A DNA stretch of 64,000 nucleotides from Aurantiochytrium sp. KH105 (Eukaryota; Sar; Bigyra; Thraustochytrida; Thraustochytriidae): assembly GCA_003116975.1 (NCBI GenBank), contig BGKB01000091.1:1-64000 (forward strand). The letters are read 5' to 3'. The translations under genes were made by a program, and so were the position numbers. Every line of letters starts with the position of its first letter. Within the stretch, counting starts at the first letter, position 1. The notes under the pieces were generated by a model that searched no databases, had not been told where the DNA came from, and was given only the letters and a program-made list of their open reading frames with translations. Positions 1 to 64,000 of the stretch are shown here, in pieces.

Positions 1-272
1 TTTGGCGACCCAGACACGGTCATCTTTCTTTTCGTTTGCCGAGCGCCTTGGGACAAAGAAACCTTAGCGGTGTCTCGAGCTAGGGAACGCAGACGCTTGG
101 CACTCTTCGTTTTCTCCTCACGCGCCGGTCTTTGCCCTTTCCGAGGGCGACCACGAGTCCGAGCAACTCGCTGGGCGGTGGTTAGCTTGTTGTGCGTGCA
201 CTCACACTGACAGCGTGAGCACAGGTTGCATTCTCCGCAAAGAGACACATGGCACTTGCACCTGTCCCCCAT
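1..272 (-). CDS. Partial Cys-rich AT-hook protein, runs off left edge
   Basis: Reading leftward from the ATG at 270-272, an open frame of about 90 codons reaches base 1 with no stop, so only the N-terminus is visible. The first 30 residues hold eight cysteines in the spacing CxCx4CxxCxxCxxCxCxC, which looks metal-binding. A basic stretch with the AT-hook core TRGRPRKG follows at about residues 38-46, then a Lys/Arg/Ser-rich tail. Known: AT-hooks bind the minor groove of AT-rich DNA, so a nuclear or DNA-associated role is inferred. I do not recognise the family; it could be host chromatin machinery or a transposon-encoded protein. The start is the first ATG of the frame, but an upstream exon cannot be excluded. 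Confidence 0.5.
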   Translation of the reverse strand, partial: MGDRCKCHVSLCGECNLCSRCQCECTHNKLTTAQRVARTRGRPRKGQRPAREEKTKSAKRLRSLARDTAKVSLSQGARQTKRKMTVSGSP

Positions 273-953
273 TGCGACCTCCCACTATCTGACCCTTACT
301 AGAGCCTAGTGTTGACCCCTCACGCGGACCGCGCACGCGATAACTTTTCGTCTACGAAGTTTCGTGGCTCGAGAAGACCAGATTCGCGCTCTCCAGGCCG
401 AGCCGAAGCCAGGCATCCTCGCCGCGGTCTGCGAAACGCAAGTGCGGATTTTCGGGTCTGTCAAATCTCCGTATATTTTTGCTCCTGCTCTTATAAAAAG
501 ACGGTCTTAAATTAATGTGGGTTTCTGGGGAAATGAGTATACCAAGTACCAGAAAATAACGGTGAAAGCAATCAGGATATTTTTCGGCTGCTGTCAATGT
601 ATGCCAGCCTCAAAGATTTGATCAGTCTGTGTGATGTGTTCAGTTCTTGAGCCTACCGAGCTGGCTAGCTCTAGCTAGCGAACGCAACTCTGCGTCAAAC
701 GAAACGACTTAGACAGAGGCAGATAGGCCTAGACCAAGTATCGTCTCGACAATATCAATCAAGTCTTTGCATGACAGCTCGCAGACGCATCAAAGAGTGA
801 GATAGATTAGGCCAATTCCGGAACCAAAAGCTCGAACTGGTGAATCAAATGAACGAAAAAGGACAAAAAAGAACACGAGTAGGCCTACATTTTACTTTGA
901 CGAGGAGAGAGGAAAGAACATTTTTTTTTCATAATGTCTTACTTAGTACGTAC
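273..953. other. Intergenic, no supported gene
   Basis: Presumed 5' flank of the left-edge gene and 3' flank of the SNARE gene. Only short, compositionally unremarkable frames occur. The SNARE stop is followed on the minus strand by a donor-like GTAAGTACG, and a good acceptor (ttcaccag) lies near 840; this could mark a 3'UTR intron. Confidence 0.5.
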
Positions 954-2046
954 TTACACAAAGGAGAGAATGATGCCGACGACGCCCAAAAGCAGAATGA
1001 AGCACATAATGTTGATGCAGAAACGCTCCATTCCCATGCCACTATCCTCGAGGTTCTTTTTCAGCGCCACATTCAGATTGTCCATCTTAACTTTGGCTTT
1101 AGCCAAATTCTCGTCCACCTCATCCATCATCTTGTCTTGCAGATTGATTTCGTCCTGAATAATCTTCGCCTTTTCGCCGGCCTGGTCAATGAGCTCACCA
1201 ATTTGGTCGAGCACCTCGTCAAACTCCTGGTCCCGTCGCTTGATTTGCTCGAGGCTCTGCTGCTGCATCTCGGTCAACTCCACATTTTTAGGCTGCGTCC
1301 GCGCGCCCGAGCTAGCGCCGCCCGTTCCTGGATCAAGGTTGCGGAAAAAGCTTGCAGTGTCAAATCCCGAGCCGCCCACCTCCAAGTCCTGATCATCTAC
1401 ACCACCGGCGGCGGCGGTGCCTGCGGCGCCGCTCGTCACGCTTGTAGCCTTGCTCGAGAGCTTTTTCATGCGCTCAAGCTGGACCTTGAATTCTTGCAGA
1501 AATTGAGTCCGCGTCGCCAGCTCCTCATCACTAAGCTTTCGCCTCTTCTTCCGGACTTCTTTGCTGTGAAGCCTCTCCATTTCCAAAAAGATCTCATTCA
1601 AGTCTTTGAGCTGCTTTCGCACCTGGTGCGCTTGCGCAATTTGATCACGGGATCTAGTGATACCCTTTGTGTCGTGCATGCTTCTGAGCGACTGTGTGCG
1701 GCACGCGAAATCGGTTTTCTTCACGTTAGTCTTTTCTGCTCTTGTTGATTCATGGGATTCGGTGGCATCGAATCCATGCGCCTTTCTTTTCTCGCACGTG
1801 GCCCACCCGCTTGCTCGTGATACAAGATAGCCGAAGATGGCCAAAGATGGGGGGGAAACTTACGTCCTTGACGCTCGCCATGCCAGCTAGAAATTCCTTC
1901 TTCGCCTCCATAAAGCGGTCTGACGAGGCCTTTGTCTTGTCTTTCTTCTCCTGAACGGGCATCTCCTTCTCAATGGCTCGAAGGCGCATGAGTAGGTCCT
2001 CGACCTCGATCACCCGTTTCGACCTCTTCGCCTTGGTCACCGCCAT
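954..2046 (-). CDS. Qc-SNARE, SYP7-like, tail-anchored
   Basis: Two exons, 2046..1864 and 1730..954, join in phase 0 across a 133-base GT-AG intron (donor GTAAGT) and give about 319 residues. The C-terminal third carries a SNARE heptad region; the likely zero-layer glutamine is in [11 protein letters not shown] single hydrophobic anchor ([19 protein letters not shown]) ends at the last residue. The N-terminal half is charged and helical, matching the pattern of plant SYP71-type Qc-SNAREs, which are usually about 265 residues, so this one is slightly long. Known role: membrane fusion at the ER or plasma membrane as one helix of a four-helix SNARE bundle; the exact compartment is not deducible here. 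The start ATG at 2046 is the first in frame. The gene is head-to-head with GPN1. Confidence 0.85.
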
Positions 2047-2397
2047 CTTCGCTTCCGTGTGCCCTGCGGGCGAGCAAGCTCCAAGCTCGGCAGGCTTTAC
2101 CTTTCTGCACTCGCACGCGCACTCGCCTCGCTCAGCTCACGCGCCTGCGCGCCTGCGCGCCTGCGCGTCTGTCTGCGTGCCCGCGCTCGTTCGACCGACC
2201 GACCGACCGACCGGCCCTCCTCGTTTCCTTGCTCGTCGGGAGACGGTTTGCCCTCTGCTCGTGCTGCGTCTGCTTCTTCGATCCTGTCCCTGCTCGCTTT
2301 CCTCCCCGCGCGCCGCGGCCCGGCTCCCGGCGTCGCGCACCGCGGCGTCCGCTCTCAGCCGCGCTCGCTGCTGCCGCCCGCCCCGCGGGAGGAACTG

Positions 2398-2460
2398 TCT
2401 GCTCTGCTCTGCTCTGCTCTGCGCTGCTCTGCGCTGCTCTGCGCTGCTCTGCTCGCGCTG
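2398..2460. repeat. CTGCT/GCGCT pentamer-like repeat
   Basis: Imperfect short tandem copies of ctgctctgctctg and gcgctgctctg in the GPN1 leader. Confidence 0.8.
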
Positions 2461-2484
2461 TTGCAGCTGCACTGCTTCGCCTCG

Positions 2485-2570
<86 letters not shown>
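2485..2570. repeat. (CTTT)n microsatellite, about 21 units
   Basis: An 86-base uninterrupted CTTT run about 155 bases before the GPN1 ATG; a probable polymorphic 5' leader or promoter element. Confidence 0.95.
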
Positions 2571-2726
2571 GCTCTTGGGCGATCTTCCTCTCCTCGTCCA
2601 CCGTGCCTGCTCAGGGCATGGCATGGTTTGGCTGGAGCCCAGACCGCCTTGGCCGCCGCGCGTGGACCGAGGGACCGAGAGACGGAGAGACACTCCGGGC
2701 GCGCGTGCAGGCCTCTTCGCTTCGGG

Positions 2727-3845
2727 ATGGGCGACGAACAGCAGACGCCCGCCTCGCCCGCGCCCGCGCCCGCGCCCGCGCCGGTGGCCGCGACGAGTCT
2801 GGGCCAGGGAGATGAGGACCACCCGGCCGAGAGTGACGGCGCCGGCGCCACCACTACCACCGCCGCTGGCGCTGGTGCCAGCACCGCGGCCGGGGCCTCA
2901 GGGGAGGCAGCCAAGGCCGGCGCCAGCAAAAAACAACCCGTGGCAATCGTCTTCGTAGGTATGGCTGGCAGCGGGAAAACGACCGTGGCCCAGCGTGTCA
3001 GCGCAGACTTGCACCAGAGCAACACCCCCGTCTACGCAATGAACCTGGACCCAGCCGTAGCCAAGGTCCCCTTTGGTTGCAACATTGACATTCGCGATAC
3101 AGTAAACTACAAAGGCGTCATGAAGCAGTACGGCCTCGGCCCGAACGGCGGCATCATGACCTGTCTCAATCTCTTTGCCACCAAGTTCGACCAGGTCATG
3201 AGTCTTGTTGAAAAGCGCACCGACGAGATCGACTATGTGCTCATGGACACGCCTGGGCAAATTGAAGTGTTCACCTGGTCTGCATCCGGAGCCATCATCA
3301 CAGAATCTCTCGCAGCCACTGTGCCCACCGTGCTCGCCTACGTGGTCGATACCCCACGTACAACCAACCCCGTCACCTTCATGTCCAACATGCTGTACGC
3401 GTGCAGCATCATGTTCAAAACCAAGCTTCCCATTGTCATTGTCTTCAATAAAACTGACGTCGTCTCCCATGAGTTCGCGCAAGAGTGGATGACCGACTTC
3501 GAAGCCTTTCGCGATGCGCTCGAGCAGCACAGCGAAGCGCACGGCGAAGCCTACATCGAGGATCTCACAAGGTCCATGAGTCTCGTTCTCGACAAATTTT
3601 ATGCCGGGATCCGCTCTTGTGGCGTCTCGGCAGCCACGGGCGCTGGTATTGAGAGCTTTTACGCTGCCGTGGAGGAAGCGCGAAGCGAGTACGACGAAAT
3701 CTATCGTCCCGAAATGGAGCGTCGCCGGGACGAAGCCAAACGCCTCGAAGAGCAGCACAGACAGGCCGCCGTGGCACGTATGCGTAAAAACATGAAAATG
3801 GATGAGAACATCAAAACCGACGTCGGCTCCGACGCGGCTGCGTGA
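2727..3845 (+). CDS. GPN1: GPN-loop GTPase 1 (XAB1/Npa3)
   Basis: A 372-residue GPN-family GTPase. After a low-complexity Ala/Pro/Gly N-terminus, the P-loop GMAGSGKTT lies at about residue 77, the diagnostic Gly-Pro-Asn insert ([12 protein letters not shown]) at about 137, a DTPGQIE switch at about 173, and NKTD at about 241. A charged helical tail ends the protein. Known role: GPN1 dimerises with GPN3 and supports assembly and nuclear import of RNA polymerase II. The ATG at 2727 (context gggatggg) is preferred because everything upstream is repeat-derived; a long extended frame through the CTTT repeat is not credible protein. Single exon. The gene is convergent with the FNT gene downstream. 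Confidence 0.95.
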
Positions 3846-4386
3846 GCATCTGAGAGTGTGAGTGAGTTGAGGAACGCTAGAATTAGCGGATATAGTTTTG
3901 CTTTCACCTCATTAGGCTGTCAAACACAAACATCCTGTCTCTGACTCTACGTCTGATAAGGATTGCAGTGTTTGCAATCTACAAGACAAAAGAAGCTCAA
4001 GCGCTGCTGTTCTCTCGCGCGGCCGCGGCGAGGGTGTTTGGTGTTCACGCGTCCCGTTCCATATTTTCCTTCCAAAAGTTGTCAGCATAGACTGAGATGT
4101 AGCTGCATATGAAGGCTCGCTTCCCTTCGCAGAGGACATAAATTGCGGTTGACAACGAAGTAGAAGCGACGCCCCGGACGACGATGCCACCCTACACTTT
4201 GGCTTTTCAGAATATAGAGCGTACGTCCTCTGCAAGCGATCTGTCAACTTATGCATGAGCCGCTCAAACTACCAACATCGTACAAAGGCTTAGTTTCTGT
4301 AATAGAGAGCCACTAATAGAAGATAAATGTATGACCACCACTAACGCGCTCTTTTCCTCCCACTTGGCTCAACGCTTGGCTTAATT
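3846..4386. other. Convergent 3' intergenic, nothing supported
   Basis: Lies between the ends of GPN1 and the FNT gene. It is AT-richer than the flanking coding sequence. A 114-codon minus-strand frame here has no recognisable features. Confidence 0.6.
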
Positions 4387-5265
4387 TTAAACCTTGTGCA
4401 CGTGCGGGCGACGTACCTTCAGATGCCATTGTGCTGCAAATACACAGGCGCCCACGAAATTGCCAAGCAGGCAAGGCAACAAATTTGAGAGCAGAATCTG
4501 CGAAATTGTCAAAGGTGCGCCTGCAAAGTATCCTGCAGGCAGGAACGTAAGGTTGGCCACCGAGTGCTCCAGCTTCATGGAGACAAAGGCGGCGATGGGC
4601 AGCCAAAGCAAAATTATTTTGGTCCCCATATTGTCCACAAGTGAAGCTTGGTAGACAGCCAGGTTCACAAGCCAATTCGCGCCCACAGCCTTGACAAAGA
4701 CCGTGGCCCCAGTCATGCTCGTTTTGTTTACCGCCACACGAATCACATCCTCCGCAGCGACCACTTCAAATGTCACGGCCAGCATTGCCACGAAGACGCT
4801 CGCAATCATGTTTCCAAGCAACGAAATTCCCAAGAGTCGACCAAGGTTCTGCAGCTTTTGCGAATGCGAGCGGCGAGCATCCCCAGAAACAAGCGGCAAG
4901 AGACCGTACAACATGTTGCTGGTGAGCAAGTCAGACCCCGTGGTGATGACGAAGGCAAGCCCTGCAGGAAAAATGAGTGCCGCTACCAATGCATTGTACT
5001 CCCAAACTGTCCGCGCGTACATGAGCGCTCCAAACGCAATGTAGGCGCCTCCATACAGGGACGAAATGAACAAGAGCCAAAATTCACGCCGTCCGCGATC
5101 CAAGCCTTTGTCATTCAGTGCTGCAAAAGTTCGTGCTTGTGGCGACAGCACACCGTCCGCACCTCCACTGGCACCTGGCGTTGCAAGTCCCAGCCCCGGT
5201 CCTAGGCTGCTCGGTTCGCCTCGAACCGAGGCCATGTTCAAGGTGCTGCTCGTTTCGGGCTCCAT
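4387..5265 (-). CDS. Formate/nitrite transporter family channel
   Basis: A 292-residue FNT-family membrane protein. About 60 N-terminal residues are low-complexity and cytosolic, then six hydrophobic segments follow. Family landmarks are visible: GGAYIAFGAL in the first helix, TTGSDLLTSNM after the second, GANWLVNLAV in the central segment, and KLEHSVANLTFLPAGYF late in the protein. Known role: FNT proteins form pentameric channels for formate, nitrite, lactate or hydrosulfide; the substrate is not predictable here. The length fits the family (about 270-310). ATG 5263-5265 is the first in frame; a second Met is twelve codons in. Divergent from the ABC gene, with starts about 327 bases apart. 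Confidence 0.92.
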   Translation of the reverse strand: MEPETSSTLNMASVRGEPSSLGPGLGLATPGASGGADGVLSPQARTFAALNDKGLDRGRREFWLLFISSLYGGAYIAFGALMYARTVWEYNALVAALIFPAGLAFVITTGSDLLTSNMLYGLLPLVSGDARRSHSQKLQNLGRLLGISLLGNMIASVFVAMLAVTFEVVAAEDVIRVAVNKTSMTGATVFVKAVGANWLVNLAVYQASLVDNMGTKIILLWLPIAAFVSMKLEHSVANLTFLPAGYFAGAPLTISQILLSNLLPCLLGNFVGACVFAAQWHLKVRRPHVHKV

Positions 5266-5592
5266 GGCGCCGATTCTGTCCCTTCTTCAATTCGAAGCAG
5301 ACTGTTACTTATCGGCAACGAGGCTTGGGAAGGGGTTTGCCTTGTGGTCTTTGCGCAGCTGCCTGCGCGCCCGCCTGCTCCCACCACCGTCTTCCCCTGT
5401 TTTAGATGCAGAGCCGCGCTTGTTCACAACGAAAGGAAAACCAAGGTTTGACTTTGCGGTACCACTTTACAGTACCGGCACTGGGTTGTCTGACGTCGGG
5501 CTGCGCTCCGGCCACTGAACTGCGAGCAAGAGCTCTCTTTCTCTCTGAGCAAAGATTCAGGCAAAGAAGAAACTGGTGTAGCGGCAAAGACG
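5266..5592. promoter_or_regulatory. Shared upstream region, FNT / ABC gene
   Basis: A 327-base gap between head-to-head genes, presumed bidirectional promoter. No specific element is recognised. Confidence 0.45.
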
Positions 5593-7700
5593 ATGGGCTC
5601 GAGCGCAAGGCCGCTCGTGGAGCTTGTCAACGTCGCGCTGCGGCCCTTTCGTACGCCGGGAACCTCGCTGTATTTGACGGGAAGGGCCAAGTCCGCCAGC
5701 GAGCACGCTCAAGTGCAGCGCTCGCACGCTGGCCTTCTGCTCCCAGGCACGTCTTGGGCGATTCACGAGAACGAGCACTGGCTCGTTGTCGGCCCAAACG
5801 GATGTGGTAAAAGTATGTGGTCTTCATAATTGCTTACTGGTTTTTAAAATGCGCAAGAAACGATGGGTGACTGACTGTGACCGAGAATGACGGATGCTCA
5901 CATACATGCTCTGCGTGCTTGCAATGACGTGACACGACATGACATGACATGACATGACATGACATAACATGACATGACGTGACACATAACATGGCATGGA
6001 ATGCCCATTGTCACCCGGCTTACCTTACAGGCACTCTGGCGCTTGCGCTGCGCAATGGAGCTCAAATCCTTGGAGGCCAAGTCTTCCACCGCGAAGATTG
6101 CCAGGCTCGCGATATTGCCTATGTCTCGCTGCGCGCAAGCGATGCCAAGCTTGCCGAACAAGCGCGACGTGTCCAGGAACTAGGTACCTGGGATCGACTC
6201 ACGCATGACGACCTCAATGTTGACCGCCTTGTCAGCCCTGAAGCATTTGATGAAGCGAATGGCCTTGCGAACCTCGGCATTGCCGACCTTCTCGGACGAC
6301 ACGTGCTCGAACTCTCAACTGGGCAGCTCCGCAAGATTTGCATCGCGCAAGAACTTCTTAAACGGCCTCGAATCTGCATTTTCGATGAGCCCTTCGACGG
6401 CCTCGATGTCGAGTCTCGCTCCTCGCTTGCAAGTCTTTTGGCACAGCCAGGACCCACGCAGACGGTTCTCATCTCCCATCGCATCAACGAAATTAGTGAG
6501 GTCCCGGGCATCACTCACGTACTCGAGATTGGCGAAGATAATCAGATCCGTAGGATGGGACGCAAAGAAGATATCCTTGAGAATCAGGATGTTATGTCAC
6601 ACTTGGACCACGCAGCGCAAACAAAATGGGCAGATGCAGGCGCTGTTGAGCCTCAACTTCGTGACGAAATCGCGTCCCTCCTTAAAGAGTCTGCGCCGCC
6701 CGTCAGGTCGAATCAAGCCGTGGAAGTCCCAATCATCGAAATGAAGAACGTCAAGGTCCAGTTTGGAGACGCAGTCATTCTCAAAGACCTTTCCTGGACC
6801 ATTCGTCCGGGCGAACACTGGAGTGTGGAGGGCCCCAACGGGTCAGGGGTACGTTGCAATCTTCATTTCTCCTTGCCTTGCCACAAAATTGATCTTGCGC
6901 AGACTTGATCTCGCACAGACTTTGGGTTCACGAAAGCGATGGCATCGCTGACTCGACCACACAACTGACTGACGAATGACAATCGGACTGACGACGTCAA
7001 AATCTCTTGATCTCAGAAATCCATGATGCTTGGTCTCATCACCGGAGAGGTCGCCCAGGTTTTTAGCAACCATGTACTCCTTTTTGGCGAACCGCGAAGC
7101 GAGGTGTCGCTAGAGCGACTGCGAACAAGAGTGGGCATTGTCTCTGCTAAGATGCAAACCCAGTTCCAACGCTCGCACCAGTCCGCACTGCGAGCTATTT
7201 GCACAGGCTATTTCGGCATCATTGGCGGGCCATGTCCGTCGTGCACGTAAGTTACGACTTGCGGTGCAGCCAGCACCATGTTTTGTTGTTTTGTTTTGTT
7301 TCGAGATTTCCTTCAAGATTCGCTTACCAACAAAGATGACTGACTTGTCGCGAGCAACAGCAAAGAACAAGAAGAACACGCAAAACGCTGGGCTCGAGCT
7401 CTGGGTCTCGAACGGCTGCTGGACCGCCGCTTCACGTCCTTGTCGCAGGGACAGCAGCGCCTTGTTCTCATTTGCCGAGCGCTTGCTAGCGGACCGCATG
7501 ACCTTCTTCTTCTTGACGAGCCTTTCCACGGCCTCGACGCTGCGACCCGGCAGCACATGCTTAGTGTTCTGGAAATTGTCAAGGACCACTGTGCAATGGT
7601 TTTCGTCACGCACCATGCCGACGAGCGGCCGCCGTTCATCAAAAATCGGCTTGTCCTGAAGCCAGGCGAGCGCCCCGAGATCATTCATAACAGCTCATAA
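5593..7700 (+). CDS. Twin-ATPase soluble ABC protein (ModF-like)
   Basis: Four exons, 5593..5812, 6031..6848, 7017..7246 and 7361..7700, join with consistent phases to give 535 residues. Two nucleotide-binding domains lie in tandem with no membrane segments. Domain 1 has Walker A GPNGCGKST (split by intron 1), signature LSTGQ, Walker B ICIFDEPFDGLD and H-loop ISHR. Domain 2 has Walker A GPNGSGKS (split by intron 2), signature LSQGQQ, Walker B LLLLDEPFHGLD and THH. This layout resembles the bacterial ModF/orphan ABC class and its plant counterparts. Known: such soluble twin ABC ATPases are not transporters by themselves; the role is uncertain. Two introns cut inside the Walker A motifs at equivalent places, perhaps tracing domain duplication. 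Intron 1 contains an ACATG repeat. Confidence 0.88.
5925..5996. repeat. (GACAT)n pentamer repeat inside ABC intron 1
   Basis: About ten imperfect gacat/gacgt units within the first intron of the ABC gene. Confidence 0.9.
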
Positions 7701-7902
7701 TATATAAAGGATGTCTCTCGGTTGCTCATTCATCAGCGTTGCGCGGGCACGTTGCCTCCTCTTGAATTGAAATTTGGCTTCTTCTCGAATCACGCAAAGG
7801 AGCGGCGCTCGAACAAACCGCCCTCTCCTCTCTCCTCTCGTGGATCGGAAATTTGGCCTGAAATTGGAAACAGACGGGCGAGCGGCACTTTGAAGATGGC
7901 AA

Positions 7903-10900
7903 TCATGCGTGACTGTCCATAAGCTGAAGAATCTCTTTGAGTTCCTCGTTGTCTAGCGCGCGCAGGCCTTGCGCCATTTCACTCTCGCGTGGCAGCTCGC
8001 TGGCATCGACGTCAAGCTTGTCACACGCAAAGTCGCGGTTTCGAACTACGAATGTGGCGACTTCCAACCAAAGAGCATCCGGGGAGAACGTTGCCACAGC
8101 GCGAAGAACGCGCAGCGCTCCAATGCGAAAAGACTCATCTGGTAAAAGGTCAATGGCAAGCTTACCGAGAAGAAAGCTCTCCTTGGCCAAGGCCGAATTA
8201 CGAGGAAGTTGAGTCAGTGCACTTTCGGCGCACGCGAGCTCGCCAAGGATGAGCTCGATTTCGTGCTGCCCTCGACGCTCCCGCGTCTGCGCTGCCGCTC
8301 TGAGCGAGGTGCACGTGACACGCCACGGGCCGTTATGAACATAACGCCTTTTCATAAAGTCGGGAGCAAGGCGAATGCATACAGTAACAACATTGAAACA
8401 GGCCGCCAGAACTGCGGCAGACTGTTCCGATGACAAACTTGCTTCAATGCCACGCCACGCTTCGTGAATCATGGGAAGCAGCTCGTCGCGATTTCCCGAG
8501 AGAACGCGCAGTGCTTGTGCCACGCCCTCGAGAGCAAGTCTCCGGCTTGCGAGATCTGCATGCCGCGTGAAATGTCTACAGTGCAAAAGAATCGTCTTGG
8601 CCAGGTTCTCTTCAAAGCTTGCTTCTTGCTTTGGAGCGATGTCCTCGCCCACTCCCGCTGAGGGGTCCTCATTGGATGCGGAAGGATCTAATGTCTCGTC
8701 GATCGCGTCCACATTAACCTCGGCAAAGGTTCTTGTGGCGCTCTCGAATTCGTCCACGAGCGCACCGAGAGGGTCCTCCTCTCGTGGTGCAATACTCTCC
8801 GATTCCTCGTGCGTTTCGCCGTTGGGGAGAATTCGCAAGGCTGCTTGCAACACCCCCAAAAGGTTGCTTGTGAGCTTGGCTTCTTTTGGTCCAAAGTCGC
8901 CCCTGCGCATCTCCAGTGCGTGAAGGACCCCATCGATCATGTCGCGAAGGAACGGTTTGAGACGCTGTGGTAGCGGGGCCTGTCGCAGAATGCGCAGCAA
9001 TGTTAACAAAATGTTGGCCGTTTGCGGAAACGATTCGAGGTCCTCGAGCCACATCGATGTTGCATCGAGAAGGTAGTCGATGTTTTCGTGAATGAGCTCG
9101 ACTCGATTCGCGTAGCCGCATCCAACAGCGAGGCAGCCAAGTGCAGCAGTTGCCGAATCAGCGACGATGGCGCGCTCACTCGAAGCGTGAACCAGAATAG
9201 GAAAGAGAGCCTCGACAAGAAGTCTACGCGCAACGCCATATTGGTCCTCTTGCTGTTGCAAAAAGCATTGGCCCAAAACTTCAAGCTGGAGGGACACGAG
9301 CAAGCGGCGCGAGGCCCCATTTGATGCTGCGCTGACGACTTCGTCAGCGCGTAAATTTTCCACACAAGCATGAACGCAGTCTCGACAAAGTTCTGGCTCA
9401 AGATCGGATCCAGCAGCTCTCATCAGAAATGCAAGAAGCAACCACGCCTCGTGGCGATCACTGGCACCCGTGCCTTGCACGCACACCAAAAGTTCACTAT
9501 AGAGCTCACGACGCGCTCCTGCCTTGCTGGAAAAGAGCGCCGTGAGCATACGGTCGAGCGCGTCACGTGTTGCGCCTTCCTGAAAGTGCACAAATCGGCG
9601 CGCCGGATACGCAACGTCGAGGGTGTTGTAATCCGAAGACACCAAAGCTCGCTCGTCGTGGTCCTTGTGAAGCTCGATGGTTGTCAATATTGGTTGCAGC
9701 GGAGACCAGGCACCAAGGATCACCTGAAGCCGTGTCGGCCCGACCGAACGAATCAGCGCCTCGCATGTCGCAAGGCTGTGACGAAAGGCAGCCTCACCCT
9801 TGGAACGGGCGACAGAGGGCAATTCTCGAAGCGCATCACGAAGGCACTCGTCCAAGGCGGGGGCAACGTGAGTACCCCACACGCCTTCGTCCACCTCAGA
9901 GGCACAAGTCGTATTTCCTAGTTTCTGTGAACATTCTTGGCGCGCAGTTTGTGCTAGCGCGCTGGTGTCTGGGTCCTCGCTGACCTCCATGGTCACGAGG
10001 ATCTCTACTAGGGTTGAGAGGAGCGTGCGCGTTGGCCCAGCTGGCGAGTTGTCCACCATTGTTCGCGTGCACTCCTGAATGAGACAAGATGCGAGTCCCA
10101 CAAGACTCATTTGTGCGACGCGACTACCCGGCCCGCTCACATGCTCGTGGCGTAAAATGGCCCGGAGCATGACATCCAGACGCGCACATGTCTCCGCAAG
10201 ATGCGGCCTCCGTCTCGGTCGCTGCTCGCTCACATACTCTGCCCATTTTCGAGCGCTCTCACTATTGTCGCCAGATTTCTCAGCCGAAGACGCCGTCTCT
10301 TCATACGGAGAATTGGAATTTTCGTGATGAGTGTCAGGGCTCGCGTGGGTCTCAGCTGGCACAGAAATCGTGCGTATATCCGAGAGAACGCAGCATATGG
10401 CCGGAGTCCAAGCTTCGATGGCGGCGGCTCGAACCGTGGAACCAGACTTGAAATCCTCCATGATGATGCCGCCAAGAACTCCGGAAACTCCGGGGAGAAC
10501 TTCCTCGACGGCCTCAGGGCGTGCTGCTCCTACACCGTCCAAGAGGACTTGAGCCGTTTCGAGGCAGGCAATTCGCAGCCGACGCGCACGCTGGACCTTG
10601 GCCGTCTCGAGCAGGCGGAGGGTGGTATGCGCGAAGAGTCCATGCAAGACAGCATTCTGGCCCTGGGGAGCGGCCAAAGCCTGCCAAGTTGCGCCGCCGT
10701 GACCTGTAAAATGACGCGCCTTATTAACGTTAGGACCAAAGGCTGCCCGTAGGGCGCTCACGGCGGCGTAAAGGACCTCTTCGCTTTTGCCAAGGTCAAG
10801 CCCGGCCAAACTCGCGTCTAATGTCTGCAAGATAATGTCGGGTCTCTCCGCAAGGAATGCCGGTGTACATTGCGATAGAATGCTTTGAACGCAGTTAAAG

Positions 10901-11274
10901 AGCGCGATCCACGCAAGCTCGCCCCACTTGAGCTCAAATTGTGTGGTACCTGTGGTCGAGGCCTGACCTTGATCCCGTCTGCCAGCTAAAAGCGATGGAA
11001 GTGCCTTGAACAGCGGTAGCAAGACGTACTCCACGCACTGCTCTAGACTCACCGACGGCTGTTCCTTTACGATCATGGAAAGTTGCTGACAGTGATACGC
11101 TGCCTGGGCGTCGAGTTCTAGGTCGCGGCCACGTTCTGCCGGCAGGGTGAGCGCCGCTTTCTCGCAAACTGCGCGCATGAGTGCCATGCAGGCCGGCTTG
11201 AGCGCTTCAAAGGCCGCGCGCTGCTCAAGTGGCGGCGCGCGGCCTACGGCTGCGGCGCGGGCGCCCGGGCTCAT
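7903..11274 (-). CDS. TTI1: TTI1-like HEAT-repeat protein of the TTT complex
   Basis: A single-exon protein of 1,123 residues, close to human TTI1 (about 1,090). It is almost wholly alpha-helical repeats. The N-terminus matches the family pattern, with FEALKPACMALM near residue 24 and CVEYVLLPLFKAL near 80. The family block LPGVSGVLGGIIMEDFKSG near residue 260 parallels the LPGIS...GDFKQG segment of animal TTI1. Acidic low-complexity linkers occur near residues 310-340 and 820-860. Known role: TTI1 with TEL2 and TTI2 stabilises PI3K-related kinases (mTOR, ATM, ATR, DNA-PK) together with Hsp90. Start ATG at 11274; no intron needed. Its stop lies about 200 bases from the end of the ABC gene (convergent). 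Confidence 0.85.
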   Translation of the reverse strand: MSPGARAAAVGRAPPLEQRAAFEALKPACMALMRAVCEKAALTLPAERGRDLELDAQAAYHCQQLSMIVKEQPSVSLEQCVEYVLLPLFKALPSLLAGRRDQGQASTTGTTQFELKWGELAWIALFNCVQSILSQCTPAFLAERPDIILQTLDASLAGLDLGKSEEVLYAAVSALRAAFGPNVNKARHFTGHGGATWQALAAPQGQNAVLHGLFAHTTLRLLETAKVQRARRLRIACLETAQVLLDGVGAARPEAVEEVLPGVSGVLGGIIMEDFKSGSTVRAAAIEAWTPAICCVLSDIRTISVPAETHASPDTHHENSNSPYEETASSAEKSGDNSESARKWAEYVSEQRPRRRPHLAETCARLDVMLRAILRHEHVSGPGSRVAQMSLVGLASCLIQECTRTMVDNSPAGPTRTLLSTLVEILVTMEVSEDPDTSALAQTARQECSQKLGNTTCASEVDEGVWGTHVAPALDECLRDALRELPSVARSKGEAAFRHSLATCEALIRSVGPTRLQVILGAWSPLQPILTTIELHKDHDERALVSSDYNTLDVAYPARRFVHFQEGATRDALDRMLTALFSSKAGARRELYSELLVCVQGTGASDRHEAWLLLAFLMRAAGSDLEPELCRDCVHACVENLRADEVVSAASNGASRRLLVSLQLEVLGQCFLQQQEDQYGVARRLLVEALFPILVHASSERAIVADSATAALGCLAVGCGYANRVELIHENIDYLLDATSMWLEDLESFPQTANILLTLLRILRQAPLPQRLKPFLRDMIDGVLHALEMRRGDFGPKEAKLTSNLLGVLQAALRILPNGETHEESESIAPREEDPLGALVDEFESATRTFAEVNVDAIDETLDPSASNEDPSAGVGEDIAPKQEASFEENLAKTILLHCRHFTRHADLASRRLALEGVAQALRVLSGNRDELLPMIHEAWRGIEASLSSEQSAAVLAACFNVVTVCIRLAPDFMKRRYVHNGPWRVTCTSLRAAAQTRERRGQHEIELILGELACAESALTQLPRNSALAKESFLLGKLAIDLLPDESFRIGALRVLRAVATFSPDALWLEVATFVVRNRDFACDKLDVDASELPRESEMAQGLRALDNEELKEILQLMDSHA

Positions 11275-11812
11275 TGCCGCAGAGGACCGCGCGAGCTCAC
11301 GATGATGGCAACTTATTGTGAATTTGGTTGAGATTGCAGAAAAAACAAAGAAAGAAGAAGAAAGGAAGCATCTCTTTTCGCCACATCTGCGTCAGGCCTT
11401 GTGATGTGGTTCTTTGTGGAATAGTTCTGGTTGGCTCAGCTCAGGTCGTGCCACCCATCAGACCATCAGCTAAGAAAACGCAACAATGTCCAAGAGAGCT
11501 CAGGTCAAGTCAGACAGTATGAATATAAAGTCGAATTCAAGCTAGCCCTGTCTTTGTCCGAGACATTGTTTGTGCTGATCGCACAGAGCTAACATTTCTT
11601 AACAAGCTTCATGTCACGATAGGTGTTGCTGCTCTTTTCGTGGCAAGGCCATTCTGTCGTTTATTGATAAGATTACAATTACAATCTAGCTGAGTTTGAT
11701 GATAAAGGAAACATTCCTGAAGTCTTGCAGCATCGGTGCCAACGCGCTCCAGCTTTGGTCTTTCCACTTGGATCGCTCTATAGTAACGAAAGATCGCTGC
11801 ATTGAACGTATC
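11275..11812. other. Intergenic, AT-richer, no supported gene
   Basis: 5' flank of TTI1 and 3' flank of the small predicted gene. It contains a purine-rich stretch (aagaaagaagaagaaagg) near 11350 just upstream of TTI1. Confidence 0.5.
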
Positions 11813-12249
11813 TCATCGGTGGTCACCCATGAAAAAGATGATATAAGCTGCCTCAAAACTCCATCGAGAGTATTTCACGATTGGAAGCAACCTGGGCAAA
11901 ATATGCGTCGTCCCGCGCCGTCCATCGACGCACACGACAAGCTACGCCCTGATGGACAACGTAGAACGCTAGTGCAGTCTCGAGTTCCGCCATTCTGTTT
12001 GCGACGAGCATTCCACAAGTTCACAGTGTGCCAAGGTCAGCAATCTACTACCCACTACGTTTCAAGAAAGCGCGCATGCAACGGCGAACACCTGACCTAC
12101 CTTGATGCTTCAACGCGTACAGTCACCTTGCTTGTCTTGAAGTCTACATCCTCGACGTGACACGGAAACTTTTCAGCGCCTTTGCGTCCGTAGAACATGA
12201 GCAGCGCGGAGAGGATGATGGCGCTCACGAGGTTCGACTCCACCATCAT
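11813..12249 (-). CDS. Possible two-exon small membrane protein
   Basis: Exon 1 (12249..12101) encodes about 50 residues starting MMVESNLVSAII, with a hydrophobic segment (VSAIILSALLMFYG) at about residues 7-20, then a Lys/Val-rich soluble part. It ends at an excellent donor (caag then GTAGGTCAGG). The best phase-compatible acceptor is tttgcccag at 11892, giving a second exon 11891..11813 and a total of about 75 residues. Another acceptor further on would give a longer tail, so the C-terminus is unsure. An in-frame ATG at 12303 could extend the N-terminus. No family is recognised; a single-pass ER or organelle membrane protein is the inference. Divergent from HEATR3. Confidence 0.35.
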
Positions 12250-12788
12250 CGTTTCTCTTCCGCGATTCTTGTCTCCTTGCTGCGGGCCGAGCTCTCTGTG
12301 CATTCGCGAATTAATTCGTCACGCCCTGGCGTTCACCACCCGCCGCGCGTCTCTCCCGCCGTCAGTCGGAGTTCCGCTGCCGCGTGTGCAGCCCCGCCGC
12401 GCCTCGACGCCCCGCCGCGCCGAGGAGGCCTGCCCTCTCCTCGCCCCGCCCCCGGGGCCCACGTACACGCGCAGAACCAGCGCCTGCATCGCGCCGGCGC
12501 GCTCGCCCACGAAGGCGCGGCGCGTCTCGCCAAACCCCCTCGCCCGAGGCGCTGCCGCGCGCCCGCGCTCTCCAGGCGCAGCGCAGCGCAGCGCAGCGCA
12601 GGCAGAGCAGCGCGCTCCAGGCGCAGCGCGGAGCGAGCCGCGGCAGAGCGCCTCTGCCGGCCGGCGCCTCGCGACCACTGGCTGCCGCGGCGGGAGCCTC
12701 CGGGCCAAGCGGAGCCGGAGCCAGACAGGCCCTGCGGCCGCGCGGCAGTCCGCGAGCGCGCGGAGCGGGGCGGGAGTCGGGAGGCGAG
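12250..12788. promoter_or_regulatory. GC-rich upstream region and leader of HEATR3
   Basis: Very GC-rich, C-rich up to about 12580 and then G-rich towards the ATG, with short gcgca repeats at 12579-12600. Open frames on both strands here have biased Ala/Arg/Pro composition and are not credible. Confidence 0.5.
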
Positions 12789-14672
12789 ATGGCCAAGGCG
12801 CGGGCGCGGCGGACCAAGGGCCAGCGGCGGGCGCGGCAACGCGCCGCTGCGGCGGGGCCCGTGGGCCAGGGCGCGCCCAAGGAGGAGAAGCAGCCGCAGC
12901 AGCAGCAGCAGCAGCAGCAGAGCGGCGCGGAGGCGCGGCACGCGGCGCGCAAGGACAGGACGCGGAGGGACGCGCTCGCGCTCATCAGGGCGCTGCAGTC
13001 CGGAGAGACGCAGGACCGCATCCAAGGCCTGCTGGCGCTGGCGTCCACCTTCGAGGCCGGCCCCGAAAAGGCGCAGGAGCAGTCCGAGGTCTTCGAGGTC
13101 CTGTTCACGGCCGGCGCGCTCCCGGTCTTCGTGGCGCGACTTTCGGACGGCGATGCCTCTGTGCGCCACTTAGCAAGCGGCATCATGTGCAACATGTGCA
13201 GCGCCGGCGGCGCCGAGGTCGCCTCGCGCCTCATTCATGTCGGCATCCACACCGCCGCCCTCGAACTTGCCAAACGCGGCATCCCTACAGAATCGAAAGA
13301 GCTTGCCACGCAGGCCATGCAGACGCGCGTCCGCGCACTCGATCTCTTGGCCGAGCTCTGCGCATCGTCGCCTGCTGCGCTTCGAGCGCTCGAGGACCTC
13401 GACGGGTCCGCCTTCCTCGCGGTGGCAGGAATCCTCGAGACCCAGCACGCAGAGAACCTCGAGCTGGCAAGCGAGACCGTCGAGGTCGTTGCTCGGCTCC
13501 TCAACGTAGCTCTCGAAAGCAATCCGGCCCTGGCGCGTGCAGCAGTGCAGAGCGAGGCTGCCTGCAAGACACTCACCACATTTTGCGCGCGCGCGCCTCT
13601 CCCGCAAGCGGAGAACGTAGCATTGAGGCTTGCTCACGCCCGAGCTGTTCTGCATGCAGTCTCGGCCCTCATGTCTATGGCGGGAGCCACACCGGAGACG
13701 GCGCAAAAGCTGGCACCTCAGGAGGTTTTTGCTCGCATGCTCAGCATTGTCAACGAGATTCTCAATGCTGACGATGTTGACACCGAGACTGCATCTCTTG
13801 CGCTCGAAGTCGTCACGAGCGCCTGCGCAGTATCCGTCGACGCCACCGATGGAAACGATGGTCCTAGCGCGCATGAACGTGCGCTGCGCCGAGCGTGCGC
13901 TGATATGGTGGGCCAGAACCAAATTGCGCAGCGCTGTGCGCACATTGTTCGCTCTAGCGAAGAGGCTCTCGACTCCTCCATTGCCCAGGAGTTAGCTCCT
14001 CGCGCGTGCGGGCTGTTGGACAACCTCGTACAGAACGCGAGCCTCGCCAGGGTCGCAGCTCTCGATCCTCAAGGAATGGGAACGGCTGGCATTCAGGTTC
14101 TTTCCGCAATGCTGATCGCTGCCGACCAGGGCGGTGAGGACGCGATGACTTCACTTGAGGACTTTGCCGATATGATGACCGCTTTCCTTTGGTCCTTGGC
14201 TCGCCGCGTCGCTGCGTCTCGAGAAGAAATGGGTCCAAAGGACACCCCGCTTTCCTGGAAGCTCTCTAATGAACAGCTCGGGGTACTCGTCGCTGCCTTG
14301 CAACAAGAGCTACCTCCGAATGCTCGTGCCAATACCGTCGGAGTTCTGGGCGTACTTGGTATGGATTTTACCGCCTGGGATACTGACGCAATGACCAGGA
14401 TAGGCACGGCCGTGCTCGGCGCGGTCACGGACGTTTCTCTCTTGGTCGTGACGCAGGCGATGGACTCTGCGATTGATATTTTTGCGGCTGACGAGCTCCA
14501 CGAGCTTTTTGTGCGACTCTCGGGCCTCTCTGTGCTGAAGACGGCACTTCCAAGGCTACGCGCTTGCCTCAACGACTCGGCAGCGCGCATCGATCCCCAG
14601 GTCGTTGCGCTTGTGTTGAGCAATGGCGAGGACTTTGTGCAATATAAGCAGGACTTTATTCGCCAGCATTAG
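12789..14672 (+). CDS. HEATR3: HEATR3/SYO1-like ribosomal protein import chaperone
   Basis: A 627-residue single-exon protein, close to human HEATR3 (680). A strongly basic N-terminus of about 50 residues (MAKARARRTKGQRRARQR) contains a polyQ run. Helical ARM/HEAT repeats fill the rest, beginning RRDALALIRALQSG near residue 60, with RLSDGDASVRHLASGIMCNM near 120. A disordered acidic or Ser insert is absent. Known role: SYO1/HEATR3 chaperones uL18 and uL5 and couples them to importin for 5S RNP assembly in the nucleus. The assignment rests on repeat layout, basic N-terminus and length, not on a catalytic motif. ATG 12789 is preferred because the upstream in-frame sequence is GC-repeat leader. 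Confidence 0.68.
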   Translation: MAKARARRTKGQRRARQRAAAAGPVGQGAPKEEKQPQQQQQQQQSGAEARHAARKDRTRRDALALIRALQSGETQDRIQGLLALASTFEAGPEKAQEQSEVFEVLFTAGALPVFVARLSDGDASVRHLASGIMCNMCSAGGAEVASRLIHVGIHTAALELAKRGIPTESKELATQAMQTRVRALDLLAELCASSPAALRALEDLDGSAFLAVAGILETQHAENLELASETVEVVARLLNVALESNPALARAAVQSEAACKTLTTFCARAPLPQAENVALRLAHARAVLHAVSALMSMAGATPETAQKLAPQEVFARMLSIVNEILNADDVDTETASLALEVVTSACAVSVDATDGNDGPSAHERALRRACADMVGQNQIAQRCAHIVRSSEEALDSSIAQELAPRACGLLDNLVQNASLARVAALDPQGMGTAGIQVLSAMLIAADQGGEDAMTSLEDFADMMTAFLWSLARRVAASREEMGPKDTPLSWKLSNEQLGVLVAALQQELPPNARANTVGVLGVLGMDFTAWDTDAMTRIGTAVLGAVTDVSLLVVTQAMDSAIDIFAADELHELFVRLSGLSVLKTALPRLRACLNDSAARIDPQVVALVLSNGEDFVQYKQDFIRQH

Positions 14673-14977
14673 CAAATCGATTGGATAGAAGATCCATGGC
14701 TTGCGCGTGGATCTGCCTGTGGAAATGTGTTGAAGGGAATCAAAATAGATGCTGATCAAGCGCCTGTCACCCAAAGCGCTTATTTTCTGGGGAAGATGGC
14801 GCCCAAAACAAACTAACAAACAAGCATGCAAACAAACGAACAAACCGTGAAGTAAAGATAAAAGAATTTCCTACATCCGAAATGTGGCTCATGAGTGAGA
14901 TGTGAAATGTGGAAACGAGATGATGAAGACTTCTTTTTCCCCTTGCAAAATTGGACTGATATTCATGCAGCATGCTC
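14673..14977. other. Convergent 3' gap, HEATR3 / kinesin
   Basis: 305 bases with CAAA-rich sequence at 14808-14847 (caaacaaac repeats). No gene seen. Confidence 0.6.
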
Positions 14978-17900
14978 TTACATAATTTCACAGGCCTTGG
15001 ATGACGAAGCTGCGCCCACAGACTGGTTTCCAAATTCCTGCGTCGCCTCGAGCGCCTTCGTCTTGCTTTCCAGCTCCTTGATGTCATCATTCCGCTTGGT
15101 CAGCTCGTTTGTAAGTATCTGAATCTTGTCTTCGAGATCCTTTTTCGCATGCTCTGCAGCTTGCGTTTTCAATTCTGCCTCTTGAAGCTGTCCTTGCATG
15201 TCTTCGAGCTTTTGCTCCATCATCAGATAATGAGAGTCAACCTCGTTTCTCGTCACCTCGCCACTGCCGTCGTCCTCGACAGGATTCGAGTCGCTATTTT
15301 CTTCAATAGCGCCTTTGTTTGAGAACTTGACAGATCGCCGCGAGCCGCGGCGCGGCTCACGATCTGGCTCTGCCTCTTCCTTCGTCTCGGGAGGCGCAGC
15401 GTACCTGGCCTTACGCATCGAGGCAATCTCGGGATCTGGACTTCCCCAAACCTGAAACTCGAGCGGTTGCGTCTGCACATAGGATGCAAAGGCTTCATCG
15501 ACGCGTATTTTAAAGCGAGTCACATGATCAAAGCGTGGATTAATTGACACGGTCTCGCAAGCGGGCGTGCGATGTGCCTCCTCGTTGTAGAACTTGTACG
15601 AGACGGCGACCTGGTTGGAAAGCTTCTTGGGAAGACCATCCGCAGCGTGGACTGTGACGGCGACGCGCAGCTCGGTCCCCTGAATGTCTGCCAGCGTGGT
15701 TTCCTCATCGGTGTCGAATTGTTCGAGTGCCTCAACTTGCTTCTCATCCAAAGTTACCGAGACGTGCAGAGCGCCGTCCGTCTTGCCCTGGAACTGAATA
15801 ACGGGCGGTGTATCGTCAATATTGATAAAGAATCCCAGGGGCGCAAGCATTACGTAAGCTTTACCAATGAGCTGCTCTTCCGGCGGATCAAAAAAGGGGT
15901 CGTACTCTTCGCCGTATATTTCTTCCACCTCGGCGAGGTCCCTTCCTGCGTCCACAAAATCTTCATACATCTCTCGCATCAGGTACAAGCGATTGACAAA
16001 CTTTTCCAGAGACCACATGTTGGGAATATCGTCCTCCCCGTGGCTGACGCGAATCCACACGGTTGTTTCCATGGCACTGGCAATGGCATCTGCATCCGTC
16101 TGCTTTTCAAGGCGCGCTGGATTCGCGGACGCTGATCCTGATGCGACGCTCGACGATGCGGTGGTTGCCGCCACGAGCTGCAGACCAAAGTCTTTGCCCT
16201 TATTGAGCTCGTCGGAAATGGCATTTGCCTCGGAGACCAAGGGAAGGGTCCTCAGAATTTCGCCTTCAAGCACGGCGCGCTTCCGGCGTTCATCATCTTT
16301 TGCCGCCTGCAATCGGTAAGTCGTATCGATTTGAGCCTGCAGCTTGGCCTCGAGCGCGCGCTGCTCTTGAACCATGCGTTCTCGCTCGGCATCTGTGGCG
16401 GCGCGGGCCTCCTCTTCGGCCCGACGTCGCTCCTGTGCCATTTGCGCCTCGAGAGCGCGCACCTTTTCCTGCATGGCTCGCGCTTCGCGCTCGGCACGCT
16501 CACGAGCCTCGCGTTCACCCTCCGTGAGACTGCTCATCTGAGCCTCGTTCAGCTCGAGCATAGCGCTATCCCAAGAATTCTTGGCCAAAAGAGCTTCTTT
16601 CTCTGTCGCACCATAGCCTCCTGTACAGGCTCCAGGAATCACGCAGATGAAGACATAGTTGTTTCCAACGACGATGCGATCGCCGTGCATCAGCTTGACC
16701 GTACCCTTCGCGGCTACGCGCTTCCCATTCACAAAAACCTTTGCTTCTCTACAAGCCTCCATGGACAGCTCATTTCCGACGCGAGAGACAACGCAGTGCT
16801 CCTTTTGAATGCTGAGACCGCTCAGAACGATGGTTTGCGGCTGCGGAGCGTCGGCGCGACCCGCTCTTGTCAAGCCTTCCTCGAAAAAATACATGAGAAC
16901 GCCAGACATGAGCGGGTCCTGGTTCACGTTCAGGATGTGAGGCGTACTGTGGGCCTTCTCCTGGTCGACGCCCATGCCAAGTTTCGCAAGCGCAGCGTCC
17001 CGCTGTACCATATGGTCTTGAGACTCCTTGAGTCGCTCTTCCCAGGTCATTTCAGACTCGCGCAAGAGGCGCTCGTTCTCGGACATTTCTTCCTTGATCC
17101 GTCGAACTTCGGCCGTGCCGGGCCGGGCCGCGCCGGCTGCGCCTGGAGCAGTCCCTTGCGCGAGCATGCGCCGCAGCTCCTCGATTTCCTCCTTAAGACC
17201 TCGAATGAGCTTTTGGTTTGGATCCTCGTTCACAACAGCCTTGTTCTTGATCTGCTTGGCTCTGTCTGCATACCGCAGCGTGCTCAGCGTCTCGTCGTAG
17301 TTGACGCATGAAGGGCTAATGGCCGCAATCATGACGGTCTTTGCATTGCCACCGAGCGAGTTCTTTAGCAAATGAGTGAGGACGGAGTCGCGATAAGGGA
17401 CCAAAACGCCTTTCTTCTTGGCATTCGTGGCGCGCTCGGCCAGGGCGGAAATGACATTGCCGAGTGCGGAAAGACTCTGGTTGATGGCGCAGCCTTCCTT
17501 GAGTCGGTCGCCGCTTGCACCCGTCCGATCGGCACGTTCGCTTCCAGCAAGATCGATCAGACTGACGGTCGAAACCTTGTCCATTGCTTTTCCAGCATCC
17601 TTGTCCACGGTCGTTTGCGTCACCACAACCTGGAAAATGGTATGTGCGCGCGAAGAGGTGGCGTTCATGGCTGTTGCCGCCACAGTTCGGGCGCGTGTTC
17701 CTGCATCCATGGCTTTGGAAATCTCATCATAGCTCCCAACCGCGCTCTTTGTAAGCCCTTGCACGTAGGGGCCTGTTTTGGGGTGGTCGCGAACTTTGAG
17801 CCCTTTGGCGTCACCGGCCGTGGGATTGAAGAGGTCACGCACCTTTTCATTGTAAATTTCGAGCATGCTGGCTTCCACTTTGAATGTCGTGTCGCTGCTC

Positions 17901-18404
17901 ATGTTGTTGGCAATCCGCTCAAATATCTGTCTGCAGGCGCGCGGCACGATGCCTTCAGCGCCAGGGTATCCAATCTAGAAGACAAATCGAAAGTTGAGCG
18001 CAATTTCTATCTCGTCAATCACCTTTTCCAAAAAGCCATCACTATTCTTGGCATTGGCTCAGCGGACGACCGTTTATACTTACCATGGAATGTGATTTTC
18101 CAGCTCCAGTCTGGCCGTATGCAAACAGGCTTACGTTGAAGCCCTTCCAAGCATTGTCGAGAACATCCACACCTAGATCCTGCCAGACAGTTTCTTGGTC
18201 TGCATGGTCCGGATGGTCTGCAGGGACAAAGGAATTGTACGAGTAGTCAAATGTGTACACCTTTTCAGCGCCCGTGTCGGGATTTACGATGGTAGTTTGC
18301 TGGGTGTTTTTGTCCATTTTGATAATGTTTCGCACGCCTTTAGCCTTTTCATACTCGTGAATAAAGGGCCGGACCCGTACCGCGACTCGAACAGCCTCCG
18401 CCAT
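14978..18404 (-). CDS. Kinesin-3 family motor with FHA domain and CaaX end
   Basis: Two exons, 18404..18084 and 17974..14978, join in phase 0 right after GQTGAGKSHSM, giving 1,105 residues. The motor domain (about 1-350) has P-loop GQTGAGKS, switch I NATSSRAH and switch II DLAGSE. A neck and short coil follow, then an FHA domain at about 470-560 (LSGLSIQKEHCVVS, NNYVFICV), a long coiled coil, a KIF1/KIF13-type stalk region at about 790-960, and a terminal coiled coil. Known: FHA plus this stalk marks kinesin-3 (Unc104/KIF1/KIF13), plus-end vesicle motors. Oddly, no PH domain is seen; instead the protein ends KACEIM, a CaaX motif with Met at X, predicting farnesylation. Start ATG at 18404. Confidence 0.93.
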
Positions 18405-19803
18405 CTTATCTCTTCAGCTCTTGTGCTGGTTTACCAAACGCGCTCAAGGACAGTTCTGTGCTCTCCAATTCTGTGCTCTCCAATTCTGTGCTCTCTCTCC
18501 CTCTCTCTGCCGCACCAGATGCGTGCGACAAATGGCCTTGCCTAGCGACAGTCCAGGCGCTCGTTGTTCTGCTCGTCTACCTGTTTGCCTCCTCGTCGGC
18601 GACACTTCTTGCCGTCGGTCAGCCTACGCGCGCCAGCAACAGCTCGCCCGAGCGAGCAAACAAACAAAGAAACAAACAATTAAAGGTCTCTGCAGGCTTG
18701 CGCAGGTCGTCACTTCGTCTTGAGTTCTTGGTTTTTCCTACTTTTTTACATGCTCTGTCTGTTCAGCTAATAATATTGATTATCAAACCAACGAGCAACT
18801 TGAGAAGCGCGAGTCCACGACGGCCGTTCTCAGGCTTACTTGCTAGCCACTATTATTCTGTCTGGAGGCAGATGAGGGAGGCTACAAAGAACCTGCCCTC
18901 TCATAGATTGAAGAGCGGCTGGCTTGCTTGCATGCTTGCAGCGCCTTTACCTAAGCCCGAGCTCGCACGCAACACGTGGCATTTGGCCCAGGTGAAACAG
19001 CAAGAGCGTAGCGCAGCCCGAAAGCTAGCTAGCTAGCTAGCCGACCAGCCAGCCAACCAGCCAGCCGGAGCGGCGCTGGCACGGGGCTCTGGCGACTGGC
19101 GTTGGCCGCACTGCACTTCCAGCGGGACACTGTAACGGTCACTACGCTGTCTCCTTTCGGAGGTTAGAGGGGTAGTGTAGACAAAAAAATCATCCGAATA
19201 TCCACTAATATTATACATTTGAGAACGAGTCGGTAGATTTTATTGCCAATAATAACCCCTTTAGTTCAAGTCGGAACAACCTCATATCCCGACCGCCGGG
19301 GCATCCCCGGAGTTCTTACCGACACTAAGCGCAGCTGTTTCTGCTATTTCTGCTTGCATGTCACCAAGGGCGCCAGACATAACAGCCTTTGCCTCCTCAT
19401 TGTTATTTTGCCGCCGCCGCCGCCGCAACCGCCGCTACCTTCAAACCTCATGAAAGAAACGGTGGTCGCCACTGCATGCATGTGATGGAGGTAGATCGTA
19501 TTACTAACTAGGCCCACTGCACTACACACCACAACGCAAGGGCTGCCCCAAAAGCAGCCGAGCACGGAACCTTTTTGCGACGGCTGACAGGCCGTCGTCT
19601 TCGGGACCCCGCGCGGGTCTCGAGAAGCGATCCTGTCCAAGGCGGCGGGCGGTCAGTTTCTCGTGGTGCGAATACTCGAAGCGAGGTCGGCCCGAGAGCC
19701 GGCTTCGCGTGCGAAGACCGCCTGCAAAGTCGAAATTCCAAAGTCTGCAGAACGGGCGAGGACGATTGATCCGAGCACTTCACTGACTCGCGCAGAGATC
19801 ATC
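18405..19803. other. Divergent upstream region, kinesin / unknown gene
   Basis: 1.4 kb without a supportable gene. It holds three near-copies of a 14-base unit (ctccaattctgtgc) at 18456-18497 just upstream of the kinesin ATG, a GCTA then CCAGC-type repeat at 19024-19068, and a short GCC run near 19412. Confidence 0.5.
19024..19068. repeat. (GCTA)n / (CCAGC)n compound repeat
   Basis: Four GCTA units followed by imperfect ccagc/ccaac units in the kinesin upstream gap. Confidence 0.85.
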
Positions 19804-21090
19804 ATGGACAGCCATACCTCAAGTTCACCAGCAAGCATCAACGAGCGCGTCGTGTACGTCATGCCAGAGGCTGCAGGGCATCAGGAACGATGGCGCAGAG
19901 CAAACAGAGGAGGAGAGGGCATCGTGTTCCGCGCCGCCGGGGTGGTCTCCGGAAGTAGCTACTTGCTCGCTGCATACTTTACGTTCAAGCAAATGCAAAT
20001 GCAAGCAGGCCGTACGCAAAGAAGCGACCTCTTGAAGGCATGGTGCTGCTTGGGGGTCATGCGATATGCCGCCACGATTCTGCCTCGACTGCGCGTTCTT
20101 GAGGCTTTTCTAGCGGTCCGCCTGGCTATCCACGCCTCGGCCGACGCGTCGGACACTGCACACGACGAAGCACAAGCAGCACCAGAAAAACGAGTCAATC
20201 GGCTAGAGACAAGAAGTTTGTCTGGAGAGAACCTTGGTTCCGCGCTGTTTGACTTTATTTTTGACAACGTTGCCGCTCGTTGCTGCAAATGTATTGAAGC
20301 CATAACGACACGAACGCGAAGTTGTGTTCTCGACGCCGTGAGAATCTTGCTCGTCAACGGAATCGCGAGCGCGTTGAGCGCGCTTTCTCAGCAGCAGCTC
20401 CAAGAGTACGCTCTCACCTTGCAAACCTCGTTATTATTGCTTGAGCGCGAGCGAGCCGCGCGTCAAAGCGCATCTCGGGAGTCCTTCATGCTCGATGATG
20501 ACCTCGAGCAAAGTGATGAATATTTGACCGAGGCATATCCCCCTTGGGAGGGCGCAGCTCCCGGGGAGAAGAAGGTGTGCTATTTGCGCGACATGACCGA
20601 CTATGGGGATGAGGATGTTCTCGGCGCCGAGAATGACAAAGACGACGACGACGACGACGACGACGACGACCACAACGAGGAGGAGGGCATGATCGCTGAT
20701 AATTTGCCAGCTTTTGATTTATATAAAAGGCAACAGTGGAGCATGAACGGTACTCTCGAGATGGACTGTCACGAAGGCAAAGTCCCAGAATATCAGGAAA
20801 GATTCGACCTGCACAACAAGGTCTTCCGTGAAGAAAAGGACTGTGAGGTGGACAAGCTCGGCTTTCTTGATGACGAAGAGAATGCAGACGTTTTGAACCG
20901 GCAACCCCCACTTTGCGGACTGCTTAGGGTTTCGGAAAGCACGTCTGCTCACTATGACGAGGTGTTCACGAATTCTATAAGATGCAAAGAGTTCCTACGC
21001 GAGGACCACAGCGAGGAGGAGTGCAAGGATGATTTCCCTGGAGATACGATGGAATCGATGATTGATTATGGCACATCCGAGATGCTTTGA
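19804..21090 (+). CDS. Unknown protein with Asp-rich acidic C-terminal half
   Basis: A 428-residue frame from ATG 19804 (atcatcatgg). The N-terminal half is helical with a moderately hydrophobic segment at about residues 39-60 (GIVFRAAGVVSGSSYLLAAY), a Cys pair (RCCKC) at about 160, and a Leu/Gln-rich helix at about 185-215. From about residue 230 it is strongly acidic, with an uninterrupted run of ten aspartates near 280 encoded by a GAC microsatellite. I do not recognise a family. The frame continues upstream without a stop to 19663, so an upstream start or exon is possible. Convergent with ZPR1, 122 bases between stops. Confidence 0.6.
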   Translation: MDSHTSSSPASINERVVYVMPEAAGHQERWRRANRGGEGIVFRAAGVVSGSSYLLAAYFTFKQMQMQAGRTQRSDLLKAWCCLGVMRYAATILPRLRVLEAFLAVRLAIHASADASDTAHDEAQAAPEKRVNRLETRSLSGENLGSALFDFIFDNVAARCCKCIEAITTRTRSCVLDAVRILLVNGIASALSALSQQQLQEYALTLQTSLLLLERERAARQSASRESFMLDDDLEQSDEYLTEAYPPWEGAAPGEKKVCYLRDMTDYGDEDVLGAENDKDDDDDDDDDDHNEEEGMIADNLPAFDLYKRQQWSMNGTLEMDCHEGKVPEYQERFDLHNKVFREEKDCEVDKLGFLDDEENADVLNRQPPLCGLLRVSESTSAHYDEVFTNSIRCKEFLREDHSEEECKDDFPGDTMESMIDYGTSEML

Positions 21091-21212
21091 GCAATACATG
21101 AAGACTAGTGTGGTATACGCATGACTCTGTTCAGGGGCAGTCCATACAACATATAAAAGGAAAACGAAGAAAGACTTTTTTCCACCTCGTGCACATTCGA
21201 TAGAGAATGTAA

Positions 21213-23078
21213 TCATTGGCGGTCGACAGCGTCCGGGGGAGTGAGAATCGAAGCTTGCGGATGTGCCTCCTTGCCGTCCTTTTGCAGGTTGCGAAACTTG
21301 GACTGTGCCTCATGCGCAGCCTCGCTGCGCACCAAGTTCTGCTGCGAGGCATCAGAGTAATAACCCAACCCCCGGTCGCCAAGACGAAAGACCATACCAG
21401 CACGCGCGCCTTGGAAAGAAGTGAAGGGTCCGTCAAAGGAGCTCTTCGCATAGTCAATCGCCGGGACAACCGGCACAGGAGCAGGTGTTGCAGTGGCCGC
21501 ACCGGCAGACATGGCGGGCTCCGTCTCTGCGGAATCCTCGTAATCCTCCGTGCGCATGTCGTTAAGGCCGAGTTCCTCATTGTCATCGAAAGAACGATCG
21601 TAGAGAATCTCGGTGAGGCGCTCTTCAGGCTCGGGGGCAGTTGGACTGTAAATGTAAGAGTTGGCGAGCGGGTCGCGAATGACAAGAGTGAAAGCCTCCT
21701 CGCCAGCGATCATACCCTCGAAGCGCGTCTCAAGCTCTTGAAATTTGTCACGCACAGAATCCTGCGCAGAGTCGCCAGTCGAGAAATCTGCCGCTTGACC
21801 TTCAAAGAGGGTCTCCTTTACAAGCGTCAGGAGTCCCTCCACGGTGGTGTACATGCCTCCCAACGAGCCCTGGGTGACCTCGATTTCGAGCTCGGGAATG
21901 AAAACGCCCGACGAGTTGCTTTTGACAACGTCGCGACTCATGTCCTCCTGCCACGCCACGCGACCCAGCTCCTCTTGCGCAGGCACAAAGAGACGGATCT
22001 CCTTGCCCTTGTCAGGAATCGCGCCGCCGCCCTTGACCTCGCTGGTGCGGTAACCGCAGGCGTCGCTTGGGCAGTCAAAGGCCATAATAATGACCTCCTT
22101 GAAGAAAGGAATGTCAGTGATGCAGGTCTTGGAGGTTCCCTCGGTGCCGCAGTTGGGACAGTTGGTGGGAATCTGGAAGACTTCCTTTTCCATGATGCGT
22201 GCGAGCGCATCGTCGGCCTTGTCCCGAGCGATCGTAGAGCCTTCCGGTGCGTGGAAGGAGGCCGCTAGCTCCTGGCGACGCTGTTCGAGTGTAGCCTCCG
22301 CTTCGAGCTCGGTCTGCGTTTTGTCGAGCTCCCCTGCAAGCATCTCCTCCTCGTTCTCGTATGATTCGAGCTGAAGGCCAAGCGCCTCGTTTTGCTCCTT
22401 GGTCCGCACGTATCGGTTGACATGGAGCTTCAGGTCGGCCTTTGGAGCATTCGGGTTCTCGAGAAAGGAGTTTCCCGTAGGATCATCGAGGACCAGGTGT
22501 ACAGGGAAAGACAGGCCGCTGAGGAGCAAGGCAAAACGACCAATGAACTCGTCGACCTGGGCTGCGACCTCGGGCGCTACGAGCCGACGCTGTTCCTGAC
22601 TATCTTTAAGTTCATCGAGCGCAGTGCGCAAGATGCCTTCGATTGTGGAGAAGCACCCTTTGCCTTTGGGGATCTCAAATTCGAGCTCCTCCACTGTAAG
22701 CGTGGCATGATCTGATTTGACAAGCTGGCGCTGAAAGTCCTCCTCGGACTCGAGACGCAGTCGGTACTTGGTGCCGCGGTCCTGTACGCGGGATCCGCTC
22801 TGGATTTCATTGTTGGACCATCCGCAGTGCGGGCAGCGAAAGCTCATCAGAATGATTTCTCGGAAAAACGGAATGTCTGTGAAAAGGAGCCGAGTTGTGC
22901 CCTTCTTGTGGCACTCCATGCACAGGCTTTCCATCTCGGTCGGCATGTCCTTGTCGACCGTCACAACATCGCCGATCTTTGGGTACATGTTTTCCGCATC
23001 ATCCTGTTTTTGTTCCTGCTGCTGCTGTTGCTGCTGCTGCTGCTCCTCTTGCACTTGCTGCTCTTGTTCCAAAGACAT
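21213..23078 (-). CDS. ZPR1: Zinc-finger protein ZPR1
   Basis: A 621-residue single-exon protein with the duplicated ZPR1 layout. After a Gln/Glu-rich N-terminus (polyQ from a CTG-strand repeat), finger 1 (CMEC...CPHC, about residues 53-90) is followed by its A/B domain. Finger 2 (CPNC...CPSDAC, near residue 312) begins the second half. Both halves have the family phrase DIPFF(R/K)E. Known role: ZPR1 binds eEF1A (as a folding chaperone in yeast) and, in animals, growth-factor receptors and SMN complexes. The second Cys pair of finger 2 has four residues between the cysteines instead of two. It is longer than human ZPR1 (459) because of inserted linkers. The ATG at 23078 (MSLEQEQQ) is the first true ATG. 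Confidence 0.95.
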   Translation of the reverse strand: MSLEQEQQVQEEQQQQQQQQQEQKQDDAENMYPKIGDVVTVDKDMPTEMESLCMECHKKGTTRLLFTDIPFFREIILMSFRCPHCGWSNNEIQSGSRVQDRGTKYRLRLESEEDFQRQLVKSDHATLTVEELEFEIPKGKGCFSTIEGILRTALDELKDSQEQRRLVAPEVAAQVDEFIGRFALLLSGLSFPVHLVLDDPTGNSFLENPNAPKADLKLHVNRYVRTKEQNEALGLQLESYENEEEMLAGELDKTQTELEAEATLEQRRQELAASFHAPEGSTIARDKADDALARIMEKEVFQIPTNCPNCGTEGTSKTCITDIPFFKEVIIMAFDCPSDACGYRTSEVKGGGAIPDKGKEIRLFVPAQEELGRVAWQEDMSRDVVKSNSSGVFIPELEIEVTQGSLGGMYTTVEGLLTLVKETLFEGQAADFSTGDSAQDSVRDKFQELETRFEGMIAGEEAFTLVIRDPLANSYIYSPTAPEPEERLTEILYDRSFDDNEELGLNDMRTEDYEDSAETEPAMSAGAATATPAPVPVVPAIDYAKSSFDGPFTSFQGARAGMVFRLGDRGLGYYSDASQQNLVRSEAAHEAQSKFRNLQKDGKEAHPQASILTPPDAVDRQ

Positions 23079-23147
23079 GGTGCCCGATTTCAACTAGAAG
23101 CTCGTCGGAGAGATCTCGCACTCCTCGGAATGAACGTGAAAACTCAC

Positions 23148-23162
23148 GTTCGCACGCACGTT

Positions 23163-23193
<31 letters not shown>
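23148..23193. repeat. (CGCA)n microsatellite
   Basis: Tandem cgcacgca units upstream of ZPR1. Confidence 0.9.
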
Positions 23194-23195
<2 letters not shown>

Positions 23196-23896
23196 GCAAC
23201 TTGTGTCCTTCGCTTGCTGCTTTCGTACTTTCCCACCTCGCGCTCCTTCTCGTTGGCCGTGGCGTTCGCTTCCTGGGCTTTCGGGTCTGGCCTCGTCACT
23301 TTTCTCCTGGCGGCTCCTGTTGCTGCCAGTGGCCGAGCCCGCCGCGCCACCCACCACTGGCACCGCGGGCGGGCCTTGGATTCCCGACTTGTGTCGCCAT
23401 TCTCGACTTTTGGCGCCGCGTATTTTCCACTTGCGGGCGTTCCCGTCACTTGCGCCGCATTTTTCGAGAACGTTCGCTCCCGTGAACTACAACCTGAACG
23501 TGGCCGAGAAAAGTTCTAGTCGTTCTCAACTTTCCAGAAAATTTACTGCGAAACCCTTTCCTAGAACAGGCGCAAGGCGCCGGCGGCTGCGGCGCCGCCC
23601 GCCGCAGTTTGAAATAGACCTTTTTCCTTCATCGTGATAGGCCGCCCCTGCCTGGTCGTTAGGAGGCCTGCTTGAGTAGTAGTACTACTATGCAGGGGCA
23701 GAACGGGAACGTTGATGTACTATTGTTGTTGAATAACTCGACTTGTGGTCTCCGTTTGCCTGATTTGCGCAAGGGCATGTGTAGTAAATTTGCGGCTACT
23801 TGCCAATCAGAGCAGAGAGGCGGGGGAGAGAGCAACAGTTTGAAATAGTCGAAGCGGTGAAGAAGCGAGCCGCGCCGCGGCGCGAGACAGCGCAGC

Positions 23897-23925
23897 GCGC
23901 AGGGCAGGGCAGGGCAGGGCAGGGT
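23897..23925. repeat. (GGGCA)n repeat
   Basis: Five gggca units about 200 bases upstream of the BRCA2 ATG. Confidence 0.85.
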
Positions 23926-24127
23926 CGTGGCAACGTCGGGAGGGGGTGCTGGGAGCATCGTCATTGCCCCGCACTTACTCACACGGTGTCAACGTGGACT
24001 ATCGCCGCGTCAGGGACGTGCTGTGAGGCCAAGAGGCGCGGGATCCCTCGGATCGCCGCGGATTCGCCATTGCTCACGTGCACGCCAAACGCTTTGAAAA
24101 GAAGACCTTGGGGACGCGCTCCTGGGC

Positions 24128-27100
24128 ATGGCCCGGCTCGAGGAGACTGCCGCGGAAAGTGGTTCACAAAGCCCGGATCTTTTGGCAGATCTCAGCGACG
24201 ATGAGCTTGAGAATGAGAATCAAGAGGACCACCACGACGCCAAAAATGGTGACGAGGTTGTGCACGACGCAAGTCTCGAAGGACACTCACGAGCGCGCCC
24301 CAATGTACCATACGGCGATCATAAACAGAGTCATGACGCCAACGACCAGCACATATGCAAGACAAAAGATGACGATTGTCACGGAAGCGATAAAACGTGC
24401 GCACAATCCGAGTCCATAAAAAGCAAGTCAGATCGCGCCGACAACCCGTTAAACTCACCTGAGGCACCTTCGTGGACTCCATTGCGTCAGCGCACGCCAA
24501 TTGTTCAGTTTCGCTACGACTTTGAATTGAGCCAATCGCCTTATTCTTCACAGGAAGGAAATGAAGATTCCTGCAGCGTCAGGTCACCGCTCGGCGCAGC
24601 CAACAACGAGTCCGCCATCGCCTCTTCCTCTCTTCCCACGGCCTGGGCTATGTCCTCATCGACATCGAAAGGATTGAAGAGACCACGGTCGGGCCGTGCT
24701 GTCTCGTCTGCATCAGCATTGGCTACTGCAGCGTCGCCTGATTCGGAGTTTGAAGGACTGCAAGAACGTCACGCCACGAGTGATCATCAGGATGAGGTTC
24801 TTCTTGATGAAGAAGACACGATCCGCCATGCGCCGCGTGGGAAACACACTGGGATCTCTCGCGCCAACGACAAGGAAAATGGTGATTGTAACTCAGAAGT
24901 GTCTAGTTCTCATGGTCTTAAGCTCGATACCGGCTCGGACGCTTCGCAGACCGAAGATTCGGACAAAACCGGGAACCCGATCCGCGCTGCGCAAGGCATG
25001 GCCCCACCATCGGCTGCGACACGTCGTGTCACATGTAGAAATAGTGAACAGACAAGTGGTCTCCCTTTAAATGCCGGTGCAGAGAATGCAAGTGCAAGTT
25101 GTCACGAACGTTTGGTCGAAGCGGACAAAAGCTCACACAAGCCTCCTCAGACGTGTCAGGAACCTGCGTTGTCCATGATGACAGCAAGTTTATTTTCAAC
25201 TGGAGCTGGCAAAAGGGTACATCTGAAGACCTCGTCGCTGAATGATGCGATACGACGTCTCAATGCACCTTTGGCCTCAGTATCAAATGAAGGCGCATCT
25301 GAGGGTTCGCAGACTCCAACGCTAGCTACAAGCGCATTCAAGAAGCATTGGAATCGCGGGCAGACTTCGGACGAAGTGCACGAAGATGCTGCTGGGGACG
25401 GGGCCGACAGCGCCAAGGCAGCTTCTGCGCTCGCTGCCTCGACTTCTCTCCGCGCTACCGATTTTAGTCGATCCACGACCGTGTCAAATTCTAATGTTCC
25501 ATCTGCCGAGACCACCACACCAAGCCTGTTCTCAACGGGTGCAGGAAAGAGGATCATTATTGACCGACAGTCATTGAAAAAGGCAAAAAAATTACTTGCA
25601 TTGACATCGTCCCCGCAATTACCAGCTGCAGGAGCTGAGAGTGGAACTGCTGGCGTCCATCGTCAACCTTTGCAGACCGTGAATGAACAGCTTTCTCTAC
25701 AGACTACAAATGGGCCGCTTCCTGCATCATCGACCCCCAGTCTCTTTTCCACGGGCGCAGGGAAGAAAGTCAACATTAGTCAAACGGCGCTCGACAATGC
25801 TCAAAAGTCCCTCGCATCATCATCGACCCCCAGCCTTTTCTCCACGGGCGCAGGGAAGAAAGTCAACATTAGTCAAACGGCGCTCGACAATGCTCAAAAG
25901 TCCCTCGCATCATCATCGACCCCCAGCCTTTTCTCGACGGGCGCAGGGAAGAAAGTCAACATTAGTCAAACGGCGCTCGACAATGCTCAAAAATCCCTCG
26001 CATCATCATCAACCCCCAGCCTTTTCTCGACGGGCGCCGGGAAGAAAGTCAACATTAGTCAAACGGCGCTCGACAATGCTCAAAAGTCCCTCGCATCATC
26101 ATCGACCCCCAGCCTTTTCTCCACGGGCGCAGGGATGAAGGTCAACATTAACGAGGCGGCTCTAGGGAATGCCGAAAAGAGCATGGGTCCTTCTCCAACA
26201 ACTGCTTCAAAGGTCGAGGTCAGCGCGAGCATGGAAGACAGGGCTACGGCTGGGGCTGCAACGCCGCTTCGATCGCGCGCAAATGCAAGTGCAGGTGCTA
26301 CGTTGCAAAGGACACCAGGCGGGAACCCTCGCTTGCCGGAATTGCGACCCAAGACGCGAGTGTCGCTGAGTGAAAATAGGCGTCCTAAACGGCCGCGTGC
26401 ATTCGTAACTCCATTCAAGAAGGGTTACCGAGAGGCCTCTGGCAATTTATCGTCAGCGAGTGCGCCGCCGAAATTGAAAGGTATAATGTATGGCAACTGT
26501 GATGCATTGTCGAGTGACTCCAAGAAACGCAAGACAAGCCACAATGAGCAATTGAAGGCGTCGCTGGGCGTCTACGATGCTGTCAAACGAGCCAGTCGCC
26601 AAAATCTCGAGGAGCATGCCGGATTCGTCATGGACAAACGACCGTCGACAAACAGCATCCGTGAGGCTGCTCTCGAATTGGGGTCGCCTCGTTGGCTACT
26701 TGCGCTGAATGCAGAAACTTCGGGCCGGGTTCGCTTCAATCCGGATTCTGGCGATATCGAGAGTGTGGCGCCGACTGCATCTGCAGAAGGTACCTACCAA
26801 GTTGCTCGGCGCGTCCTTCTTGACACGGATGGCGTTGATGAAGAGCTCGTGACGGATGCGTGGACGGCAAATCACTATCGATGGATCGTCTGGAAGCTTG
26901 CTGCGTATCAGCGGGTCCTTGGTGCAGCGTCGCCTGCTCTTGCTGACGCCTGTACCCTTGGCAATGTCGTCTTTGATCTCAAATATCGGTATGACCGCGA
27001 GCTGGTCCGCGCAGAAAGGCCAGCGCTGCGCAAGGTGCTTGAAAAAGACGCACCGGTTGCAATGCATATGGTGCTCTGTGTCGCATCCATCGCACGCCCC

Positions 27101-28859
27101 GGATCCGCGCATCACCTCGTCCTCACGGATGGCTGGTACGCAGTGCAAGTCTCCGTGGACTCCTGTCTTCAACGGTACATCGCGAAAAAGCGAATTTCTG
27201 TTGGCAGTAAAATTCATGTCTGTGGCGCGGTGATGATCAACAATGAAGAAGGCGTGAGCCCCCTCGAGGTAGCGACAAACAACCCTCTCATCGAACCAGC
27301 GCCAGGCGCGCGTCCTGAACCAAGATTACGTCTGTCGCAAAATTGTACCTTTCCTGCTGCCTGGCAAACAAAGCTAGGCTTCCAGGCAGAGCCTGTTCTC
27401 TATAAGCAGCTCAGGCATGTGCAGCCATCGGCTGGGACGAGCGTGCCCGGGTTGCGAGCTGTTCTGGTGCGGCACTTTGCCCTTTTGTATTGTGAGCGCG
27501 ATGCTCAAAGCGGACACTGGATTACACGGACTGCAGAAGAAGAGGATGCAGCGCGACGCAAGTACGAGGAGTCCGTGTGCCAGGCGCGAGACGCCATCAT
27601 TGCAGAGCACGAGAATTCGTGGGAAGATCTTTCGCAGGGATCTGGCGGGTCTGCAAAAATGCGCGCGCGTGAAGCCATTGTCCAGCGTCGAAGGGATGCC
27701 GTTTCTAATGCGCTGCTCGATGATCCGAGGGTGCCTGGTCGTCGGGAAATTAAAACAAAGCTTCGAGTTCTATTGCAGCAGCCGGGGTTTGACAACTTCG
27801 CAGAGCTCGCCATGTGGAATCCACCTCGCGACTTTGCGCGCATGTATCCTGAAGGCTCGTATTTAGCGCTGCACGCTCTCACGGTAGTCAGGACAAGCAA
27901 GCCGAGCCTAGCTCGGACGATTTCGCTGAATGCAGGCAAGGAGACCCGGTTCAAGTTGCTCGAAAAGGTGTATCCGGACGCGAACGCTGTGCAGACTCGC
28001 TCGGTGTTGACTGTGACGGAGTTGTGTCGTGCCCAGGATATCGGTTGCCCCTTTATCGACCTTGTTGGCGTGCTTGTCCACATTACGGGTCGCCATGCCT
28101 TCCTTTGTGGTCCCGCTGGAGCGTCTGACATTGTGTCAGTAAATCTAGGACCCCATTCGGCACTTGACGTGACGCACATTCGAACAAATGGAATTGAAAA
28201 GGACTCGATGCCTATTGTCTGCGGCCGGGATCTGGTTGTGCAGCCACGGGACCCGACCTCGAAATTCTTCGCCTGTGGCGAGTACCATCATAGCGCTCTT
28301 GTTTTGAATCCAAGCAGCACGGTACTCGCTGAAGCTCGGTGGCGCGCGTTCGATTCGCAGGTTGCGAGTCTTTGTGCATTCTTGCAAAGTCCAGCGAGTC
28401 AAGACACGCTTGCTCGAGCTGCAGAGACTGTAAAATCCTTCATTGCTGCCACTGCAGTGCCGATGCAGATGCGGGCGAAGACGCCAGTAAGAACCTCAGA
28501 GGAGACGCTGGCGAAGACGCCAGTGAAAACCTCAACGGAGACGCCGGCGAAGACGCCAGCGAAGATGTCAGGAATACCAATGACTTCAGGGGTGCCTATG
28601 ACGCCAGGAACACCTATGACACCAGGGATGTCCAAAACCCAGGTGCGGCTGAAGGCCCCGATTTCGGGAACGCGAGGACGAGCGACCCCGCAACAAGTCT
28701 CGCAGGCATCGTCAAGGGTGGGCGCTATGAGTACGCAACCTACGCATTATGAACTTCAACGACAGGAGCGACTTCGTTTGCAGCAAGAAAAGCAGGCGCA
28801 ATGGCGTGAGCAGCACAAGGCGAGACTGGCGGCTCAAAAGCAGCAGCAACAAAAACAAA

Positions 28860-28928
<69 letters not shown>

Positions 28929-29497
28929 CTTACCGCCAGTATCATCATCATCATTATCATCAACAACAACAACAACAACAACAACAAAAACAACCACTTC
29001 AGCAGTACCAGCACCAGCACCAGCAACGAGTCTATCAGCGCCAGCACCAGCCCCCACAGATACAACACAAGACTGTTGCGCACGACGATGAAAGTCTATT
29101 GACTCTCTTCACACGAAGTGACGAAATGTCAAGCATCATGGTCGCGAGGAAGACGATCGACATCCGACGCACCACCGAAGCGATTCAAGGCCTGCGTACA
29201 GGAGACCTGATTCGGTTCAGAGGCGCGCATCAGACATGTATTGTACGTATCAAGGCCGCTATTCCCTACCAAGATGTGCAGACAGCGCTGGAGCACGAGC
29301 CTCTGGCCAAATTGTACCCTCAGATGGCTCATTCTGCGGAAGCCTTGGAGCTAATTTCGAAGCACATCAATGCTGATGAGGCTGTCTATGCGCTTCACTT
29401 CGACGTGGCCGACAACACTCTCTCGCAGCCGGATTGGGCCACCACTTCTGCGTCTGCCTCTGCCATCTCGGCTGCCTTCAAGTCGCCCGTAAAATGA
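24128..29497 (+). CDS. BRCA2: BRCA2 homologue with seven BRC repeats and C-terminal ASCH-like domain
   Basis: A single 1,789-residue frame from ATG 24128. Seven BRC repeats of the form SLFSTGAGKKVNIS...AL lie at about residues 350-690; four are nearly identical. The DNA-binding region follows: a helical domain from about 838 (IREAALELGSPRWLLAL), OB1 with the hallmark WIVWKLAAYQ, LKYRYD, VLCV and LTDGWYAV, a charged tower-like helix at about 1125-1215, then OB2/OB3. After OB3 come Thr/Pro repeats (KTPVKTSTETPAK), a polyQ run at about 1578-1600, and a final domain at about 1655-1770 with LRTGDLIRFRG and spacing typical of ASCH domains. Known role: BRCA2 loads RAD51 via BRC repeats for homologous recombination; ASCH is an RNA-binding-type fold. 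The fusion is unusual. No intron is needed. Confidence 0.93.
25731..26195 (+). repeat. 93-bp minisatellite encoding BRC repeats
   Basis: Five tandem units of exactly 93 bases starting at about 25731, 25824, 25917, 26010 and 26103. The first four differ at only a few positions; the fifth diverges after its first third. Each unit encodes one 31-residue BRC module, so the number of RAD51-binding sites equals the copy number. Confidence 0.95.
28862..28990 (+). repeat. (CAG)n then (CAA)n polyglutamine tract
   Basis: About 22 uninterrupted CAG codons at 28862-28928, a short His/Tyr interruption, then a CAA run to about 28990, in the linker between the BRCA2 OB folds and the C-terminal domain. Confidence 0.95.
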
Positions 29498-30344
29498 TTC
29501 TTTACTAAGAGCAAGAGCGACTGATCTGACCATGGTCTTGTCTCAGCTATTCTCTCTGTCTGTCAATCCATATTCCTTCCTTTGTATTCCCTATTGGTCT
29601 GACTGGCTTCTCGCAGTTCCCCCGCTTTTCCCACTCCCCCTCCGTGCATGCGGGCGCCCGACTCTCCAGCCCACTGATCGACGTGAATGAAAGCAACCAA
29701 CGATCTCCCGACCCATGGCCAGAACAAATTGCGGCCACATCACCCCCACGAGAAAGAAGAGCTCAACAAAAAACAAAAAAGAAACCCGAGAGCGCTCTTG
29801 CCATTTGCGCTCTGGGAATGGTGTTTTTTTTTAAGGTGCAGAGTACGGGGTTCGCTGTAGAGTCGATAGCAGTGTTAGGATTTCGCCCATATGACCATTA
29901 CCAGTGTGTTCTCACGTACAACCCGCGAGGCTCTCGCCATCGCATAGACTCGCCGATTAAGGCGCTTAAGTGCGACTCCTTAGACCACTCGGACAACCCT
30001 GCTTCCGGTATCACGCACACGCCCCTCAGAGGCTGAGGCAGCGCGTACAAGACTGACGCTGCGCCCGGAGACGCTAACGTTCACACCACCCGCGTGTGCA
30101 AAATAGTCCTAGCGAAGGGGCGAGTAACCTCCTTTATAAGGGAGCCGCCGCGAGGAGAGAAGGAGCAAAGGGGAAGGGAGACCAGCCAGCAAGCCAGCCG
30201 CGAGCTTGAAGGAAAGGCGGCGAGGACCACGGAAGGAAAAACGGGAACATTGACAAATTGAGCGAGCAGCGATTTTTTACCTATAATTGGCTGGATGGCG
30301 ACGTATCGATCCAGCGGTAGGACGTCATTCGAGCACAGCTTGGC
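29498..30344. other. Intergenic between BRCA2 and glycosyltransferase
   Basis: Convergent 3' gap. No protein gene is supported. It contains the tRNA-Leu-like sequence listed separately and GA-rich sequence at 30150-30240. Confidence 0.5.
29899..30002 (-). pseudogene. tRNA-Leu(UAA)-like sequence, probably degenerate
   Basis: On the minus strand the 5' half reads as a tRNA-Leu: acceptor start GCAGGGT, A-box-like TGTCCGAGTGG, a D-stem TCC/GGA, anticodon stem TCGCA with loop CTTAAG, the matching TGCGA strand after an intron of about 19 bases, and a variable arm GGC-GAGA-GCC typical of leucine tRNAs. The 3' half is poor: the T-loop lacks TTCRA and only five of seven acceptor pairs form (ACACTGG). 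About 50 bases further on, near 29832, an A-run follows on the same strand, so a tRNA-derived SINE head is an alternative. Functionality is doubtful. Confidence 0.3.
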
Positions 30345-31355
30345 CTAGCTCGACCGGTAGTACATGCGAAAGATTTCCTCTGGGGTTAGGCCGCCGAGAA
30401 CAAATGCTGCCACGAACATCCAATTGCGTAGAGAATTAGCGAGGATGCCTTTATCCTGCCAGCGGCGAGGCGAGCAAAGTGCGCTGCTTTCGAGGATACA
30501 AACGCATGATCCTTCATGTAGAGCCACGCCTCTTGCTTTTGTCACCAGCGCGAAGTCTTCCATCATCGGCATGGCCTCGAATCCGCCAAGACGATGATAT
30601 TCATCACGACGAATTCCAAAAGTCTGGTCTCCATACGGCAGCCACAGCCACCGCGCTCTCATGTTGGTCAAGCGCTCGAGGCGGCGGAATCGACGTTTCA
30701 AATGGGCAGTATCTTCTCGAGACTCGTCAAGTAGAGCGTCGTTGATTCCAAAGGAGAATGCAGTCATCAATATGCGCTCATTTGCCAGCGCGTTACAAAC
30801 TTCTACATCATACCCAAGAGGAAGGACACAATCGGAATGAACAAAGAGCAATTTTTCTGCAGAAGCCACTTGAGCTCCGCGCTGAAGTGCCTGACCTCTT
30901 CCAGAGGTCGATTTCTCGATTCTCAGTGTCGCGTTGGGAGCCTTGCGCTGCAAGGCGTCCTGTCCATCAGCGAAGGAATCATCCTTGCAGTTCGCGTCGA
31001 TCAAGACGATCTCCAGTCGACGGGGATCCTGGGCAGCACTGTACAAGGATTCTACCAATCTACGTACGCCTTGCGCGCCTTCATTGTACACGGGCACGAC
31101 AACGCTCAGTCGATTAATTGATGAGGACTCATCTCGCAGATGCTGCAGACCCTGCTCTTGCTCCTTTTGTTGCTCGTGTTCTCGCTGCTGTCGCTTTGGC
31201 TGAGGGTCTCCAAGGTGGTGCTCCGGGAGCGAAGTACGTGTTGCTACTCGTTTGAGCGCGAGGGGCCAGCAGTCTGGCCCCGGCAAGAACGGAGCCACGT
31301 AGATGCCCGTGACCGCGACTGCCGCTGCCGGCAGCCATCGCACGGCGCGGCGCAT
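30345..31355 (-). CDS. Family 2 glycosyltransferase, membrane-anchored
   Basis: A 336-residue protein from ATG 31355. A basic start and hydrophobic stretch (LPAAAVAVTGIYVAPFL) at about residues 8-25 form a likely signal anchor, followed by a Gln/Glu-rich stem. The GT-A fold begins LSVVVPVYNEG at about 83, with EIVLIDANCKDDS, GRGQALQRGAQVA and the metal-site segment LLFVHSDC at about 170, then PMMED near 265 and a C-terminal hydrophobic segment. This order matches the TIGR04283-type transferases common in bacteria (usual motif HADT; here HSDC, aspartate kept). Known role: sugar transfer from a nucleotide donor, acceptor unknown; ER/Golgi lumen is inferred. Starts 137 bases from the divergent RABL6 gene. 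Confidence 0.85.
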   Translation of the reverse strand: MRRAVRWLPAAAVAVTGIYVAPFLPGPDCWPLALKRVATRTSLPEHHLGDPQPKRQQREHEQQKEQEQGLQHLRDESSSINRLSVVVPVYNEGAQGVRRLVESLYSAAQDPRRLEIVLIDANCKDDSFADGQDALQRKAPNATLRIEKSTSGRGQALQRGAQVASAEKLLFVHSDCVLPLGYDVEVCNALANERILMTAFSFGINDALLDESREDTAHLKRRFRRLERLTNMRARWLWLPYGDQTFGIRRDEYHRLGGFEAMPMMEDFALVTKARGVALHEGSCVCILESSALCSPRRWQDKGILANSLRNWMFVAAFVLGGLTPEEIFRMYYRSS

Positions 31356-31492
31356 GGAGTCCCACCGAGTGGAAGTCACGGTCTAGCCTTTGCCAGGCTA
31401 CAGCAGGTTCACTTTGTTGGAAAGCAGACGAAAGGGGTCGGTCACCGCGCCTCGCCGGGCAAAACAAACCAAACAATTGCGTAGAAGCAGCC
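31356..31492. promoter_or_regulatory. Compact bidirectional promoter, GT2 / RABL6
   Basis: Only 137 bases separate the two start codons, so promoter elements and both leaders must share this space. Confidence 0.55.
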
Positions 31493-32845
31493 ATGGGCGC
31501 CACAACCTCGTCGACGTCGGCGTCGGCGTCGGCGTCGGCGTCAGCGTCAGGAGAAGGGTCTCCCGCGTTCTCTAAGCTTGACCCAAGGCTGCAGGCGCGG
31601 CTGCGCCAAGGCGTGAACTGCAACGTGAAGATTCTCCTGCGCGGCGCGAGGAGATCTGGGAAAACAACACTCCTCCTGCGCCTTCGCGGAAAGTCTCCGC
31701 AAAGCTTTGTAGACTACCACCCGACGCCAGAGATTTCGGTCGGACACGTCCACTGGCGCAACCGCATTTCAGAGGAAATCGTCAAACTCGAGGCCTGGGA
31801 TGTTGTTGATATCGCTCTGACAGACCCAAATGGCGCGAGTGAGGAGGAGCTTGCTGAGATCGCACGTGAGCGAGCGTCGAATCTCGACGAAGACGCCCCT
31901 GCTGCGCTTGCGGACGCGCACTTCCAAATGTTGCGACGTCGACCTTCGTCCGGAGCCACCAAAATCGTCCCGCTCGATGCACGCCAGGTTGACGTTTATC
32001 GGGACGCAGACGGCATCGTCGTCTTGTACAACCCACTGAAACGTTCTTCGTGGCAAGAGGCCCTCGAAATTGTTCGCGCTGCCCCGGCATATCTTCCATG
32101 CGTTGTTCTTCGCAATTTCGCAGACCTGGAAGGTCAGACGTACCACTTCTCGGCGAGTCACGATGACCTAGTCACCATGGAAGAGGCTGCGACAGCACTT
32201 CAGGAGGTCCGCGAGCTTGATGGTGCAGGTGAAAGCGGTCTCGGCATCTTGCAGCACTTTCGATGCTCGCTCAAGGACTCATTTGGGCTTGATCTGCTCT
32301 ACTCGTTCTTCTCGGTCCCCTTTTTGCGACGAAGACGCCAGACCCTTGCGGACCAGCTTCGGTTGACAGAAGCCAGACTTCAAGAGGCAAGCGCATCTCT
32401 CTCCACAAAGGTACAAGAGCAAGATTATGCTCATTTTCTTACATCTCTATCCTCGCTTGCTCCAATCCAAACGAAGCCGCCCATATCGGCTGCAAATCAC
32501 TCCTCCTCGGTTCTCGGGCAGGCGTCATCTTCAACCAGCGTGGCAACCCAAGCTCAAACGGAGAAATCCCCATCGCATGCCCTGAGGCTTGTACACCATT
32601 CCTCGACCGGCACCAACAGTTCTTCAAGTTCTAGTGCACTAAAGCTTCCGCACAGCAAGAAGCTTGCAAGCGACAAGTCTGGCGTCGAGCGCAAAAAAGT
32701 ACCGCAGGACAAGGAGAATTCGCGCGCCAAGGATGCTTTGGAGGCATTCTTGGACGACGTCGAGAGTGACGAGGACTGTGATTCAAACGACTACTATCGC
32801 GAACAGCAAGCCTCTCGAAGTCTCGTTGAAAAGTACACGCGATGA
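31493..32845 (+). CDS. RABL6: Rab-like GTPase RABL6 (PARF/RBEL1)
   Basis: A 450-residue protein with an atypical Rab-like GTPase domain. After a Ser/Ala repeat N-terminus, LDPRLQARLRQGVNCNVKI leads into P-loop GARRSGKTT (about residue 51). The usual DTAGQ is replaced by EAWDVVD and the NKxD position by LRNFADLE, as in animal RABL6. The phrases SFGLDLLYSFFSVPFL and the final DALEAFLDD also match the family. The C-terminal half is Ser-rich and disordered with no prenylation motif. Known role: animal RABL6 binds p14ARF and affects proliferation; in protists the role is unknown. Human RABL6 is longer (729) owing to disordered insertions. ATG 31493 has good context (gcagccatgg). Confidence 0.9.
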   Translation: MGATTSSTSASASASASASGEGSPAFSKLDPRLQARLRQGVNCNVKILLRGARRSGKTTLLLRLRGKSPQSFVDYHPTPEISVGHVHWRNRISEEIVKLEAWDVVDIALTDPNGASEEELAEIARERASNLDEDAPAALADAHFQMLRRRPSSGATKIVPLDARQVDVYRDADGIVVLYNPLKRSSWQEALEIVRAAPAYLPCVVLRNFADLEGQTYHFSASHDDLVTMEEAATALQEVRELDGAGESGLGILQHFRCSLKDSFGLDLLYSFFSVPFLRRRRQTLADQLRLTEARLQEASASLSTKVQEQDYAHFLTSLSSLAPIQTKPPISAANHSSSVLGQASSSTSVATQAQTEKSPSHALRLVHHSSTGTNSSSSSSALKLPHSKKLASDKSGVERKKVPQDKENSRAKDALEAFLDDVESDEDCDSNDYYREQQASRSLVEKYTR

Positions 32846-33215
32846 GACACGTTTTGTGTTTCTACCATCCGATACCTCGTCTTTATGTAGATCGTTCCAA
32901 CCTTGGTCACACGCCAAAGAGCAGATTTTTTTTTCAAGCCTATCCTTTTTCTTTATTTCAATTCTATTCACAATCTTTCCATCGATGGCGGATCTTTCGA
33001 CATTTGAAGGAGATACGTGTACAAACTTGCTTTTCCGCGAGTGTTGCTTCCCCATACTTTCTTTGCGCATCAGAGGGACTCCGCTGGAGATCAAAACGGG
33101 CATCATTGATCGTACAAAGGGGAATACTTGATTGTGAGCCGAATCATTTGAACTATTCAGGTGAGCCTACTTCTCGGATGAAAGACGATCCTTTTCGCTT
33201 CTAAGCCTTGAAACT
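32846..33215. other. Convergent 3' gap, RABL6 / giant gene
   Basis: 370 bases, AT-richer with T-rich runs near 32925-32960. No gene seen. Confidence 0.6.
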
Positions 33216-36200
33216 TTAAACCGCCTTCTCGTCTGAGAACTGGGTCTCAAGGTAGACTTCAATGCCAACGAGAACGATATCGCGATCCTTTTGTTTCTCA
33301 CCTTCGGAAAGATCTTCGTAACGGCCACGCTGCTCGTCAGTGACCCAGGGAAGCTTGCCATTGCGCTTGAGCCAATTATCATGCTGTTCCGCGCTGGCCT
33401 TTTCGATGAAATTCGGGGTCTTGAGCGTTTTCCGAAGGTTGCGCAATCTCTCTGCGCGAGTGTCGCCCATGGTTTGGTTCCAGCAGCGGCGAATGGACTC
33501 GCAGGCAGCGTGCGAGGCAAGCAAGTTTTCTAGCTTAAAGTAGTCCGGCAACTGATGAAATTCAAGGTTCGCAATGTCATACTCGGTATTGTTGATGACC
33601 TTGATGCGAGGCTCGAATCTTCCATCGCTGAGACGAGCACGCTTTGATCGCCACATTTCATGGAGCTTGGTCGCCGTTGATATTTCAAAGGTTTCAAGAT
33701 CATCCGAGACAGCAGTCACGTCTTCCTCATCGAGCTCAGCCATTTCTTCCTCGTCCAGTGTGAAGAGCTCTGTAGCTGATGATCGGCGACGCCGTCCCGT
33801 TGAGCTCTTGGTCGAAGAAGTCTTGGCGTCATCAACCTCACCATCGGAGTCCAGCTCGCTCTCTTGAGTTGGGCCAGCATGCTCTTCGTGCGTGTTATCG
33901 TGATGCGAATCGTTGTTCGCGAGCACAGTTCTGTCTTGGCTGGAGCGCCGCTTCTTTTTGGAAATCCAAAAGCTGAGCTCGGCTTCGCGCCGAGCGTCGA
34001 TCGAGTTGCGTGATTCGAGCAGCTCGAGAAGCAAGGTCAGCTTCTCGGAAAGCGAACGCTCGTCAGTCTTGGTGCCCTCCTCCGCAGTGGAGTCGTCGGC
34101 GCCGTCTTCGTCGGAGCTCTTTTGCCAAATTTTGAGGCGCGTTTGAGCTTGCGTAGAGGAGTGGTCGAGGGCAGACCACAGATTTGTACGTTCCATAAGG
34201 GAGTAAAACTCGACGATGGTCTCCACACCAAAGAACTCGAGTTGCTCGGGGGTCGGGATGCTAATGAGTTCCGCAACGCGGCCGAGGGCTTCAAGAAAGT
34301 CTTGATAGCTGAGCGCAATCATCGGTTCCCACTCTGCAACCCAATTAACGACGTTCGTAGTCGAAAGCACAAACGCAAAGGTGGACTCACGAATTGTAAA
34401 ATTGGCTGTGAAGAGCCCCAGATTACGAAGCCCTTGATTCCACTCTTGAATCGCAAGTCGTTCCTTTTCCAGCCCTCCCCAACGCGAAGAACGTTGCGTT
34501 GTGCCAGCCATTTCTGTGAACCACTGTATAAGCATGGAGCGGTGCGCTTGAATCACGGCAGAGACATCCTCTGTGTAAAGATACCGAACACGCCAGCTAT
34601 CAAAGTCGAGAACAGTCTCGGGCCCGAGATAGCGAACCACATGTACCTGAATGAAATGATCGAGAGCAGCAGCAATTGAAGGATTTTCCGAGCTGCAGTA
34701 TTTGGCGTGCGCGATGCGAAGGATAACGTCGAGAAACTCATGACGCATGAGTCTGCGGCACCGCTTGAGGCTGAGGGGATCACACTGCTCGTTAAGACGA
34801 CGTACCTTGGCATCCTTGTCGTCAGGGACCATGCTTGCTACACGAATGAAAATGTTCATACAATCATGTGTGAACGTGGATCCCTTTTTTTCGAGGACGT
34901 GAATGTCCGTGAGAAGCCGCAAAAAGGAGGGAGGCAGCATCGCAAAGGGATTCTGTGGAGTGAGAGCGCAATAAAAGCGATAAATTGAGAGAAGCAGCGG
35001 CGAAGCACCAATGAGGAGATCTCTGGCGATCTCGGCATCCTCGGGGTCAAAGTGGTCGAGAAAATCGCGGAAGCCCTTCTTTTTCATGTTCAGTTCCCAG
35101 TCGACGCTCGCGCATGCCTTTGCAATGGGATTCTCGTCGAGAAATGCCCGCCGGCCATCAAAAGCTTCAACGCATAGCTGCGGGCCTTCGTCTTCCTCCT
35201 GCGCGCCCTCAATGAGACGCACGATACGCCCAGGAACCCGAATAGCGAACGGTAGCGTATCGTCAAGTACGCATCCATTGGGAGTCCAACATACACCCGT
35301 TTCGGCCTGACCTCGCTCGAGATGAGCGAGTTCCTTGAGCGGCTCGCCAAGCACAGGAGGAGGGATGCGAGCACCGTCTTCGTGATTTTGACTATACACC
35401 TGGGGAGGCTCGGGTTGTTGAATTTTCTGGAAGACCTTTGGCTCGAGTTTGCCCACAAGTGAACGTGTGTCAACGAGCATCCCACTTCCACCGTCTGGAA
35501 GCCCTGGCAACGCATCGAGAATCTGTCGCGCGGAGAGATGCACGTCAACCGCACATTTAACGTCGTCCTCGTTTTCGTCATGTTGAAGGGAGGCATCCAC
35601 GTCGATTCTCCCAAGATGGATGAGGTCATGGGGGGACGGAGGCGCACCGAGCTTGTCAAAGTCCAGGTAAAGGTCAATGATGTTACGTGGGCCATTGTAA
35701 AATACGTATCCACGGCGACCCTCGGGTGCCTCATAGAGTGTGAGTTCTTCATGGACGCGCGCGCCTTCTACATGCCCAAAGAGCGCCATTTTGTCGCGCT
35801 TGAGACGCTGCGAGTTGCGAGGATGCTGGAGAGCGCGAGCAACAAATTGTGCGGGTGTCTCTTGAGCTGCAGCAACCTCGCTGCCCGCTGGCGCAAAGCA
35901 AAAGCTTTCGCGTTCAACGGTGACAGACGTCACGCCGATGTCTTTAATGTTGGGCGCCCAGGGGTCCACCGATAATTTCGCAGCCTGGTCTGCTTCTTGC
36001 CAAAGGGACTTGACAGGGGAGCGCAAACGGTGATGAAGTTTTTCGTTGGCCGCAGCAAATTGCGCGCGAGAAAATGCTGTGAACCTGGAGTGCCGGTTTG
36101 TCGGCCCTGCAACAGTCTCATGAAACCAAACACGATTTCCGCTCTTTTCGTCGGGGCCAATTGAGGAAGACTTCCAAGGAGGCAAGAGAAGTGGCGAGCC

Positions 36201-39200
36201 AGCTGCGGCAAAGGGTCGCTTGGTAGACTTTGGTGGAGTAGGCTTGGGTGTTCTTGCTGCGCTAGTCTTCACTCTTGCTGCGCTGTTTGCCCCCGGTGAC
36301 CAAGCCGTCGGCGAGCCACGCGTATCTGTCTTGTTGGTGCGGGCCCATGCACGTTCTTTCGCGAGACGAAACTGCATTTCGAGATCATGCTCTTCGTCAA
36401 AAGACTCCGGATTTGCATTGTCGCGCTCGTATGGAATGAGGGAAGAAGTCATGTCGCGAGCAAGATGGTCGTTGGCACGCAAAGCCGATTTGGCTCCTTG
36501 ACTTTTCGAGGGGGCTGCATTCAGTGGCGACGCATTCGGGGCGAAAATGATGGACCGAAAAGGCCAAAGTAGGGAGCGGTCCGGAGAGGTAATTCTTTGC
36601 GGGGAAGTCTCGAGGACAAGACGATGCGCTCGAAAGGCGCTCATGGCTTTGCAGAGATCGTCTTCTTCCTTTGGACAAGGTCCTCGCCCGCTTTGACGCA
36701 TAGTACCCTGGGATTCACGGTCCGAAGAAGAGCGAGATGCTCTCGGAAGCAGATTGTTGGAAGCGTCTTCGCGCAGACTTGACTCGAGCTCGGCGAGCCA
36801 GCGAGTAAAGGCGCAACGAACGTCCCTTCTAGAGTTTGTGGCTGCTTTTGCAATCCGAGCGCTGCCGACGTCGCTGCGATCATCCTCTTCTGTGGCCTGG
36901 GCCAGGGTTGCCTGCCAGTCTGCATCCGATAGCGCGGCCCATCCCGATATTTCTTTGGCACGGAGCTCTGCTTGATATATTTTGGGTCGGTTGGCAGTGT
37001 TTTCGGCCAGAAGTTGCAAGAGCGCGGAAAGGAGATCCTGCAGGTCGGGTGTCTGGGAATCAGCAGCAACCCAGCATCCGACGACGAGGCGGTAGAACCC
37101 AAGTTTTGCGATCTCCTTTTGTCCAACATCCGATTCTGCATACTTGAGAAGGGCGAGGAGCGCGGCCCGACGTTCTTTGTGCGAGCTTTCGGTGGCTAGT
37201 TCGAGAAGCTGCGTCGCCCGTCCACTGTTTTTGAGGAGCTGCTGATGCTCCTCGGAGAGCGGCAGCCGAGCCATAAGGGTTGCGCCAGTGGTCCGCAGAA
37301 CCTCGGTGTCTTCATCGAGGTGTTGTATGGCGAGTTTGAGCAAATTGGAGGCTCGAAGCTTTTGCTTGAGAACGCCTCTTTGCGTAATGACACGCGGGTC
37401 TTTGAGGGTTCGAATTCTGTGCGCAAGATGCGCGAGGAGGTTTGTACTCCGCTCACGAACCTGAGGGCACATTGCGCGCGAATAACTGCATTTGTACAGA
37501 ATATCGAGCATGAAGGCATTTGCCGGTTTGGCAGGGATGGTGAGAAGAACAGGCGAGAAGTCCACTGTCAGCCACAAGAGGTTAAGAGCCTGCAAGGCAA
37601 TTCGTTGCATGATGTCCTTGGCGGGACCAGCAGGCTGTAGCGACTGTCGGGCCACCCGTCCGCAACGTTCACGCGCGGCGACAATAGTATCGACAATATC
37701 GCAGGCCGTCTGCACGGCTCTGTGCAGGAGCAACTCCTCGAATAGTGAAGCACGGACGGACGCTTGACGAAGAGTATCACCCTGAAATACGAGAAGCCAC
37801 AAAGCGCTTAGACTCGCTTCTATATTTTCGAGTCGCGCGAGACTTCTCTCAGCTACTTCTGGTCCTGCCTTTGCGATGTCACTAACCGCTCGGTGAATGA
37901 TTCCCAACAAAGTTCCGACCGCATTTTGCTGAGAGATGAAGAGAGTGGCATTTTCTTGATGTCGCGCAAGACACCACGTTGCCATGGCAAGACTCGAGAC
38001 GCACTTCGCGAAATGTAGCTCATCATTTGCTGCAAACGTAGCAAGTTGATAGATCAGGGTAGAGATGACGTCGCTTGACACCGGTTTAAGATGATTGTTC
38101 GATGTCAGTGCATCTGAGGCGACGTCGAGCTTCGCTTCGGGTACTACCGCAGACGTTGCAGCTGGTCTTTGCGATGCGTCGGGCGACAGTGGCTTCTTTG
38201 ACATGGACGGCTTCTGGGGCGACGACGGCGCCCTTGATTTCAACGCTGCCTCTAAAAAGGCCGAGACATCGCTTGTTCCCGTACCAGAGCCAGAACCAGT
38301 AGCGGCTGCACTAAGAGCAGATGTAGCAGTTGCGGCTGCAACAATGTCACTTTTTCTTGCCGCTACGGCGGCGAGCGCCGGTGATGCTGGCGCACTTGGC
38401 TGCTGCAAGGTATTCTTTGGTAAAGCTTCAAGTGGTCTGTTCAAGTCAACAGTGTCTGCATTAGCGTCAGGGAGCACTGGCCCGAAAGTAAAGAGCATGA
38501 CGGCCCCGGCTAAGAGGACATGGGTCGTTTTGCTTCGCGCAAATTGCCAGGACGAACGGCACGTGGTGAGATGAGATAGAAGCATGGGAAGTCCGCCATT
38601 TGAGTCGACGAGAACATGACCCTGCTGCGTTTTTGCAAGCAGGTTGATGAGACTGCGAGCCATGGACTCTTCGACAGCTGCGCTCGTCGCATTTTGCACA
38701 GCAATTGGAGTGAGCACCGGCAGTGCAGGCCAATAAGGAAAGGGCGAAGCTTGAGGCTGCGGAACATTGACTCGATGAAGTGCAATGTCGTCTTGAACAG
38801 AAAGTTTGCCGCACTTACCATTCGAGAATAATTGGTTTCGTGCATTCACTTCTGCATCCGCATCGTCTCTGCATACGCGCCGCGCAGATTTAAGTTTGAA
38901 CGTGGCTCTGCGACGAAAGCTGTTCAAGAGTCTTGAGGCGTCCTCGTGGGTTTCGTGACTTTGCGCTACGTCGGACACTGCCGCTGAAGTTCCCCGGCGA
39001 AGCAAGCGGGCAGCAATTTGCGGCACGTCGAGGAGTCGCTCTGTGGCAATAGCGGCCAGACAAAGCGCCTCTTCGAGGCGATGTTGCGTCTTGGGGCAAT
39101 GCTGGGATGTCTCAACAAGGTATAAGCGCAGCCAGCCCTCATGTCCGAAGCCGAGGAAATGGGCAAGAAAGTTGAAAACTGCGTCGAGCTCACGATCCTG

Positions 39201-41387
39201 AACGGAGGAAGCATGCGTTTTGCATCGTACGAAAAGGTCACGACTGCTGACACATTGTTTGTTCATGGCGATGGACCAGGCAGAGCAGGAATTGATGACA
39301 TGAAATATGACTTCAAGCACGTATGCGTCCGTAGAGTTGGGGAGATGATCCTTGGTCTCGTACGACATCCACTGTATTCCTTTGGAAGCAGAAAGCTCAT
39401 TGGTCTCTCCATAGACTTCGCCGAGATATCCCTTGGCAGGAATACTTGTTTCTGGCTTTGACGAGAAACTCCGTGGCTCGTCTCCAAGACCAGCAACAGC
39501 AATAGATGCAGACGCAATCGAAGCTTGCGAACCCACCCGATGAAATGTGCCTTCACCCGCGGAGCTTGCGTCGAGCGAGTGTGCCTCGGTTCCTAGGACG
39601 AGGTCTCGAAGTCTGCGCAGCGAAGGTGCGAAGTGGGATACGCGAGCCTCAACACGCCGAGCGATCTTGGCCAGGGCCCAGCGGCCAAGCCCGACAACTC
39701 CGGAAGGGACGACTTTTGATGCGAGAAGAAAGTCTCGCAGAGGATGCAAAATGGGCAACGTGTTGGGATCGTGCTTTGTCTGGATATGAACCCTCCCTGT
39801 GCATTTTTTAGCGCAACAAAGCTTATCTTGCAGTTCTGCGCCATGGGCGATTTGCGCGACGAGAACTGCGGCGCCAAGTTTGCAGGCTACGTCGGTACAG
39901 GCAGGTGTTGCGGCGCGCTGAGTAATTTCTCGCAAGAACTCACCGAGCGCGGCGGTACTTGCTCTTGCGTTGCCGATCGTGACTGACTTGACGGAGCTGG
40001 CACGTTTTCGCTTTGTTCGGCGTCGCCTTGAGCTCGACAATTCGCGCGTGAGCTCGGTGCAAGAGTAGGATTGCAGCTCACAGGGCGCAGAGACAGTGGG
40101 GTAATCTCCAGCGCCAGTGCCAGCGTTGTGAGCCGGTTTCGCCTCGTCCGCAACCGTGGCAGACAATGCCGCAGAAACGTTGAGAATTGGCAAATAAACG
40201 CCGAGAATAGCTTCGCAGATTTCCGGCGATGCGCCAGACTGTACGCATGCGGCGAAGAATCCGAGCTGATCGAGCGCTGGCGCGATGCACATGGGGTCAG
40301 AGGCGAAATGAGCGAGCATGCGCAAGAGCAAAAGCGCGGCTTGTGGAGGGGGATAGGACACGAGGTTGGAAATGTTGTTGTGGATCACGTGGAAGGCACG
40401 TTGCGGTGCCTCGAGTTGCTTGAGACGCTGATACGTACCGGTCGTGGTCAGTGCGAGTGCCTGAAGTGCGCCCGCAGCAATGGCCTGCGTGGGATGGTTG
40501 CGCTCTGCGCGTTCAAGAAAGGTGAGTATCTGCTCAAGACGTTCGTCGGAAAAGGATGCGTGATTTTCAGCATGAAGCGCTAGTTCCCAGAGCTCATGAA
40601 GGCCTTGGGCGTGATGATCCCGAACGTCTTGCAGTTGTTGTGACGGGTCGGCTTGGAAGTGTGTTTCGCCCGCATTAAGGCGAAGCACGGCATAACGGAG
40701 TTTGCCTTTGCCCAAGAGAAAACGATCGATTTGGGTAAATGCTGCGCGAAGCTTTGCCGCGCGGCGGTTGGGCGCATTGAGCAGCCAGCGCTGAAGCACG
40801 GCGCAAAAGTTCTTGTCCGAGACGACGGGGAGCCAATTTGCTGATGTGATGCGCAGCAGGTGCTCGGCAATCTTGTGCCGGTGGTCAGTGAGTTCGAGGA
40901 ATGCAAATGCGCGCTGTGTGTCGAGACCGAGCGCATCAACGTCGACGAAAAAGTCGACTTTGGCTGCATCCTGAAGACTTGGTGTACCAGGACAGCTGAG
41001 CTCAATGAATTTATATAGTGCGTCGAGCGTTTTAAATCGGAGTGAGGCGTCGCTGGGTTGCAGGTCGGCGGTGCGTCGGGTGCGTTTCCTACTGAGCTGA
41101 CCCTTGCGCTGGTGTGTCTTGGTCTCGTTTGCGGTATCTGTGAGGTGCTCTCGGTGGAGGATGATTTCGTCATGGGTGCCGTTCTTCCCGGCGCGACGAG
41201 CTTGCTGCTGCGCGCCTTCGTCGTCTTCGTCGACAAGGGCCAAACTGAAGCAGGGTTCGCCTTGATGCTGCGTTTCTCCGTTTTGAGGTCCGAAGCCATT
41301 GCTTGTGGCGCCGCGTCCTAGCGTGCGCATGCGGGCACGCAGACGGAATTTTCCTCCGGAAGCTGCCGACGAGGATGCGAACGACAT
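33216..41387 (-). CDS. Giant helical-repeat protein with RyR-like C-terminus
   Basis: A 2,723-residue single-exon protein from ATG 41387, whose context gccaccatgtcg is ideal. The first 1,500 residues are mostly helical with armadillo/HEAT-like repeats (for example KLAIQHLDEDTEVLRTTGAT and LLKYAESDVGQKEIAKLG). A disordered Ser/Pro/Lys stretch lies at about 1560-1790, then a globular region with Trp-rich and helical segments to about 2400, acidic low-complexity sequence, and the end. The last 160 residues resemble two RyR-domain halves: KLHEMWRSKRARLSDGRFEPR with DIANLEFHQLPDYFKLENL, and HDNWLKRNGKLPWV with YEDLSEGEKQKDRD. Known: RyR repeats occur in calcium channels and in scattered soluble proteins. 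No channel segment is seen, so a scaffold is inferred; function unknown. Confidence 0.85.
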   Translation of the reverse strand: MSFASSSAASGGKFRLRARMRTLGRGATSNGFGPQNGETQHQGEPCFSLALVDEDDEGAQQQARRAGKNGTHDEIILHREHLTDTANETKTHQRKGQLSRKRTRRTADLQPSDASLRFKTLDALYKFIELSCPGTPSLQDAAKVDFFVDVDALGLDTQRAFAFLELTDHRHKIAEHLLRITSANWLPVVSDKNFCAVLQRWLLNAPNRRAAKLRAAFTQIDRFLLGKGKLRYAVLRLNAGETHFQADPSQQLQDVRDHHAQGLHELWELALHAENHASFSDERLEQILTFLERAERNHPTQAIAAGALQALALTTTGTYQRLKQLEAPQRAFHVIHNNISNLVSYPPPQAALLLLRMLAHFASDPMCIAPALDQLGFFAACVQSGASPEICEAILGVYLPILNVSAALSATVADEAKPAHNAGTGAGDYPTVSAPCELQSYSCTELTRELSSSRRRRTKRKRASSVKSVTIGNARASTAALGEFLREITQRAATPACTDVACKLGAAVLVAQIAHGAELQDKLCCAKKCTGRVHIQTKHDPNTLPILHPLRDFLLASKVVPSGVVGLGRWALAKIARRVEARVSHFAPSLRRLRDLVLGTEAHSLDASSAGEGTFHRVGSQASIASASIAVAGLGDEPRSFSSKPETSIPAKGYLGEVYGETNELSASKGIQWMSYETKDHLPNSTDAYVLEVIFHVINSCSAWSIAMNKQCVSSRDLFVRCKTHASSVQDRELDAVFNFLAHFLGFGHEGWLRLYLVETSQHCPKTQHRLEEALCLAAIATERLLDVPQIAARLLRRGTSAAVSDVAQSHETHEDASRLLNSFRRRATFKLKSARRVCRDDADAEVNARNQLFSNGKCGKLSVQDDIALHRVNVPQPQASPFPYWPALPVLTPIAVQNATSAAVEESMARSLINLLAKTQQGHVLVDSNGGLPMLLSHLTTCRSSWQFARSKTTHVLLAGAVMLFTFGPVLPDANADTVDLNRPLEALPKNTLQQPSAPASPALAAVAARKSDIVAAATATSALSAAATGSGSGTGTSDVSAFLEAALKSRAPSSPQKPSMSKKPLSPDASQRPAATSAVVPEAKLDVASDALTSNNHLKPVSSDVISTLIYQLATFAANDELHFAKCVSSLAMATWCLARHQENATLFISQQNAVGTLLGIIHRAVSDIAKAGPEVAERSLARLENIEASLSALWLLVFQGDTLRQASVRASLFEELLLHRAVQTACDIVDTIVAARERCGRVARQSLQPAGPAKDIMQRIALQALNLLWLTVDFSPVLLTIPAKPANAFMLDILYKCSYSRAMCPQVRERSTNLLAHLAHRIRTLKDPRVITQRGVLKQKLRASNLLKLAIQHLDEDTEVLRTTGATLMARLPLSEEHQQLLKNSGRATQLLELATESSHKERRAALLALLKYAESDVGQKEIAKLGFYRLVVGCWVAADSQTPDLQDLLSALLQLLAENTANRPKIYQAELRAKEISGWAALSDADWQATLAQATEEDDRSDVGSARIAKAATNSRRDVRCAFTRWLAELESSLREDASNNLLPRASRSSSDRESQGTMRQSGRGPCPKEEDDLCKAMSAFRAHRLVLETSPQRITSPDRSLLWPFRSIIFAPNASPLNAAPSKSQGAKSALRANDHLARDMTSSLIPYERDNANPESFDEEHDLEMQFRLAKERAWARTNKTDTRGSPTAWSPGANSAARVKTSAARTPKPTPPKSTKRPFAAAGSPLLLPPWKSSSIGPDEKSGNRVWFHETVAGPTNRHSRFTAFSRAQFAAANEKLHHRLRSPVKSLWQEADQAAKLSVDPWAPNIKDIGVTSVTVERESFCFAPAGSEVAAAQETPAQFVARALQHPRNSQRLKRDKMALFGHVEGARVHEELTLYEAPEGRRGYVFYNGPRNIIDLYLDFDKLGAPPSPHDLIHLGRIDVDASLQHDENEDDVKCAVDVHLSARQILDALPGLPDGGSGMLVDTRSLVGKLEPKVFQKIQQPEPPQVYSQNHEDGARIPPPVLGEPLKELAHLERGQAETGVCWTPNGCVLDDTLPFAIRVPGRIVRLIEGAQEEDEGPQLCVEAFDGRRAFLDENPIAKACASVDWELNMKKKGFRDFLDHFDPEDAEIARDLLIGASPLLLSIYRFYCALTPQNPFAMLPPSFLRLLTDIHVLEKKGSTFTHDCMNIFIRVASMVPDDKDAKVRRLNEQCDPLSLKRCRRLMRHEFLDVILRIAHAKYCSSENPSIAAALDHFIQVHVVRYLGPETVLDFDSWRVRYLYTEDVSAVIQAHRSMLIQWFTEMAGTTQRSSRWGGLEKERLAIQEWNQGLRNLGLFTANFTIRESTFAFVLSTTNVVNWVAEWEPMIALSYQDFLEALGRVAELISIPTPEQLEFFGVETIVEFYSLMERTNLWSALDHSSTQAQTRLKIWQKSSDEDGADDSTAEEGTKTDERSLSEKLTLLLELLESRNSIDARREAELSFWISKKKRRSSQDRTVLANNDSHHDNTHEEHAGPTQESELDSDGEVDDAKTSSTKSSTGRRRRSSATELFTLDEEEMAELDEEDVTAVSDDLETFEISTATKLHEMWRSKRARLSDGRFEPRIKVINNTEYDIANLEFHQLPDYFKLENLLASHAACESIRRCWNQTMGDTRAERLRNLRKTLKTPNFIEKASAEQHDNWLKRNGKLPWVTDEQRGRYEDLSEGEKQKDRDIVLVGIEVYLETQFSDEKAV

Positions 41388-42512
41388 GGTGGCATGCCTC
41401 GAGGCGTCGCCGTTCGTCTGCGTCAGGCAGTCGCCTCGACCAGCCAAGGCTGGCGAGCGATGCGAGGGAGCACACACGTCAAAGCAAAATGCGCTGCACG
41501 CACGCTTTCCAATCCCGCAGAACCTGGCTCTCTATGAAGGTGGAACGAGCGAGGCCTTTGCGATCGCGACAATCTTGTGCATGTACGAGTAGTACAGGAC
41601 GGGCATCAACGGACCCCGGGTTCCATGCACCAGACCAGGCAGTGCACACTATGCTTGTTCCGTATTTCCGGATTTCAATACCGGTATTCCGGGTTATTGG
41701 CGCGGCTTAGGCTCCCCTCTCTTGTCCGCCCTCCTCTCAACATCTCCCCGCAGGTCCCGGTGGCTTTAGGAGGAGTACTTTTCCTCCAGTGCAGCGGACT
41801 GCTCCACAGGAACGCGCGCCGAAGCGGCCGAGATTCCGACCGAACTGCTTCCGCGGCGATTCCGCACTTTCTGCCTCGCGGCGCAAGTGCTCTATCGCCG
41901 TTACACGACCTGCCTCGCGCGCCTCCACTGGCGCCGCCGCCCCTCTCCCGGCACTGGCCCGCACCTCCCCCCGGCCCCACTGCCGTTTTCCTCCGCGCTC
42001 GGCCTCGCCTCCTTTCTCCGCCGCCAGCACAGGCAGGCACGGCAGGCCGCTTCCGCCGCGGCCTGCCCGCCCGTCTCCCTGCCCGCCGGCATCGGCGCCG
42101 CCTTCGCCTTCGCGCCCGCCTTCCTTGCGCCTCTCTCTCCGGGCGGCCGCGGCGGCCGCGGCGAGAAAGACAGGCGCGCGCGAGGGCTGGCGCGCTGCCG
42201 GTGGCGGCTGGGGCCCGTTTCTCCCTCGCTTCTTCTCTCTCTCTCTCCTTCATTCGCTGTGCAAGCGAAGGCGACTAGCACTGCAGTGCAGGCACGGCAA
42301 GATTAGAACTACTAGCGAGCTCTGCGTCCACTGCCAGCCGTCCGGGCCGAGACACAAACCTCTAACCGGAGAAACGCGCGAGGCCGAGCGAGCGAGCGCG
42401 CGAGCGGAGCGGAGAGCGAGCGGAGCGGAGCGGGCGGCGAGCGAGCGGGCGCACGGCGGCGAGCGGGGCGCGGAAGGGCAGGGAAGGGCAGCGCAGCGCA
42501 GGGCTCGGCGCG
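41388..42512. promoter_or_regulatory. Divergent upstream region, giant gene / DUF1664
   Basis: 1.1 kb. From 41750 to 42260 the plus strand is C/T-rich and ends in a CT run; from 42320 to 42512 it is G/A-rich (gagcgagcg, gcggagcgg units) directly before the DUF1664 ATG. Long frames on both strands are GC-bias artefacts. Confidence 0.5.
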
Positions 42513-43598
42513 ATGTCGGGCGCGGCGGTGCAGATCAGCCGCGGGGCGCTCATGGCGCTTTCCGCCGGCGCGGGCAGCCTGTACTTGTACGCGAACGGGC
42601 CGTCGCCGCTGATGTCGGCGCAGGACATCGCGCGGATGGCAGCGCAGATGTCCTCGGCGAACGGAAACGGCCAGGGCGCCCAGGCCGCGTCCGCGGAGCA
42701 GGTCCCGGCGTACCTGAAGCCGCTGGCGGACCAAATGGCGGAGCTTTCCACCGAGGTCGCCCGGATGCGAATCCATGGCCAATATGGCCACGGGTTCGCG
42801 TACTCGCAAGGCTGGGGCCTGAGCTGGACGACGATTGCCACCGCAGGCGGCGTGGGGGTCCTGTTCCTGTACATGAAGGGCTACTCTTTCGCCGACTTTA
42901 TGTACGTGACGAAGAAGGCTTTGGCCGTGGCGGTTGAAGCCCTCGAGGAGGGTATCGAGAACCTTGGCGTTGCTCTCGAGGCGGCCAAGCGCGAGCTCTC
43001 GTACAAGCTTGGCCTCCTTGAGGACAAGGTTGACGAGACGCGTGAGTCCCTCGAGAAGAAGATCACCGAAGAGGTCGGCGATGTGAAGAAGGACCTCGGT
43101 GTTGTTGGCAATGATGTCAAGGGGATTTCTCGCGCGCAGGAGCAGGTTCATGGTCTCGTGCAGAGCATCGAGACTCAGATCGACTCGATCGAGTCTCGAA
43201 TGGAAGGCGTCGGCGACCAGCTTAACACGGCGAACCGCGGCATTTACTTGCTGTGCAACGTTGTGGCTGAGAACATGGGTGGTGCTGTCAAGGGCAAGGG
43301 CGGAAGCAGCAACCAGAACAGTGGTCACCCATCGCGCGGCGCTGCTCTGTACGCAGAGCTTGTCGCGTACACGCGAGGTGCGATGTCGAACCTTGCCTCG
43401 ACGGTCCGTGGTGGCTCATCGAACGATGGACGTGATGACATGACCGTGGCTTCCACTGGACCGTATTTGACTCCGGGCGGGCCAGCCCCGAGTTCAGCGC
43501 TGGACGTGGTGCCATCATTTCGCGAGATGCTGTCGGCCAACACGTTCCGCGTGCCCTCGGACGGAGCGCTTCCCGTGGAGGACGTCCAAGACGTGTAA
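42513..43598 (+). CDS. DUF1664 organelle membrane protein
   Basis: A 361-residue protein. A short hydrophobic segment near residues 11-27 and a second (TTIATAGGVGVLFLYMKG) near 105-123 flank a loop. The family signature GYSFADFMYVTKKALAVAV follows directly, then a long amphipathic coiled coil (about 135-250), as in plant DUF1664 proteins whose pattern is membrane helix, KGxSFSDLMYVTKR, then coil. The C-terminus is Ser/Gly-rich. Known: plant members are predicted mitochondrial or plastid membrane proteins of unknown function. ATG 42513 is the first after the G/A-rich leader. Single exon. Confidence 0.85.
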   Translation: MSGAAVQISRGALMALSAGAGSLYLYANGPSPLMSAQDIARMAAQMSSANGNGQGAQAASAEQVPAYLKPLADQMAELSTEVARMRIHGQYGHGFAYSQGWGLSWTTIATAGGVGVLFLYMKGYSFADFMYVTKKALAVAVEALEEGIENLGVALEAAKRELSYKLGLLEDKVDETRESLEKKITEEVGDVKKDLGVVGNDVKGISRAQEQVHGLVQSIETQIDSIESRMEGVGDQLNTANRGIYLLCNVVAENMGGAVKGKGGSSNQNSGHPSRGAALYAELVAYTRGAMSNLASTVRGGSSNDGRDDMTVASTGPYLTPGGPAPSSALDVVPSFREMLSANTFRVPSDGALPVEDVQDV

Positions 43599-44311
43599 AT
43601 TCTCGATGCCCTGGCGCTGATGATACAAAAGAACCTTCCGCAGATTTCGTCTCAAGATCCCCTCTCCTTTTCCCGATAGCCTAGCAGCGGCTGCTTTGAA
43701 CGGGAGCAGCAACTGTATACAATGCATGGCTCACTGTCTATTTTTTACCTTAAAACCCTGTGAAACAATCTTTTTTTCCTCTTTGGTTTGGTTTGTCAGG
43801 TCTGCTTTCCGTTGTCACGTTACAGCACCTCACTGCAGGGAATGATTTGTCGCGAGACGCATCGATCGATGATATGAGAGAGAGAGAGAGTGGTCCATTT
43901 TCAGACTCTGAAGGGTGAGTCCCATCAACATTGGCATGGCAGACGCCGAGACAGCAAGAATCTACTCAAAAAAAAAACTGGTTAGCCTACGATCGGATAA
44001 AGGAAACTTGATTGTCGACGACAGATGGGCTCATGCAAGAAACGCAAGAGAGAGAGGAAAGCAATTCGTTGATACGTTTGTCTTGTTTGCAAGGTGGCCA
44101 GGCAGCATGATAACCTCGGACTAATCAATTGAAGATGAATGACGTTGCTTTACAAGGAACTTGGGGAGCTAGCAAGCAAAAAGCACCAGCACTGACCTCA
44201 GGAGACGTCCGCGTGTTTTATTTTTATTTTTTGAAAAATGTGGAGATTTGAAGAGAACGAGAACTAAAGGTGGCATGGTAAAGGTTTCAACGAAGAAAGA
44301 AGCTAGCGACA
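43599..44311. other. Convergent 3' gap, DUF1664 / Rab11
   Basis: 713 AT-richer bases; a GA repeat (gagagagagag) at 43877-43890. Only short unsupported frames. Confidence 0.6.
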
Positions 44312-45231
44312 TTAGCAGCACGACCCAGCTGCGGCATTCTGGCCAGCGGCAGACTCTTTGGAGATATCGACGGTCTCGCCCTCGAGACGGACCTCGCCGT
44401 CGTCGCCCGGTTTGCTTTCGGCCTCGAGGGCGCGCACGCGCGTGACGTGGTGCTCAAAGACCTTTTCCACGAGGCTCTCAAAAGCAAAGCTGACAGCATC
44501 ACCCTTGAGCGCCGAGGCTTCGACAAAGTACAGGTTGTGCTGCTCGGCAAAGGCGCGACCCTCATCGGGGGAGACCGCGCGCGAGTCCTCCATGTCGCTC
44601 TTGTTACCAACCACCATAAGCTTGATGTCCCTGTCTGCGTGGGACTGGACCTCGGAAAGCCATCGCTTAAGGTTTGTGAAGGTTTCCCTGTCTGTGATAT
44701 CGTACACGAGGAGGGCGGCCACGGCGCCGCGGTAGTACGCCTTGGTGATGGCGCGGTACCTTTCCTGGCCAGCGGTATCCCAGATCTGGCACTTGATGGT
44801 CTTGTCCTGAACCTGGAGCTCTTTGGTGGCAAACTCAACGCCAATGGTGTGTTTGGTGTCGTAGTTGAATTCGCCGCGTCTGTATTGGCTCAACAAGCAG
44901 GTCTTGCCGACACCGCTGTCGCCAACAAGAACGAGCTGTTCGTGATGAAGAAACAAGAGCAATCCGTGTGCGAGCGAGGCCAGCACGAAGCGTTAGTGAG
45001 TCTATCTGGGGAAAAAGCGAGAAGACAGCGTCTTCTACTCGGCCTGCTGTTTTATGCGTGTACAAGTGTTTTTTAATTTTGTTTTTCTTCTCTCGTTCTT
45101 CCTCGTCTCGCACGTTTCTGCCTGCGGGAAGCCATGGCTTGCTCGTTCGTGAGCAGGAACGGTTCTGCCTGCAAGTGACTTACCTTGAACAAATAATCAT
45201 AGTCGCGCTTCACAGCGTTTTGAAGTGCCAT
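44312..45231 (-). CDS. RAB11: Rab11/RabA-family small GTPase
   Basis: Two exons. Exon 1 (45231..45184) encodes [16 protein letters not shown] and ends at donor AAG-GTAAGT; exon 2 starts at 44935 after acceptor cacgaacag, in phase 0, giving 223 residues. Motifs: P-loop GDSGVGKT (21-28), effector region [31 protein letters not shown], and ETSAL-type EASAL. The C-terminus ends GSCC, a double-cysteine geranylgeranylation site. [13 protein letters not shown] and [14 protein letters not shown] place it in the Rab11/RabA group. Known role: recycling endosome and trans-Golgi to surface traffic. An apparent start inside the intron (MLASLAHG...) is an artefact of reading through the 248-base intron. 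Confidence 0.95.
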
Positions 45232-45772
45232 GGTTACGTAATTAGACGCCGCGGCGGACCGCTCTTATCCGTCTGCCCAGGCCCGTTTTCCCCCTTCTTT
45301 CTTCTTCTCCTGCTTCTCCGTTGGCAAGTTCGGCGGGGTCTCGATTGATTGCCGAGTGGGCTGGCCTCGGTTGCGCCGTGCCGTGCCGGACTGGCCTCGC
45401 CTCAGCGATACCTCGGCTCGAGCCGGGTCGGCTTGGCCGCGGCCACGTCTCTCCCGCGTCGCTGCGCCCCGCCGCGCGTCGCTCTCCGCAGCGTCGCGCC
45501 GAGGCCGGTCAAGCAAGTGCTGCGCCTACTCTGCTCTGCTCTGCTCTTTACGCTCTGCGCCTCCTTCTTCGTCCGGGTCGTCTCTCGCGCTGCCCGCCTT
45601 ACCCGCCTGCTTCCGCGCCCGTGTCCCGTTCGGCGTAGTTAAGGCGGCTGGGCAGGGATCTTTCGGCCGCGCAAGGGTGCATCTTTCTCACAAGAGGCCC
45701 AAAGATGGTGAAAAGAGACCCAAGTAAAGGGCCCGGCCAACGATGACGACGATGCTGCCACTACTGACTCAC

Positions 45773-45869
45773 CGCGAAAGAAAAAGAAAAGAAAAGGAAA
45801 GAAAAGAAGGGAAGGGAAAAGAAAAGAAAAGAAGAAGGAAAAGAAAAGAAAAGGAAGGAAAAGAAGGAG
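45773..45869. repeat. Purine tract (GAAAA/GGAAA repeats)
   Basis: About 97 bases almost entirely A and G on the plus strand. Confidence 0.9.
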
Positions 45870-46305
45870 ATGAGATCATTGACGCCGGCGCAGCAGCGCT
45901 GCCGCGAGGCACTCGCCTCCCTCCCTCTTCTTTCCTTTCCCTCCTCTTTCCATTCTCTCTCCCACTTTCTTATCGGCGCCGCCTCTCCGCGGAGTCGATG
46001 GGCCCTTGGCTTTTCTTCTTCGGCCACCGCCCGCTGCTACGTCGCCCGGCCTCGCTGGCGACGGCGCCACGCTCCGTCTCTGCGTTCGCAGGTCGTCGTC
46101 TCCTCTCCTCTCACATCAGACAGCTCGTCCATCTTCCCAGCTTTCTTAATTTCTTTCTTTCCTTCTTGCTTTCCTGCTTTCTTGCTTTCCTTTTCGATTT
46201 ATTTATCTCTCCGCCCTCGCCATTGGCCCATCCTTCGAGAAAGTCCACTTGCGCCTCCCGCCGCAAGTGCGCGCTGACCCGTGCGCAAGTGTAGCATTTG
46301 TTGCC

Positions 46306-46348
46306 GCGTCTGTCTGTCTGTCTGTCTGCGTCTGCCTCAGTGCCTGCC

Positions 46349-46379
<31 letters not shown>

Positions 46380-46381
46380 GG
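46306..46381. repeat. (TCTG)n microsatellite, two runs
   Basis: Two runs of tctg units, 46306-46330 and 46346-46381, separated by an imperfect segment, upstream of TIM17. Confidence 0.9.
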
Positions 46382-46606
46382 TCTCGTGCTCTCTCTCGCC
46401 CGGGCCTGCCGAGTGATCTGTGCTGATACTAGGAGTAAGCAGGCGCAAGCAGGAGGCAGCAAGCAGGAGCAGAGGCGGCGTGCAGTGGGTGGCGCAGGAG
46501 GCGGCGGCGCGGAGCAGAGCGTGATCGAGCAGGGCTGGGCCTTGCGGAACGGAGCGGGGCCGGGGCAGACGAGCGCGTGCGAGGCGGGGGCTTTGGGCGC
46601 GAGAAG

Positions 46607-47182
46607 ATGGAGCACGGCCGGGACCCGTGCCCGTACCGCATCCTGGACGATGTGGGCGGCGCCTTCGCCATCGGCGCGGGCGGCGGCTCAATATGGTTTG
46701 CGGGCAAGGGCCTGAGGAACTCGCCCCGCGGCGAGCGGCTGGCCGGCATGATGACCTCGATCAAGACGCGCGCGCCCGTGATGGGCGGCAGCTTCGCCGT
46801 CTGGGGCCTGCTTTTCGCCTCTTTTGATTGCACGCTTGCGGCCATCCGGAAACGTGAGGACCCGTACAACTCCATCTTTGCCGGCGCGGCCACGGGTGGT
46901 GTGCTCGCCGCCCGCATGGGCCCTCGCGCCATGGCGCAGCACGCGCTCATTGGCGGCGCTCTTTTGGCCGGTATCGAGGGCATGTCCATTTGGCTTACGC
47001 AGAAGATCTCAGAAACTTCCCAGGCCGCGGCTGGTCCCGTCGAGCGCGCCGTGCCGCCGCCAGTCTCTGCCACGCTTGGTGGCTCGGGCTACCTAGACAC
47101 AAGCACGCTGGTCGACTCCGTGGGCCAGAACTCCTTCGACATTAACCAGGCTTCCTCGGAGTTCCGCACCACCAATGACTAA
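46607..47182 (+). CDS. TIM17: Mitochondrial import inner membrane translocase TIM17
   Basis: A 191-residue protein. The N-terminus RDPCPYRILDDVGGAFAIGA is near-diagnostic for Tim17, and KGLRNSPRGERL, GGSFAVWGLLF, DCTLAAIRKREDP and NSIFAGAATGGVLAAR follow in order across four hydrophobic segments. Known role: core subunit of the TIM23 complex, with conserved acidic residues lining the presequence path. The C-terminal 55 residues are polar and unrelated to yeast Tim17. ATG 46607 is the first ATG; upstream in-frame codons are leader. Single exon. Confidence 0.96.
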   Translation: MEHGRDPCPYRILDDVGGAFAIGAGGGSIWFAGKGLRNSPRGERLAGMMTSIKTRAPVMGGSFAVWGLLFASFDCTLAAIRKREDPYNSIFAGAATGGVLAARMGPRAMAQHALIGGALLAGIEGMSIWLTQKISETSQAAAGPVERAVPPPVSATLGGSGYLDTSTLVDSVGQNSFDINQASSEFRTTND

Positions 47183-48808
47183 ATTTCGCCTTCAAACTAC
47201 CTAGTGCTCACTCTCTTTTATCCGATTTATCGTAGCGTATTCGATCCTTTGTGGCGACCTGTGCGTGTGCCAACGTGCCTAGGCGTCGACGCGCACGCGC
47301 GCATGCGCGCTCTAGCTTTCCCCAAAGGGCCTTGGAGGGGCATGCGTGCTCGTTCTGTGAGACTTTTTTTTCCCGATGTCAATTTGAGCGATCTGCAACG
47401 AGCTGCACCACAAACTGCCTGCCAAGTCTCATGGCGAGCATGGAGACTTTCCCTGTGGACTTCAAGGCTCGTTATTTTCTTCGTGGAGCACCGTGTTAGT
47501 TGTTGAGAGGTAGATGCTTGTTCATAATTCAATAAGGAGCATCATGTCTGCGATTCTTTTGCGCCATCCTTTCATCTTCTCCTTCTTGATCGATCGAGCA
47601 TTACAAAGAGGATATGATCGAGGCCGACGACTCTTGCCTCTTGATTTGTCCCCGGGCCAGCAGGAGGTTGATGGACTGCAAAGTGAAAATTTGCAAACAT
47701 GCTGTGTACCGACTTATGACCGTGTAATCGAGGATGCCCATCACGATGATGAACGCCAAATTCTTGATCTTCACTTGGCATGATCAATTTTTTTGCGAAG
47801 AATATGCAAAGACGAACTTTCAACCTCTCTTCAAATCGATGTTTGCATTAGAATAACCACTCTGGTGACGAGAGGAGGCAAGATCACTCGTTTTTGTCAA
47901 TCTTTTGCAACTCGATGCGCTGTTTTCACATCTTGAAACCGGTCATCTTGCTTGTATGCATTGTATTTGCTCTGAAGTCTCATGAATGCTAATGGCCTTG
48001 CCGCTTTTTCGGGACGGTTCATTCTTTTCTGTGAAAGGTGCTGATTCTGGCACCAAGAAACTGCCGTTCCCCTTGTGGGCCCAAGTTGTCTCAATTGTCG
48101 AATGTACTTGTCTCTCTTGCCGACTTTACTTGTCTCGTAAAGCTCAGACCATCGTGGCTGGTATTTTTTAAAAAGCATTGGTAGAATGTAAGTTACACAT
48201 TTTCATAATTATTTTTTTTTGACTTTGCCAGGAATCAATGTAGTACGCGTGAGAAATCTGCACCGCAATGAGCCATTTTTTGATTTGTCAACCTTTCTCC
48301 GCAATAAATTATGCGTTTAGTTCTAAAGCTGTGAGTCAAGCAGTAAATCTCTGTCTTCGGTGGTAGGCCTAGTCGTTGTGCATGCTTCTGAAAAGTTGAT
48401 CAAAGGCCACACTCATTGTGGACGTTGCCGACAATAACTTTCTAGAATGAAAATCGGACTCGATCACCGAAGAGTCCTATACAAATTAAGAGAATCCGGT
48501 CAATGGACGATCGAGTTGTGAACTATGTCTCCGTCCGTGTCCGTGGCCACACAAGAAGGTTTCATCGAATCACTCCTCCAGCTTGGAGAGAGCGTAATCC
48601 CCAAAAAGGTGAAGACAACGCTTTGCAAGCAGGTCTTACGGTGATGAATGGATGATTCGATGACGGAGGAAGCAAGAGCGTGGTGAACACACAAGAGCAA
48701 AGAACGTAAATTCGTGAATCAAGTCCAAAGCAATGATAGTTATCGACATAACGCTCTAGCGCGTCAAAAACTAGGAAGAGGGCAGTATAGCAAAACTCAG
48801 AAATCCAG
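47183..48808. other. Gap with degraded coding-like sequence
   Basis: 1.6 kb of lower GC than the flanks, between convergent genes. On the minus strand a 93-codon Lys/Arg-rich frame (47897..48178) and a shorter frame ending at 47611, which contains FIIVMGILDYTV, look coding-like but have no clear start or splice structure. Possible relics or long 3'UTRs. Confidence 0.4.
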
Positions 48809-50701
48809 CTAGGAGGATTGCCACTCGAGCACGTTGGACAGTCCAGCGCCCGCGCGTTGGAGGTGCGAGACAGGTGGCGGAGGAGGTGGTGCCTGAGTGA
48901 GATGACCTGCAGCGTTGCGGTTTGCGGCCTGAAATTGCTGTTGATACGAGGGGAACTGCGAGGCGGCCTGAGAGCCGCCCTGGTACTGGGCATGTTGCTG
49001 GGGGTGCTGGTGCTGCTGGAAGTTCGAGTTGGAATAATGAAAGTAGTCCTGGTGCTCCGGCTGGTGCGACTGCTGCTGGTGATGGCGGAGCCCCTGCTGC
49101 GCGAGATCACTCGAGTCGAAGCGGCCCTGTTGTTGTTGCTGCTGCTGCTGTTGCTGCTGCTGCACACCGGAGCGCTGTTCGTTCGAAGCGGTGCGCCGCT
49201 TCTTGTTGCCGGCACCGGACCCGGAGCCAGCGAGACCCTGAAGCGTGACGTTCGAGGGCGTCGAGTTCGTGCTCTGCGTAGCGTCCGAGAGCGCGACAGA
49301 CTCGCTACTAAGGAGGTTGTTGAGGGCACCGGGCGCAAACGAGCGCGCACCGTGGCTCGACTCGAGCGCAGCCATGGCGTCAAAGCGACGCTGCTGCGAA
49401 GGCGAGGATCCGGGCGATGCCCCGAGGAACTTTTGACTACCGCCATTGGCGGCAGCTGCTGCTGCTGCGGCAGCATGGTGGCCTGCACTGAATCCGTGGA
49501 TCATGTTGAACATGGGGTTGGATGCGGAGCCCTGCATGTAGTGCGGGAGCACGGACGGCTTGAGTCCCTTTTGCTGACGGTTGTACGGGTTCGAACTGAG
49601 GCCAAAGGCGTCCTCCCCAGAGCCCATGTGGGCAGCAGCGTTGGGGTCGACGGGCACGGTGGAGTCGCTTGAGTTCTCGTGGGCGTCAAAGCCGTGAACA
49701 CCGTTCATGAACCCAGCTTGCTGGAGAAGGTGGCGCGTGGCGGCAGAGTTGGGGTCGCCGTGGCGGAAGAGACCGTTGGCTGCCGCGGCGGCTGCGGCCG
49801 ATCCGCGGTGGTGTCCACCCTGCATGGCCGCGGGGTTGTGAGTGTTGGACTGACGCTGCATGCGCTTGGGGGCATCCTCGGGGCTAAGGACGACAAAGTG
49901 GTCAACGTGGGGAAGGTCGGGCTTGCAGTCGGTACACTCGACGTGTCCACAGCGTGCGATACCAGTTTGGACACATACGCGCTGGAAAATGAGGCACTTG
50001 GTGCATGTGCCGGGCGCCTCACAGCTGCCGGCGTGTTCTTCTAACATTTGATCGGTGCTTTGCTTGCCGGGTTGAGCGGGTACGCGGCGGAACATGAGAT
50101 GGTGCCGGACGGCTTCGAGCGAGCGCTTGTTCGTGGTGAGCTCGTTGTAGCGGCGAGTGATCTCGTGCATCCAGCTCTTCGTGCCGTACATGCGCTCCTT
50201 GCGCTGGTGAAGAAAGGACTGGAAGAGTCCTTCGTCTTCGCGGATGAGGCGGAAGAGCATCCGTTTCTCTTCATCGGAGAAGCGGCCCTTGACGACGGCA
50301 ATTTTGTCGCCTTCGCCGAGGGTAGTATCGCGCTTGCGGGACGAATCCTGGGACACGTACACGGTCGTGCGGCCGCTGGACACGGTCTTTCGCTTGCTGT
50401 TTCGTTTCTTGGGCTGCGGCGTGCTACCGTTGGAGTCGGCATTGATCTTGTTGCTGTCGTTAGCGTCCTTTTGCTGCTGGTGCTGCTGGTGCTGGTGCTG
50501 CTGGTGCTGCCGTTGCTGGTGCTGTTGGTTGTGCTGGTGGGCACTGAGTTGCTGAAATGTGCTCAGGTCCACGTTGCCGTGTCCACCCTGGCCCATGCCG
50601 GCGACGGCTTGGGGGAAGGGGGGCATGCCGTGTTGGAGTTGGTTGTGCTGCTGCTGCAGGTGCAGCATGAGCGCAGCGTCGGGTTCCTGGTCCTGCTGCA
50701 T
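48809..50701 (-). CDS. Gln-rich nuclear protein with Myb/SANT-like and Cys-cluster regions
   Basis: A 630-residue single-exon protein from ATG 50701. The N-terminus is His/Gln repeat, then a basic patch (PKKRNSKRKT) that could serve for nuclear import. A Myb/SANT-like helical region lies at about residues 139-205 (GRFSDEEKRMLFRLIRED ... WMHEITRRYNELT). A Cys cluster follows at about 222-262 with spacing Cx5CxxCx7Cx7CxxxxCxxC or close to it, ending HVDHFVV. The rest is low-complexity with polyAla, polyGln (about 12 Q) and polyPro. I infer a transcription regulator; no named family is recognised for the Cys cluster. Upstream exons are possible because the 5' gap is large. Confidence 0.75.
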   Translation of the reverse strand: MQQDQEPDAALMLHLQQQHNQLQHGMPPFPQAVAGMGQGGHGNVDLSTFQQLSAHQHNQQHQQRQHQQHQHQQHQQQKDANDSNKINADSNGSTPQPKKRNSKRKTVSSGRTTVYVSQDSSRKRDTTLGEGDKIAVVKGRFSDEEKRMLFRLIREDEGLFQSFLHQRKERMYGTKSWMHEITRRYNELTTNKRSLEAVRHHLMFRRVPAQPGKQSTDQMLEEHAGSCEAPGTCTKCLIFQRVCVQTGIARCGHVECTDCKPDLPHVDHFVVLSPEDAPKRMQRQSNTHNPAAMQGGHHRGSAAAAAAANGLFRHGDPNSAATRHLLQQAGFMNGVHGFDAHENSSDSTVPVDPNAAAHMGSGEDAFGLSSNPYNRQQKGLKPSVLPHYMQGSASNPMFNMIHGFSAGHHAAAAAAAAANGGSQKFLGASPGSSPSQQRRFDAMAALESSHGARSFAPGALNNLLSSESVALSDATQSTNSTPSNVTLQGLAGSGSGAGNKKRRTASNEQRSGVQQQQQQQQQQQQGRFDSSDLAQQGLRHHQQQSHQPEHQDYFHYSNSNFQQHQHPQQHAQYQGGSQAASQFPSYQQQFQAANRNAAGHLTQAPPPPPPVSHLQRAGAGLSNVLEWQSS

Positions 50702-51022
50702 GCCGTGCTGTTATTTACTCTTTTGTTCTTTTTCTTCTTTTTTTTCCTCCTGCGACGACGGTTGTTGTCGATGTCGTGGGTGGTGACGGTGGTGGTGGTT
50801 CTCTCGGCGAACAAGACAACTGCGTCCGTGCTCGTTGCGCCTTCGCTACGTGGCCCTCGAGTCTCCCTCGCGCGCTCGCTCGCGCCGCTGCGATAGGAGA
50901 AAAGGGGGTGGGGTGGTCGTGGAGAAAGGTTAGGGTGTTAGCGAAGGGTCACCAGTCTGCTCGCCTGGCGGGGAGATCGCTCGGTTGTTCGGGCAGAAAA
51001 CAGCCACAGATAAACCGGACTC

Positions 51023-51224
51023 ACGCACGCACGCACGCGCGCACCCAGGCAGGCAGCAGGCCGTCTCGCCCTCCCGCTCTCTCGCTCGACCGGACTTTGC
51101 TTTTCCGCGACAGACAAACAGTCAGGCAGGCACGCAGGCAGGCTCCACGCCCTTCCTTCCGAGCTAGCAGGCCAAGCACGCCCGCCCGCCCGCACGCACG
51201 CACGCACGCACGCACGCAAGCAAG
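51023..51224. repeat. (CGCA)n runs, two copies
   Basis: Runs at 51023-51045 and 51187-51224, the same unit as upstream of ZPR1. Confidence 0.85.
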
Positions 51225-51774
51225 CAAGCTCGCCTCGCCCGGCTTCCGCAGGCCTTCGCTCGCTCCTCCCCCGGGCCGTCCGGCCGCGCTCTCCGCCTCC
51301 GCCTCGGCGCCGCGCGCTCCGGCCGCCGGGCCGCGCTCGCGCCGCGGCCTTCTCCTCGCGGCCCCTCCTCTGCGCCGCCTCTGGTCGCGCGCTCGCTCGC
51401 TCGCCGCTGGCTGGCTGGCTGGCTGCCCGGGCCGCAGAAGAGTTTTTGCTGGCGCCGCGCCTTCCTTGTCGGCCTTCCTGCCGTCGGCTCTCGCTTCCAC
51501 TTCGAGCGCCCCTTCTGTGGCGGCTACGAGCCGCCGCGCGCGCGCACCTCGACTTGTAGCAGCGCCGCCGCCGCGCGCACGCGCCGCGCGCCGCCGCGCG
51601 CGCCGACGCTTGCCCCACTTGCCGCCGCGCACTCCCCACTTGCGCCGCGCCGCGCCAACTCGCGCAAAGCGGCCGCGCCACTCGCCGACACGCCGCCGCC
51701 ACGGTGTCTGTCTGCTGCTGGATCGTGCATCTTTTTTTTTTAACTCTCTCGCCCTTCCCAGGTAGGCCTGCAAC

Positions 51775-51822
51775 TTCTTTCATTCTTTCATTCTTTCATT
51801 CTTTCATTCTTTCATTCTTTCT
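51775..51822. repeat. (CATTCTTT)n octamer repeat
   Basis: Roughly six copies of cattcttt. Confidence 0.9.
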
Positions 51823-52173
51823 TTACGGGATCTGAAAAGTTTTGTTTCCCACACATGCTTGAGCGAGACTTGCCCGGCTGCAGCCTAAGAGTGCGCTACC
51901 CCGCGCTAGCGCATAGGAGTGTGACTAGGTACATACCTTTTCGTCGAGTCCCGCATCAGCTATAAATGTGGGCGCCTCCTCACGATTGCGGGCCTACCAT
52001 CGGCGACGCGACGCTGCTTTCCGCGGGTGCGTGCCACAGAGTTCCCACGGTATTCCCACAGCTGGCCTTTCTGGTCCTCCCCCTTTTTTTCCCTCGCCCA
52101 GCCTTTTTCTCCTGCCTGCCAGCGCTCACCTTCAAGGCGCACTACGACGCGTCGCTCCGCCCCGCTTCGCTTC

Positions 52174-52240
52174 GCCATCGCCATCGCCATCGCATCATCG
52201 CCATCGCATCGCATCGCATCGCATCGCATCGCATCGCATG
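52174..52240. repeat. (CATCG)n / (CGCAT)n repeat
   Basis: ccatcg units passing into gcatc units. Confidence 0.9.
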
Positions 52241-52927
52241 CGCTTTTTTTCTGTCTGGACGCCGCCCGACGCAGTCCGTCGGTCTCGCTCGCTCGCACCT
52301 TCGCTCGCTCGCACCTTGCGCCCAGCGAGGGCGTCCGGGCCCGACCACCCCACCCCCCCCCCCCTCTGCGCCAAGCCAGTGGCAGTGGACGCGCCGCTGC
52401 CGCGCAGGGGAAGCGGGAAAAACCTGCCACGGCCGGCTGCAGGGGGGCGCCGCGCCGAGAGTTTTCCTCTCCGTTCCCCTTCTCCTCTGCCAGCTGTGGC
52501 CTCACACCACTAATGGGGCGCCGCGCGCGCGCAGCGTCGCCAACCAGCCGCCGCCGCTGTTGCCGCTGCAACGCGGTGCGTGCGCGCCCATGCCGAGGGC
52601 CGAGGCTGAGCCGCGCGGCCAGCACTAGCACCAGCAGCACCAGCACCAGCACCATCCAGCGTCAACGAGCACCGCCGCGAGGCAGAGCGGCGCGGGGCTG
52701 GGCCTGGCGGGCTGCCGAGAAAGCTCAGCGCCTCCGCTCATTTCATTTCATTTCCTATGATTTTCGAATTTCAAATTTCAATTTCAAATTTCTTTCACTC
52801 TGATTTTTACTTTCTCTTTTTTACAATTTCCCATTTCCTTTCTTCCGTCCCTTGCTTCCTCCTTCCTCTCCTTCTCACGCCGCACCATTCCTTTTTTCCC
52901 ATGCACTCGCGGACCCACCATCCTCGC

Positions 52928-52964
52928 TCTCCTCTCCTCTCCTCTCCTCTCCTCTCCTCTCCTC
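52928..52964. repeat. (CTCCT)n repeat
   Basis: Seven cctct units in a C/T-rich stretch. Confidence 0.9.
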
Positions 52965-53716
52965 CCTCGCCTCACCTCGCGCTCCCCTCTCCCCTAGCCG
53001 CTCTCCGCTTCTCGGCCGCGTGCGACCATCCGTTCCCGCCGCCGCCCCGGCCCGGCGCGACGGCGGCTGGTCCGGGCCGAGGCCGCGCCGTCACGGACGG
53101 AGGCGCCGCTGCGGGCCGCTGGGATGGGGCTGTGGGGGCGGGCCGCTGCCGGGGCCGCGAAGACTGGCCGACGCCGGGGCGCCTGCAGGGCCGGATGTGA
53201 GTGCACCGTGCGCCCGCGCCGAGGCACGCGATGAGAGCAAGCGCGCACTCTCTCCTCTCATCGCCCTGCGCTGGCGCGGCCGTGCATGCGCGTGCGAGCG
53301 TGAGTGCGTGCGGCGTGCGTGCTCTCGCTTGCGCTTGTTTGCCTGCGTGCTGGCAGCGCGCGGCACGGCTGGCTCAAGCCGAGGCGAGGCGAGGCGAGGC
53401 AAGGCGAGGCGTGTGTTTTCTTCGTTGCTTGCAAGTTCCTCGAGACAAGACGCTCGCTAGCTCGCTCGCTCGCTCGCTCGTTCGCGCGAATTTCCAAGCT
53501 CGGACCAGACATGGCAGCAGCCCTTCTGGTGCTGGTCGAGGCGTGCTTTCGTCAGTCGGTGCGACAAAGCAGCGCCGTACGCCGGATCATCCATCAGCTC
53601 GCTGCCGCATCGTATTCTCGCTCATCATCCATTCGGGGTTGCAAGCAGCAGTGGCAGCTGCAGCTGCATGCGATGGTTGCTGTTGCGAGTTGCGGCCGCT
53701 AATTCTTGCACGCAAC

Positions 53717-53745
53717 AGAGGGAGGGAGGGAGGGAGGGAGGGAGG
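53717..53745. repeat. (GGGA)n repeat
   Basis: About seven ggga units. Confidence 0.9.
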
Positions 53746-55888
53746 AGTCCTTTCTCTCAACTCCACCCGCCGGGGCCCTCGCTTCCACCCGCTCCGTCCA
53801 TCCGCTGCTCCCGATGCTCCACCCGTGGCTCCTTGGCAGCTCTGCGTCTGCGTCTGCAGCTGCTGCGCGGACGCCGCGACCATGCGGAGGAAGCGAGCTC
53901 GCAAGCGATGGAAGGCAAGGGCTCCAAGAGAAACCACCATCAAGGAGACGACGGCTCGGAGGACCGAAAACTCACGCACCACTGCGCTGTAAACAAAATC
54001 CGCGGCTGCGCTGTGCGCCGCAGCCGCTACTGCAGGAGTCATTGGAAAATTATGGCTCTTAGCTCTTTTGTTTGTTTGTGTGTTTGCTTGCTTGCACCCT
54101 AGCGTAAAGGCTTTCTTGCTGGCTTGCGCAGCGAAGCCAATGACGTTGTCGCTCTTTTCATTTTCCTGACACATCGCGCCGTGCCGCGGCATCGTGCCCC
54201 TTGTTCCCTGAACGCGGAAGGCTTGGTTGGTCCGGACCGGCCACTAGTCTTAGATCAAGGTCTCGGCGGTGGCGTCGAGACTGCACCAATGGCTCGCAAC
54301 CACGATGCAGCACCCAACAAAGCAAGGTCGGCTGAGGAGACATCTCGTGGTTGATTGGAATGAACGGCCGCCGCAAACGTGGCGAGTCTCTTCGCCGCTT
54401 CTGCCATCGCTACTGCCGTATTTCAAGTTCTTCCTTTTCCCTCTTCTTCCTTATCACGATCTAACTCCTTCTTCTTTGGAAAGGCCTCTTTCGTGCTACC
54501 TGCACTGCTTGTTCGCCTACCAGCCTGACCGCCGGCCTGTGGAAGCGGCTGCGATCACGAGCGGTGGCGCGGCGCCTCTCTCTCCCCATCCAACCGCTAA
54601 AGGCCATTGCTTGCGTCGGCAAATTCAAGGTTGCAGCGTCGTGTGGAGGTGGCACGATGGTCACGCGGTGATGCATCTGTGAATTGTGATGAGTTCTTTG
54701 CTTGCTAGGCCTTACCTATGTCATATAGTAAAAGTTCTCCGGATTTTAATTTTCGGAAAAAAATAACGAAAATAGAAATAGAAGAATATTCGAGCCATAA
54801 GCTGCCTAGCTTCGTGGCTGTTGCAAAGCAAAGCTAACCGGGGCATCGCACGAAACCCCGGACAATTGCTAGTGCTAGCGGCACGGTTTGTCAAGAGCGC
54901 TATATCAGAGCGTATCTGCGGAGCTGCAGATGATGACATGGTTGGCTTGCCGACAAGAAAGTGAACCTCAGACTTCCTCTTTTTTTTCCTCTTTTTTTTT
55001 TTTTTTGTCCTGGCTGGCCGCTGCAGCGCGCAACCGAGCAGTCGAGAGGTTGGTGCTTGCGAGGTGCTTGGACGCCGGACGACGTAGCGAGCGTTCCTTG
55101 ACGAGGAACTCGTGGCCGACCGGGGTCATCCACCAGGCCATAGCCATGATTGTATGCAAACCAGCGTTAGAATGCCGTTCACTTCAGCTTTTATTACACT
55201 CATCTGACAGCTGCCAAGTAACTGGATGAAGACGAAACGGTCCCGTAAAGTCTCCTTACCTTTCTTTCCTTTTTATTCTTGCAGCCATCAGCCGTGCCGC
55301 GAGTCAGGCAACCAGCAGCATACTCGCCGTCTATCCGCCCCAGCCATGCATGCCGTGCTGTGTTACGCCAGCCTGCCAGCCAGCCATCGACAGTGACGGC
55401 CGTCCGTTTCGCGCGTCTGGCGTCACCCAAGCCTGGCTTCTGTCGGTCTGCCTGCTTGCCTGCCTGCCTGCCCCGCCCGCCTCGCTTTGGCCCTTTCAGC
55501 CCCCCTCTTCGAATCCCCCGGCCGACTTGGTCCGGCCGCCGCCGCAGCCGTGCCGCTCTTTCCTGGTTCGGGGCACAGGAGTGCGGCCAGCGCGGCGCGG
55601 TCGGGACAGACCCTACGGCTTCTGCCTCTTGCAAGGCGGCAGCTGCAGCGTGCGGGCGCGAGCTGCACTGCCATTGCTGCCTGCCATGGCTGCTGCAGCC
55701 TGCTGCTGGCAGCTGCAGCTGCAGCTGCTTCTGTTGCATGGCAAGTTGAACCTTCCCGGCCTTCGTTCCATCTGGCCAATCTCGTGACCCAGCAGGCACA
55801 GCCCGCTGGGCCCCGGTGCAGGAGCCTGCCGCTGCACTGCGCGCTCGCGGGGGACGCAAACGAACGAAGGAACGAAGGAGGGCACGAT

Positions 55889-55918
55889 CGCTCTTTCGAT
55901 CCATCGATCGAAAGAGCG
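55889..55918. repeat. Perfect 12-bp inverted repeat
   Basis: cgctctttcgat and atcgaaagagcg, separated by six bases (ccatcg); could form a hairpin. Confidence 0.8.
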
Positions 55919-56409
55919 AAAGAGCGACAGCGACCAGGCGACCAACAGGCGCCCGCGATGATCAATTTATTTCTTCATTTCTCTGTTCGCTTCGCCTCAC
56001 CAGATTGTGCAGGCCAGCCATCCGCGCTGTGCCGCCCTGTGCTGCCCGTGGCGACAGGCGACGAGCCGCGGCGCTCTCTCGGTCCTCGCGTCGACTCGTA
56101 TCGCGTCGCGTCGCCTGGAGTCGGGTCGAGTCGCCTCGACTCGCGGGCTCGGCGCGGCAACTTGAAGCGCGGGTAACGCGAGCTCCGTGCCTCCGAGGGT
56201 CCGTGCTGGCTGCAGGGGAGAAAAGATCGATCGACGCAACTGCACCTGGCTGCAGCTGCCGTGGCTGCAGAGCCGCTGGCTGTGGCTGGCTACCTGGCGC
56301 GGGCGGGCGAGGGCCTGCAGAGGCGAGATGAGGCGAGGCGACGCGGCGACAAGGGCGCTACGCGAGAAGGGCGCATTGGGTGAAGGCGAAAGCGGCGAGA
56401 GCGACGAGC

Positions 56410-56505
56410 ACGGAGGAAAGGAAGGGAGGGGAGGAAGGGAAGGAGCAGAGAAAAGAAAAAAAAAGGGAGAGAAAGAAAGAAAAAAGAAAGAAAAACAATA
56501 AAGAA
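56410..56505. repeat. Purine tract
   Basis: About 95 bases almost entirely A/G on the plus strand. Confidence 0.85.
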
Positions 56506-57618
56506 TCCTCTTTCCAACGCCACACAAAACCACACGCCACCACAGTCGTTCTGGGGAAAATGGGAACTCGAAAAGGGGAAGAAGAAAAGATCATATTGGG
56601 GGAAAAAGAAGAAGAAACGTCACCGCTCGCGCGCGCTTCTCTGCTTGCATGCCGGCGTCCCTGACGGCCTCGCCGACGGCTTCTCACCTGCCTGTCGGCC
56701 GGCCATAGGTTGACACGCCTGACGATCCTGTCCAGCACCTGCGGCAGCCGCAGACAGCGGCGGCCGCAGACAGCGCCGATCGTGCCGTGCCGACTGGGGC
56801 CTTACTCTCCCTTTTCAGCTTGCGCTGCCGGGTCGGGCGCGCGCGCAGCGAGACCGTCAGACGACGCCGTCCGTCTTCCAGTTTCACGCCCGCAGCGGGA
56901 GCACATGTCGAACATGGAAGTCGCGCGCGTCTTTTGGAGAAATCGAGTTGGCCTGCCCAGCAAAGGAAAGGAAAAGAAAATCAGAAAAAACAAAAAAAAC
57001 AAAGAAAAAACAGAAAGAAAGAAGACCGAGAGAAATAAGGGGAAAAGAAAAGCGGGAAAGCTGCAGACGAAGAACTTGTCTTTCCTTGCCTCGCCTCGCT
57101 TCGCCGCCGGGAGGCACGGAAAGAAAGAAAGCAACTTCTTTGGGACCCAGCCCGCCAGCCAGGAGGAAGGAGAGGAAGGTTTTGTTGGTTACGGTAGGCG
57201 ACGGGGATTTCCAAGCCGGTTGGTCCCCTTCTGCGGTGTCAGGCGGGCACCCACGGAGAGAGCTTCCTCTAGGGGCGACCCGCCACCGCCGTGCCGTGCC
57301 GCGCCGACCTCGAGCTACTGAGCTTGAGCTTGAGCTTGAACGGCGATTGGGCTCGCCAGCTGCACGCGCAGACGTGGCGCGACGGCAGAGCTCGTCGGCG
57401 AGACCAGCACGAGGCTGGCGGCGCGATTGTTCGCGATCGGGGGAAGCAAGCCTTTCCCGCTCGCATGTCGATAGCAGTAGTGCAGGCTGCTGCAAGAGCG
57501 CAGACGTAACGCGCTGACGTTAGACACGCAACTGCTAGTTTCATGTTGCTATGTATAGGGTTGGGGCCGGTCGGATGGAGAGAACAAGGCGTTAGAAATT
57601 AAAAATTAATAAGTGACA

Positions 57619-57678
57619 GCAAGTGAGTGAGTGGGTGGGTGAGTGAGGGAGGGAGGGAGGGGGGGAGGGAGGGAGGGA
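57619..57678. repeat. (GTGA/GGGA)n repeat
   Basis: Tandem gtga then ggga units. Confidence 0.9.
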
Positions 57679-58193
57679 ATGGAGCGCGACCTCATGAAGC
57701 GCACCAACCTATTGGACGAGGGGAAGTAGGGAGCGTTTCTGTTTGCATCTTTTTGCTCGGGAAGCGTGCACAACACCTCGAGCCGAGTGGGCTGTTCCCA
57801 TTGCAAATCGTTGGAATGTGCTCGCATGGAACAAAGCTCAACGCACCTTCCGCTACTCAAGACTTGATGTTGACATCGCAAGCACCGAAAGTACCTCGAT
57901 TTCCTTTTCGGTTGTTGGTTATACCTAGGACGCAAAGTTCACATTCACTCCCAAGCAACCTCTTGGCTGGCAAGGCGAATGCTGTTTTACAATGAGCCCG
58001 TAAGCCCTTGTTCATTACCAGCGTAAGTTTTCAATCGAGCTTGACTCATGTCCCGGCCAGTGCTTTTCCGAAACTTTTTCAGGGCGTCGTCGCCTTTTTT
58101 GAAGCGACCAAGGCATCCTCCGTTGACGGAAAGGGAACATTGAGGACAAAGCACATTGCGCGCGCCTCGAGCGACACTTTGGTTGGATCTTGA

Positions 58194-58476
58194 TCACAGA
58201 GCAGCGGTTTCTCGCAATATGGTAAAGAGCAACTCTCCGAGATCAATCGCAGTCTCGTAGCTCGCTGGCGCCAAATGCCGTGGGCTCGAAATCTGCAAAG
58301 ATTGTTCTGACCAGATATAATCGACGATGCCCTTCACGATGAAGTTCGTCGATCTCGTTTGCCGAAGAGCTTCAGGGTGGGGCAGGGCATTCTTTGACGG
58401 AGAGCCAATACGTGACGTCGCTACATTTCTCGTCAAGAATTCTCCTCCGGAGACCGAGAAGTTTGCCATTGCAACC
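58194..58476 (-). pseudogene. Possible terminal exon of a decayed nucleoside-phosphorylase-like gene
   Basis: On the minus strand a strong acceptor (T-rich tract then cgccag) opens at 58476 and a frame of about 93 codons follows to the TGA at 58194-58196. It contains NFIVKGIVDY followed by SYETAIDLGELLFTIL, resembling the end of PNP/UDP-phosphorylase-fold proteins (VVRGISDYxD, then an Ala-rich final helix). No upstream exon in matching phase is found; sequence to 59200 breaks in every frame. Family assignment is weak. Confidence 0.25.
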
Positions 58477-59754
58477 CTGGCGATACAAATGAAAATTGGC
58501 AAAATAAAAATTGTCTTTCATCATCCGTGGCATGTGAACAAGGGTTTAGAATAGGGACGTAATCTGCGTCTTTGGAATAGCGAATGCTTTTCTGTCACAG
58601 AGACTGCATCTCGTGGCTGAAAATGGGAAGGTTAGGCATTGCTTTTGATGACTTTTTGGAGAAACGTCACCTTCTGTGTCAAAGCAAGCTTCTTGTCCGT
58701 GGTGAAGTCATACAAGTGGAGATGAGCACAAGGGCGTGCATGGCGAGGCATTTGCCGAACAATGCGTTCATCTCACATTTTCTCCCTTGTTCGACCTTGT
58801 CCCTCAAAAGCTGCAAAGATCGTCAAGGTTTGATTCTGAGCGTTGGGACATTCCAATACCTCTTTTTCCACATTAACAGTGTAAATGCTAGCTGCAGTAT
58901 GCGAGGTCGCGGTACTTTTCCATTCGCAACAGACCAATTTCTCTCATCTCTCATCTATCCCTTCGTGCGAACACTTTTCCTGCTTGATTTGCGAAGGAGC
59001 ACGCACTGCACTCAAATGCTTTCATGCACAGCATTTCGGTCTGCTGCGCTTTCTGGCTCAGGAGGATAAGGAAGGCAGAAAACCGACCATCAATAGACGC
59101 ATAGTACGCAAGTGAAGAGCATAGCCGTCGCAAGAAGAAGTCTCTTGTAACCCGCTGGATCTTTGCCATCAGCAGCAGAATCTTACTTCGACTCGAGATC
59201 TTCGTCCATGCAGAGCACATTCTTTAGCGCAAAGGTTCTCTTCGCAACATCTCACAAAGAAAGATCTAGGCTACTCACTCCATCTCCCAAATCATCGTCA
59301 CCCATTCTCCATCATCATGCAGCATCCTCTCCCTCTCAAAGCTTCCCGCCAATGACCCCATCCCATCCCTTCCCTTCCCTTCCCTTCTTCGCCCTTCTCC
59401 ACCACGGGAGGGCAGGGTGCGCGGCCGCCCTCCTCCGCCCCTCCTCGCTCCCTGCTCTCCCCCTCTCTCCCTCGCGCCCCTCCGGCGCCAGCTGCCCCCC
59501 GGCAAAGCCCTAACCCTAGCCCGATAGGCCTCTTCCCCGGATGGGCCTCTTTGCTCGCGGCCACTGCTTGCAAGGGCGCAAGCAGGGCGCGGAGAGGCGG
59601 AAGGGAGAGAGGGGGAGAGGCGGGAAGGGGGGGAGGGGAGAGAAAGGAGGCGAGGAAGGGAGGGAGGCGGGAAGGGAGGGCGGAGGCCGCGGGCAGAAGA
59701 CCAAACGAGGTTAGCTCGCGAGCAGACGCAGCCTTCGCCTCTCCGTCGTCAACA

Positions 59755-60418
59755 ATGGTACGTGCGCGGCGCGGCGCGGCGCGGCGCGGAGCCGCAGCAG
59801 GCCCGCGAGGTCGCGCGCCGGTCGCGGCGAGGAGCGCGGTCGGGGGAGCTTGGATGGATGGATGGATGGATGGATGGCGATGATGCGGCGACGGGCGCAC
59901 CGCTCGCTGGCTGGTGGACGGCGTGAACGAGCGGGCAGCAGGCCGCGGGCGATGAGGACGTGGAGGAGAAGCAAGGTGTAAGACGCGCACGTACGCTGCC
60001 GTGGTCTTGCATGGCGTCCTTTATTGTCCTGGCGCTAGCATCGGAAAAGAGAACAAGAGCGGAGGCAGAGGTGAAAAAGAGCTTGAACATGGTGACTGAC
60101 GAGACGCACAATGATTGAAACGCGTTCATTATACAGGGCAAGCGCACGAAGAAGGCCGGCATTGTCGGCAAGTTCGGTACCCGTTACGGTGCCTCGCTCC
60201 GTAAGATCATCAAGGGTATTGAGATCTCGCAGCACTCCAAGTATGAGTGCCCGTTCTGCGGCAAGATGACCGTCAAGCGCAAGGCTGTCGGCATCTGGGA
60301 CTGCCGTGCGTGCAAGAAGCGCATGGCAGGTGGTGCCTACGTTCTCAGCACACCAGCGGCCGCCGATGTCCGGACCACGCTTACCCGTGTTAAGAGGAAC
60401 GCCGAGCGTCTCGCATAA
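59755..60418 (+). CDS. RPL37A: Ribosomal protein eL43 (L37a)
   Basis: Two coding exons: 59755..59757 (the ATG alone) and 60137..60418, joined in phase 0 across a 379-base intron (donor GTACGT, acceptor attatacag), giving 94 residues. The mature protein opens [20 protein letters not shown], aligning with animal L37a. The zinc ribbon CPFC...CRAC (CX2C-X14-CX2C), [14 protein letters not shown] and the C-terminal helix are all present. Known role: large-subunit protein of cytosolic ribosomes near the E site. Because the first coding exon is only the start codon, a simple frame search misses the gene. The intron carries GCGCG and GGAT repeats. Confidence 0.96.
59851..59878. repeat. (GGAT)n in eL43 intron
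   Basis: Seven ggat/tgga units within the intron. Confidence 0.9.
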
Positions 60419-60507
60419 ATATAACTGCAGATCTCCACTATTCCCCCCATCCCAAACCCACCCATCCATTCTGCTCTGTTTCTGATTGTCCAAATTCAAG
60501 ACCAGAT

Positions 60508-60844
60508 CGAGGTCATCACCTCCTCCCTCTTGATCGCAAAAGTCTTGCTTTTTCCTTGCCGGATGTCTCTTGTAACCTCCTGATTGCAGGAGAGCGAGCG
60601 AAGGAGATGTTGGTCAAGTACAGCATCTTTCCATCGACAATCAAGGTGAAAAATCTCTGAGGGAGAGCATGGGAGATCGCGAATGCCTCCACGTTTGTGG
60701 TAGAGAGACCCTCGATTGTCCTTGGCAGTTGAATGCAAGTTGCGCCAACTTCATCGCTCTTCTTGCTCAATGTACACGGTCTTATGCTTTCTTGAGGTGA
60801 CTGTATTCCTTGCTCAAGAGCACCTGATTCACGCAGCTGTCGCC
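60508..60844. repeat. Tandem duplication, copy 1
   Basis: A 337-base unit directly repeated at 60845-61179, about 94 % identical by eye. On the minus strand copy 1 has an open frame with EVGATCIQLPRTIEGLSTTN and VEAFAISHALPQ; unidentified. Confidence 0.95.
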
Positions 60845-61179
60845 CGAGGTCATCCCACTTCCCTCTTGATCGCAAAAGTCTTGCTTTTCCTTGTGGAATG
60901 TCTCTTGTAACCTCCTGATTGCAGGAGAGCGAGCGAAGGAGATCTTGGTAAAGTACAGCATCTTTCTATCGACAATCAAGGTGAACAATCCCTGAGGGAG
61001 AGCATGGGAGATCGCGAATGCCTCCACGTTTGTGGTAGAGAGACCCTCGATTGTCCTTGGCAGTTGAATGCAAGTTGCGCCAACTTAATCGCTCTTCTTG
61101 CTCAATGTACACGGTCTTGTGCTTTCTTGAGGTGACTGTATTCCTTGCCCAAGAGCACCTAATTCACGCAGCTGTCGCC
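60845..61179. repeat. Tandem duplication, copy 2
   Basis: Second copy, head-to-tail with the first. The same minus-strand frame is retained but carries a stop (GAT TAA GTT where copy 1 has GAT GAA GTT), suggesting a decayed coding unit. Confidence 0.95.
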
Positions 61180-61539
61180 CTCGTGTTGCGAAATCAATTG
61201 CCACAAGTTTCGAAAATAAAAAGAGGCAGGAAGCGACAGCATGAGTCTCAAATGGTGAGAAACCCAAAGTTCTTTGCAAAGTCTTGGAGAATGAACAAAG
61301 GAAAGAGACTTTTAAAATTATCCATTATGAGAAAAAATGTGTGATTGCACGAGCGCCTTGACCAGCAAACGATTGCGGCAAAGCTCGTGTCAGACGTCAG
61401 TGACCCTGGGCATGTGCAAATTGCTGCACAAGAGGCCCGATTCTGCTTTTCAAAGGCCACGACATCGTCATCAACTCAGCGCTCATGCGCAAATCACGAC
61501 ACTCTCTCCTAGACTGCTGAACCAACTGGGGTGGTCGGT
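61180..61539. other. Gap right of duplication, nothing supported
   Basis: AT-richer; a minus-strand 70-codon frame ending at 61248 is unremarkable. Confidence 0.5.
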
Positions 61540-62293
61540 CTATTCTTGAACGAGCTGTCGCTGTTCCTGAGAACTTTCGACCTTGGCGGGAGGATCGTGA
61601 CCCACCGAGGTGGCGGCGCCAGCGCCATTGGCTAGTGTTTCTTTGATTGGGCCGCCGTCGTTCACGCGGCGGTCAAAGCCAAGGCTACACATAGGCCCGC
61701 TGCAAGTCTTTCTTGTTGCCGTCGCCGTGCCTTCTGCGAGCTGTCGTCGCGCTGCCTCGGGGTGCAGGTACGCCTGGACCTTGGTCGCCACAAAGGAGAC
61801 CGCATCGATCAGCAGTCAGACCATTGTCCTCTCGCCGCTCAGGCGCTACAAGCCAAAAGTCGCGAAGCGAACTCGAGCTCGGCTACTTGTTCTTGCTGCT
61901 CTTGCCCGCTGGACGAGCTTCTCTTGGGCTTTCCGGTTCTGGCTGCTCCGGCAGCACGGCCGCTTCCACGGTCCTTTCGGGACATGCACGAGCGGCCTTT
62001 TTGCACATGTATTCACCGATGACGTTCTCACCGGGAGGGGTGTGTGCTTTTCAGGAGAGAAAGGTCGGTGCGCGAACGTGCGCTTGCGCACCCACTTGAG
62101 CCGTTGAGTCAAACAAGAAAAAAAAGAGGCTCGGCTCTCTGAAAAGACCAAGTCCCCTTGCAATGTAAAGCGTGCGTGCGCGTTTGCCTGGCTGCATTAG
62201 GAAGCCACATGCAATTTTCATAAAGCGAGACGCAGCCGCCGCGCCATTTGCTGGATTTACCTGCGGTCGACAGTCGAGCCAAGCATCGCTCAT
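61540..62293 (-). CDS. Predicted three-exon small protein, unknown function
   Basis: Three exons fit with phase-0 junctions: 62293..62261 (MSDAWLDCRPQ, donor CAG-GTAAAT), 62094..62032 (WVRKRTFAHRPFSPEK..., acceptor after a T-rich tract and ctcaac branch-like site, donor CCG-GTGAGA), and 61779..61540 (acceptor accaag or gtccag, branch-like ctgac), totalling about 111 residues. The last exon reads YLHPEAARRQLAEGTATATR and contains KTCSGPMCSLGFDRR, then an acidic Gln-rich end. No family is recognised. The model rests on splice signals and continuous phase only; the start ATG follows a T-run. Divergent from the SH3 gene, about 210 bases apart. Confidence 0.4.
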
Positions 62294-62503
62294 TAAAAAA
62301 AAACCTCGGGGGCAGCCTGCCCGTGATGTCCAAGTAATGTTTTCCTTTGTTTTCCGACACACACACACATACACACCTTTTTTGCCCACACGCATTGCAG
62401 CGGGAACCACGTGCTACCTAGCTGCCTAGCTAACCCTTGCTTGTTTGCCTGCCGAGAAGCAGACAATCGTCAGCAGGCCATACATCCATTACAACGAGGG
62501 CAC
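62294..62503. promoter_or_regulatory. Divergent upstream region of the SH3 gene
   Basis: 210 bases with a CA/TG run (acacacacacatacacac) at 62358-62376. Confidence 0.4.
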
Positions 62504-63919
62504 ATGGCGCACGTCATTAAGCCCGTGCGCGCGCGCGTCGCAGAGGACTGTCTGGCGCTCGGTGTGCCAGGGTCCCAGGAACCGCGTCAGCGCGTTCGCA
62601 AAGGCAGTCTTGTCAGACTCACGCACGAGTACAAGACCGCATATTATGGCCGTCTCGAACAGGATGGCTCGCCGGTGTGGCTCGAGAAAGACGTCCTCAG
62701 CTTTCACAAAAAGGCATCGAAAGGAGGAGGAGATCAAGAAGAAGAGGAAAAAGACCAAGAAGAGGAAGCAAAACACGGCACTTTAGACCCTGCCATGGTC
62801 GAAGAAAAGCATAAAGGCGCAAAATCAGCCAAAGACAAACCTCGTCTGCCACCTGGGTTCAGTGTCGCGAGCGTCTCCACACCTGCGCATGCCCTTTACC
62901 CCTTTGATCCAGCCAGTCAAAAGGTTCCATCCGGTCTCGAACTTCAAATCGGCGACAAAGTCATCGTGCTCGGTCATCAACAGGCGTGGTACTTTGGAAA
63001 GAACGCGCGGACAGCCGCCTCGGGTATATTCCCCAAGTCCTTTGTCCAAGTTGACGAAGACGGCACGTCCAAGCATGCAGAAAAGACGCCAAAACAAGAG
63101 GCCAAACGCGTGACCAAAACAAAGCCGTCTCACAGAAATGTTACCACTGCATCGGAAGACAACTCTCGCCAGGCCGCGCACCCCTCCTCACCAGGCAATC
63201 ACTCAAAACATGCAAACAGGTCTCTTCCCTATGGTCGCCATGCAAAGACACACGACAGCGCACTCGACGACGAGGAGGGCCTCCATGTCGACGCGTCCGA
63301 AAAGTTGCTGGAGAAACACTCACAACAGACCACGCATCGACGCCGTCGGTCTTCGGCCTCCTCGGCAAGCTCATCCGCTTCTTCTCAATTGCATGCGTCC
63401 GCCAGGCCGCCCATGGCAAAACACCACCACCATCGAGCTTCCGCATCGGCGATGACTTCGACCCCTGCTCTCTCTGAAGAGGCTCTTGCGCTTATTGCCA
63501 AGCTGCGCGAAGAGATTCCCGTCACGAATGAGCTCACAAAAGAGGTCTTTGACCACATTCGTCGGCACTGCTCCCGAAGCTTCGCCCTGCTCGTTCTTCA
63601 AGAGTTCGAGAGAAGGAGCAAAGCACAGGAAGCCACCACAAAGGCAGCAGCGGCCGCAGTGCGCGAGGAGGCCGATCGTGACATTCGTTTCCTACTCGAC
63701 GAGGTCGACAGACTCTCTGCAGGCCATGCCCCAGACGAGGTCGAAGCTCTTCGCGCCGACAATGATGACAAGGCCAGGCAAATTGCCGCCTTTGAGCAAA
63801 AGGTCAAGGAGCTACAAGCCAAGATTGCCGCTCTCGAAAATGAAGAATGGCTGCGCAACGAACTTGCTGTCCTCAAGCAAGACGGAGCGGACGACGCAGC
63901 GGACGACACTGACGCGTAG
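62504..63919 (+). CDS. SH3-domain and coiled-coil protein
   Basis: A 471-residue single-exon protein. The first 70 residues include a short beta-rich segment (RKGSLVRLTHEYKTAYYGRL) that may itself be SH3-like. After an acidic Glu/Lys linker comes a recognisable SH3 at about 129-180: ALYPFD, LQIGDKVIVLG, a Trp in QQAWYFGK, and GIFPKSFVQV. A long Ser/His/Arg-rich disordered linker follows, then a helical region (about 325-375) and a coiled coil to the acidic C-terminus. Known: SH3 domains bind PxxP ligands; an adaptor in the cytoskeleton or membrane traffic is inferred. ATG 62504 (ggcacatggc) is the first true ATG. Confidence 0.85.
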   Translation: MAHVIKPVRARVAEDCLALGVPGSQEPRQRVRKGSLVRLTHEYKTAYYGRLEQDGSPVWLEKDVLSFHKKASKGGGDQEEEEKDQEEEAKHGTLDPAMVEEKHKGAKSAKDKPRLPPGFSVASVSTPAHALYPFDPASQKVPSGLELQIGDKVIVLGHQQAWYFGKNARTAASGIFPKSFVQVDEDGTSKHAEKTPKQEAKRVTKTKPSHRNVTTASEDNSRQAAHPSSPGNHSKHANRSLPYGRHAKTHDSALDDEEGLHVDASEKLLEKHSQQTTHRRRRSSASSASSSASSQLHASARPPMAKHHHHRASASAMTSTPALSEEALALIAKLREEIPVTNELTKEVFDHIRRHCSRSFALLVLQEFERRSKAQEATTKAAAAAVREEADRDIRFLLDEVDRLSAGHAPDEVEALRADNDDKARQIAAFEQKVKELQAKIAALENEEWLRNELAVLKQDGADDAADDTDA

Positions 63920-64000
63920 TTAGTTATTCCCCACCTCTGGCTCTTGGCGTTGTTCTCTTTTTTCGTGGTCAAAGAAATACTCCAATGTGGCCTCTTTCTT

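Follow-up and report, generated by a model that had tools for sequence, protein, structure and literature searches.

The BRCA2 gene and its surroundings

Positions are given in coordinates of the window, the whole stretch of 64,000 nt that was analyzed, and genome searches covered the whole assembly (76 Mb, 367 contigs). The gene at 24128..29497 (+ strand) is a BRCA2 orthologue, a single frame of 1789 amino acids in which a divergent C-terminal ASCH domain follows a long basic Thr-Pro/Gln linker. The original prediction, that the frame runs on through Thr/Pro repeats and polyQ into the ASCH part, was borne out: all 1789 codons are open to the end at 29497, and the frame of a second copy, on contig C79, is open into the same C-terminal domain.

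The BRC repeat region (residues 355-687; 25190..26188, +) was matched by Pfam PF00634 in five stretches (E=3.1e-20) and contains seven LFSTGAG[K/M] motifs; a 93-bp tandem array at 25725-26150 (+) holds the five most C-terminal ones. This array consists of 4.6 copies of nearly identical 93-bp (31-aa) units, and dS between the two genomic copies is raised in the BRC stretch (0.23), as expected from repeat turnover. An expansion of BRC repeats is likewise reported for Trypanosoma brucei BRCA2 (PMC2408642).

The helical domain (residues 894-959; 26807..27004, +) was identified by PF09169 (E=1.6e-14) and by the BRCA2 structures 1miu, 1mje, and 1iyj. These structures of the DNA-binding domain (DBD), which we take to be rodent, were aligned to our DBD in a sequence search of PDB, 1miu with E=7.2e-39. 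OB1 (residues 965-1086; 27020..27385, +) was matched by PF09103 with E=2.1e-30, and by E=6.1e-31 in the genome search, where this profile gave two matches, the window and C79. The match to part of OB2 and the start of OB3 (residues 1211-1320; 27758..28087, +) is weak: phmmer aligned it to 1miu as a second stretch with 13.4 bits (i-Evalue 0.19), and the OB2 profile PF21318, whose cut-off is 27, scored 16.7 bits. The OB3 label of this stretch is presumed from BRCA2 anatomy. DSS1, the partner of the DBD, is encoded at two places in the genome (PF05160, E=1.3e-14). Matches of the whole protein to PolC and DnaG in NCBIfam (E 0.03-0.06) and to PAT1 in Pfam were dismissed, as they lie wholly or largely within the low-complexity linker.

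The window also contains, all on the minus strand, a TTI1-like gene (7903-11274), a kinesin-3-like gene with KIF1B and FHA domains (14978-17947), a ZPR1-like gene (21213-23093), and a family-2 glycosyltransferase-like gene (30345-31379). The start of the kinesin-3-like gene may lie in another exon, because position 103 of the motor profile is the first one matched. A 2753-aa open frame at 33216-41477 (- strand) had no Pfam match at E<=0.001, and an Rfam search of the window returned no family.

One reading frame in two genomic copies

The linker between the DBD and the ASCH domain is 206 residues long and strongly basic (pI 11.7 and 10.4, charges +9.8 and +9.4 for its two parts). The first, Thr-Pro-rich part (residues 1441-1533; 28448..28726, +) has 8 TP dipeptides and is built with 36-bp and 12-bp repeats. 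The second part, a basic coil with a polyQ/His-rich stretch (residues 1534-1646; 28727..29065, +), has 58 Q, and here the two copies differ by indels of 33 and 21 bp. In the window copy, 22 consecutive CAG units lie at 28862-28927; the run in C79 is shorter and broken by His codons.

C79 and the window are collinear along 30 kb, where they are 94-95% identical, which would fit a homeologue or a second haplotype. Similar matches were paired for BRCA2 (C91/C79) and for DSS1 and PfaA-like genes (among C48/C242, C72/C155, and C290/C61); from this pairing, both haplotypes, or two homeologues, appear to be present in the assembly, and at the BRCA2 locus they diverge by about 5%. The PfaA-like polyketide/PUFA-synthase matches are large, the best reaching 930 bits under a model cut-off of 1010, and the family also matched in 11 of 14 control genomes, in none of them above the cut-off. 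The chlorophyll-binding family had no match in the genome. Taken with the long open frames, these results hint at a labyrinthulomycete, as a guess.

Because the C79 copy carries the same fusion, a one-off assembly chimera is unlikely. Residues 1441-1789 contain no stop codon in the BRCA2 frame and 11, 6, 8, 21, and 11 in the other five frames, and when the non-polyQ part of this stretch was shuffled by base, 1 of 20000 shuffles remained open. All three indels between the copies in the coding frame (3, 33, and 21 bp) are multiples of three and lie within the linker; in the two intergenic stretches on either side, lengths divisible by three were seen for 2 of 11 indels and for 1 of 8. Substitutions at codon positions 1/2/3 numbered 4/6/7 in the Thr-Pro linker (1441-1570), a flat distribution without third-position bias, and 6/1/8 in the polyQ part. 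The coding status of the linker is therefore argued from the absence of stops and the frame-keeping indels, not from codon bias.

Beyond the linker, differences between the copies in residues 1647-1789 were distributed 1/1/11 over codon positions. When dN/dS between the two copies was counted by NG86, the ASCH segment (residues 1646-1765) gave 0.062, from small counts of 2 nonsynonymous and 9 synonymous differences. The values elsewhere were 0.161, 0.076, and 0.141 for three DBD segments, 0.097 for the BRC stretch, 0.28 for residues 691-893, 0.47 for both linker segments, and 0.74 for residues 1-530. Purifying selection acts on the ASCH part, and the arrangement is identical in both genomic copies.

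We think it highly likely that a single protein contains both BRCA2 and ASCH. It could be argued from several in-frame ATGs within or after the linker, such as that at 28727, and from the flat codon-position counts that BRCA2 ends earlier and ASCH is expressed from its own transcript, or that the linker is spliced, but this is very improbable given a linker that is stop-free in both copies, indels that keep its frame, and the many stops in the other frames.

Identification of the ASCH domain

The ASCH domain was placed at residues 1648-1767 (29069..29428, +) by sequence profiles and a structure model. Ligands of related domains with this fold include RNA, DNA, and modified nucleosides. Pfam PF04266 scored 12.9-13.5 bits on it (E 0.13-0.18) against a gathering cut-off of 21.2, and the NCBIfam search of the protein gave no match for it. 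On these scores, Pfam alone would miss the domain, and a score below the gathering threshold marks its divergence. A PF04266 search of the whole genome returned nothing at E<=10, not even the BRCA2 ASCH domain; because the model misses a domain known to be present, this negative is weak, and so is any statement that no other ASCH is encoded.

Several other searches assigned the domain to the family. The best PHROG family was 19935, named 'RNA-binding protein' (E=1.8e-5). Three PDB entries were found by sequence, 1s04 (E 0.011), 1xne (E 0.014), and 2z0t (E 0.62), and the matched stretch of each exceeds the Pfam ASCH cut-off. With tblastn, three records were found in the phage collection, and across the phage and plasmid collections the top match was SEA_PICARD_29, a protein of Streptomyces phage Picard that aligns to 88% of the query with 28.6% identity (E=8e-4). 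The plasmid collection gave eight records at E<=10, all weak (E 0.1-5), of which six were annotated as ASCH, one as RNA-binding protein, and one was unannotated. All five relatives that were scanned, the Picard protein (42.6 bits) and four plasmid proteins, matched PF04266. In a search of the entire 76-Mb genome with the Picard protein, in which just the best candidates were scored, the two BRCA2 copies (E 7.8e-5 and 9.7e-5) were the sole matches. In each of the two Streptomyces genomes searched, the window domain had a single match (E 1.1e-4 and 6.9e-4); both genomes had been chosen for already holding ASCH relatives.

An HMM built from the 19 non-window rows of the family alignment gave the domain 32.9 bits (E=1e-8), where the best of 2000 shuffles reached 8.2 bits, and over 948 stop-to-stop frames of the window it listed the BRCA2 frame alone. 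This test is not fully independent, because the rows were gathered by similarity chains starting from the BRCA2 ASCH domain or its matches; the PHROG, PDB, and annotation results are independent of that chain.

Scans of viral contigs with the window domain or with alignment A1 found no relative; when started from bacterial or archaeal ASCH sequences, such scans recovered relatives. One scan of genome contigs yielded 199 relatives, of which 80 were kept. In three viral contigs, L109 (239-1027), L108 (203-1054), and L110 (86-1045), a longer open frame has ASCH as its C-terminal portion, and in one of them ASCH is preceded by an N-terminus that we labeled NUDIX-like by eye.

Fold and signature motif

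The segments KTIDIRR, LRTGDLIRFRG, VRIKAAIPY, and LEHEPLAKLYP and the closing hydrophobic strand (AVYALHFDV), from which ASCH had been recognized in the original prediction, are all present in the translation. Structure prediction, a check proposed with it, agreed: the modeled domain matched the ASCH/PUA-like beta-barrel fold strongly. The top two fold matches in BFVD were Solivirus and Hokovirus proteins, with Harvfovirus and Yasminevirus in the top five; a giant-virus origin was considered from these fold matches and rejected, with no sequence match in its support.

The ASCH octapeptide, given as GxKxx[ETS]xR in PMC9599836 and PMC6803910, reads ARKTIDIR at 29144..29167 (+), AxKxxDxR replacing GxKxxExR. 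The K and R are retained, G is changed to A and E to D, and a strict match fails. AxKxxDxR is also found in C79, and GxKxxExR is kept in 19 of the 19 other rows of the family alignment. The glycine is not strict in the ASCH family, as the PF0455 stretch, which is above the PF04266 cut-off, has R at this place. The domain is acidic (pI 5.8) and has a net negative charge.

Among the best fold matches of the ASCH model was YqfB (9kyf, 9kyh). K1675 and R1680 are the retained equivalents of its K21 and R26, and in the family alignment the position of its nucleophile Thr24 is occupied by Asp1678, so the catalytic Thr-Lys-Glu triad of YqfB is incomplete in the domain.

Possible role of the linker and ASCH domain

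The basic linker and the ASCH domain may together form an additional, flexibly tethered contact to nucleic acid that would assist in bringing BRCA2-RAD51 to its substrate or keeping it there, whether this is ssDNA, a fork, or nearby RNA. We put the chance that linker-ASCH serves as such an added contact for BRCA2-RAD51 at about even, by analogy with related proteins. ASCC3-TRIP4 is reported to bind DNA about tenfold tighter than ASCC3, which its authors credit to the ASCH domain; the TRIP4 truncation that loses this gain is also without a lasso-like peptide (PMC10076317). According to PDB titles, the TRIP4 ASCH domain was crystallized with dsDNA. ZmASCH is described as binding ssRNA and ssDNA (PMC5615036), and the CTRB at the C-terminus of vertebrate BRCA2 as binding ssDNA and dsDNA (PMC9879961).

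Two other readings, recognition of R-loops and of modified bases, overlap with this added-contact role. In the first, proposed in the original prediction, the ASCH pocket would bind RNA and bring BRCA2 to transcription-associated breaks. The ties of ASCH/PUA folds to RNA and the name of the best PHROG family argue for it, as do reports that ZmASCH binds and cleaves ssRNA (PMC5615036) and that human BRCA2 takes part in R-loop regulation (PMC13396364). These points, however, all concern other domains or proteins and not the present ASCH domain; ASCH ligands vary widely, YqfB analogues are reported to have bound no RNA or nucleic acid (PMC9599836), and the domain is acidic. We consider RNA or R-loop recognition unlikely. 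The fusion of BRCA2 to ASCH that had been predicted stood on homology, fold, frame conservation, and selection, whereas a coupling of recombination to RNA or R-loops is a hypothesis, in view of the diverse activities of ASCH domains, the acidity of this one, and its altered signature motif.

In the second reading, the pocket would recognize a modified DNA or RNA base, and repair would be steered by an epigenetic or epitranscriptomic mark. The replacement of G by A and of E by D at the other two positions of the motif speaks against it, and we think it rather unlikely. Its fullest form, for which our expectation is equally low, would be a base-reading pocket built into BRCA2 in a protist lineage, through which a modified base or RNA at the break directs RAD51 loading in cis. 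To our knowledge, such a direct link of epigenetic or epitranscriptomic marks to homologous recombination is known from no other BRCA2.

It is improbable that the ASCH domain instead binds a partner protein, such as a recombinase, a helicase, or RPA, and not nucleic acid. The net negative charge would suit docking, and the TRIP4 ASCH domain is reported to dock on ASCC3 over about 1321 square angstroms, but no partner is known, and the same source attributes stable docking of TRIP4 to its zinc finger (PMC10076317). The TRIP4/ASC-1 zinc finger PF06221 had no genome match at E<=0.001, and the Pfam table of BRCA2-ASCH contains no zinc finger. An attached enzyme, either an ac4C amidohydrolase of the YqfB type or a ribonuclease of the ZmASCH type, is the least credible reading despite the YqfB fold match and the retained Lys and Arg: a YqfB-type hydrolase is unlikely because the Thr24 position is Asp1678, and Thr24Ala is reported to be inactive in YqfB (PMC6972931).

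Comparison with known systems

The claim that no BRCA2 with an ASCH domain is known was upheld for the literature searched, which is its scope: no paper combining BRCA2 and 'ASCH domain' was found there. Among the matches listed, those to BRCA2 and the word ASCH were cancer papers that use this word once or twice, and none concerned BRCA2 in thraustochytrids or labyrinthulids. The arrangement suggests that BRCA2 can acquire new substrate-recognizing parts. As a naturally occurring BRCA2 to which a folded domain from a ligand-binding family is attached, the protein offers a testable case of a mediator gaining substrate recognition, and a compact module for asking if recombination can be linked with RNA or base modification.

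With vertebrate BRCA2, the protein shares the BRC repeats, the helical domain, OB1, and DSS1 in the genome, with OB2/OB3 only weakly matched; the vertebrate protein differs in ending in the CTRB with a linear DNA-binding motif, as described in PMC9879961. The archaeal ASCH proteins PH0355 (2z0t), PF0455 (1s04), and PF0469/PF0470 (1xne) are single-domain prokaryotic proteins of about 20% identity, named hypothetical. The Streptomyces and phage ASCH proteins such as SEA_PICARD_29 have the full GxKxxExR and, in the records examined, are not joined to a recombination protein. YqfB, the E. coli ac4C amidohydrolase, is a free enzyme of 103 aa with a catalytic threonine where the BRCA2 ASCH domain has Asp. 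TRIP4 (ASC-1) shares with BRCA2-ASCH a eukaryotic, C-terminal ASCH domain carried on a genome-maintenance factor.
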